From positions 373,099 through 437,098 of the forward strand of contig CP070719.1 in assembly GCA_020350725.1 (NCBI GenBank): 64,000 nucleotides of DNA, given 5' to 3'. A program made the position numbers and the translations under genes. Shown here piece after piece: positions 1 through 64,000 of the stretch. The DNA comes from a bacterium (GTDB lineage Bacteria; BMS3Abin14). The first letter of the stretch is position 1. Each line of letters begins with the position of its first letter. The notes beneath the pieces are model-generated. The model did no database searches. It had not been told where the DNA came from and saw only the letters and a list, made by a program, of their open reading frames with translations.

Positions 1-138
1 ATGGTGATGCCTGGGGACAACGTGTCGATGGAGGTCAACCTGATCACACCCATCGCCATGGAGAAGGAGCTTCGGTTCGCCATCCGGGAGGGTGGCCGGA
101 CCGTGGGTGCCGGCGTCGTCAGCGATATCATCGAGTAG
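1..138 (+). CDS. tuf: Elongation factor Tu, 3' end of first copy (partial)
   Basis: This is the last 45 codons of an EF-Tu gene whose 5' part lies outside the window. EF-Tu carries aminoacyl-tRNA to the ribosome as a GTP complex. The visible residues are the end of beta-barrel domain 3 ([11 protein letters not shown]..., then [17 protein letters not shown]). The nucleotides are identical to 16911-17048, the 3' end of the second tuf copy, and the identity stops a few bases after the stop codon. Two near-identical tuf genes, one before tRNA-Trp/secE and one after fusA, are common in bacteria and are kept alike by gene conversion. The gene is followed by rpmG after 38 bases. Confidence 0.95.
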
Positions 139-176
139 GGAAGAGAGGTCTTCCTGCAGGATAAGGACGGTCCACA

Positions 177-326
177 ATGCGTGTCATCGTTACTCTCGAG
201 TGCACTGGATGCAAAAGGCGGAATTACACCTCGACGAAGAACAAGAAAAACACCACCGAGAGGTTGGAATTAAAGAAATACTGCAGTTTCTGTCAGGGGC
301 ACACGGTCCATAAAGAGACCAAATAG
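177..326 (+). CDS. rpmG: 50S ribosomal protein L33
   Basis: This 49-residue protein is L33, a small protein of the large ribosomal subunit near the E site. It starts [17 protein letters not shown] and carries two CxxC pairs (C9/C12 and C36/C39), so it is the zinc-binding (C+) form. The length is normal for the family. It lies between tuf and tRNA-Trp, a usual place for rpmG. An AAGGA upstream of the ATG serves as ribosome binding site. All three upstream genes appear to end at the hairpin that follows the tRNA. Confidence 0.95.
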
Positions 327-352
327 ACCCAGAGCCGCCGGTAGAAAAGGAC

Positions 353-429
353 AGGCCAGTAGCTCTAACGGTTAGAGCACCGGTCTCCAAAACCGGGTGA
401 TGGGGGTTCGAATCCCTCCTGGCCTGCCA
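353..429 (+). tRNA. trnW: tRNA-Trp (anticodon CCA)
   Basis: A complete cloverleaf can be drawn by hand. The acceptor stem AGGCCAG pairs with CTGGCCT, the D stem GCTC with GAGC, the anticodon stem CCGGT with ACCGG, and the T arm carries TTCGAAT. The anticodon CCA is at 387-389, which reads UGG (Trp). The 3' CCA is encoded (427-429). A tRNA-Trp gene between tuf and secE is a conserved arrangement in many bacteria. Confidence 0.97.
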
Positions 430-461
430 ATTCTTTCCCGGCGACGGAGAAGAATTTTTTT
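429..461 (+). terminator. Intrinsic terminator after tRNA-Trp
   Basis: AATTCTTTCCCG (429-440) pairs with CGGAGAAGAATT (445-456) around a GCGA tetraloop, with one T-G wobble and one C-A mismatch, followed by a run of T to 461. The hairpin begins at the last base of the tRNA. It should end the tuf-rpmG-tRNA transcript, leaving secE-nusG to start from its own promoter in 462-603. I could not identify a convincing promoter there. Confidence 0.7.
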
Positions 462-603
462 CCTCCCCTGGAAGGTGAACGGGGTATATGGGAGACGGGA
501 ACATAGGGGAATTGGAAAACGGTCTTAAAAGCGTCCGTAAACCGGTGATCTGGAGATTCAGTATCCGGATTCCATACCCCATTCCCCCGAGGAAATATAC
601 GCG

Positions 604-789
604 ATGTTCGGAAAACTCAAGACGTTTATCAGTGAAGTCAGGGTTGAATTGAAGAAGGTTACCTGGCCCTCGAGACAGGATACCGTCGCTTCGACCGGCG
701 TTGTCCTGGTGGTCGTTTTCATCATCGGCTTCTATCTCGGCATCATCGATGTTCTGCTCAGCCGCCTCGTGGCGGCCATCCTCAGTTAG
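604..789 (+). CDS. secE: Preprotein translocase subunit SecE
   Basis: SecE is the small essential clamp subunit of the SecYEG channel in the inner membrane. At 61 residues this is the short single-span type. The conserved amphipathic region ([19 protein letters not shown], about residues 8-26) precedes one transmembrane helix (about 29-52, [17 protein letters not shown]). A GAGGAAA ribosome binding site precedes the ATG. It is followed 16 bases later by nusG, the standard secE-nusG pair; secY is far downstream in the spc block. Confidence 0.95.
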
Positions 790-805
790 GGACCGGGAGA
801 ACTCC

Positions 806-1342
806 GTGACAATACCTGAAAAAGACTGGTACGTGGTTCACACTCATACCGGTTACGAGAACCAAGTACGAGAGTCCCTCCACCAGAAATTCAAGGAACA
901 GCACAAAGAGGAGTACCTCGGGGACATAATGATACCCTCCGAAGAGGTCGTCGAACTCAAGAAGGGCCGCAAAAAGATCTCCACCCGAAAATTCTTCCCC
1001 GGGTACATTCTGGTGGAGCTGGCCCTGAACGACGAGACCTGGCACCTGGTGACCAGTCTTCCCAAGGTCACAGGATTTGTCGGCGGATCGAACCCCGCCC
1101 CCCTCTCTCCCAGCGAGGTTTCAGAGATCAGGCAGCAGGTGGAGGAAGGAGCCGAGAGACCGACCCCGAAGGTGGTCTTTTCCGTTGGGGAGAGCGTGAG
1201 AGTCGTCGATGGACCTTTCACCAACTTCAACGGAATCGTCAAGGAGGTCAACGAGGAAAAGGGCAAGCTGAAGGTCCTCGTCACCATCTTCGGCAGGGCG
1301 ACCTCTGTGGAACTGGAGTTTCTCCAGGTGGAGAAGAACTGA
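806..1342 (+). CDS. nusG: Transcription termination/antitermination protein NusG
   Basis: NusG binds RNA polymerase, promotes processive elongation and links it to Rho or the ribosome. This protein has 178 residues. The N-terminal NGN domain begins at [14 protein letters not shown] and contains the polymerase-contact segment [17 protein letters not shown]-terminal KOW domain follows ([19 protein letters not shown], about residues 128-146). I chose the GTG at 806, with GGGAG just upstream, because translation from farther upstream in this frame gives Ser-rich residues foreign to NusG. It leads the rplK-rplA-rplJ-rplL-rpoBC run. Confidence 0.95.
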
Positions 1343-1364
1343 ACGGAAGGAAGGAAGCTGGGAA

Positions 1365-1841
1365 ATGGCGAAGAAAGTTATTGGAATGATCAAGCTGCAG
1401 GTGCCGGCGGGACAGGCCAATCCCTCGCCCCCGGTGGGGCCGGCACTGGGCCAGCACGGTGTTAACATCATGGAGTTCTGCAAAGCGTTCAACGCAAAAA
1501 CCCAGGATCAGGCGGGTCTGATCATTCCCGTTGTGATAACGGTATACGGTGACCGATCCTTCAGCTTCATCACGAAGACGCCACCGGCGGCGGTCCTGCT
1601 CAGGATAGCGGCCGGTCTCGAAAAGGGGTCCGGTGAACCCAACAAGATCAAGGTCGGGAAGGTGACCTTATCCCAGATCGAAGAGATCGCCAGGACAAAG
1701 ATGCCGGACCTGAACGCCAACACCCTCGAGCAGGCCATGTCCATGATCACGGGGACGGCCCGCAGCATGGGTATCGTTGTGGAGGCCTCGGGAACCGGGG
1801 AGGCGGCTCCGCCGGCGGACGCCGGGCAGGCCGAGGGATAG
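1365..1841 (+). CDS. rplK: 50S ribosomal protein L11
   Basis: L11 forms the base of the factor-binding stalk on 23S rRNA with L10 and L12. The protein has 158 residues against a usual 141-145; the excess is a short Gly/Ala/Pro-rich C-terminal tail ([19 protein letters not shown]). The family pattern [32 protein letters not shown] is present near the N terminus (about residues 12-43). It starts 22 bases after nusG with a GGGAA-type ribosome binding site. The 151-base spacer to rplA is unusually long and holds a degenerate inverted repeat. Confidence 0.96.
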
Positions 1842-1860
1842 GGCTGGAACTTCAGAGAGT

Positions 1861-1951
1861 GGAACATTCGAAGTCAGAGATTCGAGTACTGATCGCCGGG
1901 TGAGGAAATTCGAGTTTTTGGACGGTCGATTTACCGGCCTTCCAATGTTCT
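1861..1951 (+). repeat. Degenerate intergenic inverted repeat (rplK-rplA spacer)
   Basis: GGAACATTCGAAG at 1861-1873 is matched at 11 of 13 positions by the reverse complement of CTTCCAATGTTCT at 1939-1951. The centre is about 65 bases of low-complexity sequence with recurrent TTCGAG words. The layout resembles spacers at 41785-41846, 44086-44180 and 46431-46518. No named repeat family was recognised. Confidence 0.5.
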
Positions 1952-1992
1952 AATTTCTATTCTCCAATGTCTGCGACAATTAGGAGTTTTCG

Positions 1993-2694
1993 ATGAAAGC
2001 CGGAAAGAGATATACCAGTGCTGCCGAGAAGATCGATCGGATGAAAACGGTGGATTTCCAGACGGCCGTTTCCCTTGTGAAGGGGACAGCCACCGCCAAG
2101 TTCGACGAAACAGTTGAGTGCGCTGTTCGTCTCGGTGTTGATCCTCGCCGAAGCGACCAGGTGGTCAGGGGGGCGATCGTCCTCCCTCACGGACTGGGGC
2201 GCAGCGAGAGGATCGTGGTCTTCGCCAAAGGGGAAAAGGAGAGGGAGGCAAGGGAGGCCGGCGCAGACTTCGTCGGATCCGACGATCTTGCCGAGAAGAT
2301 CCAGGGCGGATGGCTGGAATTCGACAGGGTCGTGGCAACCCCCGATATAATGGGCGTTGTGGGAAAACTGGGCAAGGTTCTCGGCCCGAGGGGGATGATG
2401 CCCAATCCGAAGCTCGGCACCGTCACGTTCGAAGTGGCAAAGGCTATCGAGGAGATCAAGGCCGGAAAGTCAGAGTTCAAGACGGACAAGAATGGAATCG
2501 TCCACTCCCGCATCGGCAAGGCGAGCTTCGACGAGGAGAAGCTGGTGGAGAACCTCACCGCTTTCCTCGAGGCCCTCATGAAACTAAAGCCCGCGGCCAG
2601 CAAGGGACGCTATTTGAGGAGCATCACCCTCTCGTCCACGATGGGACCCGGGGTCAAGATCGATCCCGTGTGGGCTACAAATGCACTCAGATAA
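1993..2694 (+). CDS. rplA: 50S ribosomal protein L1
   Basis: L1 forms the mobile stalk at the ribosomal E site and guides release of deacylated tRNA; in many bacteria it also represses its own operon. The 233-residue length is standard. Recognisable blocks are [15 protein letters not shown] at the start, the [23 protein letters not shown] segment and [15 protein letters not shown] near residues 130-145. AGGAG precedes the ATG. It is followed by a 340-base spacer that carries the L10 leader. Confidence 0.97.
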
Positions 2695-2809
2695 GAAGGT
2701 AAGGATCGATTCGCCGGATACACCCTGACTGCGGTCGGGATGAGGGGGGGGGCCGACACATCCGTAGCCCCGCCAGTCCCGGCCGGGTCCATACAGACCG
2801 AGTAAGCCA

Positions 2810-2930
2810 CACCGGCAGTTCCATGACAGCAGGGTCATGCCGCGGTTCCGAGCAGGTTCCAGGACCGAGGCGGATTAAAAGTCCCCAGGGGCACCCTGCC
2901 GAGACGCGGTGTGATTCCATAGCAATCCAC
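2810..2930 (+). promoter_or_regulatory. Candidate ribosomal protein L10 leader RNA
   Basis: The 340 bases between rplA and rplJ contain no credible gene. The stretch GACAGCAGGG (near 2825-2834) and, after GGATTAAAAG, the segment ACCCTGCCGAGACG (near 2893-2906) resemble the paired conserved motifs of the L10 leader, in which a free L10-L12 complex binds and represses rplJ-rplL translation. The boundaries are approximate. The remaining spacer (2695-2810 and 2930-3034) shows several GC-rich short repeats but nothing I can name. Confidence 0.6.
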
Positions 2931-3034
2931 GGAGAATACCTGGAGCGCGTTGGACCACTTCAAGTCTCATCCTGTCACAGCACCCGGAGTGGAAAGGACA
3001 TGTCACCCGAAGACCGGAGAAAGGAGGTTTGAAG

Positions 3035-3556
3035 TTGGGTCGCGCCGAAAGAGACAGAGAAATCCAGGATCTGCATGAGCTTTTTGGAAGTTTCGAGATG
3101 GCCATTCTCGCCGATTACCGCGGCTTGAATGTCAGCGAGATCACCGATTTCCGTTCGCAGCTCCGCAACGTCCAGGGCCGTTTCAGGGTTGTGAAGAACA
3201 CCCTGTCCATCCGCGCCGCGGATGGGACACCCCTCGAATCCGTCAAGGATCATTTCGTCGGCCCGGTGGGGATCCTTTATACGGTGGGGGACCCAGTCGG
3301 TCCCGCCAAGATCCTCGTCGAATTCATGAAAAAGAACGAGAAACTCGAGGCCAAGGTCGGTGTGCTGTCGGGCAAGGTCATCGGCATGGACGACATAAGG
3401 ATGCTGGCCGATCTTCCTGACAGGAGCACCCTGGTCGCCAAGGCCCTGTCCTCCATGCAGGCACCGGCGGCCAATTTTGTCCGGACCCTCGCGGAAGTTC
3501 CGGGCAGTTTCGTCCGGGTTCTGGAGGCCATACGCTCGCAGAAGGAGGCCGCCTGA
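3035..3556 (+). CDS. rplJ: 50S ribosomal protein L10
   Basis: L10 anchors the L12 dimers to the ribosome as the stalk base; the L10-L12 complex is also the usual repressor of this mRNA. The protein has 173 residues. The N terminus (RAERDREIQDLHELFGSFEMAILADYRGLNV) and the FRVVKNTL block match the family. The C-terminal helix that binds L12 is near FVRVLEAIRSQKEAA. I chose TTG at 3035, which lies 7 bases after an AAGGAGG; the in-frame TTG at 3029 is too close to that site. Confidence 0.94.
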   Translation: MGRAERDREIQDLHELFGSFEMAILADYRGLNVSEITDFRSQLRNVQGRFRVVKNTLSIRAADGTPLESVKDHFVGPVGILYTVGDPVGPAKILVEFMKKNEKLEAKVGVLSGKVIGMDDIRMLADLPDRSTLVAKALSSMQAPAANFVRTLAEVPGSFVRVLEAIRSQKEAA

Positions 3557-3623
3557 GCCCCCCCGACCGTCTCGATCAGATCGTTAATGAACAAAGTTTT
3601 AATAGGAATAGGAGGAAAAGATC

Positions 3624-4007
3624 ATGGCAGGTATCAGCAAGGATGATGTGGTTCAGTTTATCGAGAACATGACCGTTCTGGAGATGGCTGAATTCGTCAA
3701 GGAGCTTGAGGAGAAGTTCGGTGTCAGCGCTGCCGCACCTGTGGCGGTGGCCGCAATGCCCGGCGCCGCCCCCGGAGCCGCTGCGGAGGAGGAGAAGACC
3801 GAGTTCGACGTGGTTCTCTCCGAAGTGGGAGCCGAGAAGATCAAGGTCATCAAGGTCGTGCGCTCCCTCACGGGCCTCGGGCTGAAAGAGGCCAAAGACC
3901 TCGTCGACGGGGCCCCAAACCCGGTCAAGGAGGGCGTTTCCAAGGATGAGGCGGAGGATGCCAGGAAGCAGCTCGAAGAGGTCGGTGCCAAAGCGGACAT
4001 CAAGTAG
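3624..4007 (+). CDS. rplL: 50S ribosomal protein L7/L12
   Basis: L12 dimers form the flexible stalk that recruits and activates translation GTPases. The 127-residue protein has the N-terminal dimerisation helices ([21 protein letters not shown]), an Ala/Pro/Gly-rich hinge (about residues 35-56), and the C-terminal domain with the conserved [27 protein letters not shown] segment. AGGAGG precedes the ATG. It follows rplJ by 67 bases, and the 99-base spacer to rpoB holds a strong hairpin. Confidence 0.97.
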
Positions 4008-4028
4008 AGCGCGGATGTTCCCAATTAT

Positions 4029-4066
4029 GCTGACGGAGGGAGTCCTCCGGGCTCCCTTCCGTCAGC
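4029..4066 (+). promoter_or_regulatory. rplL-rpoB intergenic hairpin (attenuator or processing site)
   Basis: GCTGACGGAGGGAG (4029-4042) pairs with CTCCCTTCCGTCAGC (4052-4066) with one bulged T. No T run follows, so it is not a clean intrinsic terminator. In Escherichia coli the same spacer holds a partial terminator and an RNase III site that set the ratio of ribosomal protein to polymerase mRNA; a similar role here is inference. Confidence 0.6.
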
Positions 4067-4106
4067 CGTTCGATTCTAACGTCTATAGCTAAAACGGGGT
4101 GAGACG

Positions 4107-7100
4107 ATGGCAACAGCCACTCAGACCAGGTTCTCCCTGAGAAGAGATTATTCAAGACTTCCTTCCATTATCAGCATGCCCAACCTCATTGAGGTCCAGA
4201 AGGAGTCTTACGAGAAATTCCTCCAGATGAATGTGGCGCCGGCGGAGCGGGAGGAGATCGGCCTCCAGGCCGTATTCAAGGGGATCTTCCCCATCGAGGA
4301 CTACTCCAGGACGACGCTCCTCGATTTCGTCGAATACGACATCAAGGAGCCCAAGTTCGATGTCCAGGAGTGTCAGGACCGGGGGATGACCTATGCGGCC
4401 CCCCTCAACGTGACGATCAGGCTCGTCCATCTGGACGTGGACGAGGAGACGAAGAACAAGAAGGTGCGGGAGGTCAAGGAACAGGAGGTCTACCTCGGCG
4501 AGATCCCCCTCATGACCCCCAACGGAACCTTCACCATCAACGGTACCGAGAGGGTCATCGTCAGCCAGCTCCACCGGTCTCCCGGCGTCTTCTACGAACT
4601 GGACAAGACAAAATCCATGCTCGGCGGCCGGCCCCTCTACTCTGCCCGTGTCATCCCATACCGGGGGTCGTGGCTCGATTTCGAGTACGATGCCAAGGGT
4701 CTGATCAACGTCAGGATCGACCGGAGGCGCAAGATCCCCGCCACCATCCTCCTCAAAGCGCTTGGCTTCGGCCCCGAGGAGATCATCCGGAACTTCTATC
4801 TCCTGGACGTCATCAGGCTGCAGAAGGGTAAGGCCTTCAAGAGGTATCAGAAGGAAACCCTCGAGTACCAGAAGGTCTCCCGGGATATTACGGACGGCCG
4901 GTCCGGTGAGGTCCTCGTGCGGGAGGGGAGGAAGGTATACTCCTCGACCATCCGAAAGATCGAGGCGGCCGAGATCGCCGAGTTCGAGGTCGATCCGGTC
5001 GAGGAGCTCGTCGGGAAGTATATCGCTTCGGATCTGATCGACACGAACACGGGCGAGGTCATCGCCGAATGCAACGATCAGATCACACCGGAGATCTACG
5101 ACCGCATCGTGGAGGCGGGGATCGGCGAGCTCGAGGTCATCTTCATCGACAATCTGAAATACGAGACGTCCCTCAGGGACACTCTCGCCGCCGACAAGGT
5201 CAAGGACAACGACGAGGCTCTTCTGGAGATCTACCGGAAACTCCGGCCGGGTGATCCCCCGACCCTGGAAACCGCCAAGGCCCACTTCGACCGTCTCTTC
5301 TTCTCGGATGACCGTTACGATCTCTCCAAGGTCGGCCGGTTGAAGCTCAATAAAAAGCTCGGACTGGACACACCGCTGGGCATGCGGACCCTGATGAGCG
5401 AGGACATCATGGCCATCATGCAGTACCTGGTCAAACTGCGAAGCGGGGCGAAAGAAGTCCAGATGGACGACATCGACCACCTGGGGAACCGGAGAGTGAG
5501 GAGCGTCGGCGAGCTCCTCGAGAATCAGTTCCGCATCGGCCTGGTCCGGATGGAGAGGGCCATCAAGGAGAGGATGAGCATCCAGGAGATGGAAACGGTC
5601 ATGCCTCACGACCTGATCAATGCCAAGCCCGTCTCGGCGGTGGTCAAGGAATTCTTCGGCAGCAGCCAGCTCTCCCAGTTCATGGACCAGACCAATCCCC
5701 TGTCCGAGATCACACACAAAAGGAGGCTGTCGGCCCTGGGCCCCGGCGGTCTGACCCGGGAGAGGGCCGGATTCGAGGTCAGGGACGTTCACCCCACCCA
5801 CTACGGCCGCATCTGCCCCATCGAGACCCCGGAGGGCCCCAACATCGGCCTGATCTCCTCTCTGAGCACCTTTGCCCAGATCAACGAGTTCGGTTTCATC
5901 GAGACCCCCTACCGGATTGTGGACAACGCCAAAGTCACTGACGAGATCGTGTACCTATCCGCGCTGGATGAGGACAAGTATATCATCGCCCAGGCCAACG
6001 CCCCCCTCGACAAGAGGGGCCGGTTCGTCAACGAGCTCGTTTCCTGCCGCAAGGGAGGAGAGCCGATCATGGTGGGCCGAGACGAGGTGAGCCTGATGGA
6101 CGTGTCCCCGAAACAGCTCGTTTCCGTGGCTGCGTCGCTCATCCCCTTTCTGGAAAACGACGACGCCAACAGAGCTCTCATGGGATCCAACATGCAGAGG
6201 CAGGCCGTTCCGCTTCTCAAGACCGGCACACCGCTGGTCGGCACGGGGATGGAGGCAACCGCCGCCAGAGATTCCGGCGCCGTCGTGGTTGCCAAGAGGA
6301 GCGGCAGGGTGGAAAGCGTCGATGCCGGACGGGTCGTCATCCAGGTCGATGAGTCCGAGGAGGACAAGGAAGGAGTCGAGGGCTCCTCGAACGTCGACAT
6401 CTACCATCTGATCAAGTTCAAGAGATCGAACCAGAACACCTGTATCAATCAGGTTCCCATAGTCGAACCCGGCCAGATCGTCGCAACCGGCGACGTCATC
6501 GCCGACGGGCCGGCCACGGACGGCGGGGAGCTGGCCCTCGGTCAGAATATCCTCGTGGCCTTCATGCCCTGGGGCGGCTACAACTTCGAGGATTCCATCC
6601 TGGTGAGCGAGAGGCTCGTCCAGGACGACGTCTTCACCTCCATCCACATCGAGGAGTTCGAGGTCATGGCCCGGGACACCAAGCTGGGCAAGGAGGAGAT
6701 CACCAGGGATATTCCCAATGTGGGGGAGGATGCCCTCAAGGACCTTGACGAGGCCGGTATCGTCCGCATCGGAGCCGAGGTCAAATCGGGCGACATCCTC
6801 GTCGGCAAGGTCACCCCGAAGGGGGAGACGCAGCTGACGCCCGAGGAGAAACTCCTCCGGGCCATCTTCGGCGAGAAGGCCGGTGACGTGAGGGACACAT
6901 CCCTTCGGGTCCCGCCCGGAGTGGAGGGGGTCGTCATCGACGTGAAGGTCTTCTCCCGGAGGGGCATGGACAAGGACGCCCGCGCTCAGGCCATCGAGGA
7001 TGAACAGGTGGCCCGTTATATCAAGGACAGGGACGACGAGATCAGGATCGTACGCAACAGCATGTACGAGAAGATCCGGTCCACCATCAACGGCAAGAAG

Positions 7101-8261
7101 CTGGCCGCCGACGTCAAGGCCCCCGACGGATCCGTCCTGAGCAAGAAGGACGGCAAGGTCACGAACAAGATCCTCGACGAGCTCCCCAAGATCAAGTGGT
7201 TCGACATTCCTCTCACCGACCCGAAGGCCCTCGAGAGGATGGCCCTCCTGCGGCAGCGGTCCGAGAACCAGGAGGAGATGATCAGGACCCTGTTCGACGG
7301 CAAGATCGAGAAGCTCAGAAAGGGTGACGAGCTTCCGCCGGGCGTCATCAAAATGGTCAAGGTATACCTTGCCATCAAGAGACATCTCTCCGTCGGGGAC
7401 AAGATGGCCGGCCGACACGGCAACAAGGGCGTCCTGTCCAAAATCGTCCCGGTTGAGGACATGCCATATATGGAAGACGGCACGCCGGTCGATATGATCC
7501 TGAATCCCCTCGGCGTCCCCAGCCGGATGAACGTAGGCCAGATCCTGGAGACAATGCTGGGCTGGGCGGCGAAGGGGATCGGTGACAGGATCGACGAGAT
7601 GCTCACCAACAGCACGAGCCCGGCGAAGGTGAGGCAGTTTCTCAAGAAGATCTACACACCCGACCAGGCCACCGAGTCCTCGTCGAAGGCGGTCGACCTG
7701 ATCAACAGCCTGGAGGATGAAGAGGTCTTACGCCTGGTCGACACCATGAGGCCAGGACTCCGGGTCGCCTCACCGGTCTTCGACGGGGCCCACGAGGAGG
7801 AGATCCAGACACTCCTCACCATGGCCGACCTCCCCATCAGGGGGCAGGCCCGCCTTTTCGACGGTCGGACCGGTCATCCCTTCCACCGGAAGGTGACCGT
7901 TGGATTCATCTACATGATGAAGCTTCACCACCTCGTGGATGACAAGATCCACGCCCGGTCCATCGGCCCGTATTCGTTGGTCACGCAGCAGCCCCTGGGC
8001 GGCAAGGCCCAGTTCGGAGGTCAGAGGTTCGGAGAGATGGAAGTGTGGGCGCTTGAGGGATACGGTGCGGCCCACACCCTGCAGGAGATGCTCACCGTGA
8101 AATCCGATGACGTGGCCGGCCGGACCAAGATGTACGAGGCCATCGTCAAGGGAAACAATGCCATGGAGGCCGGCCTCCCTGAATCCTTCAACGTACTGGT
8201 AAAAGAGCTCCAGAGCTTCTGCCTGGATGTGGAGTTGCTGGAGGTTGAGGACGAGACGTGA
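4107..8261 (+). CDS. rpoB: DNA-directed RNA polymerase subunit beta
   Basis: This is the beta subunit of RNA polymerase, 1384 residues. The rifampicin-binding cluster (about residues 515-545) reads [30 protein letters not shown], with the Asp, His and Ser that sensitive enzymes carry, so the enzyme is predicted rifampicin-sensitive. The catalytic-core blocks [30 protein letters not shown] and [11 protein letters not shown] are all present, as is the C-terminal [17 protein letters not shown]. No large insertion or break is visible. It begins 99 bases after rplL, and rpoC follows 74 bases later. Confidence 0.98.
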
Positions 8262-8335
8262 CACCGGGCGCATCATCCCGCGGGGAGCACTCAGGTGCTT
8301 AGATCCCCTGTATTATATGGTTACGGAGGTATTCC

Positions 8336-11300
8336 ATGCCTTTAACAGATTTCTACAGTGAGTATTTCGACAGGCCGAAGTACCCGACCAACTTCAACTC
8401 CATCAGGCTTAAACTCGCCTCACCGGACAAGATCCGGGCGTGGTCCTACGGCGAGGTCAAGAAACCGGAGACGATCAACTACAGGACCTTCAAGCCGGAG
8501 AGGGACGGCCTGTTCTGCGCCAAGATCTTCGGCCCCACGAAGGATTACGAGTGCAACTGCGGCAAATACAAAAGGATGAAACACAGGGGCATCGTGTGCG
8601 AGAAGTGCGGCGTGGAGGTCATTCAGTCCAAGGTCCGGCGTGAACGGTTGGGACACATCGAGCTGGCCTCGCCCGTCGCACACATCTGGTTCATGAAGGG
8701 GATTCCGAGCCGTATCGGTCTCATGCTCGACATGTCCCTCAGGGAACTGGAGAGAGTGCTCTATTTCGAGGAATACATCGTCCTGGATCCGGGAGGCGAG
8801 GAGACCGGCCTTAAGGAAATGGACCTCGTTTCCGAGGACCGGTTCCGGGAGCTGAGGGAGAGATTCGGGGACACCTTCATCGTCGGCATGGGAGCTGAGG
8901 CGATCCGCGATCTCCTGACGCGTATCGATCTGGACCCCGTGGCCGGCGATCTGAGACAGGAGATGCTCGAGACCAATTCCGAGGCCAAACGGAAGAAGAT
9001 CGTCAAGAGGCTCAAGACAGTGGAATCCTTCCGGGAATCGGGCAACAGGCCCGAGTGGATGATCCTCGACGTGATCCCCGTTCTGCCGCCGGAGCTGAGG
9101 CCCCTGGTCCCACTGGATGGGGGACGTTTCGCCACTTCGGACCTCAACGATCTCTATCGGAGGGTCATCAACAGGAACAACCGCCTCAAGAGGCTCATGG
9201 AGCTCCGGGCACCGGAGATCATCGTCCGAAACGAGAAGAGGATGCTCCAGGAGGCCGTGGATGCCCTGTTCGACAACGGGCGCCGCGGCCGCCCCATAGT
9301 GGGATCCAACAAGAGGCCCCTCAAATCACTGAGCGACATGCTCAAGGGAAAACAGGGCCGTTTCCGCCAGAACCTGCTCGGCAAGAGGGTGGACTACTCG
9401 GGGCGGAGCGTCATCGTCATAGGCCCCGAGCTGAAGCTCCACCAATGCGGGCTGCCCAAGAAGATGGCCCTGGAGCTCTTCAAGCCCTTCATCTATCAGA
9501 AGCTGGAGCAGTACGAGCACGTCACGACCATCAAGAGCGCCAAGAAGATGGTGGAAAAGGAGAGGCCGGAAGTCTGGGATGTCCTCGACGAGGTGATCAA
9601 GGACCATCCTGTTCTGCTCAACCGGGCGCCAACCCTTCACAGGCTCGGTATCCAGGCCTTTGAGCCCGTCCTCATCGAGGGAAAAGCCATCCAGCTGCAT
9701 CCGTTGGTCTGTGCCGCATTCAATGCCGACTTCGACGGGGACCAGATGGCCGTTCACGTGCCCCTGTCGCTGGAGGCCCAGTTAGAGGCCAGGACCCTCA
9801 TGCTCGCCACCAACAATGTCCTGTCTCCAGCCAACGGCAGGCCCATTGTCGTTCCGACCCAGGACATCGTCCTGGGGGCCTACTGGATGACGAAAGAGCG
9901 ACCCAAATCGAAGGGCGATGGTCTGATCTTCGCCAACTTCGACGAGGTGCGCATGGCCTATGACCGGGATGCCGTGGCCCTCCAGGCCATGATCAAGGTC
10001 CGCCACAACGGGGAGCTGGTCGATACCACCGTGGGCAGGGTCCTCCTCTACGAGATCATGCCGGTCGAGATCCCCTTCGAGAGGGTCAACCAGCTACTGC
10101 GCAAAAAGGAGATCGGAGAGCTCGTCAAGAAATCCTTCGTCCTGGCCGGGAGCGAGAAGACCATTTACCTGCTTGACAACCTCAAGGACATGGGCTTCGC
10201 CTACGCGACCCAGTCCGGCCTGTCCATCTGCATCGAGGACATGCACGTTCCGATCAGCAAGGCGGATCTGCTCGAGCACGCCGAGAAAGAGGTCGGTGAG
10301 GTCCAGGCCCAGTATACGGACGGCCTCATCACCGACGGGGAACGCTACAACAAGGTCGTGGACATCTGGGCCAACGTCACCGAAGAGATCGCCCGCGAGG
10401 TCAACAAGACCCTCGAGGACGAGGGAACCGAGGGCGTTGGACGGTTCAACTCCATCTACATGATGGCCGATTCCGGCGCGCGGGGATCGGCCCAGCAGAT
10501 CAGGCAGCTGGCCGGCATGAGAGGCCTGATGGCCAAGCCCTCCGGTGAGATCATCGAAACTCCCATCAGAGCCAATTTCAGGGAAGGCCTTAAGGTCCTC
10601 GAGTACTTCATCTCCACCCACGGCGCCAGGAAGGGCCTTGCCGATACAGCCCTGAAGACGGCCAATTCAGGATATCTGACCAGGCGGCTCATCGATGTCG
10701 CTCAGGACTGCATCGTCACCTCGGATGACTGCGGGACGCCCGACGGGATCATCGTCACCTCACTGGTCGAGAGCGGTGAGGTCATCCAGCCGCTCGAGGA
10801 GAGGATCCTCGGCCGCATCGCCCTCGAGGACATTCGGGATCCCGAGACGGAGGAGGTCATTGTCCCCTCCGGTGAGGAGATCGACGAGGAAGGGGTGCAG
10901 GAGATCGACCGCAGGGGCCTGGGATACGAGGGTGTCGCCATACGTTCGGTGCTCACCTGCCGTTCCACCCAGGGCGTCTGCGCCAGGTGCTACGGCCGGG
11001 ACCTCGCCCGTGGCAGGCTGGCCGCCGTTGGAGAGGCCGTCGGGATCATCGCCGCTCAGTCCATAGGCGAGCCCGGTACACAGCTGACCATGAGGACCTT
11101 CCACATCGGGGGGACGGCCAGCCGGCGGGTCGAGCAGACGTCTCTCGAGGCGCCCATTCCCGGTACCGTTCGTTTTATCAACTTGAGCACGATCCAGAAC
11201 AGGGACGGCGATCTGGTGGTGATGAACAGGCACGGGGAGATCGCCATCACCGACGACAGCGGAAGAGAGAAGAAGAGATATCCTGTGATCTACGGGGCAA

Positions 11301-12430
11301 AACTCAAGATCGGAGACGCCGTCGACGTCGAGGCCGGCCAGCTTCTGGCCGAGTGGGACCCCTTCAGCACGCCCATCCTCACCGAGGTGGGCGGGCACGT
11401 GAAATTCGGCGATATCATCGAAGGAAGGACCATGAAGGAGCAGGTGGACGAGGTGACCGGAATAGCGAGCAAGGTGATCACCGAATACCAGGGGACCGAC
11501 CTGCGCCCGAGGATCTCCATCAAGAGCGACGAGGGCAAGACCCTCAGGGTCCCCGGCACCAAGTCCACGGCCAGGTATTTCATGCCCTCCTCGGCCATTA
11601 TCCTGGTCAACGAGGGCGACCCGGTTCAGCCGGGCGACATCATCGCCAAGATCCCCATCGAGACCACCAAGACGAAGGACATCACGGGTGGTCTGCCCCG
11701 TGTGGCGGAGCTGTTCGAGGCCCGCGTGCCCAAAGAGCAGGCCACCATCAGCGAGATCGACGGGACGGTCCACTTCGGAAGGGACGTCAAGGGCAAGAGG
11801 CGGATCGAGATCAGACCCGACGTCGGTGAGCCGAGGGAGTATCTTATCCCCCGCGGCAAGCACATCAGCGTTCACGAGGGCGATCGGGTCAGGGCCGGAG
11901 AACCCCTCATGGACGGTTCACCCAACCCCCACGACATCCTTCACGTCCTGGGGGAAAAGGAACTCCAGAAATACCTGGTGAACGAGGTCCAGGAGGTCTA
12001 TCTCCTCCAGGGAGTCAAGATAAACGACAAGCACATCGAGGTCATCATCCGTCAGATGCTGAGGAAGGTGCGCATAGAGGATGTCGGCGACACCGGGTTC
12101 CTCGTCGGTGAGCAGGTAGACAGGTTCGACTTCGTCAGGGAGAACCAGAGGGTCATCGTGGAGGGGGGAGCCCCGGCCACCGGCAAGCCCATCCTGCAGG
12201 GGATCACAAAGGCGGCCCTCAACACGGAGAGCTTCATCTCGGCAGCCTCTTTCCAGGAGACCACCCGAGTCCTCACCGAGGCGGGGATATCCGGGAAAGT
12301 CGACTATCTGAGAGGCCTCAAGGAGAATGTCATCGTCGGCCGGCTGATCCCGGCCGGAACCGGGCTGAAGAGTTACTGCGACTCGGGTATAAAGCCCAAG
12401 GATCTCGCCGAAGGCAAGCTCGCCCAATAG
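8336..12430 (+). CDS. rpoC: DNA-directed RNA polymerase subunit beta'
   Basis: This is the beta' subunit, 1364 residues and intact. The N-terminal zinc ribbon ([19 protein letters not shown], about residues 71-92) and the active-site magnesium loop [15 protein letters not shown] (about 463-478) are present. The bridge-helix region follows with [18 protein letters not shown]-like sequence ([15 protein letters not shown]). The second zinc site lies around [21 protein letters not shown] precedes the ATG. A strong terminator 72 bases after the stop closes the transcript. Confidence 0.98.
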
Positions 12431-12501
12431 TCGGCCCTTAACCGACCCCTTCTGGATAAGGGCTCGGCCCGCACGCCAGGGGGATCGCCGACAGAATGCA
12501 T

Positions 12502-12537
12502 GCGGACGGGATGTCAACCATCCCGTCCGCTTTTATT
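12502..12537 (+). terminator. Intrinsic terminator after rpoC
   Basis: GCGGACGGGATG (12502-12513) pairs perfectly with CATCCCGTCCGC (12519-12530) around a 5-base loop and is followed by TTTTATT. It closes the rpoBC transcript. Confidence 0.9.
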
Positions 12538-12572
12538 GGTCACGCAAATCCGAAATCCCGTACGGTTTTGGC

Positions 12573-12601
12573 TTGACAAATACTCCCGGTGCTGTTAGCT
12601 T
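12573..12601 (+). promoter_or_regulatory. Candidate sigma-70 promoter for the str/S10 run
   Basis: A perfect TTGACA at 12573-12578 is followed after 17 bases by TAGCTT (12596-12601), a weak -10. It lies just after the rpoC terminator and about 215 bases before rpsL. The 5' untranslated region contains two adjacent short hairpins: CCGCAG/CTGCGG and GGAGC/GCTCC (about 12700-12740). The spacer 12431-12813 holds nothing else I can name. Confidence 0.6.
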
Positions 12602-12813
12602 CACCAAGTTTTCCCCAAGCTACATCAGCCGTGGGGGTAATACAAACAGAGGTAAAAAAACAGTTGGTCTGGCGGGGACTTACGAGCATGCTCCCGGAAC
12701 CCGCAGCGCTTCCTGCGGAAGCCCGGAGCGGAGGCTCCAGCCCGCGACAGGATCGTTTTGTCCTTTCGAAGGTTCAGGGGGACAGGACTGCATTTCTTGA
12801 AGGAGTGGACGGT

Positions 12814-13185
12814 ATGCCGACACTGAATCAACTGGTGAGAAAGAGCCGGAAGAATGTGACCAAAAAATCCAAGAGTCCGGCCATGCAGCAGTGCCCGCAG
12901 AAAAGGGGTGTGTGCACCCGCGTCTACACCACCACCCCCAAGAAGCCCAACTCCGCACTGCGGAAGGTGGCCAGGGTCAGGCTTACCAACGGTATCGAGG
13001 TGACCTCCTACATCCCGGGGGTGGGGCACAACCTCCAGGAGCACTCCGTTGTGCTTATCAGGGGCGGCAGGGTCAAGGACCTCCCGGGTGTGAGGTACCA
13101 CATCGTCCGGGGGAGTCTGGATACGGCTGGAGTTGCCGACAGGAGGCAGAGTCGATCCAAATACGGAGCAAAGAGGCCCAAGTAG
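12814..13185 (+). CDS. rpsL: 30S ribosomal protein S12
   Basis: S12 sits in the decoding centre and controls accuracy. The 123-residue protein has the conserved [19 protein letters not shown] and [17 protein letters not shown] blocks. Both lysines that are usual targets of streptomycin-resistance mutations (in PKKPNS and VKDLPG) are present, so a sensitive-type protein is predicted. The ATG at 12814 gives the standard N terminus [12 protein letters not shown]; the longer open frame upstream begins inside the promoter region and is not S12. It opens the str operon. Confidence 0.96.
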
Positions 13186-13207
13186 GGTCGGTAGAGTTCG
13201 GAGGTAA

Positions 13208-13684
<477 letters not shown>

Positions 13685-13726
13685 GGCGGCGAGATCAATC
13701 GCCCTCAGAATATCTGGAGTTGTCAC

Positions 13727-15808
13727 GTGGCCAGGCAGTATCAGTTGGATAAACACAGAAACATCGGCATCATGGCCCACATCGATGCCGGCAAGACCAC
13801 TACGACGGAGAGGATCCTCTTCTACACCGGGGTCTCCCACAAGATGGGAGAGGTCCACGACGGTGCTGCGGTGATGGACTGGATGGAGCAGGAGCAGGAG
13901 AGGGGAATTACCATCACGTCGGCGGCCACCACCTCTTTCTGGAAGGATACCCGCATCAATATCATCGACACTCCCGGCCACGTTGACTTCACGGTCGAGG
14001 TTGAGCGATCCCTGAGGGTCCTGGATGGCGCCATCGCTGTTTTCTGTTCCGTGGGCGGCGTCGAACCGCAGTCGGAGACCGTGTGGCGGCAGGCTGACAA
14101 ATACCACGTTCCCAGAGTGGCCTTCGTCAACAAGATGGATCGGACAGGAGCCGATTTCAGCCGTGTTGTCCGCATGATGAAGGACAGGCTCGGCGCCAAC
14201 GCGGTCCCCATTCAGCTGCCCATCGGCTCGGAGGAACATTTCAGGGGTGTTATCGATCTGGTGCGCGGGGTGTGCTACACCTTCGACGAGAGCACCCTGG
14301 GCGCGAAGATGGAGGAGGGCCCGATCCCACAGGACATGGTGGAACGGGTCGATGAGGCAAGGGAGACGTTGATCGAAGCCCTGGCCGATGTGGATGATAC
14401 CCTTCTGGAGCGCTATCTGGAGGGGGGCGAGATCGACGAGGGAGAGATCAAAAAAGCCATCAGAAGAGCCACTCTCCGCCTGGTCATCGTCCCGGTGCTC
14501 TGCGGGTCCGCCTTTAAGAACAAGGGGGTTCAGCCTCTGCTGGACGCAGTGGTGGACTACCTCCCATCGCCCCTCGATGTTCCGCCCGTCACCGCCACCA
14601 GCCTCCAGTCCGGTGAATCCATTGAGATCACCGCCGATGACGAGAAACCCTTCTCCGCACTGGCATTCAAGATCATGACCGACCCCTATGTCGGACAGCT
14701 GACATTCATCAGGATCTACTCGGGTCACCTGGGGGCGGGAAGCTACGTTCTGAACACGACCACCGGCAAGAAGGAAAGGATCGGCCGTCTCCTCAAAATG
14801 CACTCCAACAAGAGAGAGGACATCAAGGACGTATATTCCGGGGACATTGTGGCCTGCGTGGGCCTGTCCAAAACCCTGACGGGAGACACGCTCTGCGATC
14901 CGGAAAGGCCGGTTAGCCTGGAGGAGATGGAATTTCCAAAACCGGTGATCTCCATCGCCATCGAACCGAAAACCCAGGCCGACCAGGATAAGCTGAGCGC
15001 ATCCCTGGCCAAGCTTTCCCAGGAGGATCCCACCTTCCGAGTCAGCACGGATCCGGATACGGGGCAGACCCTGATCTCAGGCATGGGCGAACTTCACCTG
15101 GAGATCATCGTGGATCGGCTCATGCGGGAGTTCAAGGTCGGCGCCAACGTGGGCAAGCCCCAGGTGGCTTACCGTGAGACCATCACCGCCTCCGTCAAGG
15201 CGGAGGGACGTTTCGTCAAACAGAGCGGTGGGCGCGGGCAATACGGTCACGTTCTTGTCGAGATGTCGCCGAACGAAGCCGGGACGGGATTCACCTTCCA
15301 CAACAACATCATCGGCGGAGCGATCCCCAAGGAATTCATTCCGTCGGTGAGCAAGGGCATCGAGGAGGCAATGGAGCAGGGGATCCTCGCCGGTTTCCCG
15401 ATGATCGATGTCAACGTCTCCCTTTACGACGGCTCCTATCACGAGGTGGATTCCTCCGAGATGGCCTTTAAAGTGGCCGGTTCTCTGGCCTTCAAAGACG
15501 GGGCGCGGAAGGCCGGGGCCGTCCTCCTCGAACCCATCATGGATGTCGAGGTGGTCGTTCCGGAGGAGTACATGGGAGATGTCATGGGGGATCTCAACGC
15601 CAGGCGGGGCAGGGTCACCAGTATGGATGAAAGGGCCGGTGCCAAGGTCATCACCTGCCTTGTACCCCTGGCGGAGATGTTCGGCTACGCCACCGACCTG
15701 AGGTCCATGACACAGGGAAGGGCGACCTACACGATGCATTACGCTCATTATGAGCGGGTTCCGCAGAATATCGCCGAAGAGGTCATGGCACAGTCCGGCG
15801 TTGCCTGA
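13727..15808 (+). CDS. fusA: Elongation factor G
   Basis: EF-G is the GTPase that drives translocation and, with RRF, ribosome recycling. The 693-residue protein shows all G motifs: [53 protein letters not shown] and NKMDRTGA. Domain IV carries [14 protein letters not shown] at 13727 yields the usual N terminus [15 protein letters not shown]. It sits between rpsG and tuf as in most str operons. Only this one EF-G is visible here, so whether a second paralogue exists elsewhere cannot be said. Confidence 0.97.
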
Positions 15809-15848
15809 AAAGCGATTAGACTGAAGGATTTACCGTAAGGAGGAGATG

Positions 15849-17048
15849 ATGTCTAAGGCGAAGTTTGAGAGGACGAAGCCTCACGTGAACGTCGGGACGA
15901 TCGGTCACGTGGATCATGGCAAGACGACGTTGACGGCCGCGATCACGAAGTGTTTGGCGAATACGGGCAAGGCCCAGTTCATACCATTCGATGAGATCGA
16001 CAAGGCGCCCGAGGAGCGCGAGCGGGGGATCACGATCGCGACGGCACACGTGGAGTACGAGACGGATAATCGTCATTACGCTCATGTGGACTGTCCTGGT
16101 CACGCCGATTACGTGAAGAACATGATCACGGGTGCGGCGCAGATGGACGGAGCGATCCTTGTGGTATCGGCTGCGGACGGTCCGATGCCCCAGACGCGTG
16201 AGCACATCCTTCTTGCCCGTCAGGTTGGTGTTCCTTTCATTGTTGTGTACCTGAACAAGGTTGACATGGTTGACGACCCTGAGCTTTTGGAGCTTGTGGA
16301 GCTTGAGGTCCGTGAGCTTTTGAGCCAGTACGAGTTTCCCGGTGACGACATTCCTGTGGTCAAGGGCAGCGCTCTGAAGGCGTTGGAGCATGGTTGCGGT
16401 GATGAGGGCTGCGCGGACTGCGGTTCGGTGTTTGAGTTGATGGCTGCTGTTGACAGTTACATTCCTGAGCCTGAGCGGGTGATCGACAAGCCGTTTTTGA
16501 TGCCTGTTGAGGACGTTTTTTCCATTTCCGGCCGCGGTACGGTTGCCACGGGTCGTGTTGATCGGGGCGTGATCAAGGTGGGTGACGAGGTTGAGATCGT
16601 CGGTATCCGTGAGACGCAGAAGACGGTTGTGACGGGCGTGGAGATGTTCCGCAAGCTTTTGGATCAGGGCCAGGCCGGTGACAACGTTGGTCTTCTTCTC
16701 CGGGGCATCAAGCGTGACGAGATCGAGCGTGGTCAGGTGGTGTGCATTCCGGCGAGCATCAAGCCTCACACGAAGTTCAAGGCTGAGGTTTACATTCTGA
16801 CGAAGGAGGAGGGTGGCCGCCACACGCCTTTCTTTGACGGTTACCGGCCGCAGTTTTATTTTCGGACGACGGACGTGACGGGGGTGGTGACGCTTCCTGA
16901 GGACGTGAAGATGGTGATGCCTGGGGACAACGTGTCGATGGAGGTCAACCTGATCACACCCATCGCCATGGAGAAGGAGCTTCGGTTCGCCATCCGGGAG
17001 GGTGGCCGGACCGTGGGTGCCGGCGTCGTCAGCGATATCATCGAGTAG
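15849..17048 (+). CDS. tuf: Elongation factor Tu, second copy
   Basis: This complete EF-Tu has 399 residues from the ATG at 15849, which is preceded by [17 protein letters not shown], the RGITI switch, [13 protein letters not shown] and NKVD are intact. Domain 1 carries a Cys-rich segment [12 protein letters not shown] near residue 180, a variant loop seen in some lineages. Codon use is unlike its neighbours: Leu is often CTT or TTG, Val GTG or GTT, and Thr ACG, whereas nearby genes favour CTC/CTG, GTC and ACC. The last 120 bases return to the local style. The 3' 138 bases match the first tuf copy exactly. Confidence 0.97.
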
Positions 17049-17104
17049 GGACCCCGAAACGGGGACGGGACTACGCCTTTCGGCGGGCAGGAGGATTGAA
17101 GGCA

Positions 17105-17416
17105 ATGGAACAACAGAAGATCCGGATCAAACTGAAGGCCTATGATCACCGGATCCTGGACGCATCGGTCAACGAGATCGTCGAGACAGCCAGGCGGACA
17201 GGTGCGAGGGTCTGCGGGCCCATCCCGCTTCCTACGAGAAAGAGCGTCTATACGGTCCTCCGGTCCCCGTTCATCGACAAGAAGTCCAGGGAGCAGTTTG
17301 AGATCCGGGTCCACAAGAGGATGCTGGACATCGTCGAGCCGACGCCGCAGACGGTGGATTCGCTGATGAAACTGGATCTCTCCGCAGGCGTGGACGTCGA
17401 GATCAAGCTCTCTTAA
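17105..17416 (+). CDS. rpsJ: 30S ribosomal protein S10
   Basis: S10 belongs to the 30S head and also pairs with NusB in antitermination. From ATG 17105 it has 103 residues ([19 protein letters not shown]), and the [29 protein letters not shown] core is conserved. The GCAGGAGGA site favours this start over the in-frame TTG at 17096. Two small hairpins (17052-17064 and 17074-17085) lie just upstream. The next gene should be rplC, but rplD follows after 15 bases. Confidence 0.96.
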
Positions 17417-17431
17417 GGATAGGTGATGATC

Positions 17432-18052
17432 ATGCCCCAGGTGGAAATCCTCAATACGAAAAGAGAAGTCGTGGGCAAGGTTGATCTGGCGGCCTGGTGG
17501 GGCGAACCGCCCAGTGTGCCCATCGTCCACCAGGCGGTCGTCTCCGCCCTCGCCGGCGCCAGGAGAGGCAGCTCCTCCAGCAAAGGCCGCTCGGAGGTTC
17601 GCGGGGGCGGGGCGAAGCCGTTCCGGCAGAAGGGCACCGGCCGCGCCAGGCAGGGCACCATCCGTGCCCCCCAGATGAGGGGCGGTGGCGTCGTTTTCGG
17701 CCCCAAGCCGCGCGATTTCTCAAAATCCATGAACAAGAAGATGAGCAGAAAAGCCCTCAGAAGTGCCCTGGCGCACAAGGCGGCCACAGATGCACTTCTG
17801 GTGCTGGACGGCGTGGCGATCGAAAACCCCAAGACCCGAGAGCTGGTGGCCCTGATGGACAATCTCGACGTCATCAGTGCCCTGCTCGTCCTGGAGGAGA
17901 TCCCGGAGACGCTTCAGAGGGCCTCCTCGAACCTGAGGTGGCTCAAGATCGTAACGACCGACAGGGTAAACACCTATGATGTCCTCGGATTCGAAAAACT
18001 CATCGTCACAAAGGGGGCCCTCGAAGCCCTGGAAGGAGCCCTTTCCCGATGA
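17432..18052 (+). CDS. rplD: 50S ribosomal protein L4
   Basis: L4 lines the peptide exit tunnel and in enteric bacteria is the autogenous repressor of the S10 operon. From ATG 17432 it has 206 residues. The tunnel-loop region [34 protein letters not shown] (about 57-92) is canonical. In-frame GTG 17423 and ATG 17426 are alternative starts; AGGTGAT just upstream of 17432 looks like the ribosome binding site. The gene directly follows rpsJ, with no rplC between, and overlaps rplW by 4 bases. Confidence 0.95.
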
Positions 18053-18339
18053 AACCCTTCAGCAAGGTGATCCTCCGGCCACTTCTCACGGAAAAGAACG
18101 CGTTTATGAAGGAGCTGGAGAACCGCGTGGTGTTCGAAGTGGCCAGGAGCGCCAATAAGGTGGAGATCAAGCAGGCCATCGAGGAGGCGTTCAAGGTCTC
18201 GGTGGAGGCAGTCAATATCGTCAACGTCAGGGGGAAGGTAAAGAGACTCGGCCGGAATGTGGGAAAGCGCCGGGATTGGAAAAAGGCCATCGTAACCCTC
18301 AAGGAGGGAGAATCCATCGAGTTCTTCGAGGGCGTGTGA
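18049..18339 (+). CDS. rplW: 50S ribosomal protein L23
   Basis: L23 sits at the tunnel exit and docks trigger factor and SRP. The 96-residue protein begins [19 protein letters not shown], matching the family's IIRPIITEK motif, and keeps the [15 protein letters not shown] and [14 protein letters not shown] segments. It overlaps the end of rplD by 4 bases (ATGA), which implies translational coupling. A 118-base spacer to rplB follows, long for this cluster; I see no structure or gene in it beyond the rplB ribosome binding site. Confidence 0.96.
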
Positions 18340-18457
18340 TGGGACTTTGTCTCCCCTGATCCCTCGCTCCGGGCAGGTTCGCGGCGGTGAGTACGCCCGA
18401 GGACGTCAGGAACGGTGGATTGGGGAATAGAGGCAGCATCGATCAGGGAGTCAGTAT

Positions 18458-19279
18458 ATGGGAGTTCGAAAGCTCAAACCGACGTCGCCGGGCAGGCGGT
18501 TTCAAACGGTGTCCGATTTTGCAGAGGTCACGACAGACAAGCCGGAGAAGAGCCTTCTGGTTCCCCTGAAGAAAACGGGCGGCAGGAATAACACCGGCAG
18601 GATCACGGCCTGGCAGAGAGGTGGCGGGCACAAGAGGCGCTATCGGATCGTCGATTTCAGGAGAAACAAATACGACATCCCCGCCAAGGTCAGGTCCATC
18701 GAGTACGATCCGAACCGGTCGGCATATATAGCTCTGCTTGTCTATGCGGACGGTGAGAAGAGGTACATCCTCGCCCCGCAGAATCTCAACGTCGGTGACC
18801 AGGTCGTCTCCGGCGAGAGGACCGATGTCCGTCCCGGCAACGCCATGAAGATCAGGAACATCCCTCTGGGAACCCTCGTTCACAACATAGAGCTCAAGAG
18901 CGGCAAGGGGGGGCAGATGGTTCGCAGTGCCGGTGGATATGCCCAGCTCATGGCCAAGGAGGGCGATCACGCCACCCTCAGACTTCCCTCCGGGGAGATC
19001 AGGCTGGTCCGGCAGGACTGCATGGCCACCGTTGGGGAGATCAGCAATCCCCAGCACGAGATCATCTCCAAAGGAAAAGCCGGCAGGAACCGGTGGCTCG
19101 GGAGACGTCCAAACGTCAGGGGGGTGGCCATGAACCCCGTTGACCACCCCATGGGGGGCGGCGAGGGCAAGAGCTCTGGAGGACGGCATCCGTGCACACC
19201 CTGGGGTGTCCCCACGAAGGGCTTCAAGACGAGAAAGAACAAGAATTCCGATCGCTACATCGTGAAACGGCGGTCCTAA
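18458..19279 (+). CDS. rplB: 50S ribosomal protein L2
   Basis: L2 is needed for subunit joining and peptidyl transferase assembly. The 273 residues are the standard length. The signature [24 protein letters not shown] near residues 222-245 contains the conserved histidine, and the N-terminal half has [26 protein letters not shown] precedes the ATG. The gene is intact and in its usual place before rpsS. Confidence 0.97.
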
Positions 19280-19294
19280 CCCAGGAGGAGAGCA

Positions 19295-19576
19295 TTGGCC
19301 AGGTCGATAAAAAAGGGCCCCTTCGTCGATGACCATTTACTTAAGAAGCTCCAGCATATGCATGAGAGCAGCGAGAAAAAGGTCATCAAAACCTGGTCCA
19401 GAAGGTCCATGATCATCCCCGACATGGTCGGCTACACCTTCGCTGTCCACAACGGGCGCAAGTTTGTACCCGTCTTCGTCACGGAGAACATGGTGGGCCA
19501 CAGGCTGGGAGAATTCTCCCCGACCCGAACCTACAAAGGACACACCTCCAAGACCGACAGAAGGGGCAGGAAGTAA
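19295..19576 (+). CDS. rpsS: 30S ribosomal protein S19
   Basis: S19 binds the 30S head beside S13. The 93-residue protein starts at TTG ([17 protein letters not shown]) with AGGAGGAG directly upstream. The conserved [29 protein letters not shown] and [12 protein letters not shown] blocks are present. It lies 15 bases from both rplB and rplV in the S10 operon. Confidence 0.96.
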
Positions 19577-19591
19577 GGATAGGGACAACCC

Positions 19592-19924
19592 ATGGAAGCT
19601 CAAGCGAAGGCAAAATACGTTCGGATCGCTCCCAGGAAGGTCCGACTCGTGATGGATATGGTGAGGGGCAAGTCCGTGTCCGAAGCCCTCAACACCCTCG
19701 GTCTGGTTCGCAAGGCCGCCTCGCCGGTGATCGCCAAGGTCATCCGGTCGGCGGTCGCCAACGCGGAAAATGCGAAGGAGATGAATCCGGACGCCCTCTA
19801 TATCAAAAGGGCCTTTGTCGACGAAGGACCCACGATGAGGCGCTTCATGCCGAGGGCAATGGGGAGGGCGACCTTGATCCGCAAGAGAACGAGCCACATT
19901 ACCGTGGTGCTGGGTGAGAAGTAA
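19592..19924 (+). CDS. rplV: 50S ribosomal protein L22
   Basis: L22 spans the 50S subunit and its beta hairpin lines the exit tunnel. The 110-residue protein has [23 protein letters not shown] near the start and the hairpin region [36 protein letters not shown] at the end. Length and order are normal. The spacer to rpsC is 11 bases. Confidence 0.96.
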
Positions 19925-19935
19925 GGAGGAACGAT

Positions 19936-20592
19936 TTGGGTCAGAAAGTCCATCCCAAGGGATTCCGGCTGGGGATCATCAAGGACTGGGATTCCCGCTG
20001 GTACGCAGAGAGGGAATACTCGAAGCTTCTCCACGAGGATATCAGCATTAGGAACACCATCAAGGAGAGGCTCTATCACGCGGGTATTTCCCAGATCATT
20101 ATCGAGAGGACGGCAAAGAGGGCGAGGATCAACATTCACGCCGCCAGGCCGGGCATCATTATCGGCAAGAAAGGCTCTGAAGTGGAGTCCCTGCGGCGCG
20201 AGATCCAGAAGATGACCGAAAAGGACATCTTCATCAACATTATCGAGGTGCGGAAACCGGAGATCGAGGCCCAGCTCGTCGCCGAGAACATCGCCGGCCA
20301 GCTGGAACGCCGCGTCGCCTTCAGACGGGCCCTTAAGCGGAGCGTTACGTCGGCCCTTCGGTTCGGAGCCGAGGGGATCAAGGTGATGTGCGCCGGCCGT
20401 CTCAATGGCGCCGAGATGTCCCGGCGCGAATGGTACAGAGAGGGACGGGTTCCCCTCCAGACCCTCAGGGCTGATATCGACTACGGTTTCGCCGAAGCGA
20501 AAACGACCTACGGCGTCATCGGCGTCAAGGTCTGGGTCTTCAAGGGCGAAGTCATGACCAACAGAGGGGAATCCGAGGTCACCGTCGGCTGA
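19936..20592 (+). CDS. rpsC: 30S ribosomal protein S3
   Basis: S3 forms part of the mRNA entry site. The 218-residue protein starts at TTG ([23 protein letters not shown]) after AAGGAGGA. The KH domain includes [17 protein letters not shown] (about residues 74-90), and the C-terminal domain includes [31 protein letters not shown]. It is intact and 44 bases before rplP. Confidence 0.97.
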
Positions 20593-20636
20593 GGTCGGAC
20601 CTGCGGGACGAGACGGTCTGATGTGGAGATTGCGCC

Positions 20637-21053
20637 ATGTTGATGCCTAAAAAGGTTAAATTCAGGAAACAGCAGAGGGGCAGGATGAGGGGTGCCGCGA
20701 GGAGAGGCAACGTTCTCAATTTCGGTGATTTCGGCCTCCAGGCCCTGACGCCGGGCTGGGTCACATCCCGGCAGATCGAGTCCGCCCGGATCGCCATTAC
20801 CAGGCACGTCAAGAGGGGCGGTAAAGTCTGGATCCGGATCTTTCCCGACAAGCCCATTACCAAAAAACCGGCCGAGACCCGGATGGGCAAGGGTAAAGGA
20901 TCCCCCGAAGCATGGGTTGCCGTCGTCAAACCGGGGCGGATTCTCTACGAGCTCGAGGGTGTTCCCGAGGCGGTGGCACGGGAAGCCATGAGGTTGGCAT
21001 CCCACAAGCTCCCCATTAAAACCCGGATTCTCGTCAGGGAGGAGAAGGGATGA
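20637..21053 (+). CDS. rplP: 50S ribosomal protein L16
   Basis: L16 helps shape the A-site cleft of the 50S subunit. The 138-residue protein has the standard [18 protein letters not shown] start. The family motif with the hydroxylated or tRNA-contact arginine region lies near [29 protein letters not shown] 8 bases upstream supports ATG 20637 over 20643. It overlaps rpmC by 4 bases (ATGA), a usual L16-L29 coupling. Confidence 0.96.
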
Positions 21054-21256
21054 AAGCGGGGGCACTCAGGGACATGACGATCGAGGAACTGATCCAGAAG
21101 GAGAAGGACCTGTACGCGGAACTCTTCAACCTCCGCTTCCAGCTGGCCACCAACCAGCTGGAAAATCCCATGCGCCTTCCCCTGACCAAGAAGGATCTGG
21201 CAAGGGTCAAGACGATCATTGCGGAAAAACGGCAGTCATCCGAGAGGGCTGAATGA
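21050..21256 (+). CDS. rpmC: 50S ribosomal protein L29
   Basis: L29 lies at the tunnel exit next to L23. The 68-residue protein is a two-helix hairpin with the family segment [23 protein letters not shown] and a terminal [15 protein letters not shown]. It overlaps rplP by 4 bases at its start and rpsQ by 4 bases at its end, so the three are probably translated in a coupled manner. Confidence 0.95.
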
Positions 21257-21534
21257 TGTCGGACGAGTCAAGAACAAGGAACAGGAAGATCATCACCGGG
21301 ACCGTGGTGAGCAACAGGATGGACAAGACGGCGGTGGTCCAGACCCAGAGGAAATTCATGCACCCCGTCTTCAAAAAATTCGTCAGCAAGAGAGTCAAAT
21401 ACAAGGTCCACGACGAGAAGAACACTCTGGATATCGGGGATACCGTCCGGATCGTGGAAACAAGGCCTTTGAGCCGCGACAAGCGGTGGCGACTCCTGGA
21501 TATTCTGGAAAAGGTCCAGCAGGAAGAGACATAG
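21253..21534 (+). CDS. rpsQ: 30S ribosomal protein S17
   Basis: S17 is a primary 16S rRNA binder of OB-fold type. The 93 residues include [18 protein letters not shown] and [29 protein letters not shown]. An ATG at 21256 is an equally possible start. It overlaps the rpmC stop and is followed by rplN after 24 bases, the standard L29-S17-L14 order. Confidence 0.95.
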
Positions 21535-21558
21535 GTTGGCGATCGAGGGGAAGAGGAA

Positions 21559-21927
21559 ATGATCAAGGTGGAAACGGTCCTGGATGTGGCCGATAACAGC
21601 GGCGCCAAAAAGGTGCTCTGCTTCCGCATACTCGGTGGCTCACGACGGAAGTCCGCCTCAGTTGGGGATGTCATCGTCGTCTCGATCAAGGAAGCGGCAC
21701 CTGAATCAAAGGTTAAAAAGGGCGAGGTCCACAGGGCGGTTATCGTCAGAACCAAGAAGGAGGTCCGCCGTCCAGATGGATCCTACATTCGCTTCGACAA
21801 CAACGCTGCGGTGATCATCAACGACCAGAGGGAACCCATCGGGACGAGGATCTTCGGCCCCATAGCGCGGGAACTGAGGGGAAAGAACTTCATGAAGATC
21901 GTTTCCCTCGCTCCGGAGGTCCTTTAA
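21559..21927 (+). CDS. rplN: 50S ribosomal protein L14
   Basis: L14 forms intersubunit bridges with 16S rRNA. The 122-residue protein is complete: [21 protein letters not shown] near the start, [31 protein letters not shown] in the middle and [13 protein letters not shown] near the end. The ribosome binding site is GAGGAA. rplX follows after 11 bases. Confidence 0.97.
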
Positions 21928-21938
21928 AGGAGGCTCCC

Positions 21939-22259
21939 ATGGGAAAGACGAGCATTAGAAAAAACGATATGGTGATCGTCACGGCAGGCAAGGAGAAAGG
22001 CAAGAAGGGGAAGGTCCTGAGAGTCGTGCCTGAGAAGAAACGGGTCATCGTGGAGAAGATCAATTTCATAAAGAAGCACCAGAGGCCGACCAGTGCCCAG
22101 AAACAGGGCGGCATCATTGAGAAGGAAGGGCTGATCCACATCTCCAACGTCATGATCTTCTGCGAGAAATGCGGCAAGGGCGTAAGGGTTCGCCATCAAC
22201 GTCTTGCCGACGGCAGCACTGAGAGGATGTGCGCCGGGTGCGGCGAGTCCTTCGATTGA
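21939..22259 (+). CDS. rplX: 50S ribosomal protein L24
   Basis: L24 initiates 50S assembly at the 5' domain of 23S rRNA. The 106-residue protein has the KOW motif [31 protein letters not shown] and the [28 protein letters not shown] block. Its C terminus carries two CxxC pairs (CEKC and CAGC), a probable zinc site found in some L24 proteins. An 11-base spacer separates it from rplN. Confidence 0.96.
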
Positions 22260-22275
22260 GTGGGAGATAACGTTC

Positions 22276-22815
22276 ATGGACAGTCTTCAGAACAGGTACC
22301 GCAAAGAGATCATCCCGGCGATGATGAAGAGATTCAACTACGGGAACATCATGCAGGTTCCCAGGCTGGAGAAGATCGTCATCAATATGGGACTGGGTGA
22401 CGCTCTTCAGAACGCCAGGATCCTCGACACGTCCATTGACGAGCTCTCCCTCATAACCGGCCAGAGACCGGTCCTGACCCGGGCAAGAAAGTCCATCGCG
22501 AACTTCAAGCTCAGGGAGGGAAATCCCATCGGCTGCATGGTCACGCTCAGGAAAAAGCGAATGTACGAGTTCCTCGACAGGCTGCTCAACGTCGCCCTGC
22601 CCCGGGTGAGGGACTTCAAAGGGACCTCACCGAAGGCTTTCGACGGTCGGGGAAACTACACCCTCGGCATCCGGGAACAGCTTATATTTCCCGAGATCAA
22701 TTACGATAAGGTGGAGCAGATCAAAGGGATGAACATCACCATCGTCACCACCGCCAAAACGGACGAGGAAGCCAGGGAGCTTCTGTCCCTTATCGGCGTG
22801 CCGTTCAGGAATTAG
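22276..22815 (+). CDS. rplE: 50S ribosomal protein L5
   Basis: L5 binds 5S rRNA and contacts P-site tRNA. From ATG 22276 (GGGAG ribosome binding site) it has 179 residues, the standard length; an upstream in-frame extension lies inside rplX and is rejected. The blocks [40 protein letters not shown] and [23 protein letters not shown] are clear. Confidence 0.96.
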
Positions 22816-22828
22816 GACTGGAGGAAAA

Positions 22829-23014
22829 ATGGCCAAGAAAGCCCTGATAAACAAGGCCAGGCGCGAACCGAAGTTCGCGGTGAGAAGCTACAATCGATGC
22901 CCCCTCTGCGGCAGGTCCAGGGGATATCTGAGAAAATTTGCCATGTGCAGGATCTGCTTCCGCGCACGAGCCCTCGCCGGGGAGATCCCGGGCGTGGTCA
23001 AGGCAAGCTGGTAG
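22829..23014 (+). CDS. rpsN: 30S ribosomal protein S14, zinc (type Z) form
   Basis: S14 belongs to the 30S head. At 61 residues this is the short zinc-ribbon form, with CPLC (C24/C27) and CRIC (C40/C43), rather than the longer zinc-free form. The [20 protein letters not shown] segment is typical. It sits between rplE and rpsH as expected, with AGGA at the ribosome binding site. Confidence 0.96.
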
Positions 23015-23024
23015 GAGGATCACC

Positions 23025-23423
23025 ATGTCCATGACCGACCCCGTAGCCGACATGCTCACCCGGATCCGGAACGCCCTTCTGGCGGGCAAGGAGAGGGTCG
23101 ATGTCCCCGCCTCCTCCCTGAAGGAGGACATCGCGAGGATCCTCAAGGAAGAGGGATATATCAAGAGCTACAAACTCATTGAGGACAGCAAGCAGGGAGT
23201 TCTCCGGGTCACCCTGAAGTACGGTGATCAGGCCACTCCCGCCATCACCGCGATCCGCAGGATCAGCAAGCCCGGACGGAGGGTCTACGTCAGCACGAAG
23301 GAAGTCCCGCGAGTGCTCAACGGCCTCGGGGTGGCCATCATGTCCACTTCGAAGGGCGTCATGACCGACAGGGAATCGCGAAAACAGAATGTCGGCGGCG
23401 AAGTGCTCTGCTACGTCTGGTAA
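23025..23423 (+). CDS. rpsH: 30S ribosomal protein S8
   Basis: S8 binds the central domain of 16S rRNA and in enteric bacteria represses the spc operon. ATG 23025 follows AGGAGG and gives 132 residues ([19 protein letters not shown]), with the C-terminal [25 protein letters not shown]. The longer frame from 22938 overlaps rpsN and is rejected. A 58-base spacer follows before rplF. Confidence 0.96.
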
Positions 23424-23481
23424 CGGCCCTCGGACGGCCCCAGGGTCGGACGGGGGAAGATTTCCCCTTGGAGCGAAAGAG

Positions 23482-24021
23482 ATGTCAAGAATCGGAAAGC
23501 ATCCTGTACAGATACCCGGCGGTGTAGAAGTCAGGTTCGAGGGACGGACGGTCTTCGCCAAAGGTCCTCTCGGAGAGCTCCAGCGGGATCTGCCCGCCGG
23601 TGTCGAACTGAAGATCGAGGAGGACAACATTCAGGTCCTTCCTCCCCAGAGGCCAAAGGAAAAGACCGCCATGCAGGGGCTCACCCGCACCCTCATCGAC
23701 AACCTGGTCGTCGGCGTCTCACAGGGATTCACCAAGGACCTCGACATGGAGGGAGTCGGCTACCGGGCCATGGTGAAGGGAAGGACCCTGGAGTTGATGG
23801 TCGGCTTTTCCAATCCGGTCCAGTTTGAGATACCGGAGGGTATCTCGGCGGAGGTCGGGCAGAATAACAGGATCACCATAAAGGGAATCAGCAAGGAGAA
23901 GGTAGGGCAGACGGCAGCGGACATCAGGGCCATCCGTCCCCCGGAACCCTACAAGGGTAAGGGTATCCGATACGCGGGAGAGCGGATCAAGCGCAAGGCG
24001 GGTAAGGCCGCGGTGACCTAA
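23482..24021 (+). CDS. rplF: 50S ribosomal protein L6
   Basis: L6 lies at the base of the factor stalk near the sarcin-ricin loop. From ATG 23482 it has 179 residues: [17 protein letters not shown] at the start, [19 protein letters not shown] in the middle and the family C-terminal block [25 protein letters not shown]. Upstream residues in this frame are not conserved L6 sequence. Confidence 0.97.
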
Positions 24022-24044
24022 CCTGCGCCTCGGAGGGTTCAAAA

Positions 24045-24413
24045 TTGACAAGGATCGAAGCGAAGACCGGCGCGCGCATCAAGAGGAGGAGGAGGATCCG
24101 CGGCAGGATCCGGGGAACGGCCGAACGGCCCCGCCTCTCGGTGTACCGAAGCGCCCGCCATATATATGCCCAGATCATCAACGACGATACGGGCGTCGTT
24201 CTGACCAGTGCGTCCACAGTTGACAGAGAACTCAGGGGGACGGTCAAGAACGGGGGTAACGCGGACGCCGCCCGCGAGGTGGGTAAGCTCCTCGCTACAC
24301 GCGCTGTGGAGAAGAGGGTTCAGAGTGTCACCTTCGACAGGGGAGGATTTCGCTATCACGGCAGGGTCAAAGCCCTGGCCGAGGCCGCCAGGGAGGGCGG
24401 GCTCAAATTCTAA
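24045..24413 (+). CDS. rplR: 50S ribosomal protein L18
   Basis: L18 binds 5S rRNA with L5. The 122-residue protein starts at TTG behind GGAGGG. Conserved segments are [31 protein letters not shown] and [24 protein letters not shown]. It is intact and 41 bases upstream of rpsE. Confidence 0.96.
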
Positions 24414-24454
24414 GGCCCCTGCCGGCCCCCCGACCGGGAAGGCGGCGCAGGAGC

Positions 24455-24994
24455 ATGGGAGTGACAATGAAGAGATCCTTAAAAAAGCCGCTCAGGGATG
24501 TCACCATCGACGAGACTGACCTGATCGACAAAGTCGTCTTCATCAACCGCGTGGCCAAGGTCGTCAAGGGCGGCAGGCGGTTTCGCTTCAGTGCCCTGGT
24601 GGTGGTCGGCGACGGAAAGGGAACAGTCGGCGTCGGCTCCGGCAAGGCGAACGAGGTGCCGGAGGCCATCCGCAAGGGCATCGACAACGCCAAGAAGAAT
24701 CTCCACAGGATACCCCTCAGCGGAACCACTGTGCCCCATCAGGTCATGGGCCGCTGGGGAGCCGCCAGGGTTCTTCTCAAGCCGGCCTCACCGGGCACGG
24801 GCGTTATCGCCGGCGGACCCGTGAGGGCTCTGATGGAATCCCTGGGTGTGAAGGACATCCTCACCAAGTGCATCGGGACGAACAATCCCAGCAACGTCCT
24901 CATGGCCTCTATGCAGGGGCTCCTTACTCTGAGAAGCCCGGAAGAGGTCGCTCTCCTCAGGGGCAAGAGTGTCGGTGACGTCCTCCACAGATAG
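24455..24994 (+). CDS. rpsE: 30S ribosomal protein S5
   Basis: S5 lines the mRNA entry channel and affects fidelity. The 179 residues include [48 protein letters not shown], the double-stranded RNA-binding fold, and the C-terminal [22 protein letters not shown] 24467 is an alternative start four codons later. It is followed by rpmD after 14 bases. Confidence 0.96.
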
Positions 24995-25008
24995 TGCGGG
25001 AGAGCATA

Positions 25009-25197
25009 ATGGCTAAGATCAGCATAACCCTGGTTCGAAGTACCATCGGCAGGCCCGAGAAGCACCGCAGGATCGTCCGCAGCCTCGGACTCAGAAAACT
25101 CCACCAGACGGTCTGTCACGACGACAACCCGAGAATCAGAGGCATGATCGAGAAAGTCCCCCATCTCGTCAGAGCCGAGGTCCTGGAGGAAAAATAG
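25009..25197 (+). CDS. rpmD: 50S ribosomal protein L30
   Basis: L30 is a small 50S protein absent from some lineages. From ATG 25009 (GGGAGAG upstream) it has 62 residues: [34 protein letters not shown]. Five more codons upstream overlap rpsE and have no support. rplO starts at the very next base after its stop. Confidence 0.95.
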
Positions 25198-25632
25198 ATG
25201 CTGGATCAGCTGAAATCCGCAAAAGGGGCGGCGAAAAAGAGAAAACGGGTCGGTCGCGGTCCGGGGTCAGGGATCGGCAAAACCTGCGGGCGCGGCGCCA
25301 ACGGACAGTGGGCCCGCTCCGGAGGCGGTGTCAAGGCCGGATTCGAGGGGGGACAGATGCCCCTTCAGCGGAGGCTTCCCAAGAGGGGTTTCACCAACAT
25401 CTTCCGGAAGGAATACTCCATTGTGAATCTCAAGGACCTGGGCCGGGTGGCCGACGTCGATGTCGTGGATCCCGATCTGATGATCAAGCTGAGGCTGGCG
25501 AGAAAAGGGCTCCCGGTCAAGATCCTGGGCGTCGGTGAGCTTGACCGACCTCTCACCGTGAGGGCCCACAAAGCAAGCCGGACTGCCGCCGAGAAGATCG
25601 AGAAGGCCGGTGGCAAAATCGAGATCATCTGA
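25198..25632 (+). CDS. rplO: 50S ribosomal protein L15
   Basis: L15 is a late-assembly 50S protein. The 144-residue protein has the Gly/Arg-rich N terminus ([53 protein letters not shown]) and a globular C-terminal half ending [15 protein letters not shown]. It abuts rpmD directly and precedes secY by 11 bases, the standard spc order. Confidence 0.96.
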
Positions 25633-25643
25633 GAGGGAACAAG

Positions 25644-26951
25644 TTGTTCAGCAGCCTACAGAATATCTTCAAGATCCCCGAACTGAAGAGGAGGATCTTC
25701 TTCACCTTCGGCCTGCTCGCCATCTACCGGGTGGGTGCCCATATTCCCACGCCGGGAATCGATGGGACGGCGCTGGCGGAGTTCTTCAGGCAGGCTCAGG
25801 GTACTCTGCTGGGATTCTTCGATATGTTCGCCGGCGGGGCGCTCCTGAGGATGACGATATTTGCCCTCGGGATCATGCCCTACATCAGCGCCAGCATCAT
25901 CATCCAGCTCCTGACCGTCGTCATCCCGCACCTGGAGAGGCTCTCCAAGGAGGGCGAGGCGGGCCGCAGGAAGATCATCCGTTACACCCGTTACGGGACG
26001 GTGGGGCTTGCCGCCTTCCAGAGCTTCGGCATCTCCGTCGGTCTGGAACAGATGACGAGCCCGGGGGGAGCGGCCATCGTGCCCTTTCCCGGCTGGGGTT
26101 TTCGCATGATGACGGTTATCAGCCTCACCGCGGGGACGGCCTTTATCATGTGGCTGGGTGAGCAGATCACGGAGAGGGGTATCGGCAACGGGATATCGTT
26201 GATCATCTTCGCCGGAATCGTCGCCAGGATGCCCACCGCCACCGGAAGGACGGTAACCCTTGTCAGAACAGGGGAAATATCGACCTTCCTGACGCTCTTC
26301 GTCCTGATCCTGATGGTGGCTGTCGTCGCCTTTATCATCTACATGGAGAGAGGTCAGAGGAAGATACCGGTCCAGTATGCCAAACGGGTCGTGGGGCGGA
26401 AGATGTACGGAGGGCAGAGCACGCACCTCCCCATGAAGGTGAACACGGCGGGGGTCATACCACCCATTTTCGCCTCCTCGATCCTCATGTTCCCTGCAAC
26501 GGTGGCCGGCTTCATCAAGAACCCCATCATGGAGGCGATCGCCAACACCTTCGCCCCCGGAAGGGCCCTGTACACCGTCCTTTACGTGGGCCTGATCATT
26601 TTCTTCTGCTATTTCTACACCGCGATCCAGTTCAACCCGGTGGACGTGGCGGACAACCTCAAGAAATATGGAGGTTACATCCCGGGCATAAGGCCGGGGA
26701 GGAAAACGGCCGAATACCTGGACAGGGTCCTGTCGAGGATCACATTCGGTGGGGCCATCTACCTGTCCCTGGTATGCGTCCTCCCCGAGATCCTCTACAG
26801 GATCTTTAATGTTCCCTTCTATTTCGGGGGCACAGGACTCCTCATCGTCATCGGCGTGGCCCTCGACACTGTCACTCAGATCGAGACCCATCTGCTCACC
26901 AGACACTACGAGGGGTTCCTCAAGAAGGGAAAGATCAGAGGGAGGCGCTGA
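25644..26951 (+). CDS. secY: Preprotein translocase subunit SecY
   Basis: SecY forms the protein-conducting channel in the inner membrane with SecE (604-789). The 435-residue protein starts at TTG after GAGGGA. It begins NIFKIPELKRRIFFTFGLLAIYRVGAHIPTPGI, has the plug and TM2 region GIMPYISASIIIQLLTVVIPHLERLSKEGEAGRRK, and the cytoplasmic loop QRKIPVQYAKRVVGRKMYGGQSTHLPMKVNTAGVIPPIFA. Ten membrane spans are expected. Its stop overlaps the adk start by one base. Confidence 0.97.
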   Translation: MFSSLQNIFKIPELKRRIFFTFGLLAIYRVGAHIPTPGIDGTALAEFFRQAQGTLLGFFDMFAGGALLRMTIFALGIMPYISASIIIQLLTVVIPHLERLSKEGEAGRRKIIRYTRYGTVGLAAFQSFGISVGLEQMTSPGGAAIVPFPGWGFRMMTVISLTAGTAFIMWLGEQITERGIGNGISLIIFAGIVARMPTATGRTVTLVRTGEISTFLTLFVLILMVAVVAFIIYMERGQRKIPVQYAKRVVGRKMYGGQSTHLPMKVNTAGVIPPIFASSILMFPATVAGFIKNPIMEAIANTFAPGRALYTVLYVGLIIFFCYFYTAIQFNPVDVADNLKKYGGYIPGIRPGRKTAEYLDRVLSRITFGGAIYLSLVCVLPEILYRIFNVPFYFGGTGLLIVIGVALDTVTQIETHLLTRHYEGFLKKGKIRGRR

Positions 26952-27595
26952 TGGACATTATCCTTCTCGGACCACCTGGAGCCGGAAAGGGAACTCAGGC
27001 GAAGTTCATGGTTGACAAGTGGGAGATCCCCCAGATATCGACGGGCGACATCCTGAGGGGCGCCGTCCGCGATGGCACTCCGCTCGGTCTTGAGGCCAAG
27101 GGCTTCATGGATCGGGGAGAGCTGGTCCCCGACCGGGTCGTTATCGGAATTATCGCCGAGCGCCTCAGGGAGGACGATGCCCAGAGGGGTTTTATCCTGG
27201 ACGGTTTCCCGCGCACCATTCCCCAGGCGGAGGCCCTGGAGGAGATTCTCACCGAACTCGGTCGCAATATCGACCATGTCGTCAGCATTGACGTGGACGA
27301 TGAGGAGCTGGTGAGAAGACTGACGGGGAGGAGGATGTGCAAGGGGTGCGGAGAGAGTTTCCACATGGTCTTCAACCCCCCCCGGACGGAGGGCGTGTGC
27401 GACAGCTGCCGGGGGGAGCTCTATCAGCGGGACGACGACAACGAGGAAACCATCCGGCAACGACTCAAGGTGTACAACGACCAGACCTCCCCCCTGATCG
27501 ATTTCTACAGAGGGCTGGGAAAACTTCGGGAGATCAATGGGACGCGAACTCCCCCCGAGATCTTCTCCGACATCGTGAGCACCCTGTCCGGGTAG
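26951..27595 (+). CDS. adk: Adenylate kinase
   Basis: Adenylate kinase interconverts ATP + AMP and 2 ADP. The 214-residue protein has the P loop GPPGAGKGTQAKF (residues 7-19), DGFPRT for nucleotide binding and a long LID domain. The LID carries four cysteines (CKGC...CDSC, about residues 129-155), so it is the zinc-binding long form. It is translationally coupled to secY, as in many bacteria. Confidence 0.97.
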   Translation: MDIILLGPPGAGKGTQAKFMVDKWEIPQISTGDILRGAVRDGTPLGLEAKGFMDRGELVPDRVVIGIIAERLREDDAQRGFILDGFPRTIPQAEALEEILTELGRNIDHVVSIDVDDEELVRRLTGRRMCKGCGESFHMVFNPPRTEGVCDSCRGELYQRDDDNEETIRQRLKVYNDQTSPLIDFYRGLGKLREINGTRTPPEIFSDIVSTLSG

Positions 27596-27659
27596 GGCTC
27601 ACGGATCAGGCTCCCGTGAATCCCCTCACGTCCCGGGGTGGGAACAACGAAACCTCCCG

Positions 27660-28409
27660 ATGATATACAGAAAGTCAGCGGCTGAGATAGGCCTCATGAG
27701 GGAGGGCGGCAAGGCCGTTGCCAGGATCCTTGAAAGAATGAGGGATGTCGTAAGGCCGGGCGTCCCGACATCCGAGATCGAGCAGGAAGCCGAAGGGATG
27801 TCCAGGACCCTCGGGATCGTACCCGCATTCAAGGGGTACATGGGTTACCCCAGCAGTATTTGCGTCTCCATCAACGATGAGGTGGTACACGGCATCCCCT
27901 CGGAGAAGAGGCTCCTCAAGGGAGGCGACATCGTCGGTCTCGACTTCGGTGCCCTGTATCAGGGATATTACGCCGATGCGGCCATCACTCTCCCCGTTGG
28001 AGAACTCGAGGGTGAGGCCGAGCATCTGCTCAAGGTCACGAGGGAGGCTCTTTTCAAGGGAATCGAGGCCGCGGTGGTCGACAACCGCGTGGGGGACATC
28101 TCCCACGCCGTTCAGAACCACGTGGAGAGCCACGGTTACTCGGTGGTGAAGACCTTTGTCGGCCACGGGATCGGACGAAAGCTCCATGAGGAGCCGCAGG
28201 TTCCCAACTTCGGGAGCCCCGAGTGGGGCGCCCGGCTGAAGGAGGGAATGACCCTGGCCATCGAACCTATGGTCAACGCAGGATCCGACGGTATCAGGGT
28301 CCTCGACGACGGCTGGACAGCGGTCACAATGGACGGCAGCCTGTCAGCTCATTTCGAACATACGGTCGCGGTCACGGCCAACGGTCCGATGATCCTGACC
28401 GATATCTGA
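27660..28409 (+). CDS. map: Methionine aminopeptidase, type I
   Basis: This cytosolic metalloenzyme removes the initiator methionine from new proteins. The 249 residues contain the metal-ligand blocks GLDFGALYQGYYADAAIT, VGHGIGRKLHEEPQVPNFG and GMTLAIEPMV, plus the final glutamate segment HFEHTVAVT. It is the short type Ia form without an N-terminal extension. The secY-adk-map-infA order is conventional. Confidence 0.97.
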   Translation: MIYRKSAAEIGLMREGGKAVARILERMRDVVRPGVPTSEIEQEAEGMSRTLGIVPAFKGYMGYPSSICVSINDEVVHGIPSEKRLLKGGDIVGLDFGALYQGYYADAAITLPVGELEGEAEHLLKVTREALFKGIEAAVVDNRVGDISHAVQNHVESHGYSVVKTFVGHGIGRKLHEEPQVPNFGSPEWGARLKEGMTLAIEPMVNAGSDGIRVLDDGWTAVTMDGSLSAHFEHTVAVTANGPMILTDI

Positions 28410-28436
28410 GAGGCGGGCGGAGGAGAGAAAAGGGAT

Positions 28437-28655
28437 ATGGCTAAGGAAGAAGCGATTGAGGTCGAAGGAACGGTGGTGGAGCCTTTGCCCAACGCCATGT
28501 TCAGGGTTGAGCTCGAGAACGGCCACCAGGTCCTGGCGCATATCTCCGGCAAGATGAGGATGCATTACATCAGGATATTGCCCGGGGACAGGGTAACGGT
28601 TGAGCTCTCGCCCTACGACCTGACCAGGGGAAGGATAACTTACAGGGCAAAATAG
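28437..28655 (+). CDS. infA: Translation initiation factor IF-1
   Basis: IF-1 is an OB-fold protein that blocks the ribosomal A site during initiation. The 72-residue protein has the normal length and motifs: [38 protein letters not shown] and [11 protein letters not shown] at the end. AGGAG lies upstream. rpmJ follows after 25 bases. Confidence 0.97.
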
Positions 28656-28680
28656 CCTTCCCGAAAGGAAATTGTGAGAG

Positions 28681-28794
28681 ATGAAAGTCAGACCATCTGT
28701 CAAGAAGATGTGCGACAAGTGTAAGATCATCCGCCGCAAAGGGGTTGTGAGGGTGATCTGCGAGAACCCGAAGCATAAGCAGCGGCAGGGATAA
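28681..28794 (+). CDS. rpmJ: 50S ribosomal protein L36
   Basis: L36 is the smallest 50S protein. The 37-residue sequence is [20 protein letters not shown]... with C11, C14, C27 and H32 forming the zinc site, so it is the C+ form. GAGAG precedes the ATG. It lies between infA and rpsM as usual. Confidence 0.96.
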
Positions 28795-28812
28795 TACTGA
28801 GGAGGTACTGCA

Positions 28813-29184
28813 GTGGCGCGTATCGCCGGAGTGGACTTACCGAGGAGCAAAAGGATCGAGGTCGCCCTGACCTACATCTACGGGATCGGCCCGACCAAGG
28901 CCGCGCAGATAGTCAGGGATTCCGAAGTCGATCCGAATACCAGGGTTAACGAGCTGGATGAGACCCAGGTCAGCCGACTGAGGGACACCATCGTCAAGAA
29001 CCACATGGTGGAGGGCGACCTCCGCAGGGAGGTCTCATTCAATATCAAACGCAAGATGGACCTCGGTTCATACGAGGGGCTGCGCCACAGACGAGGTCTG
29101 CCCGTCCGGGGCCAGAGGACCAAAACCAACGCGAGATCCAGGAAGGGACACAAACCTTCCATTGGCGGCAGGAAGAAGAAGTAA
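28813..29184 (+). CDS. rpsM: 30S ribosomal protein S13
   Basis: S13 contacts P-site tRNA and forms intersubunit bridges. The 123-residue protein starts at GTG behind [32 protein letters not shown] at the start and the C-terminal [26 protein letters not shown] block match the family. rpsK follows after 21 bases. Confidence 0.97.
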
Positions 29185-29205
29185 GCGTCTGCACTGGAGG
29201 AAACG

Positions 29206-29595
29206 ATGGCTAGACCGAAGAAGGGATCTGCCCGAAAGGTTAAGAAGAACATACCGGTTGGTGTGGCCCACATTCAGGCGACATTCAACAACACGATCAT
29301 CACCATCACCGACCCCTCTGGAAATACCGTCGCCTGGTGCAGCGCCGGCAGCAAGGGTTTCAAGGGATCGAGGAAGAGCACGCCTTTTGCCGCCCAGCTG
29401 GCCGCTGAGGATGCAGCCAAAAAGGCCATGGAGCACGGTGTGCGCAGGGTGGATGTTATGGTCAAAGGACCGGGATCGGGGCGTGAGGCCGCCCTCAGAT
29501 CCCTCCAGGCCGCCGGCCTTGAGGTCACCATGATCCGTGATGTCACACCCATCCCCCATAATGGATGCAGGCCTCCCAAGAGGCGGAGGGTTTAG
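29206..29595 (+). CDS. rpsK: 30S ribosomal protein S11
   Basis: S11 forms part of the platform near the E site. The 129-residue protein has [30 protein letters not shown] and the C-terminal [44 protein letters not shown]. Length and order are standard. A 66-base spacer separates it from rpsD. Confidence 0.97.
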
Positions 29596-29661
29596 ATCCC
29601 AGTGGGATACAGAGGGTCCACGAGAAGATATCTGCACTGTCTGTGATCAAGGAGGACGAAA

Positions 29662-30288
29662 TTGGCTCGATACAGAGAATCAGTCTGTCGACTCTGCAGA
29701 AGAGAGGGTACGAAGCTCTTCCTCAAGGGAGATCGATGCTATTCGGATAAATGTGCCGTTGAGCGCCGGCCCTATCCCCCCGGAGTGCATGGGACGAGGC
29801 GGATGAAACACTCCGACTACGGTGTCCAGCTCCGGGAGAAGCAGAAGGCCAAGAGGATCTACGGGGTCATGGAATCCCAGTTCCGGAATTACTTCAAAAC
29901 GGCCGACCGGATGAAGGGCGTGACGGGGGAAAATCTGCTTGTCCTCCTCGAGAGGCGCCTGGACAGCACCGTTTTCCGCCTCGGGTTCGCCCAGTCGAGG
30001 GCGGATGCCAGACAGCTCATCCGCCACGGTCATCTTCTGGTCAACGACAGGAAAGTGGACATCCCGTCCTACAGCCTCCGACCGGGTGACGTCATCCAGA
30101 TCAGGGAAAAGAGCAGGAACTCGGTGCGGATCCAGGAAGCTCTTGTCGCGGCGGAGAGGAAGAGCGTGCCGGCCTGGCTTGACCTGGAGGTCAAGGATTT
30201 CAAGGGCACCTTCAGGAACTACCCGAGCCGGGATGAGATTGCCCTGCCCGTCCAGGAACAGCTCATAGTGGAGCTTTACTCCAAATAG
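29662..30288 (+). CDS. rpsD: 30S ribosomal protein S4
   Basis: S4 nucleates 16S rRNA assembly and in many bacteria represses the alpha operon. The 208-residue protein starts at TTG after AAGGAGG ([22 protein letters not shown]). Four cysteines in the first 32 residues (CRLC, then C...C) make it the zinc-binding C+ form. The S4 RNA-binding domain is [42 protein letters not shown]. It precedes rpoA by 27 bases. Confidence 0.97.
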
Positions 30289-30315
30289 GGCCGAACCTGC
30301 GAGGAGAGATAAACC

Positions 30316-31344
30316 ATGTTGGAAAAGAATTGGAAGAGCCTTACCCGCCCTAAGAAACTCGATTTTGATGTCGAATCGAAAACAGACACATTCTGCAGGT
30401 TCACGGCTGAGCCCTTCGAGAGGGGATTTGGAACCACCCTGGGGAACGGGTTGAGGAGGATCCTCCTGTCTTCCCTTCAGGGGGCTGCGATCACGGCGTT
30501 CCGGGTCGAGGGGGTGCTCCACGAATTTTCGACCATCCCGGGGGTTTTCGAGGATGTCACCCAGATCGTGCTCAATCTCAAGGAGCTCCGGTTCAGGGTT
30601 CACACCGATAAAGCCAAGATCATCTCCCTGGACATGAACCAGGAGGGTGTCGTCACGGGGGGCGATATCATCACCGATCAGGACGTGGAGATCCTCAATC
30701 CTGAGAAGGTGATCGCCACCCTGGAAAAAGGCGCCCATCTGAAGATGGAAATGGTTGTCCGCCTGAACAGCGGTTTCATCACATCGGACAGGAACAAGGA
30801 CGAGGATCTCCCGGTGGATTTCATCGCCCTCGATTCCATCCATTCGCCCATAATCAAGGTGAATTACTGGGTTGAGAACGCCAGGGTGGGGCGGATGACA
30901 GACTTCGACAAGCTCAGCATGGATATCACCACAGACGGCAGCATTTCGCCTGAGGATGCCCTGGCCATCTCGGCCAAGATCCTCAAAGAGCACATGACCC
31001 TCTTCATCAACTTCGAGGAGCACGATATCACCGAGGAAGAGGCGGAGAGGGAGTCGGAGGAGGAGCGGCAGCGGCTCTACGAGAAGCTCAACAAGCACGT
31101 CAACGAGCTCGAGCTCTCCGTCCGGTCCATCAACTGCCTTCAGAATGCCAATATCGGGACCATCGGCGAGCTGGTTCAGAAGACCGAAGCCGACATGCTG
31201 AGGACCAAGAACTTCGGCAGAAAGTCCCTCAATGAGCTGAAGGAGATCCTCGATGAGATGAAGTTGAGCTTCGGTATGGATATAAAGGGCTGGACGCCTG
31301 AACAAGCCGGGTTCGAGGAGGAAGAACTGTCTGAGGAGGCCTAG
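30316..31344 (+). CDS. rpoA: DNA-directed RNA polymerase subunit alpha
   Basis: The alpha subunit dimerises to start polymerase assembly, and its C-terminal domain touches UP elements and activators. The 342 residues show the N-terminal domain motif [41 protein letters not shown] and the C-terminal helix-hairpin-helix [44 protein letters not shown] (about residues 262-305). Between them is an acidic linker ([13 protein letters not shown]). It sits between rpsD and rplQ as usual. Confidence 0.97.
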
Positions 31345-31384
31345 CGGGCCGATCAGATTTCGTCAGGGAAAGGCAGGAGATTTC

Positions 31385-31969
31385 ATGCGTCATCTTAAAT
31401 CAGGGAAAAAACTGGGAAGGACCCCGTCTCACCGGAAGGCCCTCTTCCGGAATATGGTCACCTCTCTCCTCCAGCATGAAAGGATCGTGACCACGGAGGT
31501 GAAGGCCAAGGAGGTGGGCAGATTGGCGGAAAAGATGATCACCCTCGGTAAGCGGGGAGACCTGCATGCCAGACGGCAGGCCATCGCCTTCGTCAGGAGC
31601 AACGAGGTCGTGAAACGGGTCTTCACCGAATATGCCGAGAGGTACAGGAACAGAGAGGGTGGTTATACCCGGGTTCTCAAGCTCGAGCCCAGGTCCGGTG
31701 ACAACGCACCCATGGCCCTGGTGGAACTGGTGGACCGTCCGGTCCGGGAGCCGGCTAAGGAGAAGAAGCCCGCCAAGGAGGCAGCGAAGAAAGCGAAAGC
31801 CCCCGAGAAGAAGGAAAAGGCCGCCAAGCCGAAAAAGGCGCCTGCCAAAAAGGCCGGGAAAGAGGAGGAGAAGCCGGCGGCCAAAAAAACCACCAAGAAG
31901 GCTGCAGCTGAGAAAAAAGCGCCCCCATCAGCAGCGAAGAAGAAAACCGCCGAGAAGGGGACTGAATAG
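31385..31969 (+). CDS. rplQ: 50S ribosomal protein L17 with long Lys/Ala-rich tail
   Basis: L17 lies near the tunnel exit. The first 120 residues are normal L17: [43 protein letters not shown] and the C-terminal [12 protein letters not shown]. They are followed by about 74 residues made almost only of Lys, Ala, Pro and Glu, many in AKK or KKA units (31744-31966), bringing the total to 194 against 115-130 in most bacteria. The tail resembles histone-H1-like disordered sequence and probably binds RNA; that is inference. A terminator follows. Confidence 0.95.
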
Positions 31970-32003
31970 GAACTCCGGACCTCGTCCCATCACATTTCCA
32001 AAG

Positions 32004-32046
32004 ACAGGGAGGTTGAGCTTTAGCCCGATCTCTCTGTTTTTGTTTT
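32004..32046 (+). terminator. Intrinsic terminator after rplQ
   Basis: ACAGGGAGGTTGAGC pairs, with several G-T wobbles and one mismatch, with GCCCGATCTCTCTGT around a TTTA loop, and is followed by TTTTTGTTTT. It closes the ribosomal protein run. The rest of the spacer to 32123 shows no clear promoter. Confidence 0.8.
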
Positions 32047-32123
32047 AGGGTTTTTCTTGCCGGGCCGAGATCCTACTGGAAAAATCCCGCCCTCTGGACC
32101 GGGGTTTGCCGATCAGGAATCCC

Positions 32124-33872
32124 ATGCCTTTTCTGGACATCAAAGGACTGACGTACACCTATCCCGGCCAGACCAGGCCGGCGCTTCTGGACGTTGAACT
32201 GGAGATGGAGAGGGGCGAGCTGGTCGCCCTCGTAGGCCCCAATGCGTCCGGGAAGAGCACCCTAGCCAGGGCCATTAAAGGGCTCATTGAACCGCAGGGG
32301 GGAGAGATCACCATCGGCGGTCAGGCCGCGGCGGCCGGGTCGGTTGACAGGCGGGTCGGCTTCCTCCTGTCCAATCCCGAGAATCAGCTTGTCACGTCCA
32401 TCGTCGAGGAGGACGTTGCATTCGGAATGGAGGCCCTCGGAATGGCCCCGGACGTGATCAGGGAGTCTGTGGACAGGATCCTTGAGACACTGGGAATTGT
32501 CGACCTTCGAAGGATGATGCCGCACAGGCTGTCGGGAGGGGAGCAGCAGATGGTGGCCCTGGCCGGCGCCCTGGCCCCGGACCCCGACATCCTGATCCTC
32601 GACGAGCCTACGGCCTACCTCGATCCCTACGGCAGGCGTTCGGTCCTGGATGCCCTGAACGAGGTCGTCCGCCGCGGGAAGGCCGTTCTCCTCATAACAC
32701 ATGACATGGAGGAGGCGGCTTTGGCCGACCGGGTCGCCCTTATCCACAATGGACGTATCGAACGGGTCTCCAGGCCCCTCAGGTTCTTCACCGACCGCAC
32801 CGGTCTGGAGGCGGTCCGGTTGCGTCAGCCCTTCTCTGCCAGGCTGTGGAACACCCTGACAGAGGAGGGCATAAGCATAATGGATCCTCTCCTGGACCTC
32901 GATGCACTTGTCCCGATGCTGGTTCAGCACGCTGGGAACGTCCACCGGCGCCGGGCCACCGGGGGATCGTCCGAGTGCGATCATGGGGGACCTGCGGTGT
33001 TTCCATCGGCCATGGAGTTCCAGGACATCGGATTTCGATACGGTACCGGTGGTGAGGCCGATGGGGATGTCCTGGACGGATTTGACCTGAACATACCCAA
33101 GACCAGCTTTTCCGTTTTGGTGGGTGCCAACGGCGCCGGAAAGAGCACGCTCCTGCAGATGTCCAACGGCCTTCTCGAGCCGGACAGAGGTCGGATCCTC
33201 ATCAACGGTCTGACCATGGACGAGACCAGGCGTCTGCCGGGAGGGGTCCCCTCCCGTGTCGCCCTCCTCTTCCAGAACCCCGAACGCCAGGTCTTTTCCG
33301 ACACGGTCTATGACGACATAGCCTTCGGACCCAGAAACCTGGGGAGGACGGAAGCGGAGGTTCGCACTTCGGTGGAACAGGCATTGACGTGGGTCGGACT
33401 GGCCGCGGAAACCCTGCAGCGTTCCCCGTTCCACCTCAGTGGGGGGCAACTGCGCAGGGTAGCGGTCGCCGGTGTCCTCGCCATGGGCTCTGATGTCCTG
33501 GTTCTGGACGAGCCCACGGACGGCCTCGATCCGGCCGGGGTGGATGAGTTCATGTCCAGGGTGGGAGAGTATATCACCCGCACGGGGTCGACCGTTCTCC
33601 TTGCCACCCATCGGGTTCCGGAACAGATGGAGGGTGTGGATCTCCTTGCAACACTCGGGGAGGGAAGGATCAGGGGGTGCGGTGCCCCGTCGAGGGTGCT
33701 CTTCTCACCGGACCCCTCCCTGGCTCTGGACTTTTACCCCTCGCATGTTCGGGTGCAGGTGGAGCTTCTTCGGTGCGGCATTGACATCGGAGAGCCGTCC
33801 CTGGACCCTGGTGAGGCGGCCCGTATCGTTGCCCAGACCCTCCGCAAGGGAACAGGGCGAGGGGAGGAATAG
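32124..33872 (+). CDS. Fused double ABC ATPase, EcfA/CbiO type
   Basis: This 582-residue protein joins two ABC ATPase domains. Domain 1 has Walker A GPNASGKST (39-46), signature LSGGEQQ, Walker B ILILDEP and H-loop THD. Domain 2 has GANGAGKST, Q-loop FQNPERQVFSDTVYDDIAFGPRN, signature LSGGQLRR and VLVLDEPTDGLDP. The FQNPxxQ and AFGPxN patterns are typical of the A subunits of energy-coupling factor (ECF) vitamin or metal transporters. No T or S membrane subunit gene is adjacent, so the substrate is unknown. I prefer ATG 32124 (AGGA upstream) to TTG 32106. Confidence 0.88.
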   Translation: MPFLDIKGLTYTYPGQTRPALLDVELEMERGELVALVGPNASGKSTLARAIKGLIEPQGGEITIGGQAAAAGSVDRRVGFLLSNPENQLVTSIVEEDVAFGMEALGMAPDVIRESVDRILETLGIVDLRRMMPHRLSGGEQQMVALAGALAPDPDILILDEPTAYLDPYGRRSVLDALNEVVRRGKAVLLITHDMEEAALADRVALIHNGRIERVSRPLRFFTDRTGLEAVRLRQPFSARLWNTLTEEGISIMDPLLDLDALVPMLVQHAGNVHRRRATGGSSECDHGGPAVFPSAMEFQDIGFRYGTGGEADGDVLDGFDLNIPKTSFSVLVGANGAGKSTLLQMSNGLLEPDRGRILINGLTMDETRRLPGGVPSRVALLFQNPERQVFSDTVYDDIAFGPRNLGRTEAEVRTSVEQALTWVGLAAETLQRSPFHLSGGQLRRVAVAGVLAMGSDVLVLDEPTDGLDPAGVDEFMSRVGEYITRTGSTVLLATHRVPEQMEGVDLLATLGEGRIRGCGAPSRVLFSPDPSLALDFYPSHVRVQVELLRCGIDIGEPSLDPGEAARIVAQTLRKGTGRGEE

Positions 33873-34153
33873 CCTGCAGTTGCCGGTTTACACTTTACCG
33901 TATCCAGTTGCCGGTTCCCGGTTTTCAGCGGGAACCTGAAACGTAAAAACCGGAACGACCTTGCAGATCGCAGCATCGAATTGCTGATCAGGAAGTATTC
34001 CTTTACGTTCCTAAAATTGCTATATTTCAGGATTCAAAAGCCGGCAACAACCATCCACTGATCGGGCGGATCTGGCTGACGGTGCAGGATGCGAATCCGG
34101 CAGATATCGGGTCCGAGGGGGAAATCGCCCCATAAGATGAAAAGGAGAGGGAA
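33873..34153 (+). repeat. Spacer with hairpin and repeated words, upstream of trpB2
   Basis: The 281-base spacer has no gene. CAGTTGCCGGTT occurs twice (near 33877 and 33905). GGTTCCCG (33913-33920) pairs perfectly with CGGGAACC (33929-33936) across an 8-base loop. A TATATT near 34020 could be a -10 element but has no good -35. No T run follows the hairpin. Confidence 0.5.
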
Positions 34154-35509
34154 ATGATAGCCAAGAAGATCCACCTGGATGAGAAGGAGATGCCTAAGGC
34201 TTGGTACAATATCCTGCCTGATATGCCGACTCCTCCCGATCCCCCCCTCAACCCGGGGACCGGCCAGCCCATCGGGCCGGAAGATCTGGCCCCCATATTC
34301 CCCATGGGCCTTATCGAACAGGAGGTTTCCCAGGAGAGATGGATCTCGATCCCCGAGGACATTCTCGACATCTACAGGCTGTGGCGTCCCTCTCCCCTCT
34401 ATCGTGCCTATCATCTGGAGGAGGTCCTCGATACGCCGGCAAGGATCTACTACAAATATGAGGGCGGCAGCCCGGCCGGCAGTCACAAGCCCAACACCTC
34501 CATCGCCCAGGCCTACTATAACAAGAGGGAAGGGGTCAGGCGCCTCGCCACCGAGACGGGGGCCGGCCAGTGGGGCAGTGCCCTGTCCCTGGCCTGCCAG
34601 TTCTTCGACCTTGAATGCACCGTTTACATGGTCAAGGTGAGCTATCATCAGAAGCCTTACCGCCGGTCCATGATGCAGGTTTGGGGCAGCGAGGTCATTC
34701 CCAGCCCCAGTGACAAAACAAACGCCGGACGGGGCATTCTCGAGAAGGACCCCGATTCCCCGGGAAGCCTGGGCATCGCCATAAGTGAGGCCGTCGAGGA
34801 CGCGGCCACAAGGGAGGACACGAAATATTCCCTCGGCAGCGTTCTGAACCACGTTCTTCTCCATCAGACCATAATCGGGCTGGAGGTCAAAGAACAGCTC
34901 AAGAAGGTGGGCGAGAAACCCGACGTGCTCATCGGGTGCTGCGGCGGCGGCAGCAACTTCGCCGGCCTCGTCTTCCCGTTCCTGCCGGAGAAGTTGGCCG
35001 GCGAAAAGATCAGGTTTCTGGCCGTCGAACCCACATCCTGTCCGACCCTGACGAAGGGAGAGTTCGCCTACGATTTCGGGGACACGGCCCAGATGACGCC
35101 GCTCATGCCGATGTACACCCTCGGTCACGATTTCATTCCCCCCGGGATCCACGCGGGAGGTCTGAGGTACCACGGCGAATCCCCTCTGGTGAGCGTCCTG
35201 CATCGTGACGGGATCGTCGATGCTGTGGCCTATACTCAGAACCCCGTTTTCAGCGCGGCTCTGACCTTTGCCAGGGCGGAAGGGATCATACCGGCGCCCG
35301 AGTCAGCCCATGCGGTGAAGGCGACCTTCGAAGAAGCCATCCGCTTCAAGGAGGAGGGCAAGGAAGGCGTCATCGTGTTCAACCTCAGCGGACATGGTCA
35401 CTTCGATATGGCGGCTTACGACGCCTTTCTGGCTGGTGATCTCGAGGACTACACCTATCCCGAGGAGAAGATCGCCGAGTCCCTCAAGAACCTGCCGAAG
35501 GTCAAATAA
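34154..35509 (+). CDS. trpB2: Tryptophan synthase beta chain-like protein, TrpB2 type
   Basis: This 451-residue PLP enzyme resembles the TrpB2 branch of tryptophan synthase beta chains, which join indole and serine, often without TrpA. The PLP lysine is K112 in GSHKPNT, and the phosphate-binding [12 protein letters not shown] loop lies near residue 260. The long N-terminal extension ([22 protein letters not shown]) and the lack of the usual TrpA-contact sequence mark type 2. It sits directly before accD and folC, where many bacteria have trpB-trpA, but there is no trpA. It begins after AGGAGAGGG. Confidence 0.9.
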
Positions 35510-35519
35510 GGTCCCGTTC

Positions 35520-36371
35520 ATGGTGTCCTGGTTCCGAAGAAGGTCTTCCCGGCCAGAGCGGTCGGACCGCCGCAAGGTGTCGGTCCCCGAAGGGCTGTGG
35601 ATCAAGTGCAACAACTGTGGTGAGATCGTCTACAGCAGGGAGATCGAGCGGAATCTGAAAGTCTGTCCCAAATGCGATTATCACTTCAGGATAACGGCCC
35701 GCGAGAGGATCGATCTGCTCGTTGATGCCGGATCCTTTGAGGAATTCGATTCGAGCATCGAGAGCCTCGATCCTCTCCAGTTCAGGGATTCCCAGAAATA
35801 TTTTGACCGCATCAGGACATCCAAGAAGAAGACGGGGCTCACCGAGGCGGTGGTATCCGGATCCTGCACCATCGAGGGAAAGAGGACCATCCTCTCCGTA
35901 TTCGATTTCTTCTTTATGGGGGGCAGCATGGGATCGGTGGTCGGGGAGAAGGTCGCCAGAGCCATCGAGAGGGCGATCCAGGACAGGTGCGGCCTTGTTA
36001 TCGTCTCCTCATCAGGGGGCGCCAGGATGCAGGAGGGAGCTCTGTCCCTTATGCAGATGGCCAAAACGAGCGCGGCCCTGGCCAAGCTCCGGCGACTTCA
36101 TCTGCCTTTTATATCGGTGCTCACCGACCCCACGACCGGCGGGGTCACCGCCAGCTTCGCCATGCTCGGCGACGTTATCCTGGCCGAACCCAAGGCCCTG
36201 ATCGGTTTCGCCGGCCCCAGGGTCATCGAACAGACTATCAGGCAGGAACTCCCCGAGGGTTTTCAGAGATCCGAGTTCCTCCTCGAGCACGGTATGGTCG
36301 ACCGCATCGTCAACCGCAAAGAACTCAAGAACACTATCGCCTTCCTGCTTGACGCCTTCACCAGGCAATGA
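35520..36371 (+). CDS. accD: Acetyl-CoA carboxylase carboxyltransferase subunit beta
   Basis: AccD with AccA transfers the carboxyl group from biotin to acetyl-CoA, the first step of fatty acid synthesis. The 283-residue protein starts at ATG 35520, ten bases after trpB2; a longer frame inside trpB2 is rejected. The zinc ribbon is CNNC...CPKC (about residues 28-50). The crotonase-fold core has [12 protein letters not shown] and [21 protein letters not shown]. It overlaps folC by 4 bases. Confidence 0.95.
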
Positions 36372-37624
36372 CCTATCAGGAGGCCGTTGACTATCTCTCC
36401 GGCCTGGTCGAGGTGCGCATACTTCCCGGGCTTACCCGGATCCGGCAGGCTCTGGATGCCCTCGGACAACCCCATCGGTCCTTTCCTCACCTGCTTGTCG
36501 GGGGGACGAACGGAAAGGGTTCGACATCCTCTTTCCTGGGGTCCGTGCTCACGGCCGCCGGGTATCGGGTCGGGCTCTACACCTCACCTCATCTTTTCAG
36601 CTTCCGGGAGAGGATAAGGATCGGTGACGACCTCCTGACGAGGAAGGATCTCCCCCGGCTTGTTGAGGCGGTCATAGAGACCGGAATCTCCCTGTCCTAT
36701 TTTGAATTCGCCACGGCCATGGCCCTGGTCCATTTCGCCCGGCAGCATGTCGATATGGCCATCCTGGAAGTGGGCCTGGGGGGGCGCTGGGACGCGACCA
36801 ATGCCACCGATCCCATCCTGTCGGTCATCACGAATGTGGATATGGATCACAGTGAATGGCTTGGTCGAACCGTGGAGGAGGTCGCGGGGGAAAAGGCATG
36901 CATTATGAGACCGGGACGGCCGGCTGTCCTGGGCGCCGGGGAGGGGACCGGTCTGGACACCCTCCTCGAGAAGGCAGCCGAAATGGGGGCCGACGCCCTT
37001 GTTGCAGGCCGTGATTTTCTCATGACGAGAGGGCCTCAAGGTCTTTGTTTCAAGGCGCCGGGATGGGCGATCGACGGGCTGCGTCCCGGCCTGAAGGGGC
37101 AATTTCAGGTGGCCAACGCAGCGTGTGCCCTGGCCAGTGTGGGCATTCTTAGGGAAAAGGGATTCCAGGTCGCGGCGGAGGCCGTCAGGCGTGGCATAGA
37201 AGCCGTCCAGTGGCCGGGCAGGTTCCAGGTGATAGGAGGTCCGGTCAAACTCGTCGTCGATTCAGCCCACAATCCTGCGGCAATGAAAGCCCTTGTCGAA
37301 TCCCTCGATCTGGTCCCATCCGAGGTGATCTGGCTTTTTTCAGCCCTGAGTGATAAGGATGTGCCCGGGATGATCCGTCAGATCCCCCGTCCGACAGGCG
37401 GGGTGGTGGCGGTTCCTCTCGATCATGACAGAGCCATGTCCCTGGATGACCTGGTGGCCGCCTTCCGGGAAAGCGGGCTGGATGTAGTGGCGGAAACCGG
37501 CATATCCTCAGGGCTGCGCAAGGCCGTCGAAAAGGCCGGGCGCCGGGGCACGGTCATCGTGGCCGGCTCGATATTTCTCGCTGCTGCTGTTCTGGGATCA
37601 TGGAAGATGGGTGCGGACGCTTGA
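36368..37624 (+). CDS. folC: Bifunctional folylpolyglutamate/dihydrofolate synthase
   Basis: FolC adds L-glutamate to dihydropteroate and folates. The 418-residue Mur-ligase-fold protein has the ATP loop GGTNGKGST (about 48-56), then the folate-ligase signature [15 protein letters not shown] and [11 protein letters not shown] (about 136-147). The later HNPAAMK block sits in the C-terminal domain. Its start overlaps accD by 4 bases and its stop overlaps the start of lptD. accD-folC adjacency is common in Proteobacteria. Confidence 0.95.
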
Positions 37625-39552
37625 AGGCAGTAAGTTTGCGGTTGAGGCTTCTTTCCCTTGTGACGACGGCCATGCTCTGCTTCCTGTCCGGTGAAGTCAG
37701 GGCGGGAGCGGGGGATGTCAACATCGAGGCCGAAAAGATGCTCGCCTACCCCGACGGCACCCTGGAGGCGGAGGGAGGGGTGACTGTCGAGGGACAGACC
37801 TTTTCCGCCAGGGCTGATCGATTGTATTACGACCCCGGGACAGCCCGGATCAGGCTGGTGGGAAACGTTGAAATGTCCGAGGTAAAGGGAGGTCTGTTTA
37901 CGGGAAAATCCCTGGAACTGGATCTGAACACCCTGGCCGGGGCCGTGAGCGGCGGTGAATTCTTCATCGAGGAGAGCGGCATTCGGATCATCGGCGAAGT
38001 GATAACGCGACTGGGCCCCGATGAATTGGAGGTGAGGAAAGGCGAATTCACCTCCTGTCCCGGTGATTGCCCTGACTGGTCCTTTACCGCCTCCAGGCTG
38101 AAGATCCGGAAGGAGGGGTATGTAACCGCCAGGCACGCCGCCTTCAGAATCGCCGGCATTCCTGTTTTCTACAGCCCCTATCTGTTTTTCCCGGTCAAGA
38201 CCGAGAGACAGTCGGGACTTCTTCTCCCTGAATTGAGCTACACCGAGCGGTCCGGCCTTGAGGTCTCGCTGCCCGTTTACATCACCCTGGGCGATGCCGC
38301 AGACCTGACCATCACCCCCCGAACCTTTACCAGGGATGAAACGGGCCTGCAGGGCGAGTTCCGCTATGATCTTCCATGGGGCGGCGGAGGAGAATGGTCT
38401 GGATTCTCCATAGGTGATCGGGAGGACAGGGGGCTGGACCGCTGGTATGCCTCCGCCACCCATGCCATGAGAACCGTGACGGGCGTGTGGACCCGGGGCC
38501 GATGGTACGATGCCGGGAATCCGGATGCACCGGTTGATTTCGGCGACAGTTTCCAGGACAGGAATCCAGGTGCTGTGGACCGCCACCTTTTCGTCGAGGG
38601 CGACTGGGACCGAGCCGGTATCAGGGTGGGCATGGCGAGCCTGGTTCCGGATGCCGGGAACGCCGGAAGCCTCGCGGTCCTGGATAGGCTGGAGGCGGGA
38701 GCGGGTCTGGGATGGTACAAAGTGGGATCCCTGGATGTTCAAGCGGGCCTGGAATACACCGAATTCGACATCGGTGGTGAGCGCCTCCTCGTCAACCAGG
38801 GACTGTCCCTCGGCCTGGCGGGACCCGGGCCGCTGTCGGGAAGATTGTGGGCTCAATGGCAAGGCTCGCATGACGGCGAAGGGACAGTGGAGGATTCCTT
38901 CTCCCTCCTCGCCCTGGAAGAGAGGATCTCGCTGTCCAAAAGGGCATCATGGGGACTGCACCGGCTGGAAATGTCCCTTGCCGGAGTCCGTTCCACCCCC
39001 TTCACCTACAACGAGTCGGCGCCAAGGGACAGCAGGGACAACGGCCGGGAGCATGCGCTTGTGTCGGGGCGTTTCCGAAGTCTGGTCATCGGTCCTTCCT
39101 ATTCCTGGGAGCTGCTGGCATCGGGCTGGTCGGACTCCAAGATGGACAAAGCCATGGGTTTCGGGAGGACACTCCTGAAGAAGGATCCCTGGTATCTCGA
39201 AGCCACCGTCAACCGCGATGCTGAATTTGGCCTGGTTCTGCCCCTTCAGGCCGGTGTGGAAGGCCGGTGGGAAGGCTGGACCGCGGGTGCCGGTTTCAAT
39301 TCCGACGCAGCGGAACTCGAGGTCGAGTGGGAGTCCAGAGAGGATAAACCGCTGATTCTGTCCGGGTCGTACCGCTATACCCTGAAAGCTTTCGAGTTCG
39401 AAGGCAGCGCCCAGTTCGACCTTGACACCGATCGCACCTCCGACGAGCGACACACAGTAACCTATCTGGCCGACTGCTGGGAACTGGGCGTGTCAAGGCT
39501 CAGGAACCTGAGCCGGACGGACTGGCGACTGGTCTTCCGGCTTGCTAATTAA
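37621..39552 (+). CDS. lptD: LPS-assembly protein LptD (OstA-type)
   Basis: LptD is the outer-membrane barrel that inserts lipopolysaccharide. From TTG 37621, overlapping the folC stop, it has 643 residues and a good signal peptide ending near GEVRAGAG; ATG 37600 would add seven residues. An OstA/LptA-like N-terminal domain (about 32-130: ADRLYYDPGTARIRLVGNVEM) is followed by the family FTSCPGDCPDWSF motif (about 142) and IPVFYSPYLFFPVKTERQSGLLLPEL. The C-terminal half is alternating beta strands rich in Trp and Tyr. It implies a diderm with LPS. It is somewhat shorter than the E. coli form. Confidence 0.85.
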   Translation: MKAVSLRLRLLSLVTTAMLCFLSGEVRAGAGDVNIEAEKMLAYPDGTLEAEGGVTVEGQTFSARADRLYYDPGTARIRLVGNVEMSEVKGGLFTGKSLELDLNTLAGAVSGGEFFIEESGIRIIGEVITRLGPDELEVRKGEFTSCPGDCPDWSFTASRLKIRKEGYVTARHAAFRIAGIPVFYSPYLFFPVKTERQSGLLLPELSYTERSGLEVSLPVYITLGDAADLTITPRTFTRDETGLQGEFRYDLPWGGGGEWSGFSIGDREDRGLDRWYASATHAMRTVTGVWTRGRWYDAGNPDAPVDFGDSFQDRNPGAVDRHLFVEGDWDRAGIRVGMASLVPDAGNAGSLAVLDRLEAGAGLGWYKVGSLDVQAGLEYTEFDIGGERLLVNQGLSLGLAGPGPLSGRLWAQWQGSHDGEGTVEDSFSLLALEERISLSKRASWGLHRLEMSLAGVRSTPFTYNESAPRDSRDNGREHALVSGRFRSLVIGPSYSWELLASGWSDSKMDKAMGFGRTLLKKDPWYLEATVNRDAEFGLVLPLQAGVEGRWEGWTAGAGFNSDAAELEVEWESREDKPLILSGSYRYTLKAFEFEGSAQFDLDTDRTSDERHTVTYLADCWELGVSRLRNLSRTDWRLVFRLAN

Positions 39553-39594
39553 AGGGTCCAGAGGTCGGCCGCCAACCGGGGTTTCCAATACGCA

Positions 39595-39623
39595 TTGACA
39601 TGAAAGGCCCCTTATTCTATATT
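39595..39623 (+). promoter_or_regulatory. Near-consensus sigma-70 promoter upstream of lepA
   Basis: TTGACA (39595-39600) and TATATT (39618-39623) are separated by exactly 17 bases. This is the best sigma-70 match I see in the window. It overlaps the apparent ATG of the small membrane protein at 39600, so its transcript would start near 39630, inside that frame, and would serve lepA and lepB downstream. Confidence 0.7.
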
Positions 39624-39899
39624 CTAGCGCCCTTCGCACTGGCCTTCGGCCTGTTCGTGGTCTACCTGCTGGTCGGCATCCTCATGGGTGATCCGGCCAG
39701 GCCCTTCAGGATGTTTGCCGCGGGACCCCTTCGCGATCCTGTCTCCGAGGCGGAAAGGATCCTGGATTCGATAGAGAGCGGGGATATCCCGGAGGATGAA
39801 CGGGCTGAGCTGAGGAGCCGTCTGCAGGAAATCATTGATTCGGGGGGAGAGGGAGAGCGCTGGGAGCGGATTTTCGCCAGATCGAGGGATCACCTTTGA
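39600..39899 (+). CDS. Small single-span membrane protein of unknown function
   Basis: The 99-residue frame begins with a strong hydrophobic span ([25 protein letters not shown], about residues 6-30) and continues with an acidic helical region ([34 protein letters not shown]). I do not recognise the family. It lies between lptD and lepA with no ribosome binding site evident, and the best promoter nearby overlaps its start codon. Either it is read from an upstream lptD transcript, or translation begins farther in. Its amino acid pattern is protein-like, so I keep it. Confidence 0.6.
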
Positions 39900-39951
39900 G
39901 CCCCCGTGCGGTGACAGGGAAAAGACATCCCCATCCCCTTGCGGCCACGTC

Positions 39952-41754
39952 ATGACATCCAAACAGGACCACATCAGGAACTTTTCCATAATAGCCCACA
40001 TTGATCACGGCAAGTCCACCCTGGCCGACAGGATCCTGGAGATGACCGGAGCGGTCACCGGGAGAGAGATGACCGGCCAGGTGCTGGATTCCATGGATAT
40101 CGAGAGGGAGAGGGGAATCACCATCAAGGCTCAGACGGCCCGCATAACCTACCGTGACTCGGGGGGAAGGGAATACCAGCTCAATCTCATCGATACGCCG
40201 GGGCATGTCGACTTTTCCTATGAGGTCTCCAGATCCCTGGCCGCCTGTGAAGGGGCGCTTCTCGTGGTGGATGCGGCCCAGGGGGTCGAGGCCCAGACGA
40301 TAGCGAACGCATATCTGGCCGTAGAACAGGATCTGACTATCATACCCGTTATCAACAAGATCGACCTGCCCGGTGCCGAGCCGGACAGGGCCAAGGAGGA
40401 GTTGAGCACCCTGCTCGGTATCGATCCGGCTGATGTCCTGGAGATCAGTGCGAAGGAAGGGACCGGGATGGTGGACCTGCTGGAGGCGATCGTGTCGAGG
40501 ATCCCCCCGCCGGCGGGAGATGTGGACGAGCCGCTGAGGGCCCTCATCGTAGACTCATGGTATGACAATTACGTGGGCGTCGTGGCCCTTGTGAGGGTAT
40601 TTCAGGGGGCCATGACATCGCGGTCCGGCATCCGGTTGATGGTTCAGGGGGGGGACTATGAATTGGGTGACATCGGCGTTTTCGTGCCTGCCGCCAGGAC
40701 CGTCAAATCCCTGGCCGCCGGCGAGGTGGGCTACATCGTCCCCGGCATCAAGGACCTGAAAAAAGTGCAGGTCGGTGACACGGTCACCCATAAGGCGCGT
40801 CCGGCCAGTGACCCTCTGCCCGGGTTCAGACGGATGAGGCCCATGGTCTTTGCCGGAATGTATCCTGCCGCAAGCGAGGACTTTGCCGCCCTGAGAGAGG
40901 CTCTGGGAAAACTGCAGCTTAACGATTCCTCCCTGGTCTTCGAGCCCGAGACATCCGTGGCCCTCGGTTTCGGTTTCCGCTGCGGCTTCCTGGGGATGCT
41001 GCACATGGAGATCGTGCAGGAGCGGCTGGAGAGGCATTTCGAGCTCGACCTCGTGACCACTGCCCCCACGGTCGTCTACCGGGTCATGACCAGGGACGGG
41101 CGGTGGGTAGAGGTGGACAACCCGGCCAAGATGCCGTCTGCCGGGGAGGTGGAGGAGATCCACGAACCCCACGTCCGAGGAACGATCATGCTCCCGGATA
41201 ATTATCTCGGGGGCATCCTGGCACTGCTCACCGAACGCAGGGGGGAGCAGCGGGCAATGAATTACCTTGAGGACAGGAGGGTCATTCTCGAGTATGATAT
41301 CCCACTGTCCGAGGTCATCTATGATTTTTATGATAGACTCAAGAGCCTCAGCCGGGGATACGCTTCCCTGGATTACGATCCCATAGGCTACAAGGTCGGA
41401 GACCTGGTCAAATTGGACATCAGGGTGAACGGGGAGGCGGTGGATGCTCTTTCCGTCATCGTTCCCAAGGAAAGAGCCTACCACAGGGGGCGGGACCTCG
41501 CCGGGAGGATGAAGGAACTGATCCCCCGCCAGATGTTCGAGGTCGTGATCCAGGCATCCATCGGAAGCCGGATCATCGCCCGGGAAACAGTCAAACCTAT
41601 CAGGAAGAACGTCCTGGCCAAATGCTACGGGGGGGATGTAACGCGGAAGCGGAAACTCCTGGAGAAGCAGAAAGAGGGCAAAAAGAGGATGAAGAGCATC
41701 GGCAGGGTCCAGATCCCCCAGGACGCCTTCATGGCCATCCTGAAGGTGGAATAA
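39952..41754 (+). CDS. lepA: Elongation factor 4 (LepA GTPase)
   Basis: LepA is a ribosomal GTPase that acts in initiation or back-translocation. From ATG 39952 it has 600 residues, the normal length: [16 protein letters not shown] (G1), [40 protein letters not shown] and NKIDLPGA. The LepA-specific C-terminal domain appears as [21 protein letters not shown] and the terminal [27 protein letters not shown]. An in-frame extension upstream is not conserved. lepB follows after a repeat-bearing spacer of 129 bases. Confidence 0.96.
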
Positions 41755-41784
41755 TTGGACCTGGAGATAAGTCCCCCGTTCCAA

Positions 41785-41846
41785 GTTCCAGGTGCCAGGC
41801 TGTTGTCATCAGTGAGACCGGGCAAATGACTCCTGGAACCTGGAAC
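41785..41846 (+). repeat. Degenerate inverted repeat between lepA and lepB
   Basis: GTTCCAGGTGCCAGG (41785-41799) and CCTGGAACCTGGAAC (41832-41846) are reverse complements at 14 of 15 positions around a 32-base centre. A related copy of the left arm word (GTTCCAA) lies just before it. No T run follows. Confidence 0.6.
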
Positions 41847-41883
41847 CGGATGATCAGGATCGATTCATGACCAAGGAGGAAAA

Positions 41884-42555
41884 GTGTCGGTGGACCGGGA
41901 CAAGGCAGCTCCGCAGCAGCAGGGAGGAGGGCCCCTTTCGATGAGAAGGTTGTGGCCGAGGGGCAAACTCTGGGAGTATCTCGAGGCGATCATTCTCGCC
42001 CTCGTTCTGGCCCTGTTCATAAGGACTTTCGTCGTCCAGGCCTTCAAGATCCCGTCGCCGTCCATGGTCCCGACCCTTCTTGTCGGAGACCACATCCTCG
42101 TCAACAAGTTCCTCTACGGTTTCACCGTCCCCTATACGGACAACAAGGTCCTGGCCCTGAGGACGCCCGATCAGGGGGATGTCGTCGTCTTCAAGTACCC
42201 CAAGAACAAGAAAATGGATTTCATCAAGCGATGCGTCGCGGTGGGCGGTGACACGCTCCAGATCAAGGAAAAGACCCTCTACGTCAACGGGGAAAAGGTC
42301 CCCGATGAGCATGCGGTCTTCCTCAGCGAAGGCGGTTCTTCCCTCCTCAAGGGAAGGGACGATTTCGGCCCGGTCACGGTGCCCGAAGGGAAAATATTCG
42401 TGATGGGTGACAACAGGGACAACAGCAACGACAGCCGATTCTGGGGCTTCGTGGATATTTCCGAGGTCAAGGGAAAGGCCATGGTGATCTACTGGTCGTG
42501 GGACAGGGCGAGGAAGTGGCCGAGGTTCTCCCGTATCGGAGACGTCGTGAGGTAG
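41884..42555 (+). CDS. lepB: Signal peptidase I
   Basis: Signal peptidase I removes signal peptides from exported proteins at the periplasmic face. The 223-residue protein starts at GTG 41884 behind AAGGAGG (GTG 41890 is an alternative). One membrane anchor (YLEAIILALVLALFIRTFVVQAF, about 31-53) precedes the catalytic serine S60 in SPSMVPTLL and the lysine base K115 in IKRCVAVGGD. The SNDSRFWGFV box D/E is present. lepA-lepB adjacency is very common. Confidence 0.95.
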   Translation: MSVDRDKAAPQQQGGGPLSMRRLWPRGKLWEYLEAIILALVLALFIRTFVVQAFKIPSPSMVPTLLVGDHILVNKFLYGFTVPYTDNKVLALRTPDQGDVVVFKYPKNKKMDFIKRCVAVGGDTLQIKEKTLYVNGEKVPDEHAVFLSEGGSSLLKGRDDFGPVTVPEGKIFVMGDNRDNSNDSRFWGFVDISEVKGKAMVIYWSWDRARKWPRFSRIGDVVR

Positions 42556-42689
42556 GTCCGACGTTCCGCGCCTCCCCGGCCGCAGGTTCATGCCGGGGCT
42601 GGCTCCAAATCCTGTCCCGGGAAGCCGCGGAGGGGAAACCTGCCTTCAGGGTGCCTGGGGAATGCTCTCTTTCAGCCTTTAACCAGAAC

Positions 42690-42736
42690 TTTCCACCCTC
42701 TCAAACCCCTTTTCCCTTTCCTCCTTTTCTGCTAAT
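42690..42736 (+). other. Polypyrimidine tract upstream of small membrane gene
   Basis: Within the 189-base lepB-42745 spacer, about 45 bases are almost only C and T, ending near the TAATAAAT just before the next ATG. There is no Shine-Dalgarno sequence for that ATG. No hairpin is evident in the tract itself. Confidence 0.5.
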
Positions 42737-42744
42737 AAATCCCC

Positions 42745-43122
42745 ATGAACAAGCAGCGGCTGAAGAACCTTCTCCTCCTCCTCGTCGCCGGCTATCTGAT
42801 CGTCTCCGGTGTCAAGCTGGGGACTCCGTGGCTGCGCAACCAGATGTTCGTGGAGGAGATGGACAATCAGGCCAGGGCCCTTGTCGTGGACGGAACGGCT
42901 GAGCGAACAACGAGGAGGCTCCTGGAATCTGCCCGGGGGTACAAGATCCCCATCGACGAGAGAAACCTCACTGTGATCAGGGACCTCGAGAGGGGCCAGG
43001 TGCTGGTGGAGGCCAAGTACAGGGTTGTGGTCGTCCTTCCCTTCGGCCTCTACACCCACACCTGGAATTTCAATCCCCGTTTCGTGAGGGTCATCCCGTC
43101 CAAGCTCCGGGGCAGATTCTGA
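42745..43122 (+). CDS. Small membrane-anchored protein of unknown function
   Basis: The 125-residue protein has one N-terminal membrane span (KNLLLLLVAGYLIVSGVKL, about 7-25) and a mixed alpha/beta periplasmic-looking domain ending VVVVLPFGLYTHTWNFNPRFVRVIPSKLRGRF. The layout (short anchor, small domain, next to lepB) recalls DUF4845-type proteins, but I cannot confirm that. There is no clear ribosome binding site. It is the last gene before the pyrimidine promoter. Confidence 0.65.
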   Translation: MNKQRLKNLLLLLVAGYLIVSGVKLGTPWLRNQMFVEEMDNQARALVVDGTAERTTRRLLESARGYKIPIDERNLTVIRDLERGQVLVEAKYRVVVVLPFGLYTHTWNFNPRFVRVIPSKLRGRF

Positions 43123-43248
43123 GTGGGTTCTGCGATGCCTTCCGGCCAGCGGCGGTGCAGCCGTTAGGACTCCCTCTGCCGACCGGAGGTCCCCTTTACT
43201 TTTTCCCCCGCTCAAGCTGTTGATTTCCCTCGCGAATCTCAAGGGGGG

Positions 43249-43276
43249 TTGACAACAATACGGGGAAGGGTAATAA
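43249..43276 (+). promoter_or_regulatory. Promoter of the pyrimidine operon
   Basis: TTGACA at 43249-43254 is followed after 16 bases by TAATAA (43271-43276). Transcription would start near 43283 and produce a leader of about 250 bases before pyrR. Confidence 0.65.
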
Positions 43277-43282
43277 AGGTAT

Positions 43283-43536
43283 CCGGATCTTGACCCTTTA
43301 ATCTAATTCCGTGAGATTAGAAAGGGAACCGCAGTGAAAGATGTGCCGAAAATGACGAGTGCAGGCCCCACCGTTCTGAAGCGGGGGGGCTTTTTTTTGC
43401 TCTGTCGGGTGGGGTGGTTTGCCGGTGATCCCTTACGCATGACTCGGGGGAAGATGGTTGCCGGTTCCATGGTGCCGGTCCCCAGACCGTAAAAACGGGG
43501 CCACCCGGACCGGCCGATCAATCAGAGGGTGACGAC
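43283..43536 (+). promoter_or_regulatory. pyr operon leader with PyrR-type attenuator
   Basis: A short hairpin TCTAAT/ATTAGA (43302-43321) presents the loop TCCGTGAG, which resembles the PyrR binding-loop consensus (UCCNGNGAGG) with one base missing. About 40 bases later is the terminator at 43363-43398. After that, GCCGGTCC (43474-43481) and GGACCGGC (43507-43514) form a perfect 8-bp stem just before the pyrR ribosome binding site. PyrR with UMP would be expected to favour termination; I did not fold the antiterminator. Confidence 0.6.
43363..43398 (+). terminator. Attenuator terminator upstream of pyrR
   Basis: GCCCCACCG (43365-43373) pairs with CGGGGGGGC (43382-43390) with one A-G mismatch, followed by eight T. 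It lies between the promoter and pyrR, as expected of an attenuator. Confidence 0.85.
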
Positions 43537-44085
43537 ATGAAGGGAAGAAGGCAAAGAGAGATCCTCGAGCAGGGCGATATCGATCGCGCGGTGAGGAGAA
43601 TCGCCCACGAGATCCTGGAGAAGAACAAAGGGGCGTCAGATCTCATTCTCATCGGCATACCCACACCGGGACCGGTGCTGGCCAGACGGATCAAGGCTCT
43701 GATCGAGGAGGCGGAGGGTGTCTCCGTTCCCGCGGGCAGCCTTGATATCACCTTCTACCGTGACGATATCTCAAAAAGGCCAAAGCCGCTGCCGAAACAC
43801 ACCGATCTCCCGTCCAATATCGACGGAAAGACAGTGGTTCTCATCGACGATGTGCTCTTCACAGGCAGGACCATCCGGGCTGCCCTGGATGCCCTGATGG
43901 ACCACGGAAGGCCATCCAAGGTCCAGCTGGCGGTCCTGGTGGACCGCGGGCACCGGGAACTTCCGGTCAGGGCGGACTTCGTCGGCCGCAATATCCCGAC
44001 GGGCAGACACGAGGAGATCCACGTTCTGCTGAGCGAGATGGGGCACGATGAGGACAAGGTGTACATCACCGAGGGGGAAGTATAA
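43537..44085 (+). CDS. pyrR: Bifunctional pyr operon regulator / uracil phosphoribosyltransferase
   Basis: PyrR binds pyr mRNA in a UMP-dependent way and often has weak uracil phosphoribosyltransferase activity. The 182-residue protein has the PRPP motif VVLIDDVLFTGRTIRAALDAL (about 97-117), the LILIGIPTPGPVLARRI segment and a basic RNA-binding face. GAGGGTGA precedes the ATG. It leads the operon right behind an attenuator, so autoregulation of the whole cluster is likely. Confidence 0.95.
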   Translation: MKGRRQREILEQGDIDRAVRRIAHEILEKNKGASDLILIGIPTPGPVLARRIKALIEEAEGVSVPAGSLDITFYRDDISKRPKPLPKHTDLPSNIDGKTVVLIDDVLFTGRTIRAALDALMDHGRPSKVQLAVLVDRGHRELPVRADFVGRNIPTGRHEEIHVLLSEMGHDEDKVYITEGEV

Positions 44086-44180
44086 GGATCCGAAATCCAA
44101 GGTCCAAAATCCAAAAACACCCTTCTTGCGAATAGTCATCGGCGGTCTGTTTTTGACCTCGGACTCTGGATTTTGGGCTG
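44086..44180 (+). repeat. Degenerate inverted repeat between pyrR and pyrB
   Basis: The spacer begins with the repeated words AAATCCAAGGTCC and AAAATCCAAAA (44093-44115) and ends with TTTTTGACCTCGGACTCTGGATTTTGG (44150-44176), roughly their reverse complement with gaps. The centre is unpaired. It looks like the elements at 1861, 41785 and 46431. Confidence 0.55.
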
Positions 44181-44196
44181 TTCTGGAGGAACGCTC

Positions 44197-45132
44197 ATGA
44201 TCGGTAACAACCGTCACCTTCTGGACCTCGATACCACCTCCGCCGAGGATATCAGGCGGATCCTGGACACGGCGGAGGGCATGAAGGAGATCTCCACCCG
44301 AAAGATCAAGAAGGTCCCCACTCTTCGCGGGAAAACGGTGGTGAATCTGTTCTTTGAACCGAGTACCCGGACCCGGACATCCTTTGAGATCGCCGCCAAG
44401 AGGCTCTCGGCGGACGCAGTGAATTTCACGGCCTCCGCCAGCAGCACCGCCAAGGGCGAGACACTCCTGGACACAGCCAAAAATCTCGATTCCATGGCTC
44501 CCGATGTGGTGGTCATCCGTCACAGGTTCTCGGGAGCTCCGGAGATCCTGGCCCGGAACCTCGACTGCTCGGTGGTCAACGCCGGTGACGGATGCCATCA
44601 ACACCCCACCCAGGGCCTCCTGGACCTGTTCACCGTTCGGGAACGAAAGGGGAGGCTGGACGGCCTGAAAGTGTCCATCATCGGCGACATCGCCCACAGC
44701 CGTGTTGCCCGGTCGGATATCTCGGGTTTTACAACCATGGGGGCGGAGGTCTTCGTCAGCGGACCGTCGACCATGATCCCCACCGGCATAGAGCGGCTGG
44801 GCGTCAGGGTGGCGGACAGCTTCGAGCACGCCCTCGAGGGAGCGGACGTGATCATCATGCTCAGGATCCAACTCGAGAGGAGGAGCGGGTCCCTTATTCC
44901 CACCTTGAGGGAGTATGCCCGCTTCTTCGGGCTCAACCGGGAGAGACTCCGGCTGGCCAGACCGGATGCCCTCGTCATGCATCCGGGGCCGATCAACCGA
45001 GGCGTCGAGATCTCCTCGGATATCGCGGACGGTCCCGAAAGCGTGATCCTGGATCAGGTGGAAAACGGTGTGGCGGTGAGGATGGCGGTCCTGTACCTGC
45101 TGACTGGAGGGAGCGATGAAACGACTGATTAA
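44197..45132 (+). CDS. pyrB: Aspartate carbamoyltransferase catalytic subunit
   Basis: PyrB condenses carbamoyl phosphate with aspartate. From ATG 44197 (GGAGGA upstream) it has 311 residues. [13 protein letters not shown] (about 52-64) binds the phosphate, [13 protein letters not shown] (about 132-144) and [12 protein letters not shown] complete the active site. No regulatory PyrI gene is present, as in class B/C enzymes. It overlaps pyrC by 17 bases. Confidence 0.97.
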
Positions 45133-46411
45133 AGGCGGCAGGATCCTCGACCCCGCCAGCGGCAGAGACGAGATCCTGGATCTGCTCATCGAGGACGGTC
45201 GCATCGCCCGGCTCGAAAAAGACATGAAGGATCGGGATGGGGGGGACGTCTTCGACGCTTCGGGCCTGGCGGTAATGCCCGGCTTTATCGACATGCACTG
45301 CCACCTCAGGGAACCGGGCTACGAATACAAGGAAACCGTCGCCACAGGCTGTGCCGCGGCCGTCAAGGGAGGGATCACCTCCCTGATGTGCATGGCCAAC
45401 ACCGACCCCGTCAACGATTGTGCCTCAGTGACCACCCATATCCTGGAAAGGGCGCACGAGGCAGGCCTGGCGAAGGTCTACCCGGTGGGATGCCTGACCA
45501 AGGGTATGAGGGGCGAATCCCTGTCGGAAATGGGTGAATTGGCCGCATCGGGGTGTATCGCGGTCTCCGATGACGGCAGGCCGGTGCCCAGCGGCGAGAT
45601 CATGAGGAGGGCCATTGCCTATGCCGGCATATACGGACTTCTGGTGATCGATCACGCGGAGGACCTGACCATCGCCGGGGACGGTGTGATGCACGAGGGG
45701 TACGTTTCCACCATGTTGGGGCTGGAGGGGATACCCGCCTCGGCGGCCTTTTCCGAGGTGGCCCGGAACATCGCCCTGATAAAGGAGTTCGGCGGACGGA
45801 TCCACATCGCTCATGTGAGCACGGCCATGGTGGTGGGGCTCGTAAGGCGGGCGAAGGCTGAAGGTCTCGCCGTGACCGCTGAGACGTGTCCCCACTACTT
45901 CACCCTCGATCACGAGGCCGTCATCGGCTATGACACCAACGCAAAGGTAAAGCCGCCCCTGAGGACCGCGGAGGACGTGGAAGCGATCATCGAGGGGCTG
46001 GCCGACGGGGCCATTGACGTCATCGCCACCGACCACGCGCCCCACCACGCCGATGAGAAGCAGGTGGAATTCGACCTGGCGGCATTCGGGATCTCAGGCC
46101 TGGAGACGGCCTTCGCTCTGACAATGGGCCTCGTCCACGGGGGGCGCATTCCCATCCTGCAGGCTGTCTCCAAGTGGACCGATGCCCCGGCCGCTGTCAC
46201 GGGGATCCGGGGCGGATCCCTCGGGGTGGGAGAGCCTGCCGACGTCGTCATCGCCGACCTGGATGCCCAATGGAGGGTGAACCCGGAAGAATTCCTCTCC
46301 CGGGGCAGAAACTCGCCCTTTGCCGGTATGGAGGTGAGAGGCCAGGTGACCGCCACCTTCGTGGATGGAAGACTGGTCTACACCAGGGAGAAGGGGATCA
46401 CAGGTAAATAG
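45116..46411 (+). CDS. pyrC: Dihydroorotase (class I)
   Basis: PyrC cyclises carbamoyl aspartate to dihydroorotate with a binuclear zinc site. The 431-residue protein has the class I motif [16 protein letters not shown] (about 59-74), [10 protein letters not shown], the HIAHVSTAM block and ATDHAPHH (about 304-311). All metal ligands appear present, so it is likely an active enzyme rather than an inactive PyrC' partner. Its start lies within the end of pyrB. Confidence 0.96.
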
Positions 46412-46430
46412 GAATTCAGAAGACAGTAGT

Positions 46431-46518
46431 CAGTATTCAGGAAAAATTCCTTCGTAACGCCCTTAGGGGGAATCAGTAAAGACCCTGCGGAATGCCGAAT
46501 ACCGGGTCCTGAACACTG
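46431..46518 (+). repeat. Degenerate inverted repeat between pyrC and carA
   Basis: CAGTATTCAGGA (46431-46442) and TCCTGAACACTG (46507-46518) are reverse complements at 11 of 12 positions. The left side continues outward as low-complexity GAATTCAGAAGACAGTAGT. The 116-base spacer carries only this element and the carA ribosome binding site. Confidence 0.55.
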
Positions 46519-46527
46519 GAGTTCAAA

Positions 46528-47703
46528 TTGCTCAGTCTTTCCCAGATCCTCAAGGAAAACAAACCCAGGGCCACGCTGGCTCTGGCCGACGGGACGCTCT
46601 TCCGCGGCTGGGGATTCGGGGCCAGGGGACCGGCGACGGGAGAGGTCGTGTTCAACACCTGCATGACGGGGTATCAGGAGGTGCTCACGGATCCGTCCTA
46701 CCACCGCCAGATCGTGGTGATGACTCCGGTTCAGATTGGAAATACGGGCGTCAACCCTTTCGACGGTGAATCCTCCAGGCCCTGGGTTGCCGGGTTCGTC
46801 GTCCGGGAAAGCTCCATCATCACCAGCAGCTGGCGCGCCGAGGAGGGGATGGAGGAATACCTTGCCAGAAACGGCATCACGGGGATCGAGGGGATCGATA
46901 CCAGGGCGCTCACCCGGCATATCAGGGACAAGGGCGCCCAGGGGGGGGTGATCGGGATCGGAGAGACGGATCCCGATGAGCTCGTCGCCCGGGCCCGGGC
47001 CTGGGGCTCCATGGAGGGGAAGGACCTCGTTGCCGAAGTCACTCCCGATGGTGAGTATGGATGGGAGGAAGGTCCCTACCATCCGGTTCTCGGATTCCGT
47101 CCCACCGTGATGAGCCGGCACGTCGTCGCCATGGATTTCGGCATCAAGAGAAATATCCTGCGGGAGCTGGCCGGCATGGGCTGCAGGGTGACGGTGGTGC
47201 CGGCCGGTACGGCACCGGAGAGGATCATGGAACTGGGACCTCACGGTCTGTTCCTGTCCAACGGTCCCGGAGATCCCGATCCGGTTCGGTACGCAGTGAA
47301 GACGGTCAGGGAACTGCTGGGCAGGCTGCCCGTCTTCGGTATCTGCCTGGGGCACCAGATCCTCGGCCTGGCCCTCGGCGGCAGGACGTACAAGCTTACA
47401 TTCGGCCATCACGGGGGCAATCACCCCGTCATGGACCTCGAGACGGGAAAGGTGGAGATCACCAGCCAGAACCACGGATTCGTGGTCGATCCTGATTCCC
47501 TGCTGGCGGCGGGGCAGAGAGTGGCGGTGACCCATGTCAATTTGAACGACCGGACGGTGGAGGGAATCCGACACACCGAGATCCCGGCTTTCTCGGTCCA
47601 GTATCACCCTGAAGCTTCGCCGGGCCCCCGCGATTCTCACTATCTCTTCCAGAGGTTTATCGACCTGATGGATGAACACGGGACGAAGAGCCGGGGCGGA
47701 TGA
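46528..47703 (+). CDS. carA: Carbamoyl-phosphate synthase small (glutaminase) subunit
   Basis: CarA hydrolyses glutamine and passes ammonia to CarB. The 391-residue protein starts at TTG 46528 (TGGAG upstream). The N-terminal half has [25 protein letters not shown], and the class I glutaminase triad is C273 (GICLGHQ), H360 and E362 ([13 protein letters not shown]). It is followed by carB after 82 bases. The start of that spacer has no recognisable site. Confidence 0.96.
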
Positions 47704-47785
47704 GCGAAGACTCGGCGAGGATGCGTTCCCCGGTTGCCCTTCGTTCTGAGGTCTCTGTTCTCCGCTCCGTCCCAAGGAGTCTCCT

Positions 47786-50700
47786 TTGCCTCGACGTGAC
47801 GATATAGAGAAGATCCTCCTCATCGGGTCCGGACCCATAGTCATCGGCCAGGCGTGCGAATTCGACTACTCCGGTACGCAGGCCTGCAAGGTCCTGAGGG
47901 AGGACGGTTTCGAGGTCGTTCTGGTGAACAGCAACCCTGCCACTATCATGACCGATCCCGAGTATGCCCACAGGACCTACGTTGAGCCGCTGCTCCCGGA
48001 ATTCGTTGAGAGGATCATCGAAAAGGAGAGGCCCCAGGCCGTTCTTCCCACCCTGGGAGGCCAGACGGCCCTGAACCTGGCGATAGCCCTTTCCGAAAGG
48101 GGGGTTCTTGACCGGTACGGAGTCGAGATGATCGGGGCCGACAGGAATGCCATCGAGAAGGCTGAAGACAGAGACCGGTTCAAGGTGGCCATGGAGAGGA
48201 TCGGGCTCGATCTTCCCAGGAGCGGCTATGCGAGATCCTTCACCGAGGCCCAGCGGTTCCTGGGGCTCGTCGGTCTTCCGGCCATCATCCGGCCGTCGTT
48301 CACCCTCGGCGGTACGGGCGGCAACGTCGCCTTCAATCTCGAGGAGTATGAACGCCACGTGAAGTGGGGCCTGGATCTGTCACCGACCGGCGAGGTCCTC
48401 ATCGAAGAGAGCATCCTCGGGTGGAAGGAGTTCGAACTCGAGGTCATGCGTGACCGGAAGGACAATGTGGTCATCGTCTGTCCCATCGAGAACTTCGATC
48501 CCATGGGGATCCACACGGGAGACTCCATCACCGTGGCTCCGGCCATGACCCTCACCGACCGTGAATACCAGGAGATGAGGGACGCGTCTCTCAAGATCAT
48601 CCGGGAGATCGGGGTGGACACCGGCGGATGCAACATCCAGTTCGGAGTGGACCCTGGATCGGGCAGGATGGTCGTCATCGAGATGAATCCCAGAGTGTCA
48701 AGATCCAGTGCGCTGGCCTCGAAGGCCACAGGGTTCCCCATCGCAAAGATCGCGGCGAAATTGGCCGTGGGATACACCCTGGATGAGATCACCAACGATA
48801 TAACCAAGGAGACGCCCGCCTGTTTCGAGCCCACCATAGACTACGTCGTGGTCAAGGTTCCGCGGTTCGCCTTCGAGAAATTTCCCCGTGCCGACCAGGT
48901 TCTCACCACCCAGATGAAATCAGTGGGCGAAGCCATGGCCATCGGCCGGACGTTCAAGGAGGCCATCGGAAAGGCCTTGTCCTCCCTGGAGGTGGATTCG
49001 GCCGGCTTCGAACCCAGATCGGAAGCCACCGATGACGAGATCAGGCAGGGGCTGAAGATACCGAACTGGGAGAGGCTGTGGGTTCTCGCCGAGGCCTTTC
49101 GGAGGGAGTTCCCCTTCGAGGAGATCCACAGGCTGACGGCCATCGATCCCTGGTTCCTGGACCAGATAAGCCAGATCATTCAGGCCGAGGACTGGTTCAC
49201 CGGCAAGACCCTTGAGGATCTGAGTGACGAGGACCTCCTGGTGGCCAAGCAGGCTGGATTCTCGGACATCAGGCTGTCCGACCTCACCGGCGCGGACATC
49301 GAACGCCTGAAAGAGAGAAGGGCCGCCTCGGGCATCCTCGCTGTTTTCAAGACTGTGGACACCTGCGGGGCGGAGTTCGAAGCCTACACCCCCTACCTCT
49401 ACTCCACCTACGAGATGGAAGACGAGGCTAGACCCACCGACCGCCGCAAGATCATTATCCTGGGGGGCGGTCCGAACCGGATAGGGCAGGGCATTGAATT
49501 CGACTACTGCTGCGTCCACGGTCTCTTCGCCCTCAGTGAGGAGGGTTACGAGACCATCATGGTCAACTGCAATCCGGAGACCGTCAGCACCGATTACGAC
49601 GCTTCCGACAGGCTTTATTTCGAACCCCTGACCCTCGAGCACGTTCTCAATATCGTCGATGTCGAGAAACCGGATGGGGTCATCGTCCAGTTTGGCGGTC
49701 AGACACCCCTCAAACTGGCACTTGACCTCGAGGCTGCAGGGGTTCCCATCATCGGCACCAGTCCGGAGAAGATCGACCTCGCCGAGGACAGAGAGCGTTT
49801 CAAGGAGCTTCTCCATCGGCTTGGCCTCAAGCAGCCTCCCAACGGGGTGGCCACCTCGTTTGAGGAGGCGAAGAAGGTGGCCTTTCAAATCGGCTATCCC
49901 GTCGTGGTGAGACCCTCCTACGTCCTGGGGGGGAGAGCCATGGAGATCGTCTACGACGAGGCGAGCCTGAAGCGATACATGACGGAGGCGGTATCGGTAT
50001 CCCCTGAGCATCCGGTCCTCATCGACAAGTTCGTCGACGGCGCGATCGAGGTGGATGTCGATGCCATAGGTGACGGCGAAAGAGTGGTGATCGGCGGTGT
50101 TATGGAGCACATCGAGGAAGCTGGTGTCCATTCAGGAGATTCCGCCTGCAGCCTGCCGGCGATCTCCCTTGGCCCCGAGTTGGTGGCGGAAATCGGCCGC
50201 CAGACGAGGCTTCTGGGTGAGGCGCTGGAGGTACGCGGCCTGATGAACGTTCAATACGCCGTGAGGAACGGGGAGGTTCTCATCCTCGAGGTCAACCCGA
50301 GGGCCTCCCGGACAATTCCCTTCGTCAGCAAGGCCATCGGCGTTCCTCTGGCCCGACTCGCGGCAAAGGTCATGGTGGGGATGTCCCTGGCGGACCTCGG
50401 GTTCACCGAGGAGGTCATACCCCGTCACATCTCCGTAAAGGAGGCGGTCTTCCCGTTCATCAAGTTCCCCGGTGTGGACTGTCTCCTCGGCCCGGAGATG
50501 AAATCCACCGGGGAGGTCATGGGCATCGACCGGACGTTTCCGCTGGCTTTCGCCAAGGCCCAATTGGCCGCCGGCATGAGGATCCCCGTCGAAGGTGCAG
50601 CCCTCCTCTCCATCAAGGACGGGGACAAGGAGGCGGTTCTTCCTCTGGCGGAGAGTCTGGTTGCCATGGGCTTTAAGATCATCGCCACGAGGGGTACGCG

Positions 50701-50986
50701 GGACCACCTTGTGAACCGTGGAATTCCGGCCGGCGTCGTCAACAAGGTCCGGGAGGGGCGTCCCCATGTAGTGGACTCCATCATCAACGGCGAGGTCCAG
50801 CTCGTTATCAACACAGTTGAGGGGGTGGAGGCTATCGGGGACTCCTACACCATCCGCCGGTCATCGGTTGATATGAGCGTGGCCTATTTTACCACTGTCC
50901 CCGGGGCCAAGGCGGCGGTCCTTGGCATAGAGGCCTTAAAGAGGAAAGATTGGGACGTCAAGGCTCTTCAGGACTACTATCTCTGA
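47786..50986 (+). CDS. carB: Carbamoyl-phosphate synthase large subunit
   Basis: CarB makes carbamoyl phosphate from bicarbonate, ammonia and two ATP. The 1066-residue protein starts at TTG behind AAGGAG. It has two homologous ATP-grasp halves (first: [25 protein letters not shown]; second, near residue 555: [22 protein letters not shown]). A C-terminal MGS-like allosteric domain follows (about 930-1066: [23 protein letters not shown]). One undivided gene, unlike the split form in some archaea and thermophiles. Its end overlaps the next gene by 37 bases. Confidence 0.97.
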
Positions 50987-52419
50987 CGGTGGCCCTGGCA
51001 CTGGTTCTCCTGCCCGGGTGTCGTGATCAGGGAACAGTCACCACCGACCCGGCATCCCGCTTCGGGGGATCCGATGAGGGTGTTGCCAGGACTCTGGGCA
51101 TCTACTCGGGTGGGGGACAGCGGGTGGGGACCCATCGGGCTGAACAGCGCAGGGGACTGTGGGACAGCAGCGTCAGGGCCATCGAGGTGGTCGAGAGGAC
51201 CGAACTGAACCTTTCATTCCGGGGTGACCGTTTCACCATCCACACCGACCAGACATCCTACCTCGAGGAGGAGAGCCTGGAGTTGCTGGCCTCTGCCAGT
51301 ACCATCGATTTCGGGGGACAGAGGTGGAAGACCCGATGGGTCAGGGAGGGGATGAACCGGTACCGAAAGACCGAGAGCCTCGGGGGAAGTGAGCGCACCG
51401 AGATCCAGACCGTGCCCGCCGGGGTCCTGACCATGGATGCAATGGATCTTCTCCTTGCCCGAATGGCCTTCGACGGGGATCGTGACCGGTCAAGGCGGAT
51501 ACACCTTTACAACATGACCCTGGGAAGAAGCCTCCCGGTGGAGGTCTCCTGGAAAGGGCGACAGGGCCCCGAACGGGGGTTCGTCCTCTCCATCTGGGGT
51601 ATGGAGGAGGAGATCTGGCTGGATGAGAATGGGCTCGTGCTTCGCGAGACGATGCCATGGGGCGGCATCACGGCCCGTGGGACGGTTCCCGGGGAGCGAC
51701 AGGGCCCCCTGTCCCTTGAGGAAGTTTTCTCCAAGACCTCCGTTGCCGCCAGGGACATCCCGGAATCCCTCCGGTACCGGAACGGGGCGGTACTTGTCCT
51801 GCGAGGCGTCCAGGACCTCCCCCCGCAGACACCCTGGCAGAGGGTCGAGGCGGAGGGTGATACCGTCACGGTCAGGCTGACGCGGCCGGACATGGCTTCC
51901 GGGATCGAGGCGGGCGGCGCGGGTCCGGTGGATGCGGCCGGTGATGAAAACCGCCTCAACCTGACCGATCCCAGGATAAAGGAGCTGGCGGGGGAGATCA
52001 CCGGGGAGCTGACGGATCCCTGGGAGAAAGCGCTGGCCATCGGTGCCTGGGTGTACGGGAACATGGGCAAGAGCATGCGGGAGTGTCTGACCGCCATCGA
52101 GGCCCTTGAGGCTGGGGAAGGGGAGTGCCAATCCCACAGCCTTCTGATGGTGGCCCTCTGCCGCGTCAGCGGGATTCCGGCCCGGTTCCTTTACGGGGCG
52201 GTCTATCTGCCTGATCGGGGAGCCTATCTTTTTCATACGTGGGTCGATGTCTTCGTGGGGAGATGGATGCCGGTGGATCCCACTCTGGGTCATTTTCCGG
52301 CAGGCGTTGATCACCTGGTCCTCGGCATGGGGAGCTACATGGACCAGTTCCAGGTTTTTCCCTTCGTCCTCGGAGCGGGAAATTGGAGTATCGCGTTTAA
52401 ACCGGATGAGGCGAAATAG
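50950..52419 (+). CDS. Transglutaminase-like lipoprotein
   Basis: This 489-residue protein has a lipoprotein signal ([13 protein letters not shown], cysteine at about residue 24). Its C-terminal third has a transglutaminase-like fold with an apparent catalytic triad: C393 (GEGECQSHS), H429 (FHTWVDV) and D443 (PVDPTLG). The middle region has beta-rich sequence (about 85-330) that I do not recognise. Such proteins may act as proteases or cross-linkers in the periplasm. TTG 50950 overlaps carB by 37 bases; AGAGGAAAG precedes it. It has no evident role in pyrimidine synthesis. Confidence 0.8.
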
Positions 52420-52597
52420 CGGCAATCGACCCATGAGCAGGAACAAAACCGTCAGATCGCGGGGAAAGGCGCGGAGAAAGGCGGAACCGTCCCCGTTCTT
52501 GTCCGCCCTTTCCCCTGTGTCCCCCGTGATCTCTGTGGTAGAATTTTCCTTCGGATCACCGACCGCGAATCACTGATCACGGACCGGGGAAGCCAAT
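52420..52597 (+). repeat. Spacer with short direct repeats before pyrK
   Basis: Near the end, GATCACCGACCG (about 52554) and GATCACGGACCG (about 52575) are near-identical direct repeats separated by CGAATCACT. The rest of the spacer shows no gene, promoter or terminator that I can support. Confidence 0.4.
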
Positions 52598-53455
52598 ATG
52601 ACCGCCGGACATGACGATCGACACTGCGCGGCCCCATCCCCATCCGCCCTCATGGAGGCCGAGGTGCTCACCAACACCGAGGTGGCAGCCGGTCTCTGGC
52701 GGCTGAGGCTTGGGATGCCGCAATGGAGCCGGAGCGAGCCTTCTCCGGGCCAGTTCGTCATGGTGCGGGTTTCCGATGACGGGGACCCCCTCCTGGGAAG
52801 GCCCTTCGGGATCGCGGGGTTCTGGCTCCACGGCCCGACGGCAGAGATGGAGATCATATTCCGCGTCGTCGGCAAAGGGACCGGATTCATGACCCGATGG
52901 AGTTCGGGATCTCCCGTCCGTCTCCTGGGTCCCCTGGGAAACGGCTTTCCCCTTCCCCCGCTCGGTTCCAGGTGTATCCTTGTCGCGGGGGGGGTGGGTC
53001 TGCCACCCCTTTTGGCCCTGGCCCGGAGTCTGGAGTCCGGGGGCCGGGGCGGGGACGTGCTCCTCCTCTACGGCGAGGCGAACCGGGACAGGATGCTCGA
53101 CCTGGATACCCTCCCCGACCTGGGCGTGCGGTTCGCAACCTGCACCGAGGACGGAAGCTGCGGCAGGGAGGGCCTGGTCACCGACCTCCTGGCCGCAGCG
53201 GAGATCGGGGAGGATTCTCTCGTTTACGCCTGCGGACCGGCGCCCATGATGAGGGCCGTCCACGAACGGGTGAGTGGCCGGTGTCTGGACTCCTTCTACT
53301 CCCTGGAGTCACGGATGGCGTGCGGTTTCGGGGTCTGTGCGGGCTGCGCTGTCGAGGTGAGGGAGGGCGATGAATGGACTTATGTCAGGGTGTGCTCGGA
53401 GGGACCCGTATTCAGTGGTGATCTCCTGACGGAGAGGTCGTTCCGGCAAGCATGA
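52598..53455 (+). CDS. pyrK: Dihydroorotate dehydrogenase electron transfer subunit
   Basis: PyrK carries FAD and a 2Fe-2S cluster and couples PyrD to NAD+. The 285-residue protein has RPFGIAGF for FAD (about 68-75), GGVGLPPLLALA for the NAD-binding half (about 131-142) and the cluster ligands CGFGVCAGC plus a later Cys (about 245-270). The first 18 residues are poorly conserved, so ATG 52652 is an alternative start. It sits before pyrD, as in type 1B systems. Confidence 0.93.
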   Translation: MTAGHDDRHCAAPSPSALMEAEVLTNTEVAAGLWRLRLGMPQWSRSEPSPGQFVMVRVSDDGDPLLGRPFGIAGFWLHGPTAEMEIIFRVVGKGTGFMTRWSSGSPVRLLGPLGNGFPLPPLGSRCILVAGGVGLPPLLALARSLESGGRGGDVLLLYGEANRDRMLDLDTLPDLGVRFATCTEDGSCGREGLVTDLLAAAEIGEDSLVYACGPAPMMRAVHERVSGRCLDSFYSLESRMACGFGVCAGCAVEVREGDEWTYVRVCSEGPVFSGDLLTERSFRQA

Positions 53456-53590
53456 TGAGGTCGTCCAGAGTCCGACGCCCGACGTCCCACCGATCTGATG
53501 TGTTTTGGGCCCTGAATTGAATGCCCGGAAACCGGGATCCGGCGTTTAGGGGAGCCGGATTACACTCCGGGTGACGGTCTGCCGCCCAGG

Positions 53591-54556
53591 ATGTGGAAAA
53601 GCTCAATGACTGGTAAAAACAGAAAGGCCGTCCCTGACCTGACGGTGGATCTGGGCAGGGGCCTTGTCCTCAAGAACCCGGTGATGACTGCCTCCGGAAC
53701 CTTCGGTTACGGCGAGGAGGCCTCTGCCTATCTGGACCTTTCCGAGCTCGGCGCCGTGGTGGTCAAGGGGATCAGTGAGGAGCCCCGCAGGGGGAATCCA
53801 CCCCCGAGGGTGGTGGAAACGCCGGCCGGGATGCTCAATTCAATCGGTCTGCAGAACGTTGGGGTCAAGGCCTTCCTGGCCGAGAAGCTGCCCTTCCTCC
53901 TGGACAGGGGAGCCACCGTTGTCGTGAACGTTCTGGGGAGCACGGTGGAGGAATATCTGCGGGTGACCGAACGGCTGTCCACAGCCCCGGTGATAGGAGG
54001 GATCGAGGTCAACATCTCCTGTCCCAATGTCAAGGAAGGTGGAGTCCAGTTCGGCATGTGCCCCGACATGGCGGCCGGCCTGGTGGCATCCCTCAGGAGC
54101 GCCACGGATCTGCATCTCATGGTCAAGCTTTCACCCAATTCGGGCGACATCCCCGGAATGGCCAGAGCGGTCGAGGAGGCCGGGGCTGACTCCGTCTCCC
54201 TGATCAACACGATCACCGGTATGGATATCGACATCCGAACCCGAAGGCCGGCCCTGGGAGGGGTTTTCGGCGGCCTTTCCGGACCCGCCATCAGGCCCGT
54301 CGCCCTCAGGATGGTGTATGAGGCCTTCGGTGCTGTCCGTATTCCCGTGGTGGGGATAGGTGGCATTGCGGACCCGGAGCACGCCGTCAAATTCATTATC
54401 GCCGGCTCCCTGGCCGTCCAGGTTGGGACCGCCTTCTTCCTCGATCCCCTGACCCCCCTGAGGGTGATAAAGGGGATAGAGGAATACTTGAGCCGGGAAG
54501 GCATGCTTTCCCTCGCCGACGCAAGGGGCTCTCTCGTCGTGGGAGACCCGGGCTAA
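53591..54556 (+). CDS. pyrD: Dihydroorotate dehydrogenase, type 1B catalytic subunit
   Basis: PyrD oxidises dihydroorotate to orotate with FMN; with PyrK it forms the NAD-linked 1B enzyme typical of Gram-positive bacteria and some others. The 321-residue protein has KNPVMTASGTFGYGEE and the catalytic cysteine C144 in NISCPNVKEGG. The FMN loops are VVGIGGIADPEHA and GSLAVQVGTAFF. ATG 53606 is an alternative start with GGAAAAG upstream. The 135-base spacer before it shows no clear site. Confidence 0.95.
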   Translation: MWKSSMTGKNRKAVPDLTVDLGRGLVLKNPVMTASGTFGYGEEASAYLDLSELGAVVVKGISEEPRRGNPPPRVVETPAGMLNSIGLQNVGVKAFLAEKLPFLLDRGATVVVNVLGSTVEEYLRVTERLSTAPVIGGIEVNISCPNVKEGGVQFGMCPDMAAGLVASLRSATDLHLMVKLSPNSGDIPGMARAVEEAGADSVSLINTITGMDIDIRTRRPALGGVFGGLSGPAIRPVALRMVYEAFGAVRIPVVGIGGIADPEHAVKFIIAGSLAVQVGTAFFLDPLTPLRVIKGIEEYLSREGMLSLADARGSLVVGDPG

Positions 54557-54625
54557 CCGTCCGCGGTGCTTGATTTTCCCATCCATTGTTGTTAAGCAGA
54601 TAGATATGCTTAGGGGAGACGGAGG

Positions 54626-55315
54626 ATGAAGGCAGGACTCATGGTCGCCCTCGACCTCGATGACGGTGAGGAGGCCGTCTCGCTGGCGAGGGAGATCGGA
54701 GGTTCTGTCACCGCGCTGAAAGTCGGGCCGCAGCTTTTTTTGAGATACGGTCTGGACATCATCAGGCGAATCCGGGGGGAAGGTGCCGAGGTATTCCTCG
54801 ACCTGAAGTTTCACGATATCCCGAACACAGTCAGAAAAGCGGTAGAGGGGGTCGGCCCTCTCGGTGTATCATGGTTCACCGTTCACGCATCCGGCGGCAG
54901 GGATATGATCACAGCGGCCAAGGAGGCGGCGGGAGATGCCAAAGTCCTGGCCGTTACCATTCTGACGAGCCTCACAGCTGATCATGCGCATGACATAGGG
55001 TTCACGGGGCCGATCGGGGACCATGTTCTCCGTCTGGCCCGTCTGGCCCGGGGGGCGGGAGCTGACGGCATCGTATGTTCGCCCCTTGAGGTTTCCGGGC
55101 TGAGGGGTGCCCTGGATGAGGACTGTCTTCTGGTGACGCCCGGCGTTCGTCCGGCAGGCTCCTCCAGTGACGACCAGGCGAGGGTGTCCACTCCGGCCCG
55201 GGCCGTGAGGGCGGGTGCCGACTTTCTGGTTGTGGGGAGGCCGATCGTTTTGGCAGAAGACAGGATGGCGGCGGTGGACCGGATCCTCGCCGAAATGAGA
55301 ACAGACGGTCCATGA
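54626..55315 (+). CDS. pyrF: Orotidine 5'-phosphate decarboxylase
   Basis: PyrF forms UMP from OMP. The 229-residue TIM barrel starts MKAGLMVALDLDDGEEAV and has the catalytic DLKFHDIPNTV motif (about 59-69). VTPGVRP near residue 170 and FLVVGRPI near the end bind the phosphate. GACGGAGG lies before the ATG. It precedes the response regulator by 61 bases. Confidence 0.96.
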   Translation: MKAGLMVALDLDDGEEAVSLAREIGGSVTALKVGPQLFLRYGLDIIRRIRGEGAEVFLDLKFHDIPNTVRKAVEGVGPLGVSWFTVHASGGRDMITAAKEAAGDAKVLAVTILTSLTADHAHDIGFTGPIGDHVLRLARLARGAGADGIVCSPLEVSGLRGALDEDCLLVTPGVRPAGSSSDDQARVSTPARAVRAGADFLVVGRPIVLAEDRMAAVDRILAEMRTDGP

Positions 55316-55376
55316 AGGCCAGGTTGGCGAGGGCGCAGTATCCACTCTGAGGGATGGGATCCAAAGGGAGGTTGAG

Positions 55377-55757
55377 ATGGCCGAGAGAATACTCATCGTG
55401 GAGGACAATATCGTGATCCTGACGATGCAGAAACAGATCTTTGAGATGGAAGGTTACGAGATCTTGACGGCACAGGAGGGAACCGACGCGCTCAGGAAGG
55501 TCCATGAGGAGCGGCCCGACATTGTCCTTTTGGACGTCAACATCCCCGGCATGAACGGATTCGAACTCTGCCGACAGATCAAGGAGGATCCATCCCTGTC
55601 CAGAATTATCGTCGTAATGATATCAGCCGTTTACTACTCCGATGAGGACGCCAAAAAGGGGATGGCCATGGGAGCCGACGCCTATTTCACCAAGCCCTAC
55701 GAGAACGAGGTTCTCCAGAGCAAGATCAAGGAACTGCTGGAAAAGAGAAATGCGTGA
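55377..55757 (+). CDS. Single-domain response regulator (CheY-like)
   Basis: The 126 residues are one complete receiver domain: acidic pair in ILIVEDN, phospho-acceptor D53 (IVLLDVNIPGMNG), S83 (VMISA) and K106 (YFTKPYEN). All positions needed for phosphorylation are present, and there is no output domain. GGGAGGTTGAG lies before the ATG. It sits between pyrF and pyrE, and its last codons overlap the pyrE start by 8 bases. The partner kinase is not in the window. Confidence 0.93.
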   Translation: MAERILIVEDNIVILTMQKQIFEMEGYEILTAQEGTDALRKVHEERPDIVLLDVNIPGMNGFELCRQIKEDPSLSRIIVVMISAVYYSDEDAKKGMAMGADAYFTKPYENEVLQSKIKELLEKRNA

Positions 55758-56325
55758 TGATCTGCTGCAGATATTCCGGGAAAAGGGTGCGCTCCTGGAG
55801 GGTCATTTCGGTCTGACGTCGGGAAAGCACAGCACCGTCTACCTCCAGTGCGCCCTGGTCCTGCAGTATCCTGATATCGCCCGGGAGATCGGCAGGGAAA
55901 TGGCCCGACTCGCCGGTGAGGGGATCGACCTGGTGGTCTCGCCGGCCGTGGGCGGCATCGTGATAGGACAGGAAGTGGCCTATTTCCTCGGGGCAAGGGC
56001 CATCTTCACGGAAAGGATGGAGGGAAAGATGGCCCTGAGGAGGGGCTTCGCGGTGAAGCCCGGTGAACGGGTGCTGGCCGTTGAAGACGTGGTCACCACC
56101 GGCGGGTCCGCAAGGGAAGCAGCCGAACTGGCCGTGAACATGGGGGGCGACCTGGTCGCCACCGCTTCCATCGTTCACCGGTTTGTCGACCGTCCGGTCA
56201 ACCCCATGGACGTGCCCCACCACTCCCTCCTGCAGGTCCACGCGCCGGCCTTCGATCCCGATCGGTGTCCTCAGTGCGGCGCGGGTATCCCGGTGGAGAA
56301 GCCGGGAAGCAGAGGGATAAAATAA
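55750..56325 (+). CDS. pyrE: Orotate phosphoribosyltransferase
   Basis: PyrE converts orotate and PRPP to OMP. From ATG 55750 it has 191 residues; the ATG overlaps the response regulator stop, and a longer frame inside that gene is rejected. HFGLTSGKHSTVYLQCA is near the start, and the PRPP motif is VLAVEDVVTTGGSAREA (about 108-124). The C terminus has CPQCGAGIPVEKPGSRG, an extra CxxC tail seen in some longer PyrE proteins. It is the last gene of the pyrimidine set. Confidence 0.95.
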   Translation: MRDDLLQIFREKGALLEGHFGLTSGKHSTVYLQCALVLQYPDIAREIGREMARLAGEGIDLVVSPAVGGIVIGQEVAYFLGARAIFTERMEGKMALRRGFAVKPGERVLAVEDVVTTGGSAREAAELAVNMGGDLVATASIVHRFVDRPVNPMDVPHHSLLQVHAPAFDPDRCPQCGAGIPVEKPGSRGIK

Positions 56326-56690
56326 TTCCCCATTCCGCACCCCCATTCCAGACCCGGGGCCTTTTGCTTCTAAATCAAGCCTTTAAATTGAGATAATTAT
56401 AATGGATTCGGCCCAGGTTCCCGGTGCTGGCAGGGGAAGCCCTGTCCGTTGACAGGGACCCGAGGATCGCTCTGTTTGACATTCTGCGGTTTTTCCCGCC
56501 CGATCGGGAAGCCATAGTCTGGAATGTGGAATCAGGAACTGTTTACGAATCCCTGGCAACAGCTGTTATTCGACGGCAAACCGTGAACGCCAACGGGAAA
56601 CCATCCTTTTGGCATCTGGAATTCCCAGCCCCGCCGGTCACTTACCATTAAATACCTGAAATCCAACCTGAATAAATCCGATTAAATCCC
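56326..56690 (+). other. Long spacer after pyrE, no supported gene
   Basis: This stretch becomes AT-rich after 56370. It has an exact TATAAT at 56398-56403 but no usable -35. A short frame from GTG 56424 (75 codons) has no family resemblance and no ribosome binding site. Repeated words such as GGAATGTGGAATCAGG and CATCTGGAATTCC recall the degenerate spacers elsewhere. I see no terminator with a T run. Confidence 0.5.
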
Positions 56691-56718
56691 TTGACAGAAA
56701 AGGATAATTACATATAGA
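56691..56718 (+). promoter_or_regulatory. Promoter of the MerR-type regulator gene
   Basis: TTGACA (56691-56696) and TATAGA (56713-56718) are 16 bases apart. The following 50 bases lead to the ribosome binding site GAGGTGA and ATG 56768. The surrounding DNA is AT-rich compared with the coding regions. Confidence 0.7.
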
Positions 56719-56767
56719 TTAAACCGTAAGCGGCAATTAACACTTAATACTTTTTGGTGAGGTGACG

Positions 56768-57037
56768 ATGTCGAAGCTTGTGAAGAGGAAGGATATCTGT
56801 CGGCTGCTGGGTATCTCTCCGTCCAAGGTGAACTTCTACACGACACAGGGACTGTTCCCCCTCGAGGGGAGAACCCAGGGAGGTTACGGTCTTTACGATC
56901 CCGACGAGATCAAGGCCAGGTTCAAGAGGATCATGGACCTGAAGGACGAGCGTCTGACGATAGCCGAGATACGGGACCGGATCATGGAGGAAGAGAGGGA
57001 GCGACGTCAGTTCCTCGAGCTGAAATTTGATGAATAG
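56768..57037 (+). CDS. Minimal MerR-type DNA-binding protein
   Basis: The 89-residue protein starts MSKLVKRKDICRLLGISPSKVNFYTTQGLFPLEGRTQGGYGLYDPDEI, a MerR-type winged helix-turn-helix. It continues with a helical segment (IKARFKRIMDLKDERLTIAEIRDRI). There is no effector-binding domain. It is likely a transcription factor that responds to no small molecule by itself; the target is unknown. It sits 37 bases before the HD-GYP gene and shares its promoter. Confidence 0.85.
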   Translation: MSKLVKRKDICRLLGISPSKVNFYTTQGLFPLEGRTQGGYGLYDPDEIKARFKRIMDLKDERLTIAEIRDRIMEEERERRQFLELKFDE

Positions 57038-57074
57038 ACATACCAGCACGACCGGAAGCGGGGGAGATTCCGCG

Positions 57075-59249
57075 ATGAAACTCCTCCTCCGGCAGAGCAG
57101 TGAAGTCGTGACGGATAAACTGGCCGGCATTTTCCCCAGCAGGCTCTTTCAGCTTGTCAGTGCCCGCACCGCAGAGGAGATAGTGGCCCGCATCGCTTCG
57201 CAGGATGTGGACGTCGTTCTGCTTGACGTTTCCATCCCGGCGATGGAGAACAAGCGGACCTTCGATGCGGTAAGGTCCCTGAGCCCCGCACCTCCTGTCA
57301 TGGTCTTCGGAGACGTTGATTCCACACCCACCATGTCCAGTTTCCTCAGGCATGGCGCCACCGGCATGTTCACCCTCCAGACCGAACCGGATGTGATCAT
57401 CCATCAGGTCCGGCAGGCCGTTCTGGGACACCGCCTTGCCAGAGAGAATGCCGAATTGAGGGACACCCTCATCAGGAAGGAAAAAGCGGTGGATATCCTC
57501 GAGCACCTCGGGGAGGCGATGTCCACGGTCTTCGATACGCGCCGCATCCTCAACCTCACCCTCAAGATCGTTCGACGGGCTCTCGACTGCGAGATCTGCA
57601 GCCTGTTCCTGATCCACGAGGGATCGGGGGAACTGGTGGACAGCAGGGAAATCGGCCGGGACGGGGCTTCCCTGCAGCTTGCCCTCTGGGGGGAGGTGGG
57701 TAGGGGGCGGCAGCAATTTCTCCTCAAGGCGGCCAGACGGTCCATAAAGTCTTCCGAGGGGCTGTGTCTCAACCGGCCCGAGGAGATCACCGCCCTGTTT
57801 CCGGAGTCACGGGTTCAGCCGGTGGACGACGGCATTAGATCTCTCCTCACCGCACCCCTGACGGTAAAGCGCCGACACCTCGGCGTCCTCGTCGTGGCCA
57901 ACAGGATCGGCAGGCCCGGATTCAGCGGTGAGGAGATCGAGGTCCTCCAATCCATCGCGAGGCAGACCGCCCTCGCGCTGGAGGGTGTGAGATCACTTGA
58001 GCGCGAGACGTCATTCCAGGAGAAACTCAGTGAACAGGTGGACCTCGCGACCACGAGGCTCAAGGAGAGAAATCTGGACCTCCAGAAGCGCCTGGCCGAG
58101 AAGGAGAGGGCAAACCGCAAGATAAACGCCATGGCTGAGGAGATCCGGGTAAAGAATCTGTCCCTCAAGAATATGATCGAGCAGTTCCGGGTTATCCACG
58201 AGATCAGCCAGGTCATAGGATCGGAGCTCGAGAACGAGACGCTGATCAAAAAGATCATCTCGGAGGCGGCCTCTCTGCTGAGGGCTGAGACCGTATCGAT
58301 CATGCTCAGGAACGGTGACGGCAACCTCAGGATCAAGCACGCCCTGGGACTCAGCAATGAGGTGATCAAGAACACCCGGGTCAAGCAGGGCGAAGGGATC
58401 TCGGGCTGGGTTATGGAGGAGGGAAAGCCGATCCTGGTCAAGGACGTCAAGAGCGTGCGCAAGGAGCCCGCCAACGACACCAAGTACACGACCGACTCCC
58501 TCCTCTGCGTTCCCCTCAAGATCAAGGGAAAGAACTTCGGCGTCCTCAATGTCACGAACCGGAGCGGAGGGGGTGCCTTCGATGAGCGCGACCTCTTCCT
58601 GCTGACCATTCTGGGCAATCACGCCGCCGTTGCCATCGAGAACGCCCGCCTTTACGGCACCATCAGGGATAACTACTTCAACACGATCAAGGCCCTTGTC
58701 AATGCCGTTGAGGCCAAGGACACCTGGACAAAGGACCACTCCGAGAACGTTACCAATTACAGCCTGAAGATCGCCGACTTCCTCGGGCTCTCGGAGAAGC
58801 AGAAGGACACCATCAAGTACGCTGGTGTCCTCCATGACATCGGCAAGATCGTCATCAGCAACTCGATAACGGACAAGCCGACCAGCCTGACCGACGATGA
58901 ATGGGAGATCATGCGTGAGCATCCCCTCATCGGGCAGAGGATCCTGGATCCCATCGATTTTCTCGAGCCGGTGAAGATCTGCATTCAGACCCACCACGAG
59001 AGATGCGACGGCTCAGGATACCCCTTCGGATTAATGGCCCACGAGATCCCCCTCGAGACGAGGATCCTCTCGGTGGCGGATGCCTTCGACGCCATGATTC
59101 ACTCGAGGCCTTATCGAGCGGCCTTGAGCGTCGGCGAGGCTGTTGCCGAACTGAAACGCTCCTCCGGATCACAGTTTGACCCTGCGGTAGTGGACGGCCT
59201 GATCAGGATCGTCGAGGCGGAGGCCCTGATGACCCGGAGAGAGCAGTAG
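57075..59249 (+). CDS. HD-GYP cyclic-di-GMP phosphodiesterase with degenerate receiver and two GAF domains
   Basis: From ATG 57075 (GGGGAG upstream) the protein has 724 residues. It opens with a receiver-like domain (about 1-115) that keeps the phospho-acceptor-like Asp in VVLLDVSIP but lacks the acidic pair and the conserved Lys. A GAF domain (about 140-300), a coiled coil (about 310-370) and a second GAF (about 385-530) follow. The C-terminal HD-GYP domain has HDIGK (about 586) and HHERCDGSGYP (about 638), so it is predicted active in degrading c-di-GMP. An upstream start at 57027 would overlap the MerR gene. Confidence 0.92.
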   Translation: MKLLLRQSSEVVTDKLAGIFPSRLFQLVSARTAEEIVARIASQDVDVVLLDVSIPAMENKRTFDAVRSLSPAPPVMVFGDVDSTPTMSSFLRHGATGMFTLQTEPDVIIHQVRQAVLGHRLARENAELRDTLIRKEKAVDILEHLGEAMSTVFDTRRILNLTLKIVRRALDCEICSLFLIHEGSGELVDSREIGRDGASLQLALWGEVGRGRQQFLLKAARRSIKSSEGLCLNRPEEITALFPESRVQPVDDGIRSLLTAPLTVKRRHLGVLVVANRIGRPGFSGEEIEVLQSIARQTALALEGVRSLERETSFQEKLSEQVDLATTRLKERNLDLQKRLAEKERANRKINAMAEEIRVKNLSLKNMIEQFRVIHEISQVIGSELENETLIKKIISEAASLLRAETVSIMLRNGDGNLRIKHALGLSNEVIKNTRVKQGEGISGWVMEEGKPILVKDVKSVRKEPANDTKYTTDSLLCVPLKIKGKNFGVLNVTNRSGGGAFDERDLFLLTILGNHAAVAIENARLYGTIRDNYFNTIKALVNAVEAKDTWTKDHSENVTNYSLKIADFLGLSEKQKDTIKYAGVLHDIGKIVISNSITDKPTSLTDDEWEIMREHPLIGQRILDPIDFLEPVKICIQTHHERCDGSGYPFGLMAHEIPLETRILSVADAFDAMIHSRPYRAALSVGEAVAELKRSSGSQFDPAVVDGLIRIVEAEALMTRREQ

Positions 59250-59309
59250 CCTGGGGCCTGCAGTCCGGAAAAGGAAAGGGCGAGGTTGTAGATTGAAGAT
59301 CAGGAATTC

Positions 59310-59353
59310 GAGATCCGGGCATCAGCGCATCCGGCGGCTGATGTCCCGATCTC
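59310..59353 (+). repeat. Inverted repeat between HD-GYP and GGEEF genes
   Basis: GAGATCCGGGCATCAGC (59310-59326) and GCTGATGTCCCGATCTC (59337-59353) pair at 15 of 17 positions around a 10-base loop, flanked by GAATTC and TATTC words as in other spacers. No T run follows, so it is not a simple terminator. Confidence 0.6.
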
Positions 59354-59405
59354 TATTCTCCGGTTCTGGATGCCCTGCGAGGATGCGGCTGTCCGGGAAG
59401 GTGCG

Positions 59406-61481
59406 ATGAGAGTCAAGGGAGAGGTGGACGGTTTTGAGTCCTATCTGAGGATCTTTGCCGAATCCATGGGCGTCCATCTCCTCCTCAAGGGCACCGATGG
59501 AAGAATTCTCACCGGCCCTGTGGGCCTGAAGGGGATCTGCGCCTGGATGTGCCAGCGCAGGTACAGCCCCTGCAGGGAGACATGCCTGGAGCCCCTTTCC
59601 GGTATCCACGGAAATGACGTTGTCCGTTTCAGGCACTGTTCCTTGGGCCTTATCGTTTTCTCCTCACCCGTCATGCACAGGGGGAGGCTGGCCGGGTATC
59701 TCATGGGTGGAGGAGCTCTTCCCAGGGAGGGATATCGGCCGGATGCCGAGCGCTTGCGCAATATACGGTTGAAGGACGCCGATCCGTCGACGGTCGCGTC
59801 CATGACCTTCCAGAACAGCTTCCGGTCGATCGACGAACTCTCTTCGCTTATCGGCGGCGTGAAAAGGAGCCTCCAGGTCTTTGCCAGCACCCTGAAGATC
59901 AAGGACACGGCGGAGAGGAGGATCCGGCAGGTCGAGAGCCTGTTCGCCTGCATGGAGAGCACCTATCCGGGTCTTCCCCTGAAGGAGGGGATGGATATCA
60001 TCCTCAACTCCCTCTCCATCTTCTTCCGGTTCGGGGCCGCACTGGTTGCCGTCCCCAGGCCTCTCGTCCAGGGTTACTACTTCCTCTCCGTCACGGGCCC
60101 TCCCTCCCTTCTTCCGGGTGATGCCGGGGGCAATGCCGGCGACGGATTCCCGGCGGTGTTGAGGGAGGAGGATCAGCCCTGTTTCATCCAGAACACGTCC
60201 CTGCTCATGGATGCCGGATTCCCTGAAGGGGTTCGATCGGGCTGGTTCTTTCCGGTCCTCCTCGGGGACAGCAGGGAGGGGATCATGGCGATCCTCAACC
60301 CGTCCCTGGCCCGTGAGGAGATCAGGATCCTGCGGGGATATGCCAGGTTCCTCGCCCAGACCATGCGCATCTTCAATCTGGAACGGTCGGAGGAATCCCT
60401 CCTCGACGAGAGGGAGTTCCTCCTCTCCCTGATCAGGGAGCTGACCGGGATCTCGGACAGGGACAGCATCTATGACATCTTTCTGAGCAAGGCCTGCTCG
60501 ATCACCGGGGCGGAAAAGGGCTCCCTGATGCTGATGGACGAGGACGGCGAACTTTCCGTGGCCAAGACCCTGGGGCAGGATGAGGTGATCCTTCACGGGT
60601 TCAAGATCAAACCCGGTGAGGGCATCGCGGGCCGGGCCTTCCTGAAGGGCTCGGCTATTTGGACGCAGGATCTGGAGAAAGACGCCGAGAGATTGGGCAG
60701 GTTGAGGCCCCGGTACAAGACAGGCTCCTTCATCTCCTTTCCCCTCTACCCGAAGGCGAGTCCGCCCGGCGTGCTGAACCTGTCCGACAAGCGATCAGGA
60801 CATCCGTTCACCAGGCAGGACCTGGACCGCGTCCGCGCCCTCAGCGATCACGCGCTTATGGCCATCGAGAGGGCTTTCCTGCATGAGAAGGTCAGGATCG
60901 TGAGCTCCCAGGCGGCCATCGACGACCTGACCGGTCTGGCGACGAGAAAGCACCTTAGGACTTTCCTGGAGGCTGAGATCGCCCGCTGCGAGAGACACGG
61001 CCGGTCCATGGCGCTGATCATGGCCGATGTCGACCGGTTCAAGGAATACAACGACCTCAACGGTCACCTGGCGGGTGACGAGGCCCTCAAACTCATCGCC
61101 GCAATATTGCGTCAGTCCGTCCGTACCATGGACATGGCCTGCCGCTTCGGAGGCGAGGAGTTCTGCCTGGTCCTGACCGAGGCCGGCCTGGATGAGGCTG
61201 TGAGGATCGCCGAGAGGATAAGAGCCGAGGTCGAGACCACCCACTTCCCGGGTGAAGACGGGATGGAGTCCGGAAACCTCACCTTGAGCCTCGGAGTGGC
61301 CAGTTTCCCGGGTTCATCGGTCACCCCCGAGGAATTCCTTCACACCGCCGACATCGCCATGTACGCGGCGAAAAGGGAGGGACGGAACCGCGTTCGCTGG
61401 GCCCTGGGCGGTTGCAAGAAGCTGTTAAGGGATCACATCTCGGAAGCAAACAGACGTCGGGACAGGGTCTCCCTGACCTAG
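59406..61481 (+). CDS. Diguanylate cyclase with PocR-like and GAF domains
   Basis: This 691-residue protein makes c-di-GMP. The N-terminal part (about 5-150) is Cys-rich (C45, C49, C56, C60, then HC near 76) and resembles the PocR ligand-binding domain. A coiled region and a GAF-like segment (about 360-500) precede the GGDEF domain (about 515-665). Its active-site motif is GGEEF (582-586), and the inhibitory site RxxD is intact as R573TMD576, five residues before it. I chose ATG 59406 over 59370 for its AAGGTG ribosome binding site. Confidence 0.92.
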   Translation: MRVKGEVDGFESYLRIFAESMGVHLLLKGTDGRILTGPVGLKGICAWMCQRRYSPCRETCLEPLSGIHGNDVVRFRHCSLGLIVFSSPVMHRGRLAGYLMGGGALPREGYRPDAERLRNIRLKDADPSTVASMTFQNSFRSIDELSSLIGGVKRSLQVFASTLKIKDTAERRIRQVESLFACMESTYPGLPLKEGMDIILNSLSIFFRFGAALVAVPRPLVQGYYFLSVTGPPSLLPGDAGGNAGDGFPAVLREEDQPCFIQNTSLLMDAGFPEGVRSGWFFPVLLGDSREGIMAILNPSLAREEIRILRGYARFLAQTMRIFNLERSEESLLDEREFLLSLIRELTGISDRDSIYDIFLSKACSITGAEKGSLMLMDEDGELSVAKTLGQDEVILHGFKIKPGEGIAGRAFLKGSAIWTQDLEKDAERLGRLRPRYKTGSFISFPLYPKASPPGVLNLSDKRSGHPFTRQDLDRVRALSDHALMAIERAFLHEKVRIVSSQAAIDDLTGLATRKHLRTFLEAEIARCERHGRSMALIMADVDRFKEYNDLNGHLAGDEALKLIAAILRQSVRTMDMACRFGGEEFCLVLTEAGLDEAVRIAERIRAEVETTHFPGEDGMESGNLTLSLGVASFPGSSVTPEEFLHTADIAMYAAKREGRNRVRWALGGCKKLLRDHISEANRRRDRVSLT

Positions 61482-61926
61482 GTCCGAATTCCTTCGGCCA
61501 TCCATGCCCGCTCCTCCGCCACAGGGACAGGGGATCACCGGCCCCTTCAGCCGTGGGCGCTCCGGACGGCTCTCCACATAAGCCATTGGAAAGATAATGT
61601 TTTTCCTTGCCGGTTGAGGTGATTTGTCAACCCGCATGTAATTATTTCAAACTGGCTGCCCACCGGCCATGCACAAGGAGGGATGAAGACAAAAAAGTCT
61701 TTTTTATACAATAACTTAGCCGTTCTCCCCACACAATGATCGATGGCATATTAATTGCCATGACAAGGGTGTCCCGAAGACACTGCTAATTAAGGTGTAA
61801 AAATTGACTAATTTAATAATCTCTGTGGGCCGACGGGATCACCGTCCGGGGCACCTCCGGGAGGAGGGGCTGACTGTCGCCCTGCGGAGAGAGGATTCCC
61901 CGGGCGACAGGACAGGTCACGGTATC
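61482..61926 (+). other. Long structured spacer before the surface protein
   Basis: The spacer includes a sigma-54-like element (61744-61759), the perfect hairpin GTGTC/GACAC just after it (near 61769-61784), and CTGTCGCCC (61874-61882) pairing perfectly with GGGCGACAG (61902-61910), 16 bases before the ATG. AAGAC/GTCTT plus a T run near 61686-61703 may be a weak terminator for the upstream gene. I looked for a c-di-GMP riboswitch and did not find its core motifs. Confidence 0.55.
61744..61759 (+). promoter_or_regulatory. Candidate sigma-54 promoter
   Basis: TGGCATATTAATTGCC fits the -24/-12 pattern TGGCAC-N5-TTGC with the GG and GC at the required spacing and one mismatch in the first half. 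The same stretch is also an imperfect palindrome (ATGGCA/TGCCAT), so it could instead be an operator. Confidence 0.45.
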
Positions 61927-64000
61927 ATGAACCCGGTCATCACCGTCCTGATCTCCGTTCTGGCTCTCCTTTTCTCCTCGTTCCTCCCGGCCCAAGCGGC
62001 CGTGGTTGGTTCCTTCGATCTCTCCCTGCCCGCGGGGACCGGCCTGGTGATGGGGGACAGCACCGCAACCCTGCCCTTCACCCTGGAGAACGACTCCTCC
62101 AGCGCCGACTCCATCCGCTGGGTCCGTCTATACTTCGATGCGGCATTATATTACGTCAGTGTCGCCAACACCCCACCGGCGGGCTGGTCCGTAACCGAGA
62201 TCAAGAACGCCGGTGCCGGCCAGACCTACATCACCTACGGGGCCACGACGGGGGCCCTCGACCCCGGCGACTCGGTGGACTTTTCCATCCTCGTCACCGG
62301 GTCCAACGACGGCCCCTTCCCGGCTGACGTCAGCGACATCACCGACTCCCTCGAGAGTTTCGACATCAGGACCGGACCGAGGAACAACGACGACACCTTC
62401 AACGGCTCCTCCCCGATCTGGACCCGGCACGGTCTGGCAGCCTCGATCGTTGCCTTCCCGGCATCGTCCGAGGCCGGCGACCTCATCACCGTCTCGGTCG
62501 CGGTAACCAACCGGACCACGGTCCTCCAGGCGGGGGTCACGCCGGGGGTGCTGACCACACCAGGGAGCGGGACGGTGAGTTACGTGGGTGGTCCGAGTCC
62601 CGCCAGTGTCACCCTCGATTCCGGTCAGGAGCAGGTGTTTCTGTATACCTATCAGGCGGGCTCTGCCGGAGTCGTGCTCTTCTCCGGCTCCGCCTCCGGT
62701 TCCACATCACCGCTTTCTTCCCCGACATTCCAGTCCAACAGTGTCGCCATCGGCGATTTTACCGCCCAAATGGCACTCGATCCCGCCTTCGCCATCAGCG
62801 GACAGCAGGTCACGGTCTCCATAACGCTCAACAACAACGGGACGACACCGCTGATCGGTATCACACCCACGATCGTTGCCTCTCCGTCAAGCACCGCGGG
62901 AATCGCCGCCGTTTCCGGGCCCATCCCGCCGGCCATCGGTTCCCTGGCGCCGGGACAGTCCGCCGTCGTCCAGCGGGCCTTCACCGTGACGGGAGCAGCC
63001 GGCGACACCTTTCTCTTCACGGGCCAGGCGTTCTCCACGACCCTGAGCACCGATCCGGTCGACACCTCCGTGGGGGAGATCTTCTCCTACTCGGCGACCG
63101 TCGCTCCGGACACCTTCCTTTCCGGATCCGCCAACGTCACCCTTGCTTTCACTGCCTACAACGGCGGCGTGGACCCGGCGAGAAAAGTGGGGGTAACCAT
63201 CCCGGGCGGCTGGGTCTTTCAGTCGGGAGCCGGCCCAACCGGGTGGACCATCTCCTCGTCGGGCAACCCGACGGTGGTCGCCTTCCAGAACACCGTTTCC
63301 CCCATCCCGGGCGGGGGAAGCGAGACGTTCACCCTCACCTTCTCCACTATTCCGGCGGTATTAAGCCCGACCCCCTACAATTTCCTGGTCAGTTTCTGGG
63401 ATACCAATACCAACATGAACCAGGAACCGACCGGGGCGGTGGAGACGGCCGTGGAGGTCCTGCCCTACCAGGTGGTTCTCACCGCGTCCGTACCGGTTGG
63501 ATTTTCCAGTCCACCCATCGCCGACGGCGTGGAATACTATGACCTGGTGGCCACAGTCACGGATGGCGGCAGTCCTCTGGCAGGAGTGCCCGTTCTGTTC
63601 TCCGCCACGGTCGGATACCTGGGCGGCGCATCGGCTGTGACAGACAGCCTGGGCCGGGCGGTCAACACCCTGACCGGCCCGTTGTCCACGGTGGCCCTGA
63701 GCGCCGCGGTCACGGCAGAATACCTGAGCGCGGTCGGCGTCACCGTCCTCCCCTTCGATCCGTACACGGGCCTCGCCCTGGACTATGTTCCGGGCTCGCT
63801 GTCCCCCATGTCCGTCAACACCGGCGACCCTTCGGTCGCCTTCTCGTTGAGGGTGATCAACGTCGGGACCACGGACGCGACCCTGACCACCGCCTCCTCC
63901 TTCAGCTTCACCGATTCCCCCACGGCCGTCCCCCATACGTTTGCGGTCCCTTTGGCCTCGTCCGGCCCGGCGACAGTCCCGCCGGGAGGGACAGCCGTCC
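61927..64000 (+). CDS. Large secreted Ig-like-repeat protein (partial at window end)
   Basis: The frame is open from ATG 61927 to the end of the window (over 690 codons). A signal peptide is clear (ITVLISVLALLFSSFLPAQA, cleavage after QAA). The remainder is Thr/Ser/Gly/Pro-rich beta sequence in repeated Ig-like units of 90-110 residues, each with patterns such as VTISVxVTNxGT or SPGGxETFTL. One unit (about 545-605: GGSPLAGVPVLFSATVGYLGG...VTDSLGRAVNTLTG) resembles a bacterial Ig-like Big_1 domain. An in-frame TTG at 61804 with AAGGTG upstream would add 41 residues. Probable cell-surface or extracellular protein; function unknown. Confidence 0.8.
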   Translation, partial: MNPVITVLISVLALLFSSFLPAQAAVVGSFDLSLPAGTGLVMGDSTATLPFTLENDSSSADSIRWVRLYFDAALYYVSVANTPPAGWSVTEIKNAGAGQTYITYGATTGALDPGDSVDFSILVTGSNDGPFPADVSDITDSLESFDIRTGPRNNDDTFNGSSPIWTRHGLAASIVAFPASSEAGDLITVSVAVTNRTTVLQAGVTPGVLTTPGSGTVSYVGGPSPASVTLDSGQEQVFLYTYQAGSAGVVLFSGSASGSTSPLSSPTFQSNSVAIGDFTAQMALDPAFAISGQQVTVSITLNNNGTTPLIGITPTIVASPSSTAGIAAVSGPIPPAIGSLAPGQSAVVQRAFTVTGAAGDTFLFTGQAFSTTLSTDPVDTSVGEIFSYSATVAPDTFLSGSANVTLAFTAYNGGVDPARKVGVTIPGGWVFQSGAGPTGWTISSSGNPTVVAFQNTVSPIPGGGSETFTLTFSTIPAVLSPTPYNFLVSFWDTNTNMNQEPTGAVETAVEVLPYQVVLTASVPVGFSSPPIADGVEYYDLVATVTDGGSPLAGVPVLFSATVGYLGGASAVTDSLGRAVNTLTGPLSTVALSAAVTAEYLSAVGVTVLPFDPYTGLALDYVPGSLSPMSVNTGDPSVAFSLRVINVGTTDATLTTASSFSFTDSPTAVPHTFAVPLASSGPATVPPGGTAV

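Follow-up and report, generated by a model that had tools for sequence, protein, structure and literature searches.

Over-representation of heptamers in bacterial genomes has long been noted, without a settled explanation. The closest published case to the elements described here is class 3 (Gmet_I3) of Geobacter metallireducens, in which about five tandem heptanucleotides per site are arranged as opposite-strand pairs in intergenic DNA, one of them between proB and proA (PMC2700814). Gmet_I3 comprises 8 pairs built from one word, was described as unique to the G. metallireducens genome, and was classed as putative global regulator sites, for which the authors proposed IHF/HU (PMC2700814). Heptamers of the GGGNATC type in Xanthomonas and Nostoc are intergenic, sometimes inverted in convergent spacers, and variable among relatives (PMC4692102). 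Beggiatoaceae carry 169 tandem heptamer sets of TAACTGA, mostly intergenic; these are direct and mostly lie just upstream of start codons, with related heptamers rare and one indirect repeat reported (PMC4679880). Polymerase slippage has been proposed as the reason for the seven-nucleotide unit (PMC4692102, PMC4679880).

The window analysed here is a 64,000-nucleotide stretch of a bacterial genome of the BMS3Abin14 lineage (contig CP070719.1, positions 373,099 to 437,098). Its spacer at 44086-44180 separates two genes that we take, from knowledge of the families, to be pyrR and pyrB. Similar to class 3 of G. metallireducens, the elements found in such spacers carry tandem heptanucleotides at each site, in opposite-strand pairs at variable distance. 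Unlike the 8 one-word pairs of class 3, they comprise hundreds of arrays and many words, with exchange between relatives. The doubled class 3 consensus MTYCTGA, with at most 1 mismatch, gave 62 + 63 matches compared to 11 + 20 for the reversed control; it is near ATTCAGT/ACTGAAT and the word of the 46412 element, whereas most elements, including 44086, use others. The Gmet_H4 heptads (GGGACCG) of G. metallireducens are likewise tandem and dispersed in the genome but also occur inside genes, where the heptads described here almost never lie. A contig of Geobacter sp. carried GGGACTC/GGGACCG arrays with an inverted partner. The GGGNATC-type repeats differ in having one G-rich word, quadruplex potential and occasional inverted pairing, and TAACTGA of Beggiatoaceae in being a single, direct word.

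REP, BIME and REPIN elements, with RAYT, are inverted pairs in spacers that show strain-to-strain turnover. Compared to these, the present elements have no constant 20-40 bp palindrome with a GTAG/CGTC-type tag, their arms being many different tandem heptads, and a RAYT gene is inconsistent among array-bearing genomes. Unlike a MITE, the 44086 element has a loop with no other copy, although composite islands do have as much as 480 bp in common. The ribbon-helix-helix omega repressor reads 7-bp WATCACW heptads, which the AATCACG word found here resembles. Because paired and tandem heptads have been published, the kind of element is already known; what appears to be new, from a limited search of the open-access literature, is how many words there are, the scale on which they occur and their exchange at orthologous junctions.

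Inverted repeats in the window

The sequence-only reading had pointed to inverted repeats in five spacers of the window. All five were real and lay within about 10 bases of where it had placed them (Table 1). Each spacer was compared separately with 1000 dinucleotide-preserving shuffles, and every repeat beat most of them (p 0.001-0.033). The strongest inverted repeats were 41775-41849, 44090-44176 and 59310-59353. The arm length given earlier, 12-17 bases, was too short, as the best cases reach about 28-35. When folded as RNA, four of the five elements exceeded their shuffles in stability (z -2.7 to -3.4), and 46412-46525 did not (z -0.8).

Enrichment was assessed in 163 spacers. These came from the window and from 20 stretches placed at systematic intervals along the 2.78-Mb genome. 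Inverted repeats scoring at least 10 were found in 19% of spacers compared to 1.8% of shuffles, and those scoring at least 12 in 8.6% compared to 0.2%. An excess over shuffled spacers was therefore present, and the observation of inverted repeats stands. Gene calls and gene starts came from a home-made script, with names taken from sequence and general knowledge; some spacers contain short pieces of coding sequence, as at lepB.

Table 1. Coordinates of the inverted repeats of the window, their arms and the genes flanking the pyrR-pyrB element.
Feature	Start	End	Strand	Sequence or remark
pyrR, gene upstream of element	43537	44085	+	ORF and translation; pyrR-pyrB order same in relatives
Arm 1, pyrR-pyrB element	44088	44119	+	heptads ATCCGAA ATCCAAG GTCCAAA ATCCAAA A
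Loop, pyrR-pyrB element	44120	44147	+	
Arm 2, pyrR-pyrB element	44148	44176	+	TGTTTTTGACCTCGGACTCTGGATTTTGG; near-complement of arm 1
Stem, pyrR-pyrB element	44090-44119	44148-44176		score 11, p 0.003
pyrB (aspartate carbamoyltransferase), gene downstream of element	44197	45132	+	
Arm 1, lepA-lepB element	41771	41799	+	GTCCCCC GTTCCAA GTTCCAG GTGCCAG G
Arm 2, lepA-lepB element	41832	41849	+	CCTGGAA CCTGGAA CCGG
Stem, lepA-lepB element	41775-41792	41832-41849		score 13, p 0.001
Arm 1, pyrC-carA element	46412	46442	+	GAATTCA GAAGACA GTAGTCA GTATTCA GGA
Arm 2 region, pyrC-carA element	46486	46518	+	TGCGGAA TGCCGAA TACCG ... TCCTGAACACTG
Stem, pyrC-carA element	46431-46442	46507-46518		score 9.5, p 0.008
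Inverted repeat, rplK-rplA spacer	1854	1958	+	partial heptads TTCTAAT TTCTATT CTCCAAT
Stem, rplK-rplA spacer	1854-1873	1939-1958		score 10, p 0.033 (weakest of five)
Inverted repeat	59310	59353	+	GAGATCCGGGCATCAGC / GCTGATGTCCCGATCTC; heptads weak
Stem, same repeat	59310-59326	59337-59353		score 12, p 0.001

Heptad unit, pairing and position

Recurrent low-complexity words had been noticed in the arms, and they reflect a heptanucleotide period that the earlier reading missed. The arms are composed of degenerate tandem heptanucleotides such as TCCAAAA, TTCCAAG and ATTCAGT. Autocorrelation of 141 N-free spacers peaked at lag 7 (z = 19), with further peaks at 14, 21 and 28; coding sequence showed period 3 only, so that the 7-nt periodicity is confined to spacers. 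With N masked, 103 arrays were counted in 399 kb of systematic sample, 102 of them outside genes, which by extrapolation gives about 700 arrays genome-wide. The arrays comprise 91 consensus heptamers, and 13 words, with at most 1 mismatch, cover 247 of 290 arrays (85%) when biased stretches are counted in. These biased stretches are the first 20 sampled, picked around TTCCAAGTTCCA matches, and the enrichment figures are therefore based on the 20 systematic stretches. A weaker lag-8 signal was also seen in the spacers of the genome (19 arrays compared to 0-7 at other non-7 lags); the heptads may be accompanied by octanucleotide arrays resembling Geobacter class 1.

Pairing was examined in 102 spacers of at most 300 bp, chosen for a direct heptad array alone with pairing ignored. 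The reverse complement of the array was present in its own spacer (score at least 10) in 35% of cases, compared to 3% in length-matched other spacers. Inverted partners in the own spacer were strongly enriched (permutation z = 19), whereas direct copies barely were (z = 2). The same test including long spacers was uninformative because long spacers hold several word families. A comparison of own and same-family partners, biased in that its elements were selected by pairing, was left out of the evidence. Loops between arms ranged from 9 to more than 190 bp, with no orientation or fixed-distance rule for the arms and no clear bias of arm orientation relative to transcription (A>T 21:11, G>C 19:11).

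Most of each gap is taken up by its element. Between co-directional genes, elements start a median of 13.5 bases past the upstream gene and stop 21.5 before the next; between convergent genes, the distances to the two genes are 11 and 6 bases. At pyrR-pyrB, 4 bases separate the pyrR stop codon from the paired arm. The elements had been described as lying between co-directional genes, and 20% of co-directional spacers do carry an array; as a restriction this failed, the share being 41% for convergent spacers and 21% for divergent ones.

Dispersal of arms through the genome

Arm 1 of the pyrR-pyrB element (its first 30-40 bases) had about 50 matches at other places in the genome, and the loop had no second copy anywhere in it. 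In exact searches, ordered variants TCCAAAA-TCCAAAG-TCCAAAA recurred at many loci. Independent local slippage would not produce ordered variants common to so many places. Long spacers join several word families end to end, giving composite repeats that reach 480 bp and are common to 51 spacers; among the matches listed, which lie in both orientations, most pairs share 70-96% identity.

Non-coding islands of 0.5-1.9 kb with several concatenated heptad families were seen at L046:14252-16150, at L065:3481-5272 and in other long spacers, and are possibly degenerate larger elements. Several other features of the assembly were recorded. Runs of 100 N occur in the sampled stretches L039-L069, L048 for example having five, and 24 such runs lie in spacers; they are either assembly gaps or withheld sequence. 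The sole SSU rRNA match in the genome (G000:C1:2474515-2474894) covers model positions 34-540 only, and the 16S gene looks split, incomplete or gap-cut. A match to the Rfam cspA thermoregulator (84.7 bits) lies at L046:16580-16929.

Recurrence and replacement at gene junctions of relatives

The comparison drew on a family of 12 genomes. A phylum-wide search returned the same 12, and the lineage is thus sparsely sampled. Most of the comparison genomes consist of many contigs and were probably assembled from metagenomes. Dispersed repeats can cause misassembly; the exchanged blocks described below are located inside contigs with collinear flanks. Arrays were present in all eight relatives sampled, at about 1-15 per 10 kb, compared to at most 1 per 20 kb in seven unrelated genomes. 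Recurrence at lepA-lepB, lepB-pyrR, pyrR-pyrB and pyrC-carA was above all 5000 permutations, also with gaps of at least 60 bp only. No elements were seen at the ribosomal-protein junctions of 17049-31453.

Of 10 family genomes, 7 have a heptad element between pyrR and pyrB, built from one of four words: the window genome uses TCCAAAA, G004 and G011 share TCCAAAG, G003 and G006 TCCAGAG, and G002 and G008 ATCTCAA. The G006 element is mainly one arm. Spacer length was 102-115 bp in five genomes, and the element-free gap in G001, G009 and G010 was 0-22 bp. Base-level homology between different words at this junction cannot be assumed.

G002 and G011, whose pyrB genes are 95% identical, allowed a closer comparison. 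The collinear DNA compared is 85-96% identical and is interrupted by 15 non-homologous blocks; by reading of the alignment output, one genome or both had a heptad array at 14 of these, and most array-bearing spacers had been replaced. Where both genomes had arrays (eight blocks), six showed different words, one a common word and one an expansion of the same word. Orthologous spacers bearing arrays were 0.17-0.86 identical (n = 13, median 0.58), compared to 0.70-0.97 for five of six array-free spacers, the sixth having been replaced. The earlier statement that the spacers differ in sequence while keeping pairing proved to be its strongest part: orthologous junctions carry different words, each complemented, in line with the 35% compared to 3% found in the partner test.

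The lepA-lepB junction has a core of about 75 bp that is clearly homologous among G002, G011, G008 and G004, with each pairwise score greater than all 1000 shuffles. The words on either side of this core are GTGAACC..GGTTCAC in G002 and G011, but GTGATTA..TAATCAC in G008; both arms have switched word together around a conserved core. The core reads CTTTGG-TTTT..TAAAATC..CTCA..CGTTT (L222, L230; G004 and G011 spacers), and is perhaps a promoter or leader of lepB. The similar pyrR-pyrB spacer length and the conserved lepA-lepB core would suit some function better than pure drift.

RNA or DNA level

Selection for pairing in the transcript should leave more G-U than A-C mismatches on the transcribed strand. 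In the stems of 55 co-directional heptad elements the ratio was 49:42 (p 0.53), showing no excess, and the counts in other inverted repeats were 41 and 43. Terminator-like sites in 41500-47000 were not above shuffles and none lay at the elements. Intrinsic terminators, with a G+C-rich stem, short loop and T run, were rejected on this result, and known Rfam RNA families were rejected since the elements gave no match at gathering score. The folding energy of entire spacers discriminates weakly (mean z -0.8). The proposal that the repeats are RNA stabilisers or nuclease sites gained no support from the mismatch ratio or from the terminator-like sites. Taken with the lack of arm orientation bias and of an Rfam match, these results favour a DNA-level origin, with which an RNA consequence is still compatible.

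Discussion

The elements have a heptad unit, pair specifically within their own spacer, have arms dispersed through the genome, recur at the same junctions and were exchanged, as whole elements or as both arms, between close species. They are unusually fast-changing intergenic DNA whose function is so far only putative. With moderate confidence we regard them as a large dispersed non-coding DNA repeat that is spread and renewed at the DNA level and rapidly exchanged at gene junctions. In each element, two short degenerate heptad arrays would lie in inverted orientation with a unique loop between them, and the whole would occupy the space between a stop codon and the following ribosome-binding site or a facing stop codon. 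Arm sequences may be copied from locus to locus, arrays may slip in steps of 7 nt, and hairpin-templated copying or gene conversion may re-make the second arm from the first, so that complementarity would outlast word change. Gene junctions would be the places that tolerate such turnover, and any effect on neighbouring genes would come from a hairpin or cruciform rather than a particular sequence. Of three ideas offered by the sequence-only reading, a small mobile repeat family comes nearest: dispersed arms and exchange among close relatives agree with it, whereas the unique loops do not, making the elements unlike an ordinary MITE. No transposase or other enzyme could be linked to the elements: Y1/REP-type transposases gave no match in G007 and G011, both of which have arrays. 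Reading empty and filled sites by eye established neither an insertion footprint nor a target duplication.

Other explanations account for parts of these data. If the elements were paired binding sites of one or more DNA-binding proteins, such as nucleoid or global regulators that each read a heptad word while the arms are bridged or looped, one would expect the small set of words covering most arrays, some of which recur across genera, the layout of paired opposite-strand sites known from G. metallireducens (PMC2700814), and a conserved core between the arms as at lepA-lepB. However, 91 consensus words are hard to reconcile with sequence-specific binding, words were swapped at one junction between species with nearly identical pyrB, and the arms follow no orientation or distance rule, which leaves this explanation unlikely. 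Selection for pairing in intercistronic RNA hairpins, acting as mRNA stabilisers, processing sites or insulators like the REP downstream of malE, would agree with the location between stop codon and RBS, the folding of four of the five window elements and the retention of pairing as words change. We consider it quite unlikely, as G-U pairs are not in excess, divergent spacers also carry arrays, loops are often long, and the junctions are empty in three relatives.

Dispersed copies, inverted ends and the coexistence of filled and empty sites would also be expected of a conventional non-autonomous transposon, either a MITE or a REPIN mobilised by a RAYT-type Y1 transposase. The genome has two Y1 genes (L245, L246), one of them about 100 bp from the heptad array AATCACC AATTACG AATCACT, with an N run adjoining; but the second has no nearby array, loops are unique, no constant end tag was seen, and PF01797 (Y1) had no match in G007 and G011, which are array-bearing incomplete drafts. 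RAYT/Y1 transposase was rejected as a general driver on this last result, and a transposon of this kind appears improbable. Plain slippage, in which neutral heptamer microsatellites are over-represented because a 7-nt unit suits polymerase slippage and acquire inverted partners via template switching with neither dispersal nor function, draws on published heptamer over-representation and slippage proposals (PMC4692102, PMC4679880) and on the single same-word expansion between G002 and G011. It is very improbable, since both the ordered variants common to dispersed loci and the coverage of most arrays by few words require copying between loci.

A bolder reading is that the elements belong to a widespread, so far unrecognised class of intergenic DNA cassettes, exchanged at junctions by a dedicated mechanism that re-makes both arms together. 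We put this forward tentatively, as a possibility on the doubtful side. Were it true, neighbouring species would keep a hairpin at a junction while its sequence is replaced. Paired heptads were also found in contigs labelled Geobacter, Myxococcales, Nitrospira and Omnitrophota, and cassettes in these would make the phenomenon a general bacterial one.

Wholesale exchange at junctions with 85-96% identical flanks, together with the joint change of both arms, offers a concrete system in which to test how palindromic repeats stay symmetrical, whether by selection or by hairpin-templated copying. It is also a warning that such spacers are not to be taken for conserved regulatory motifs.
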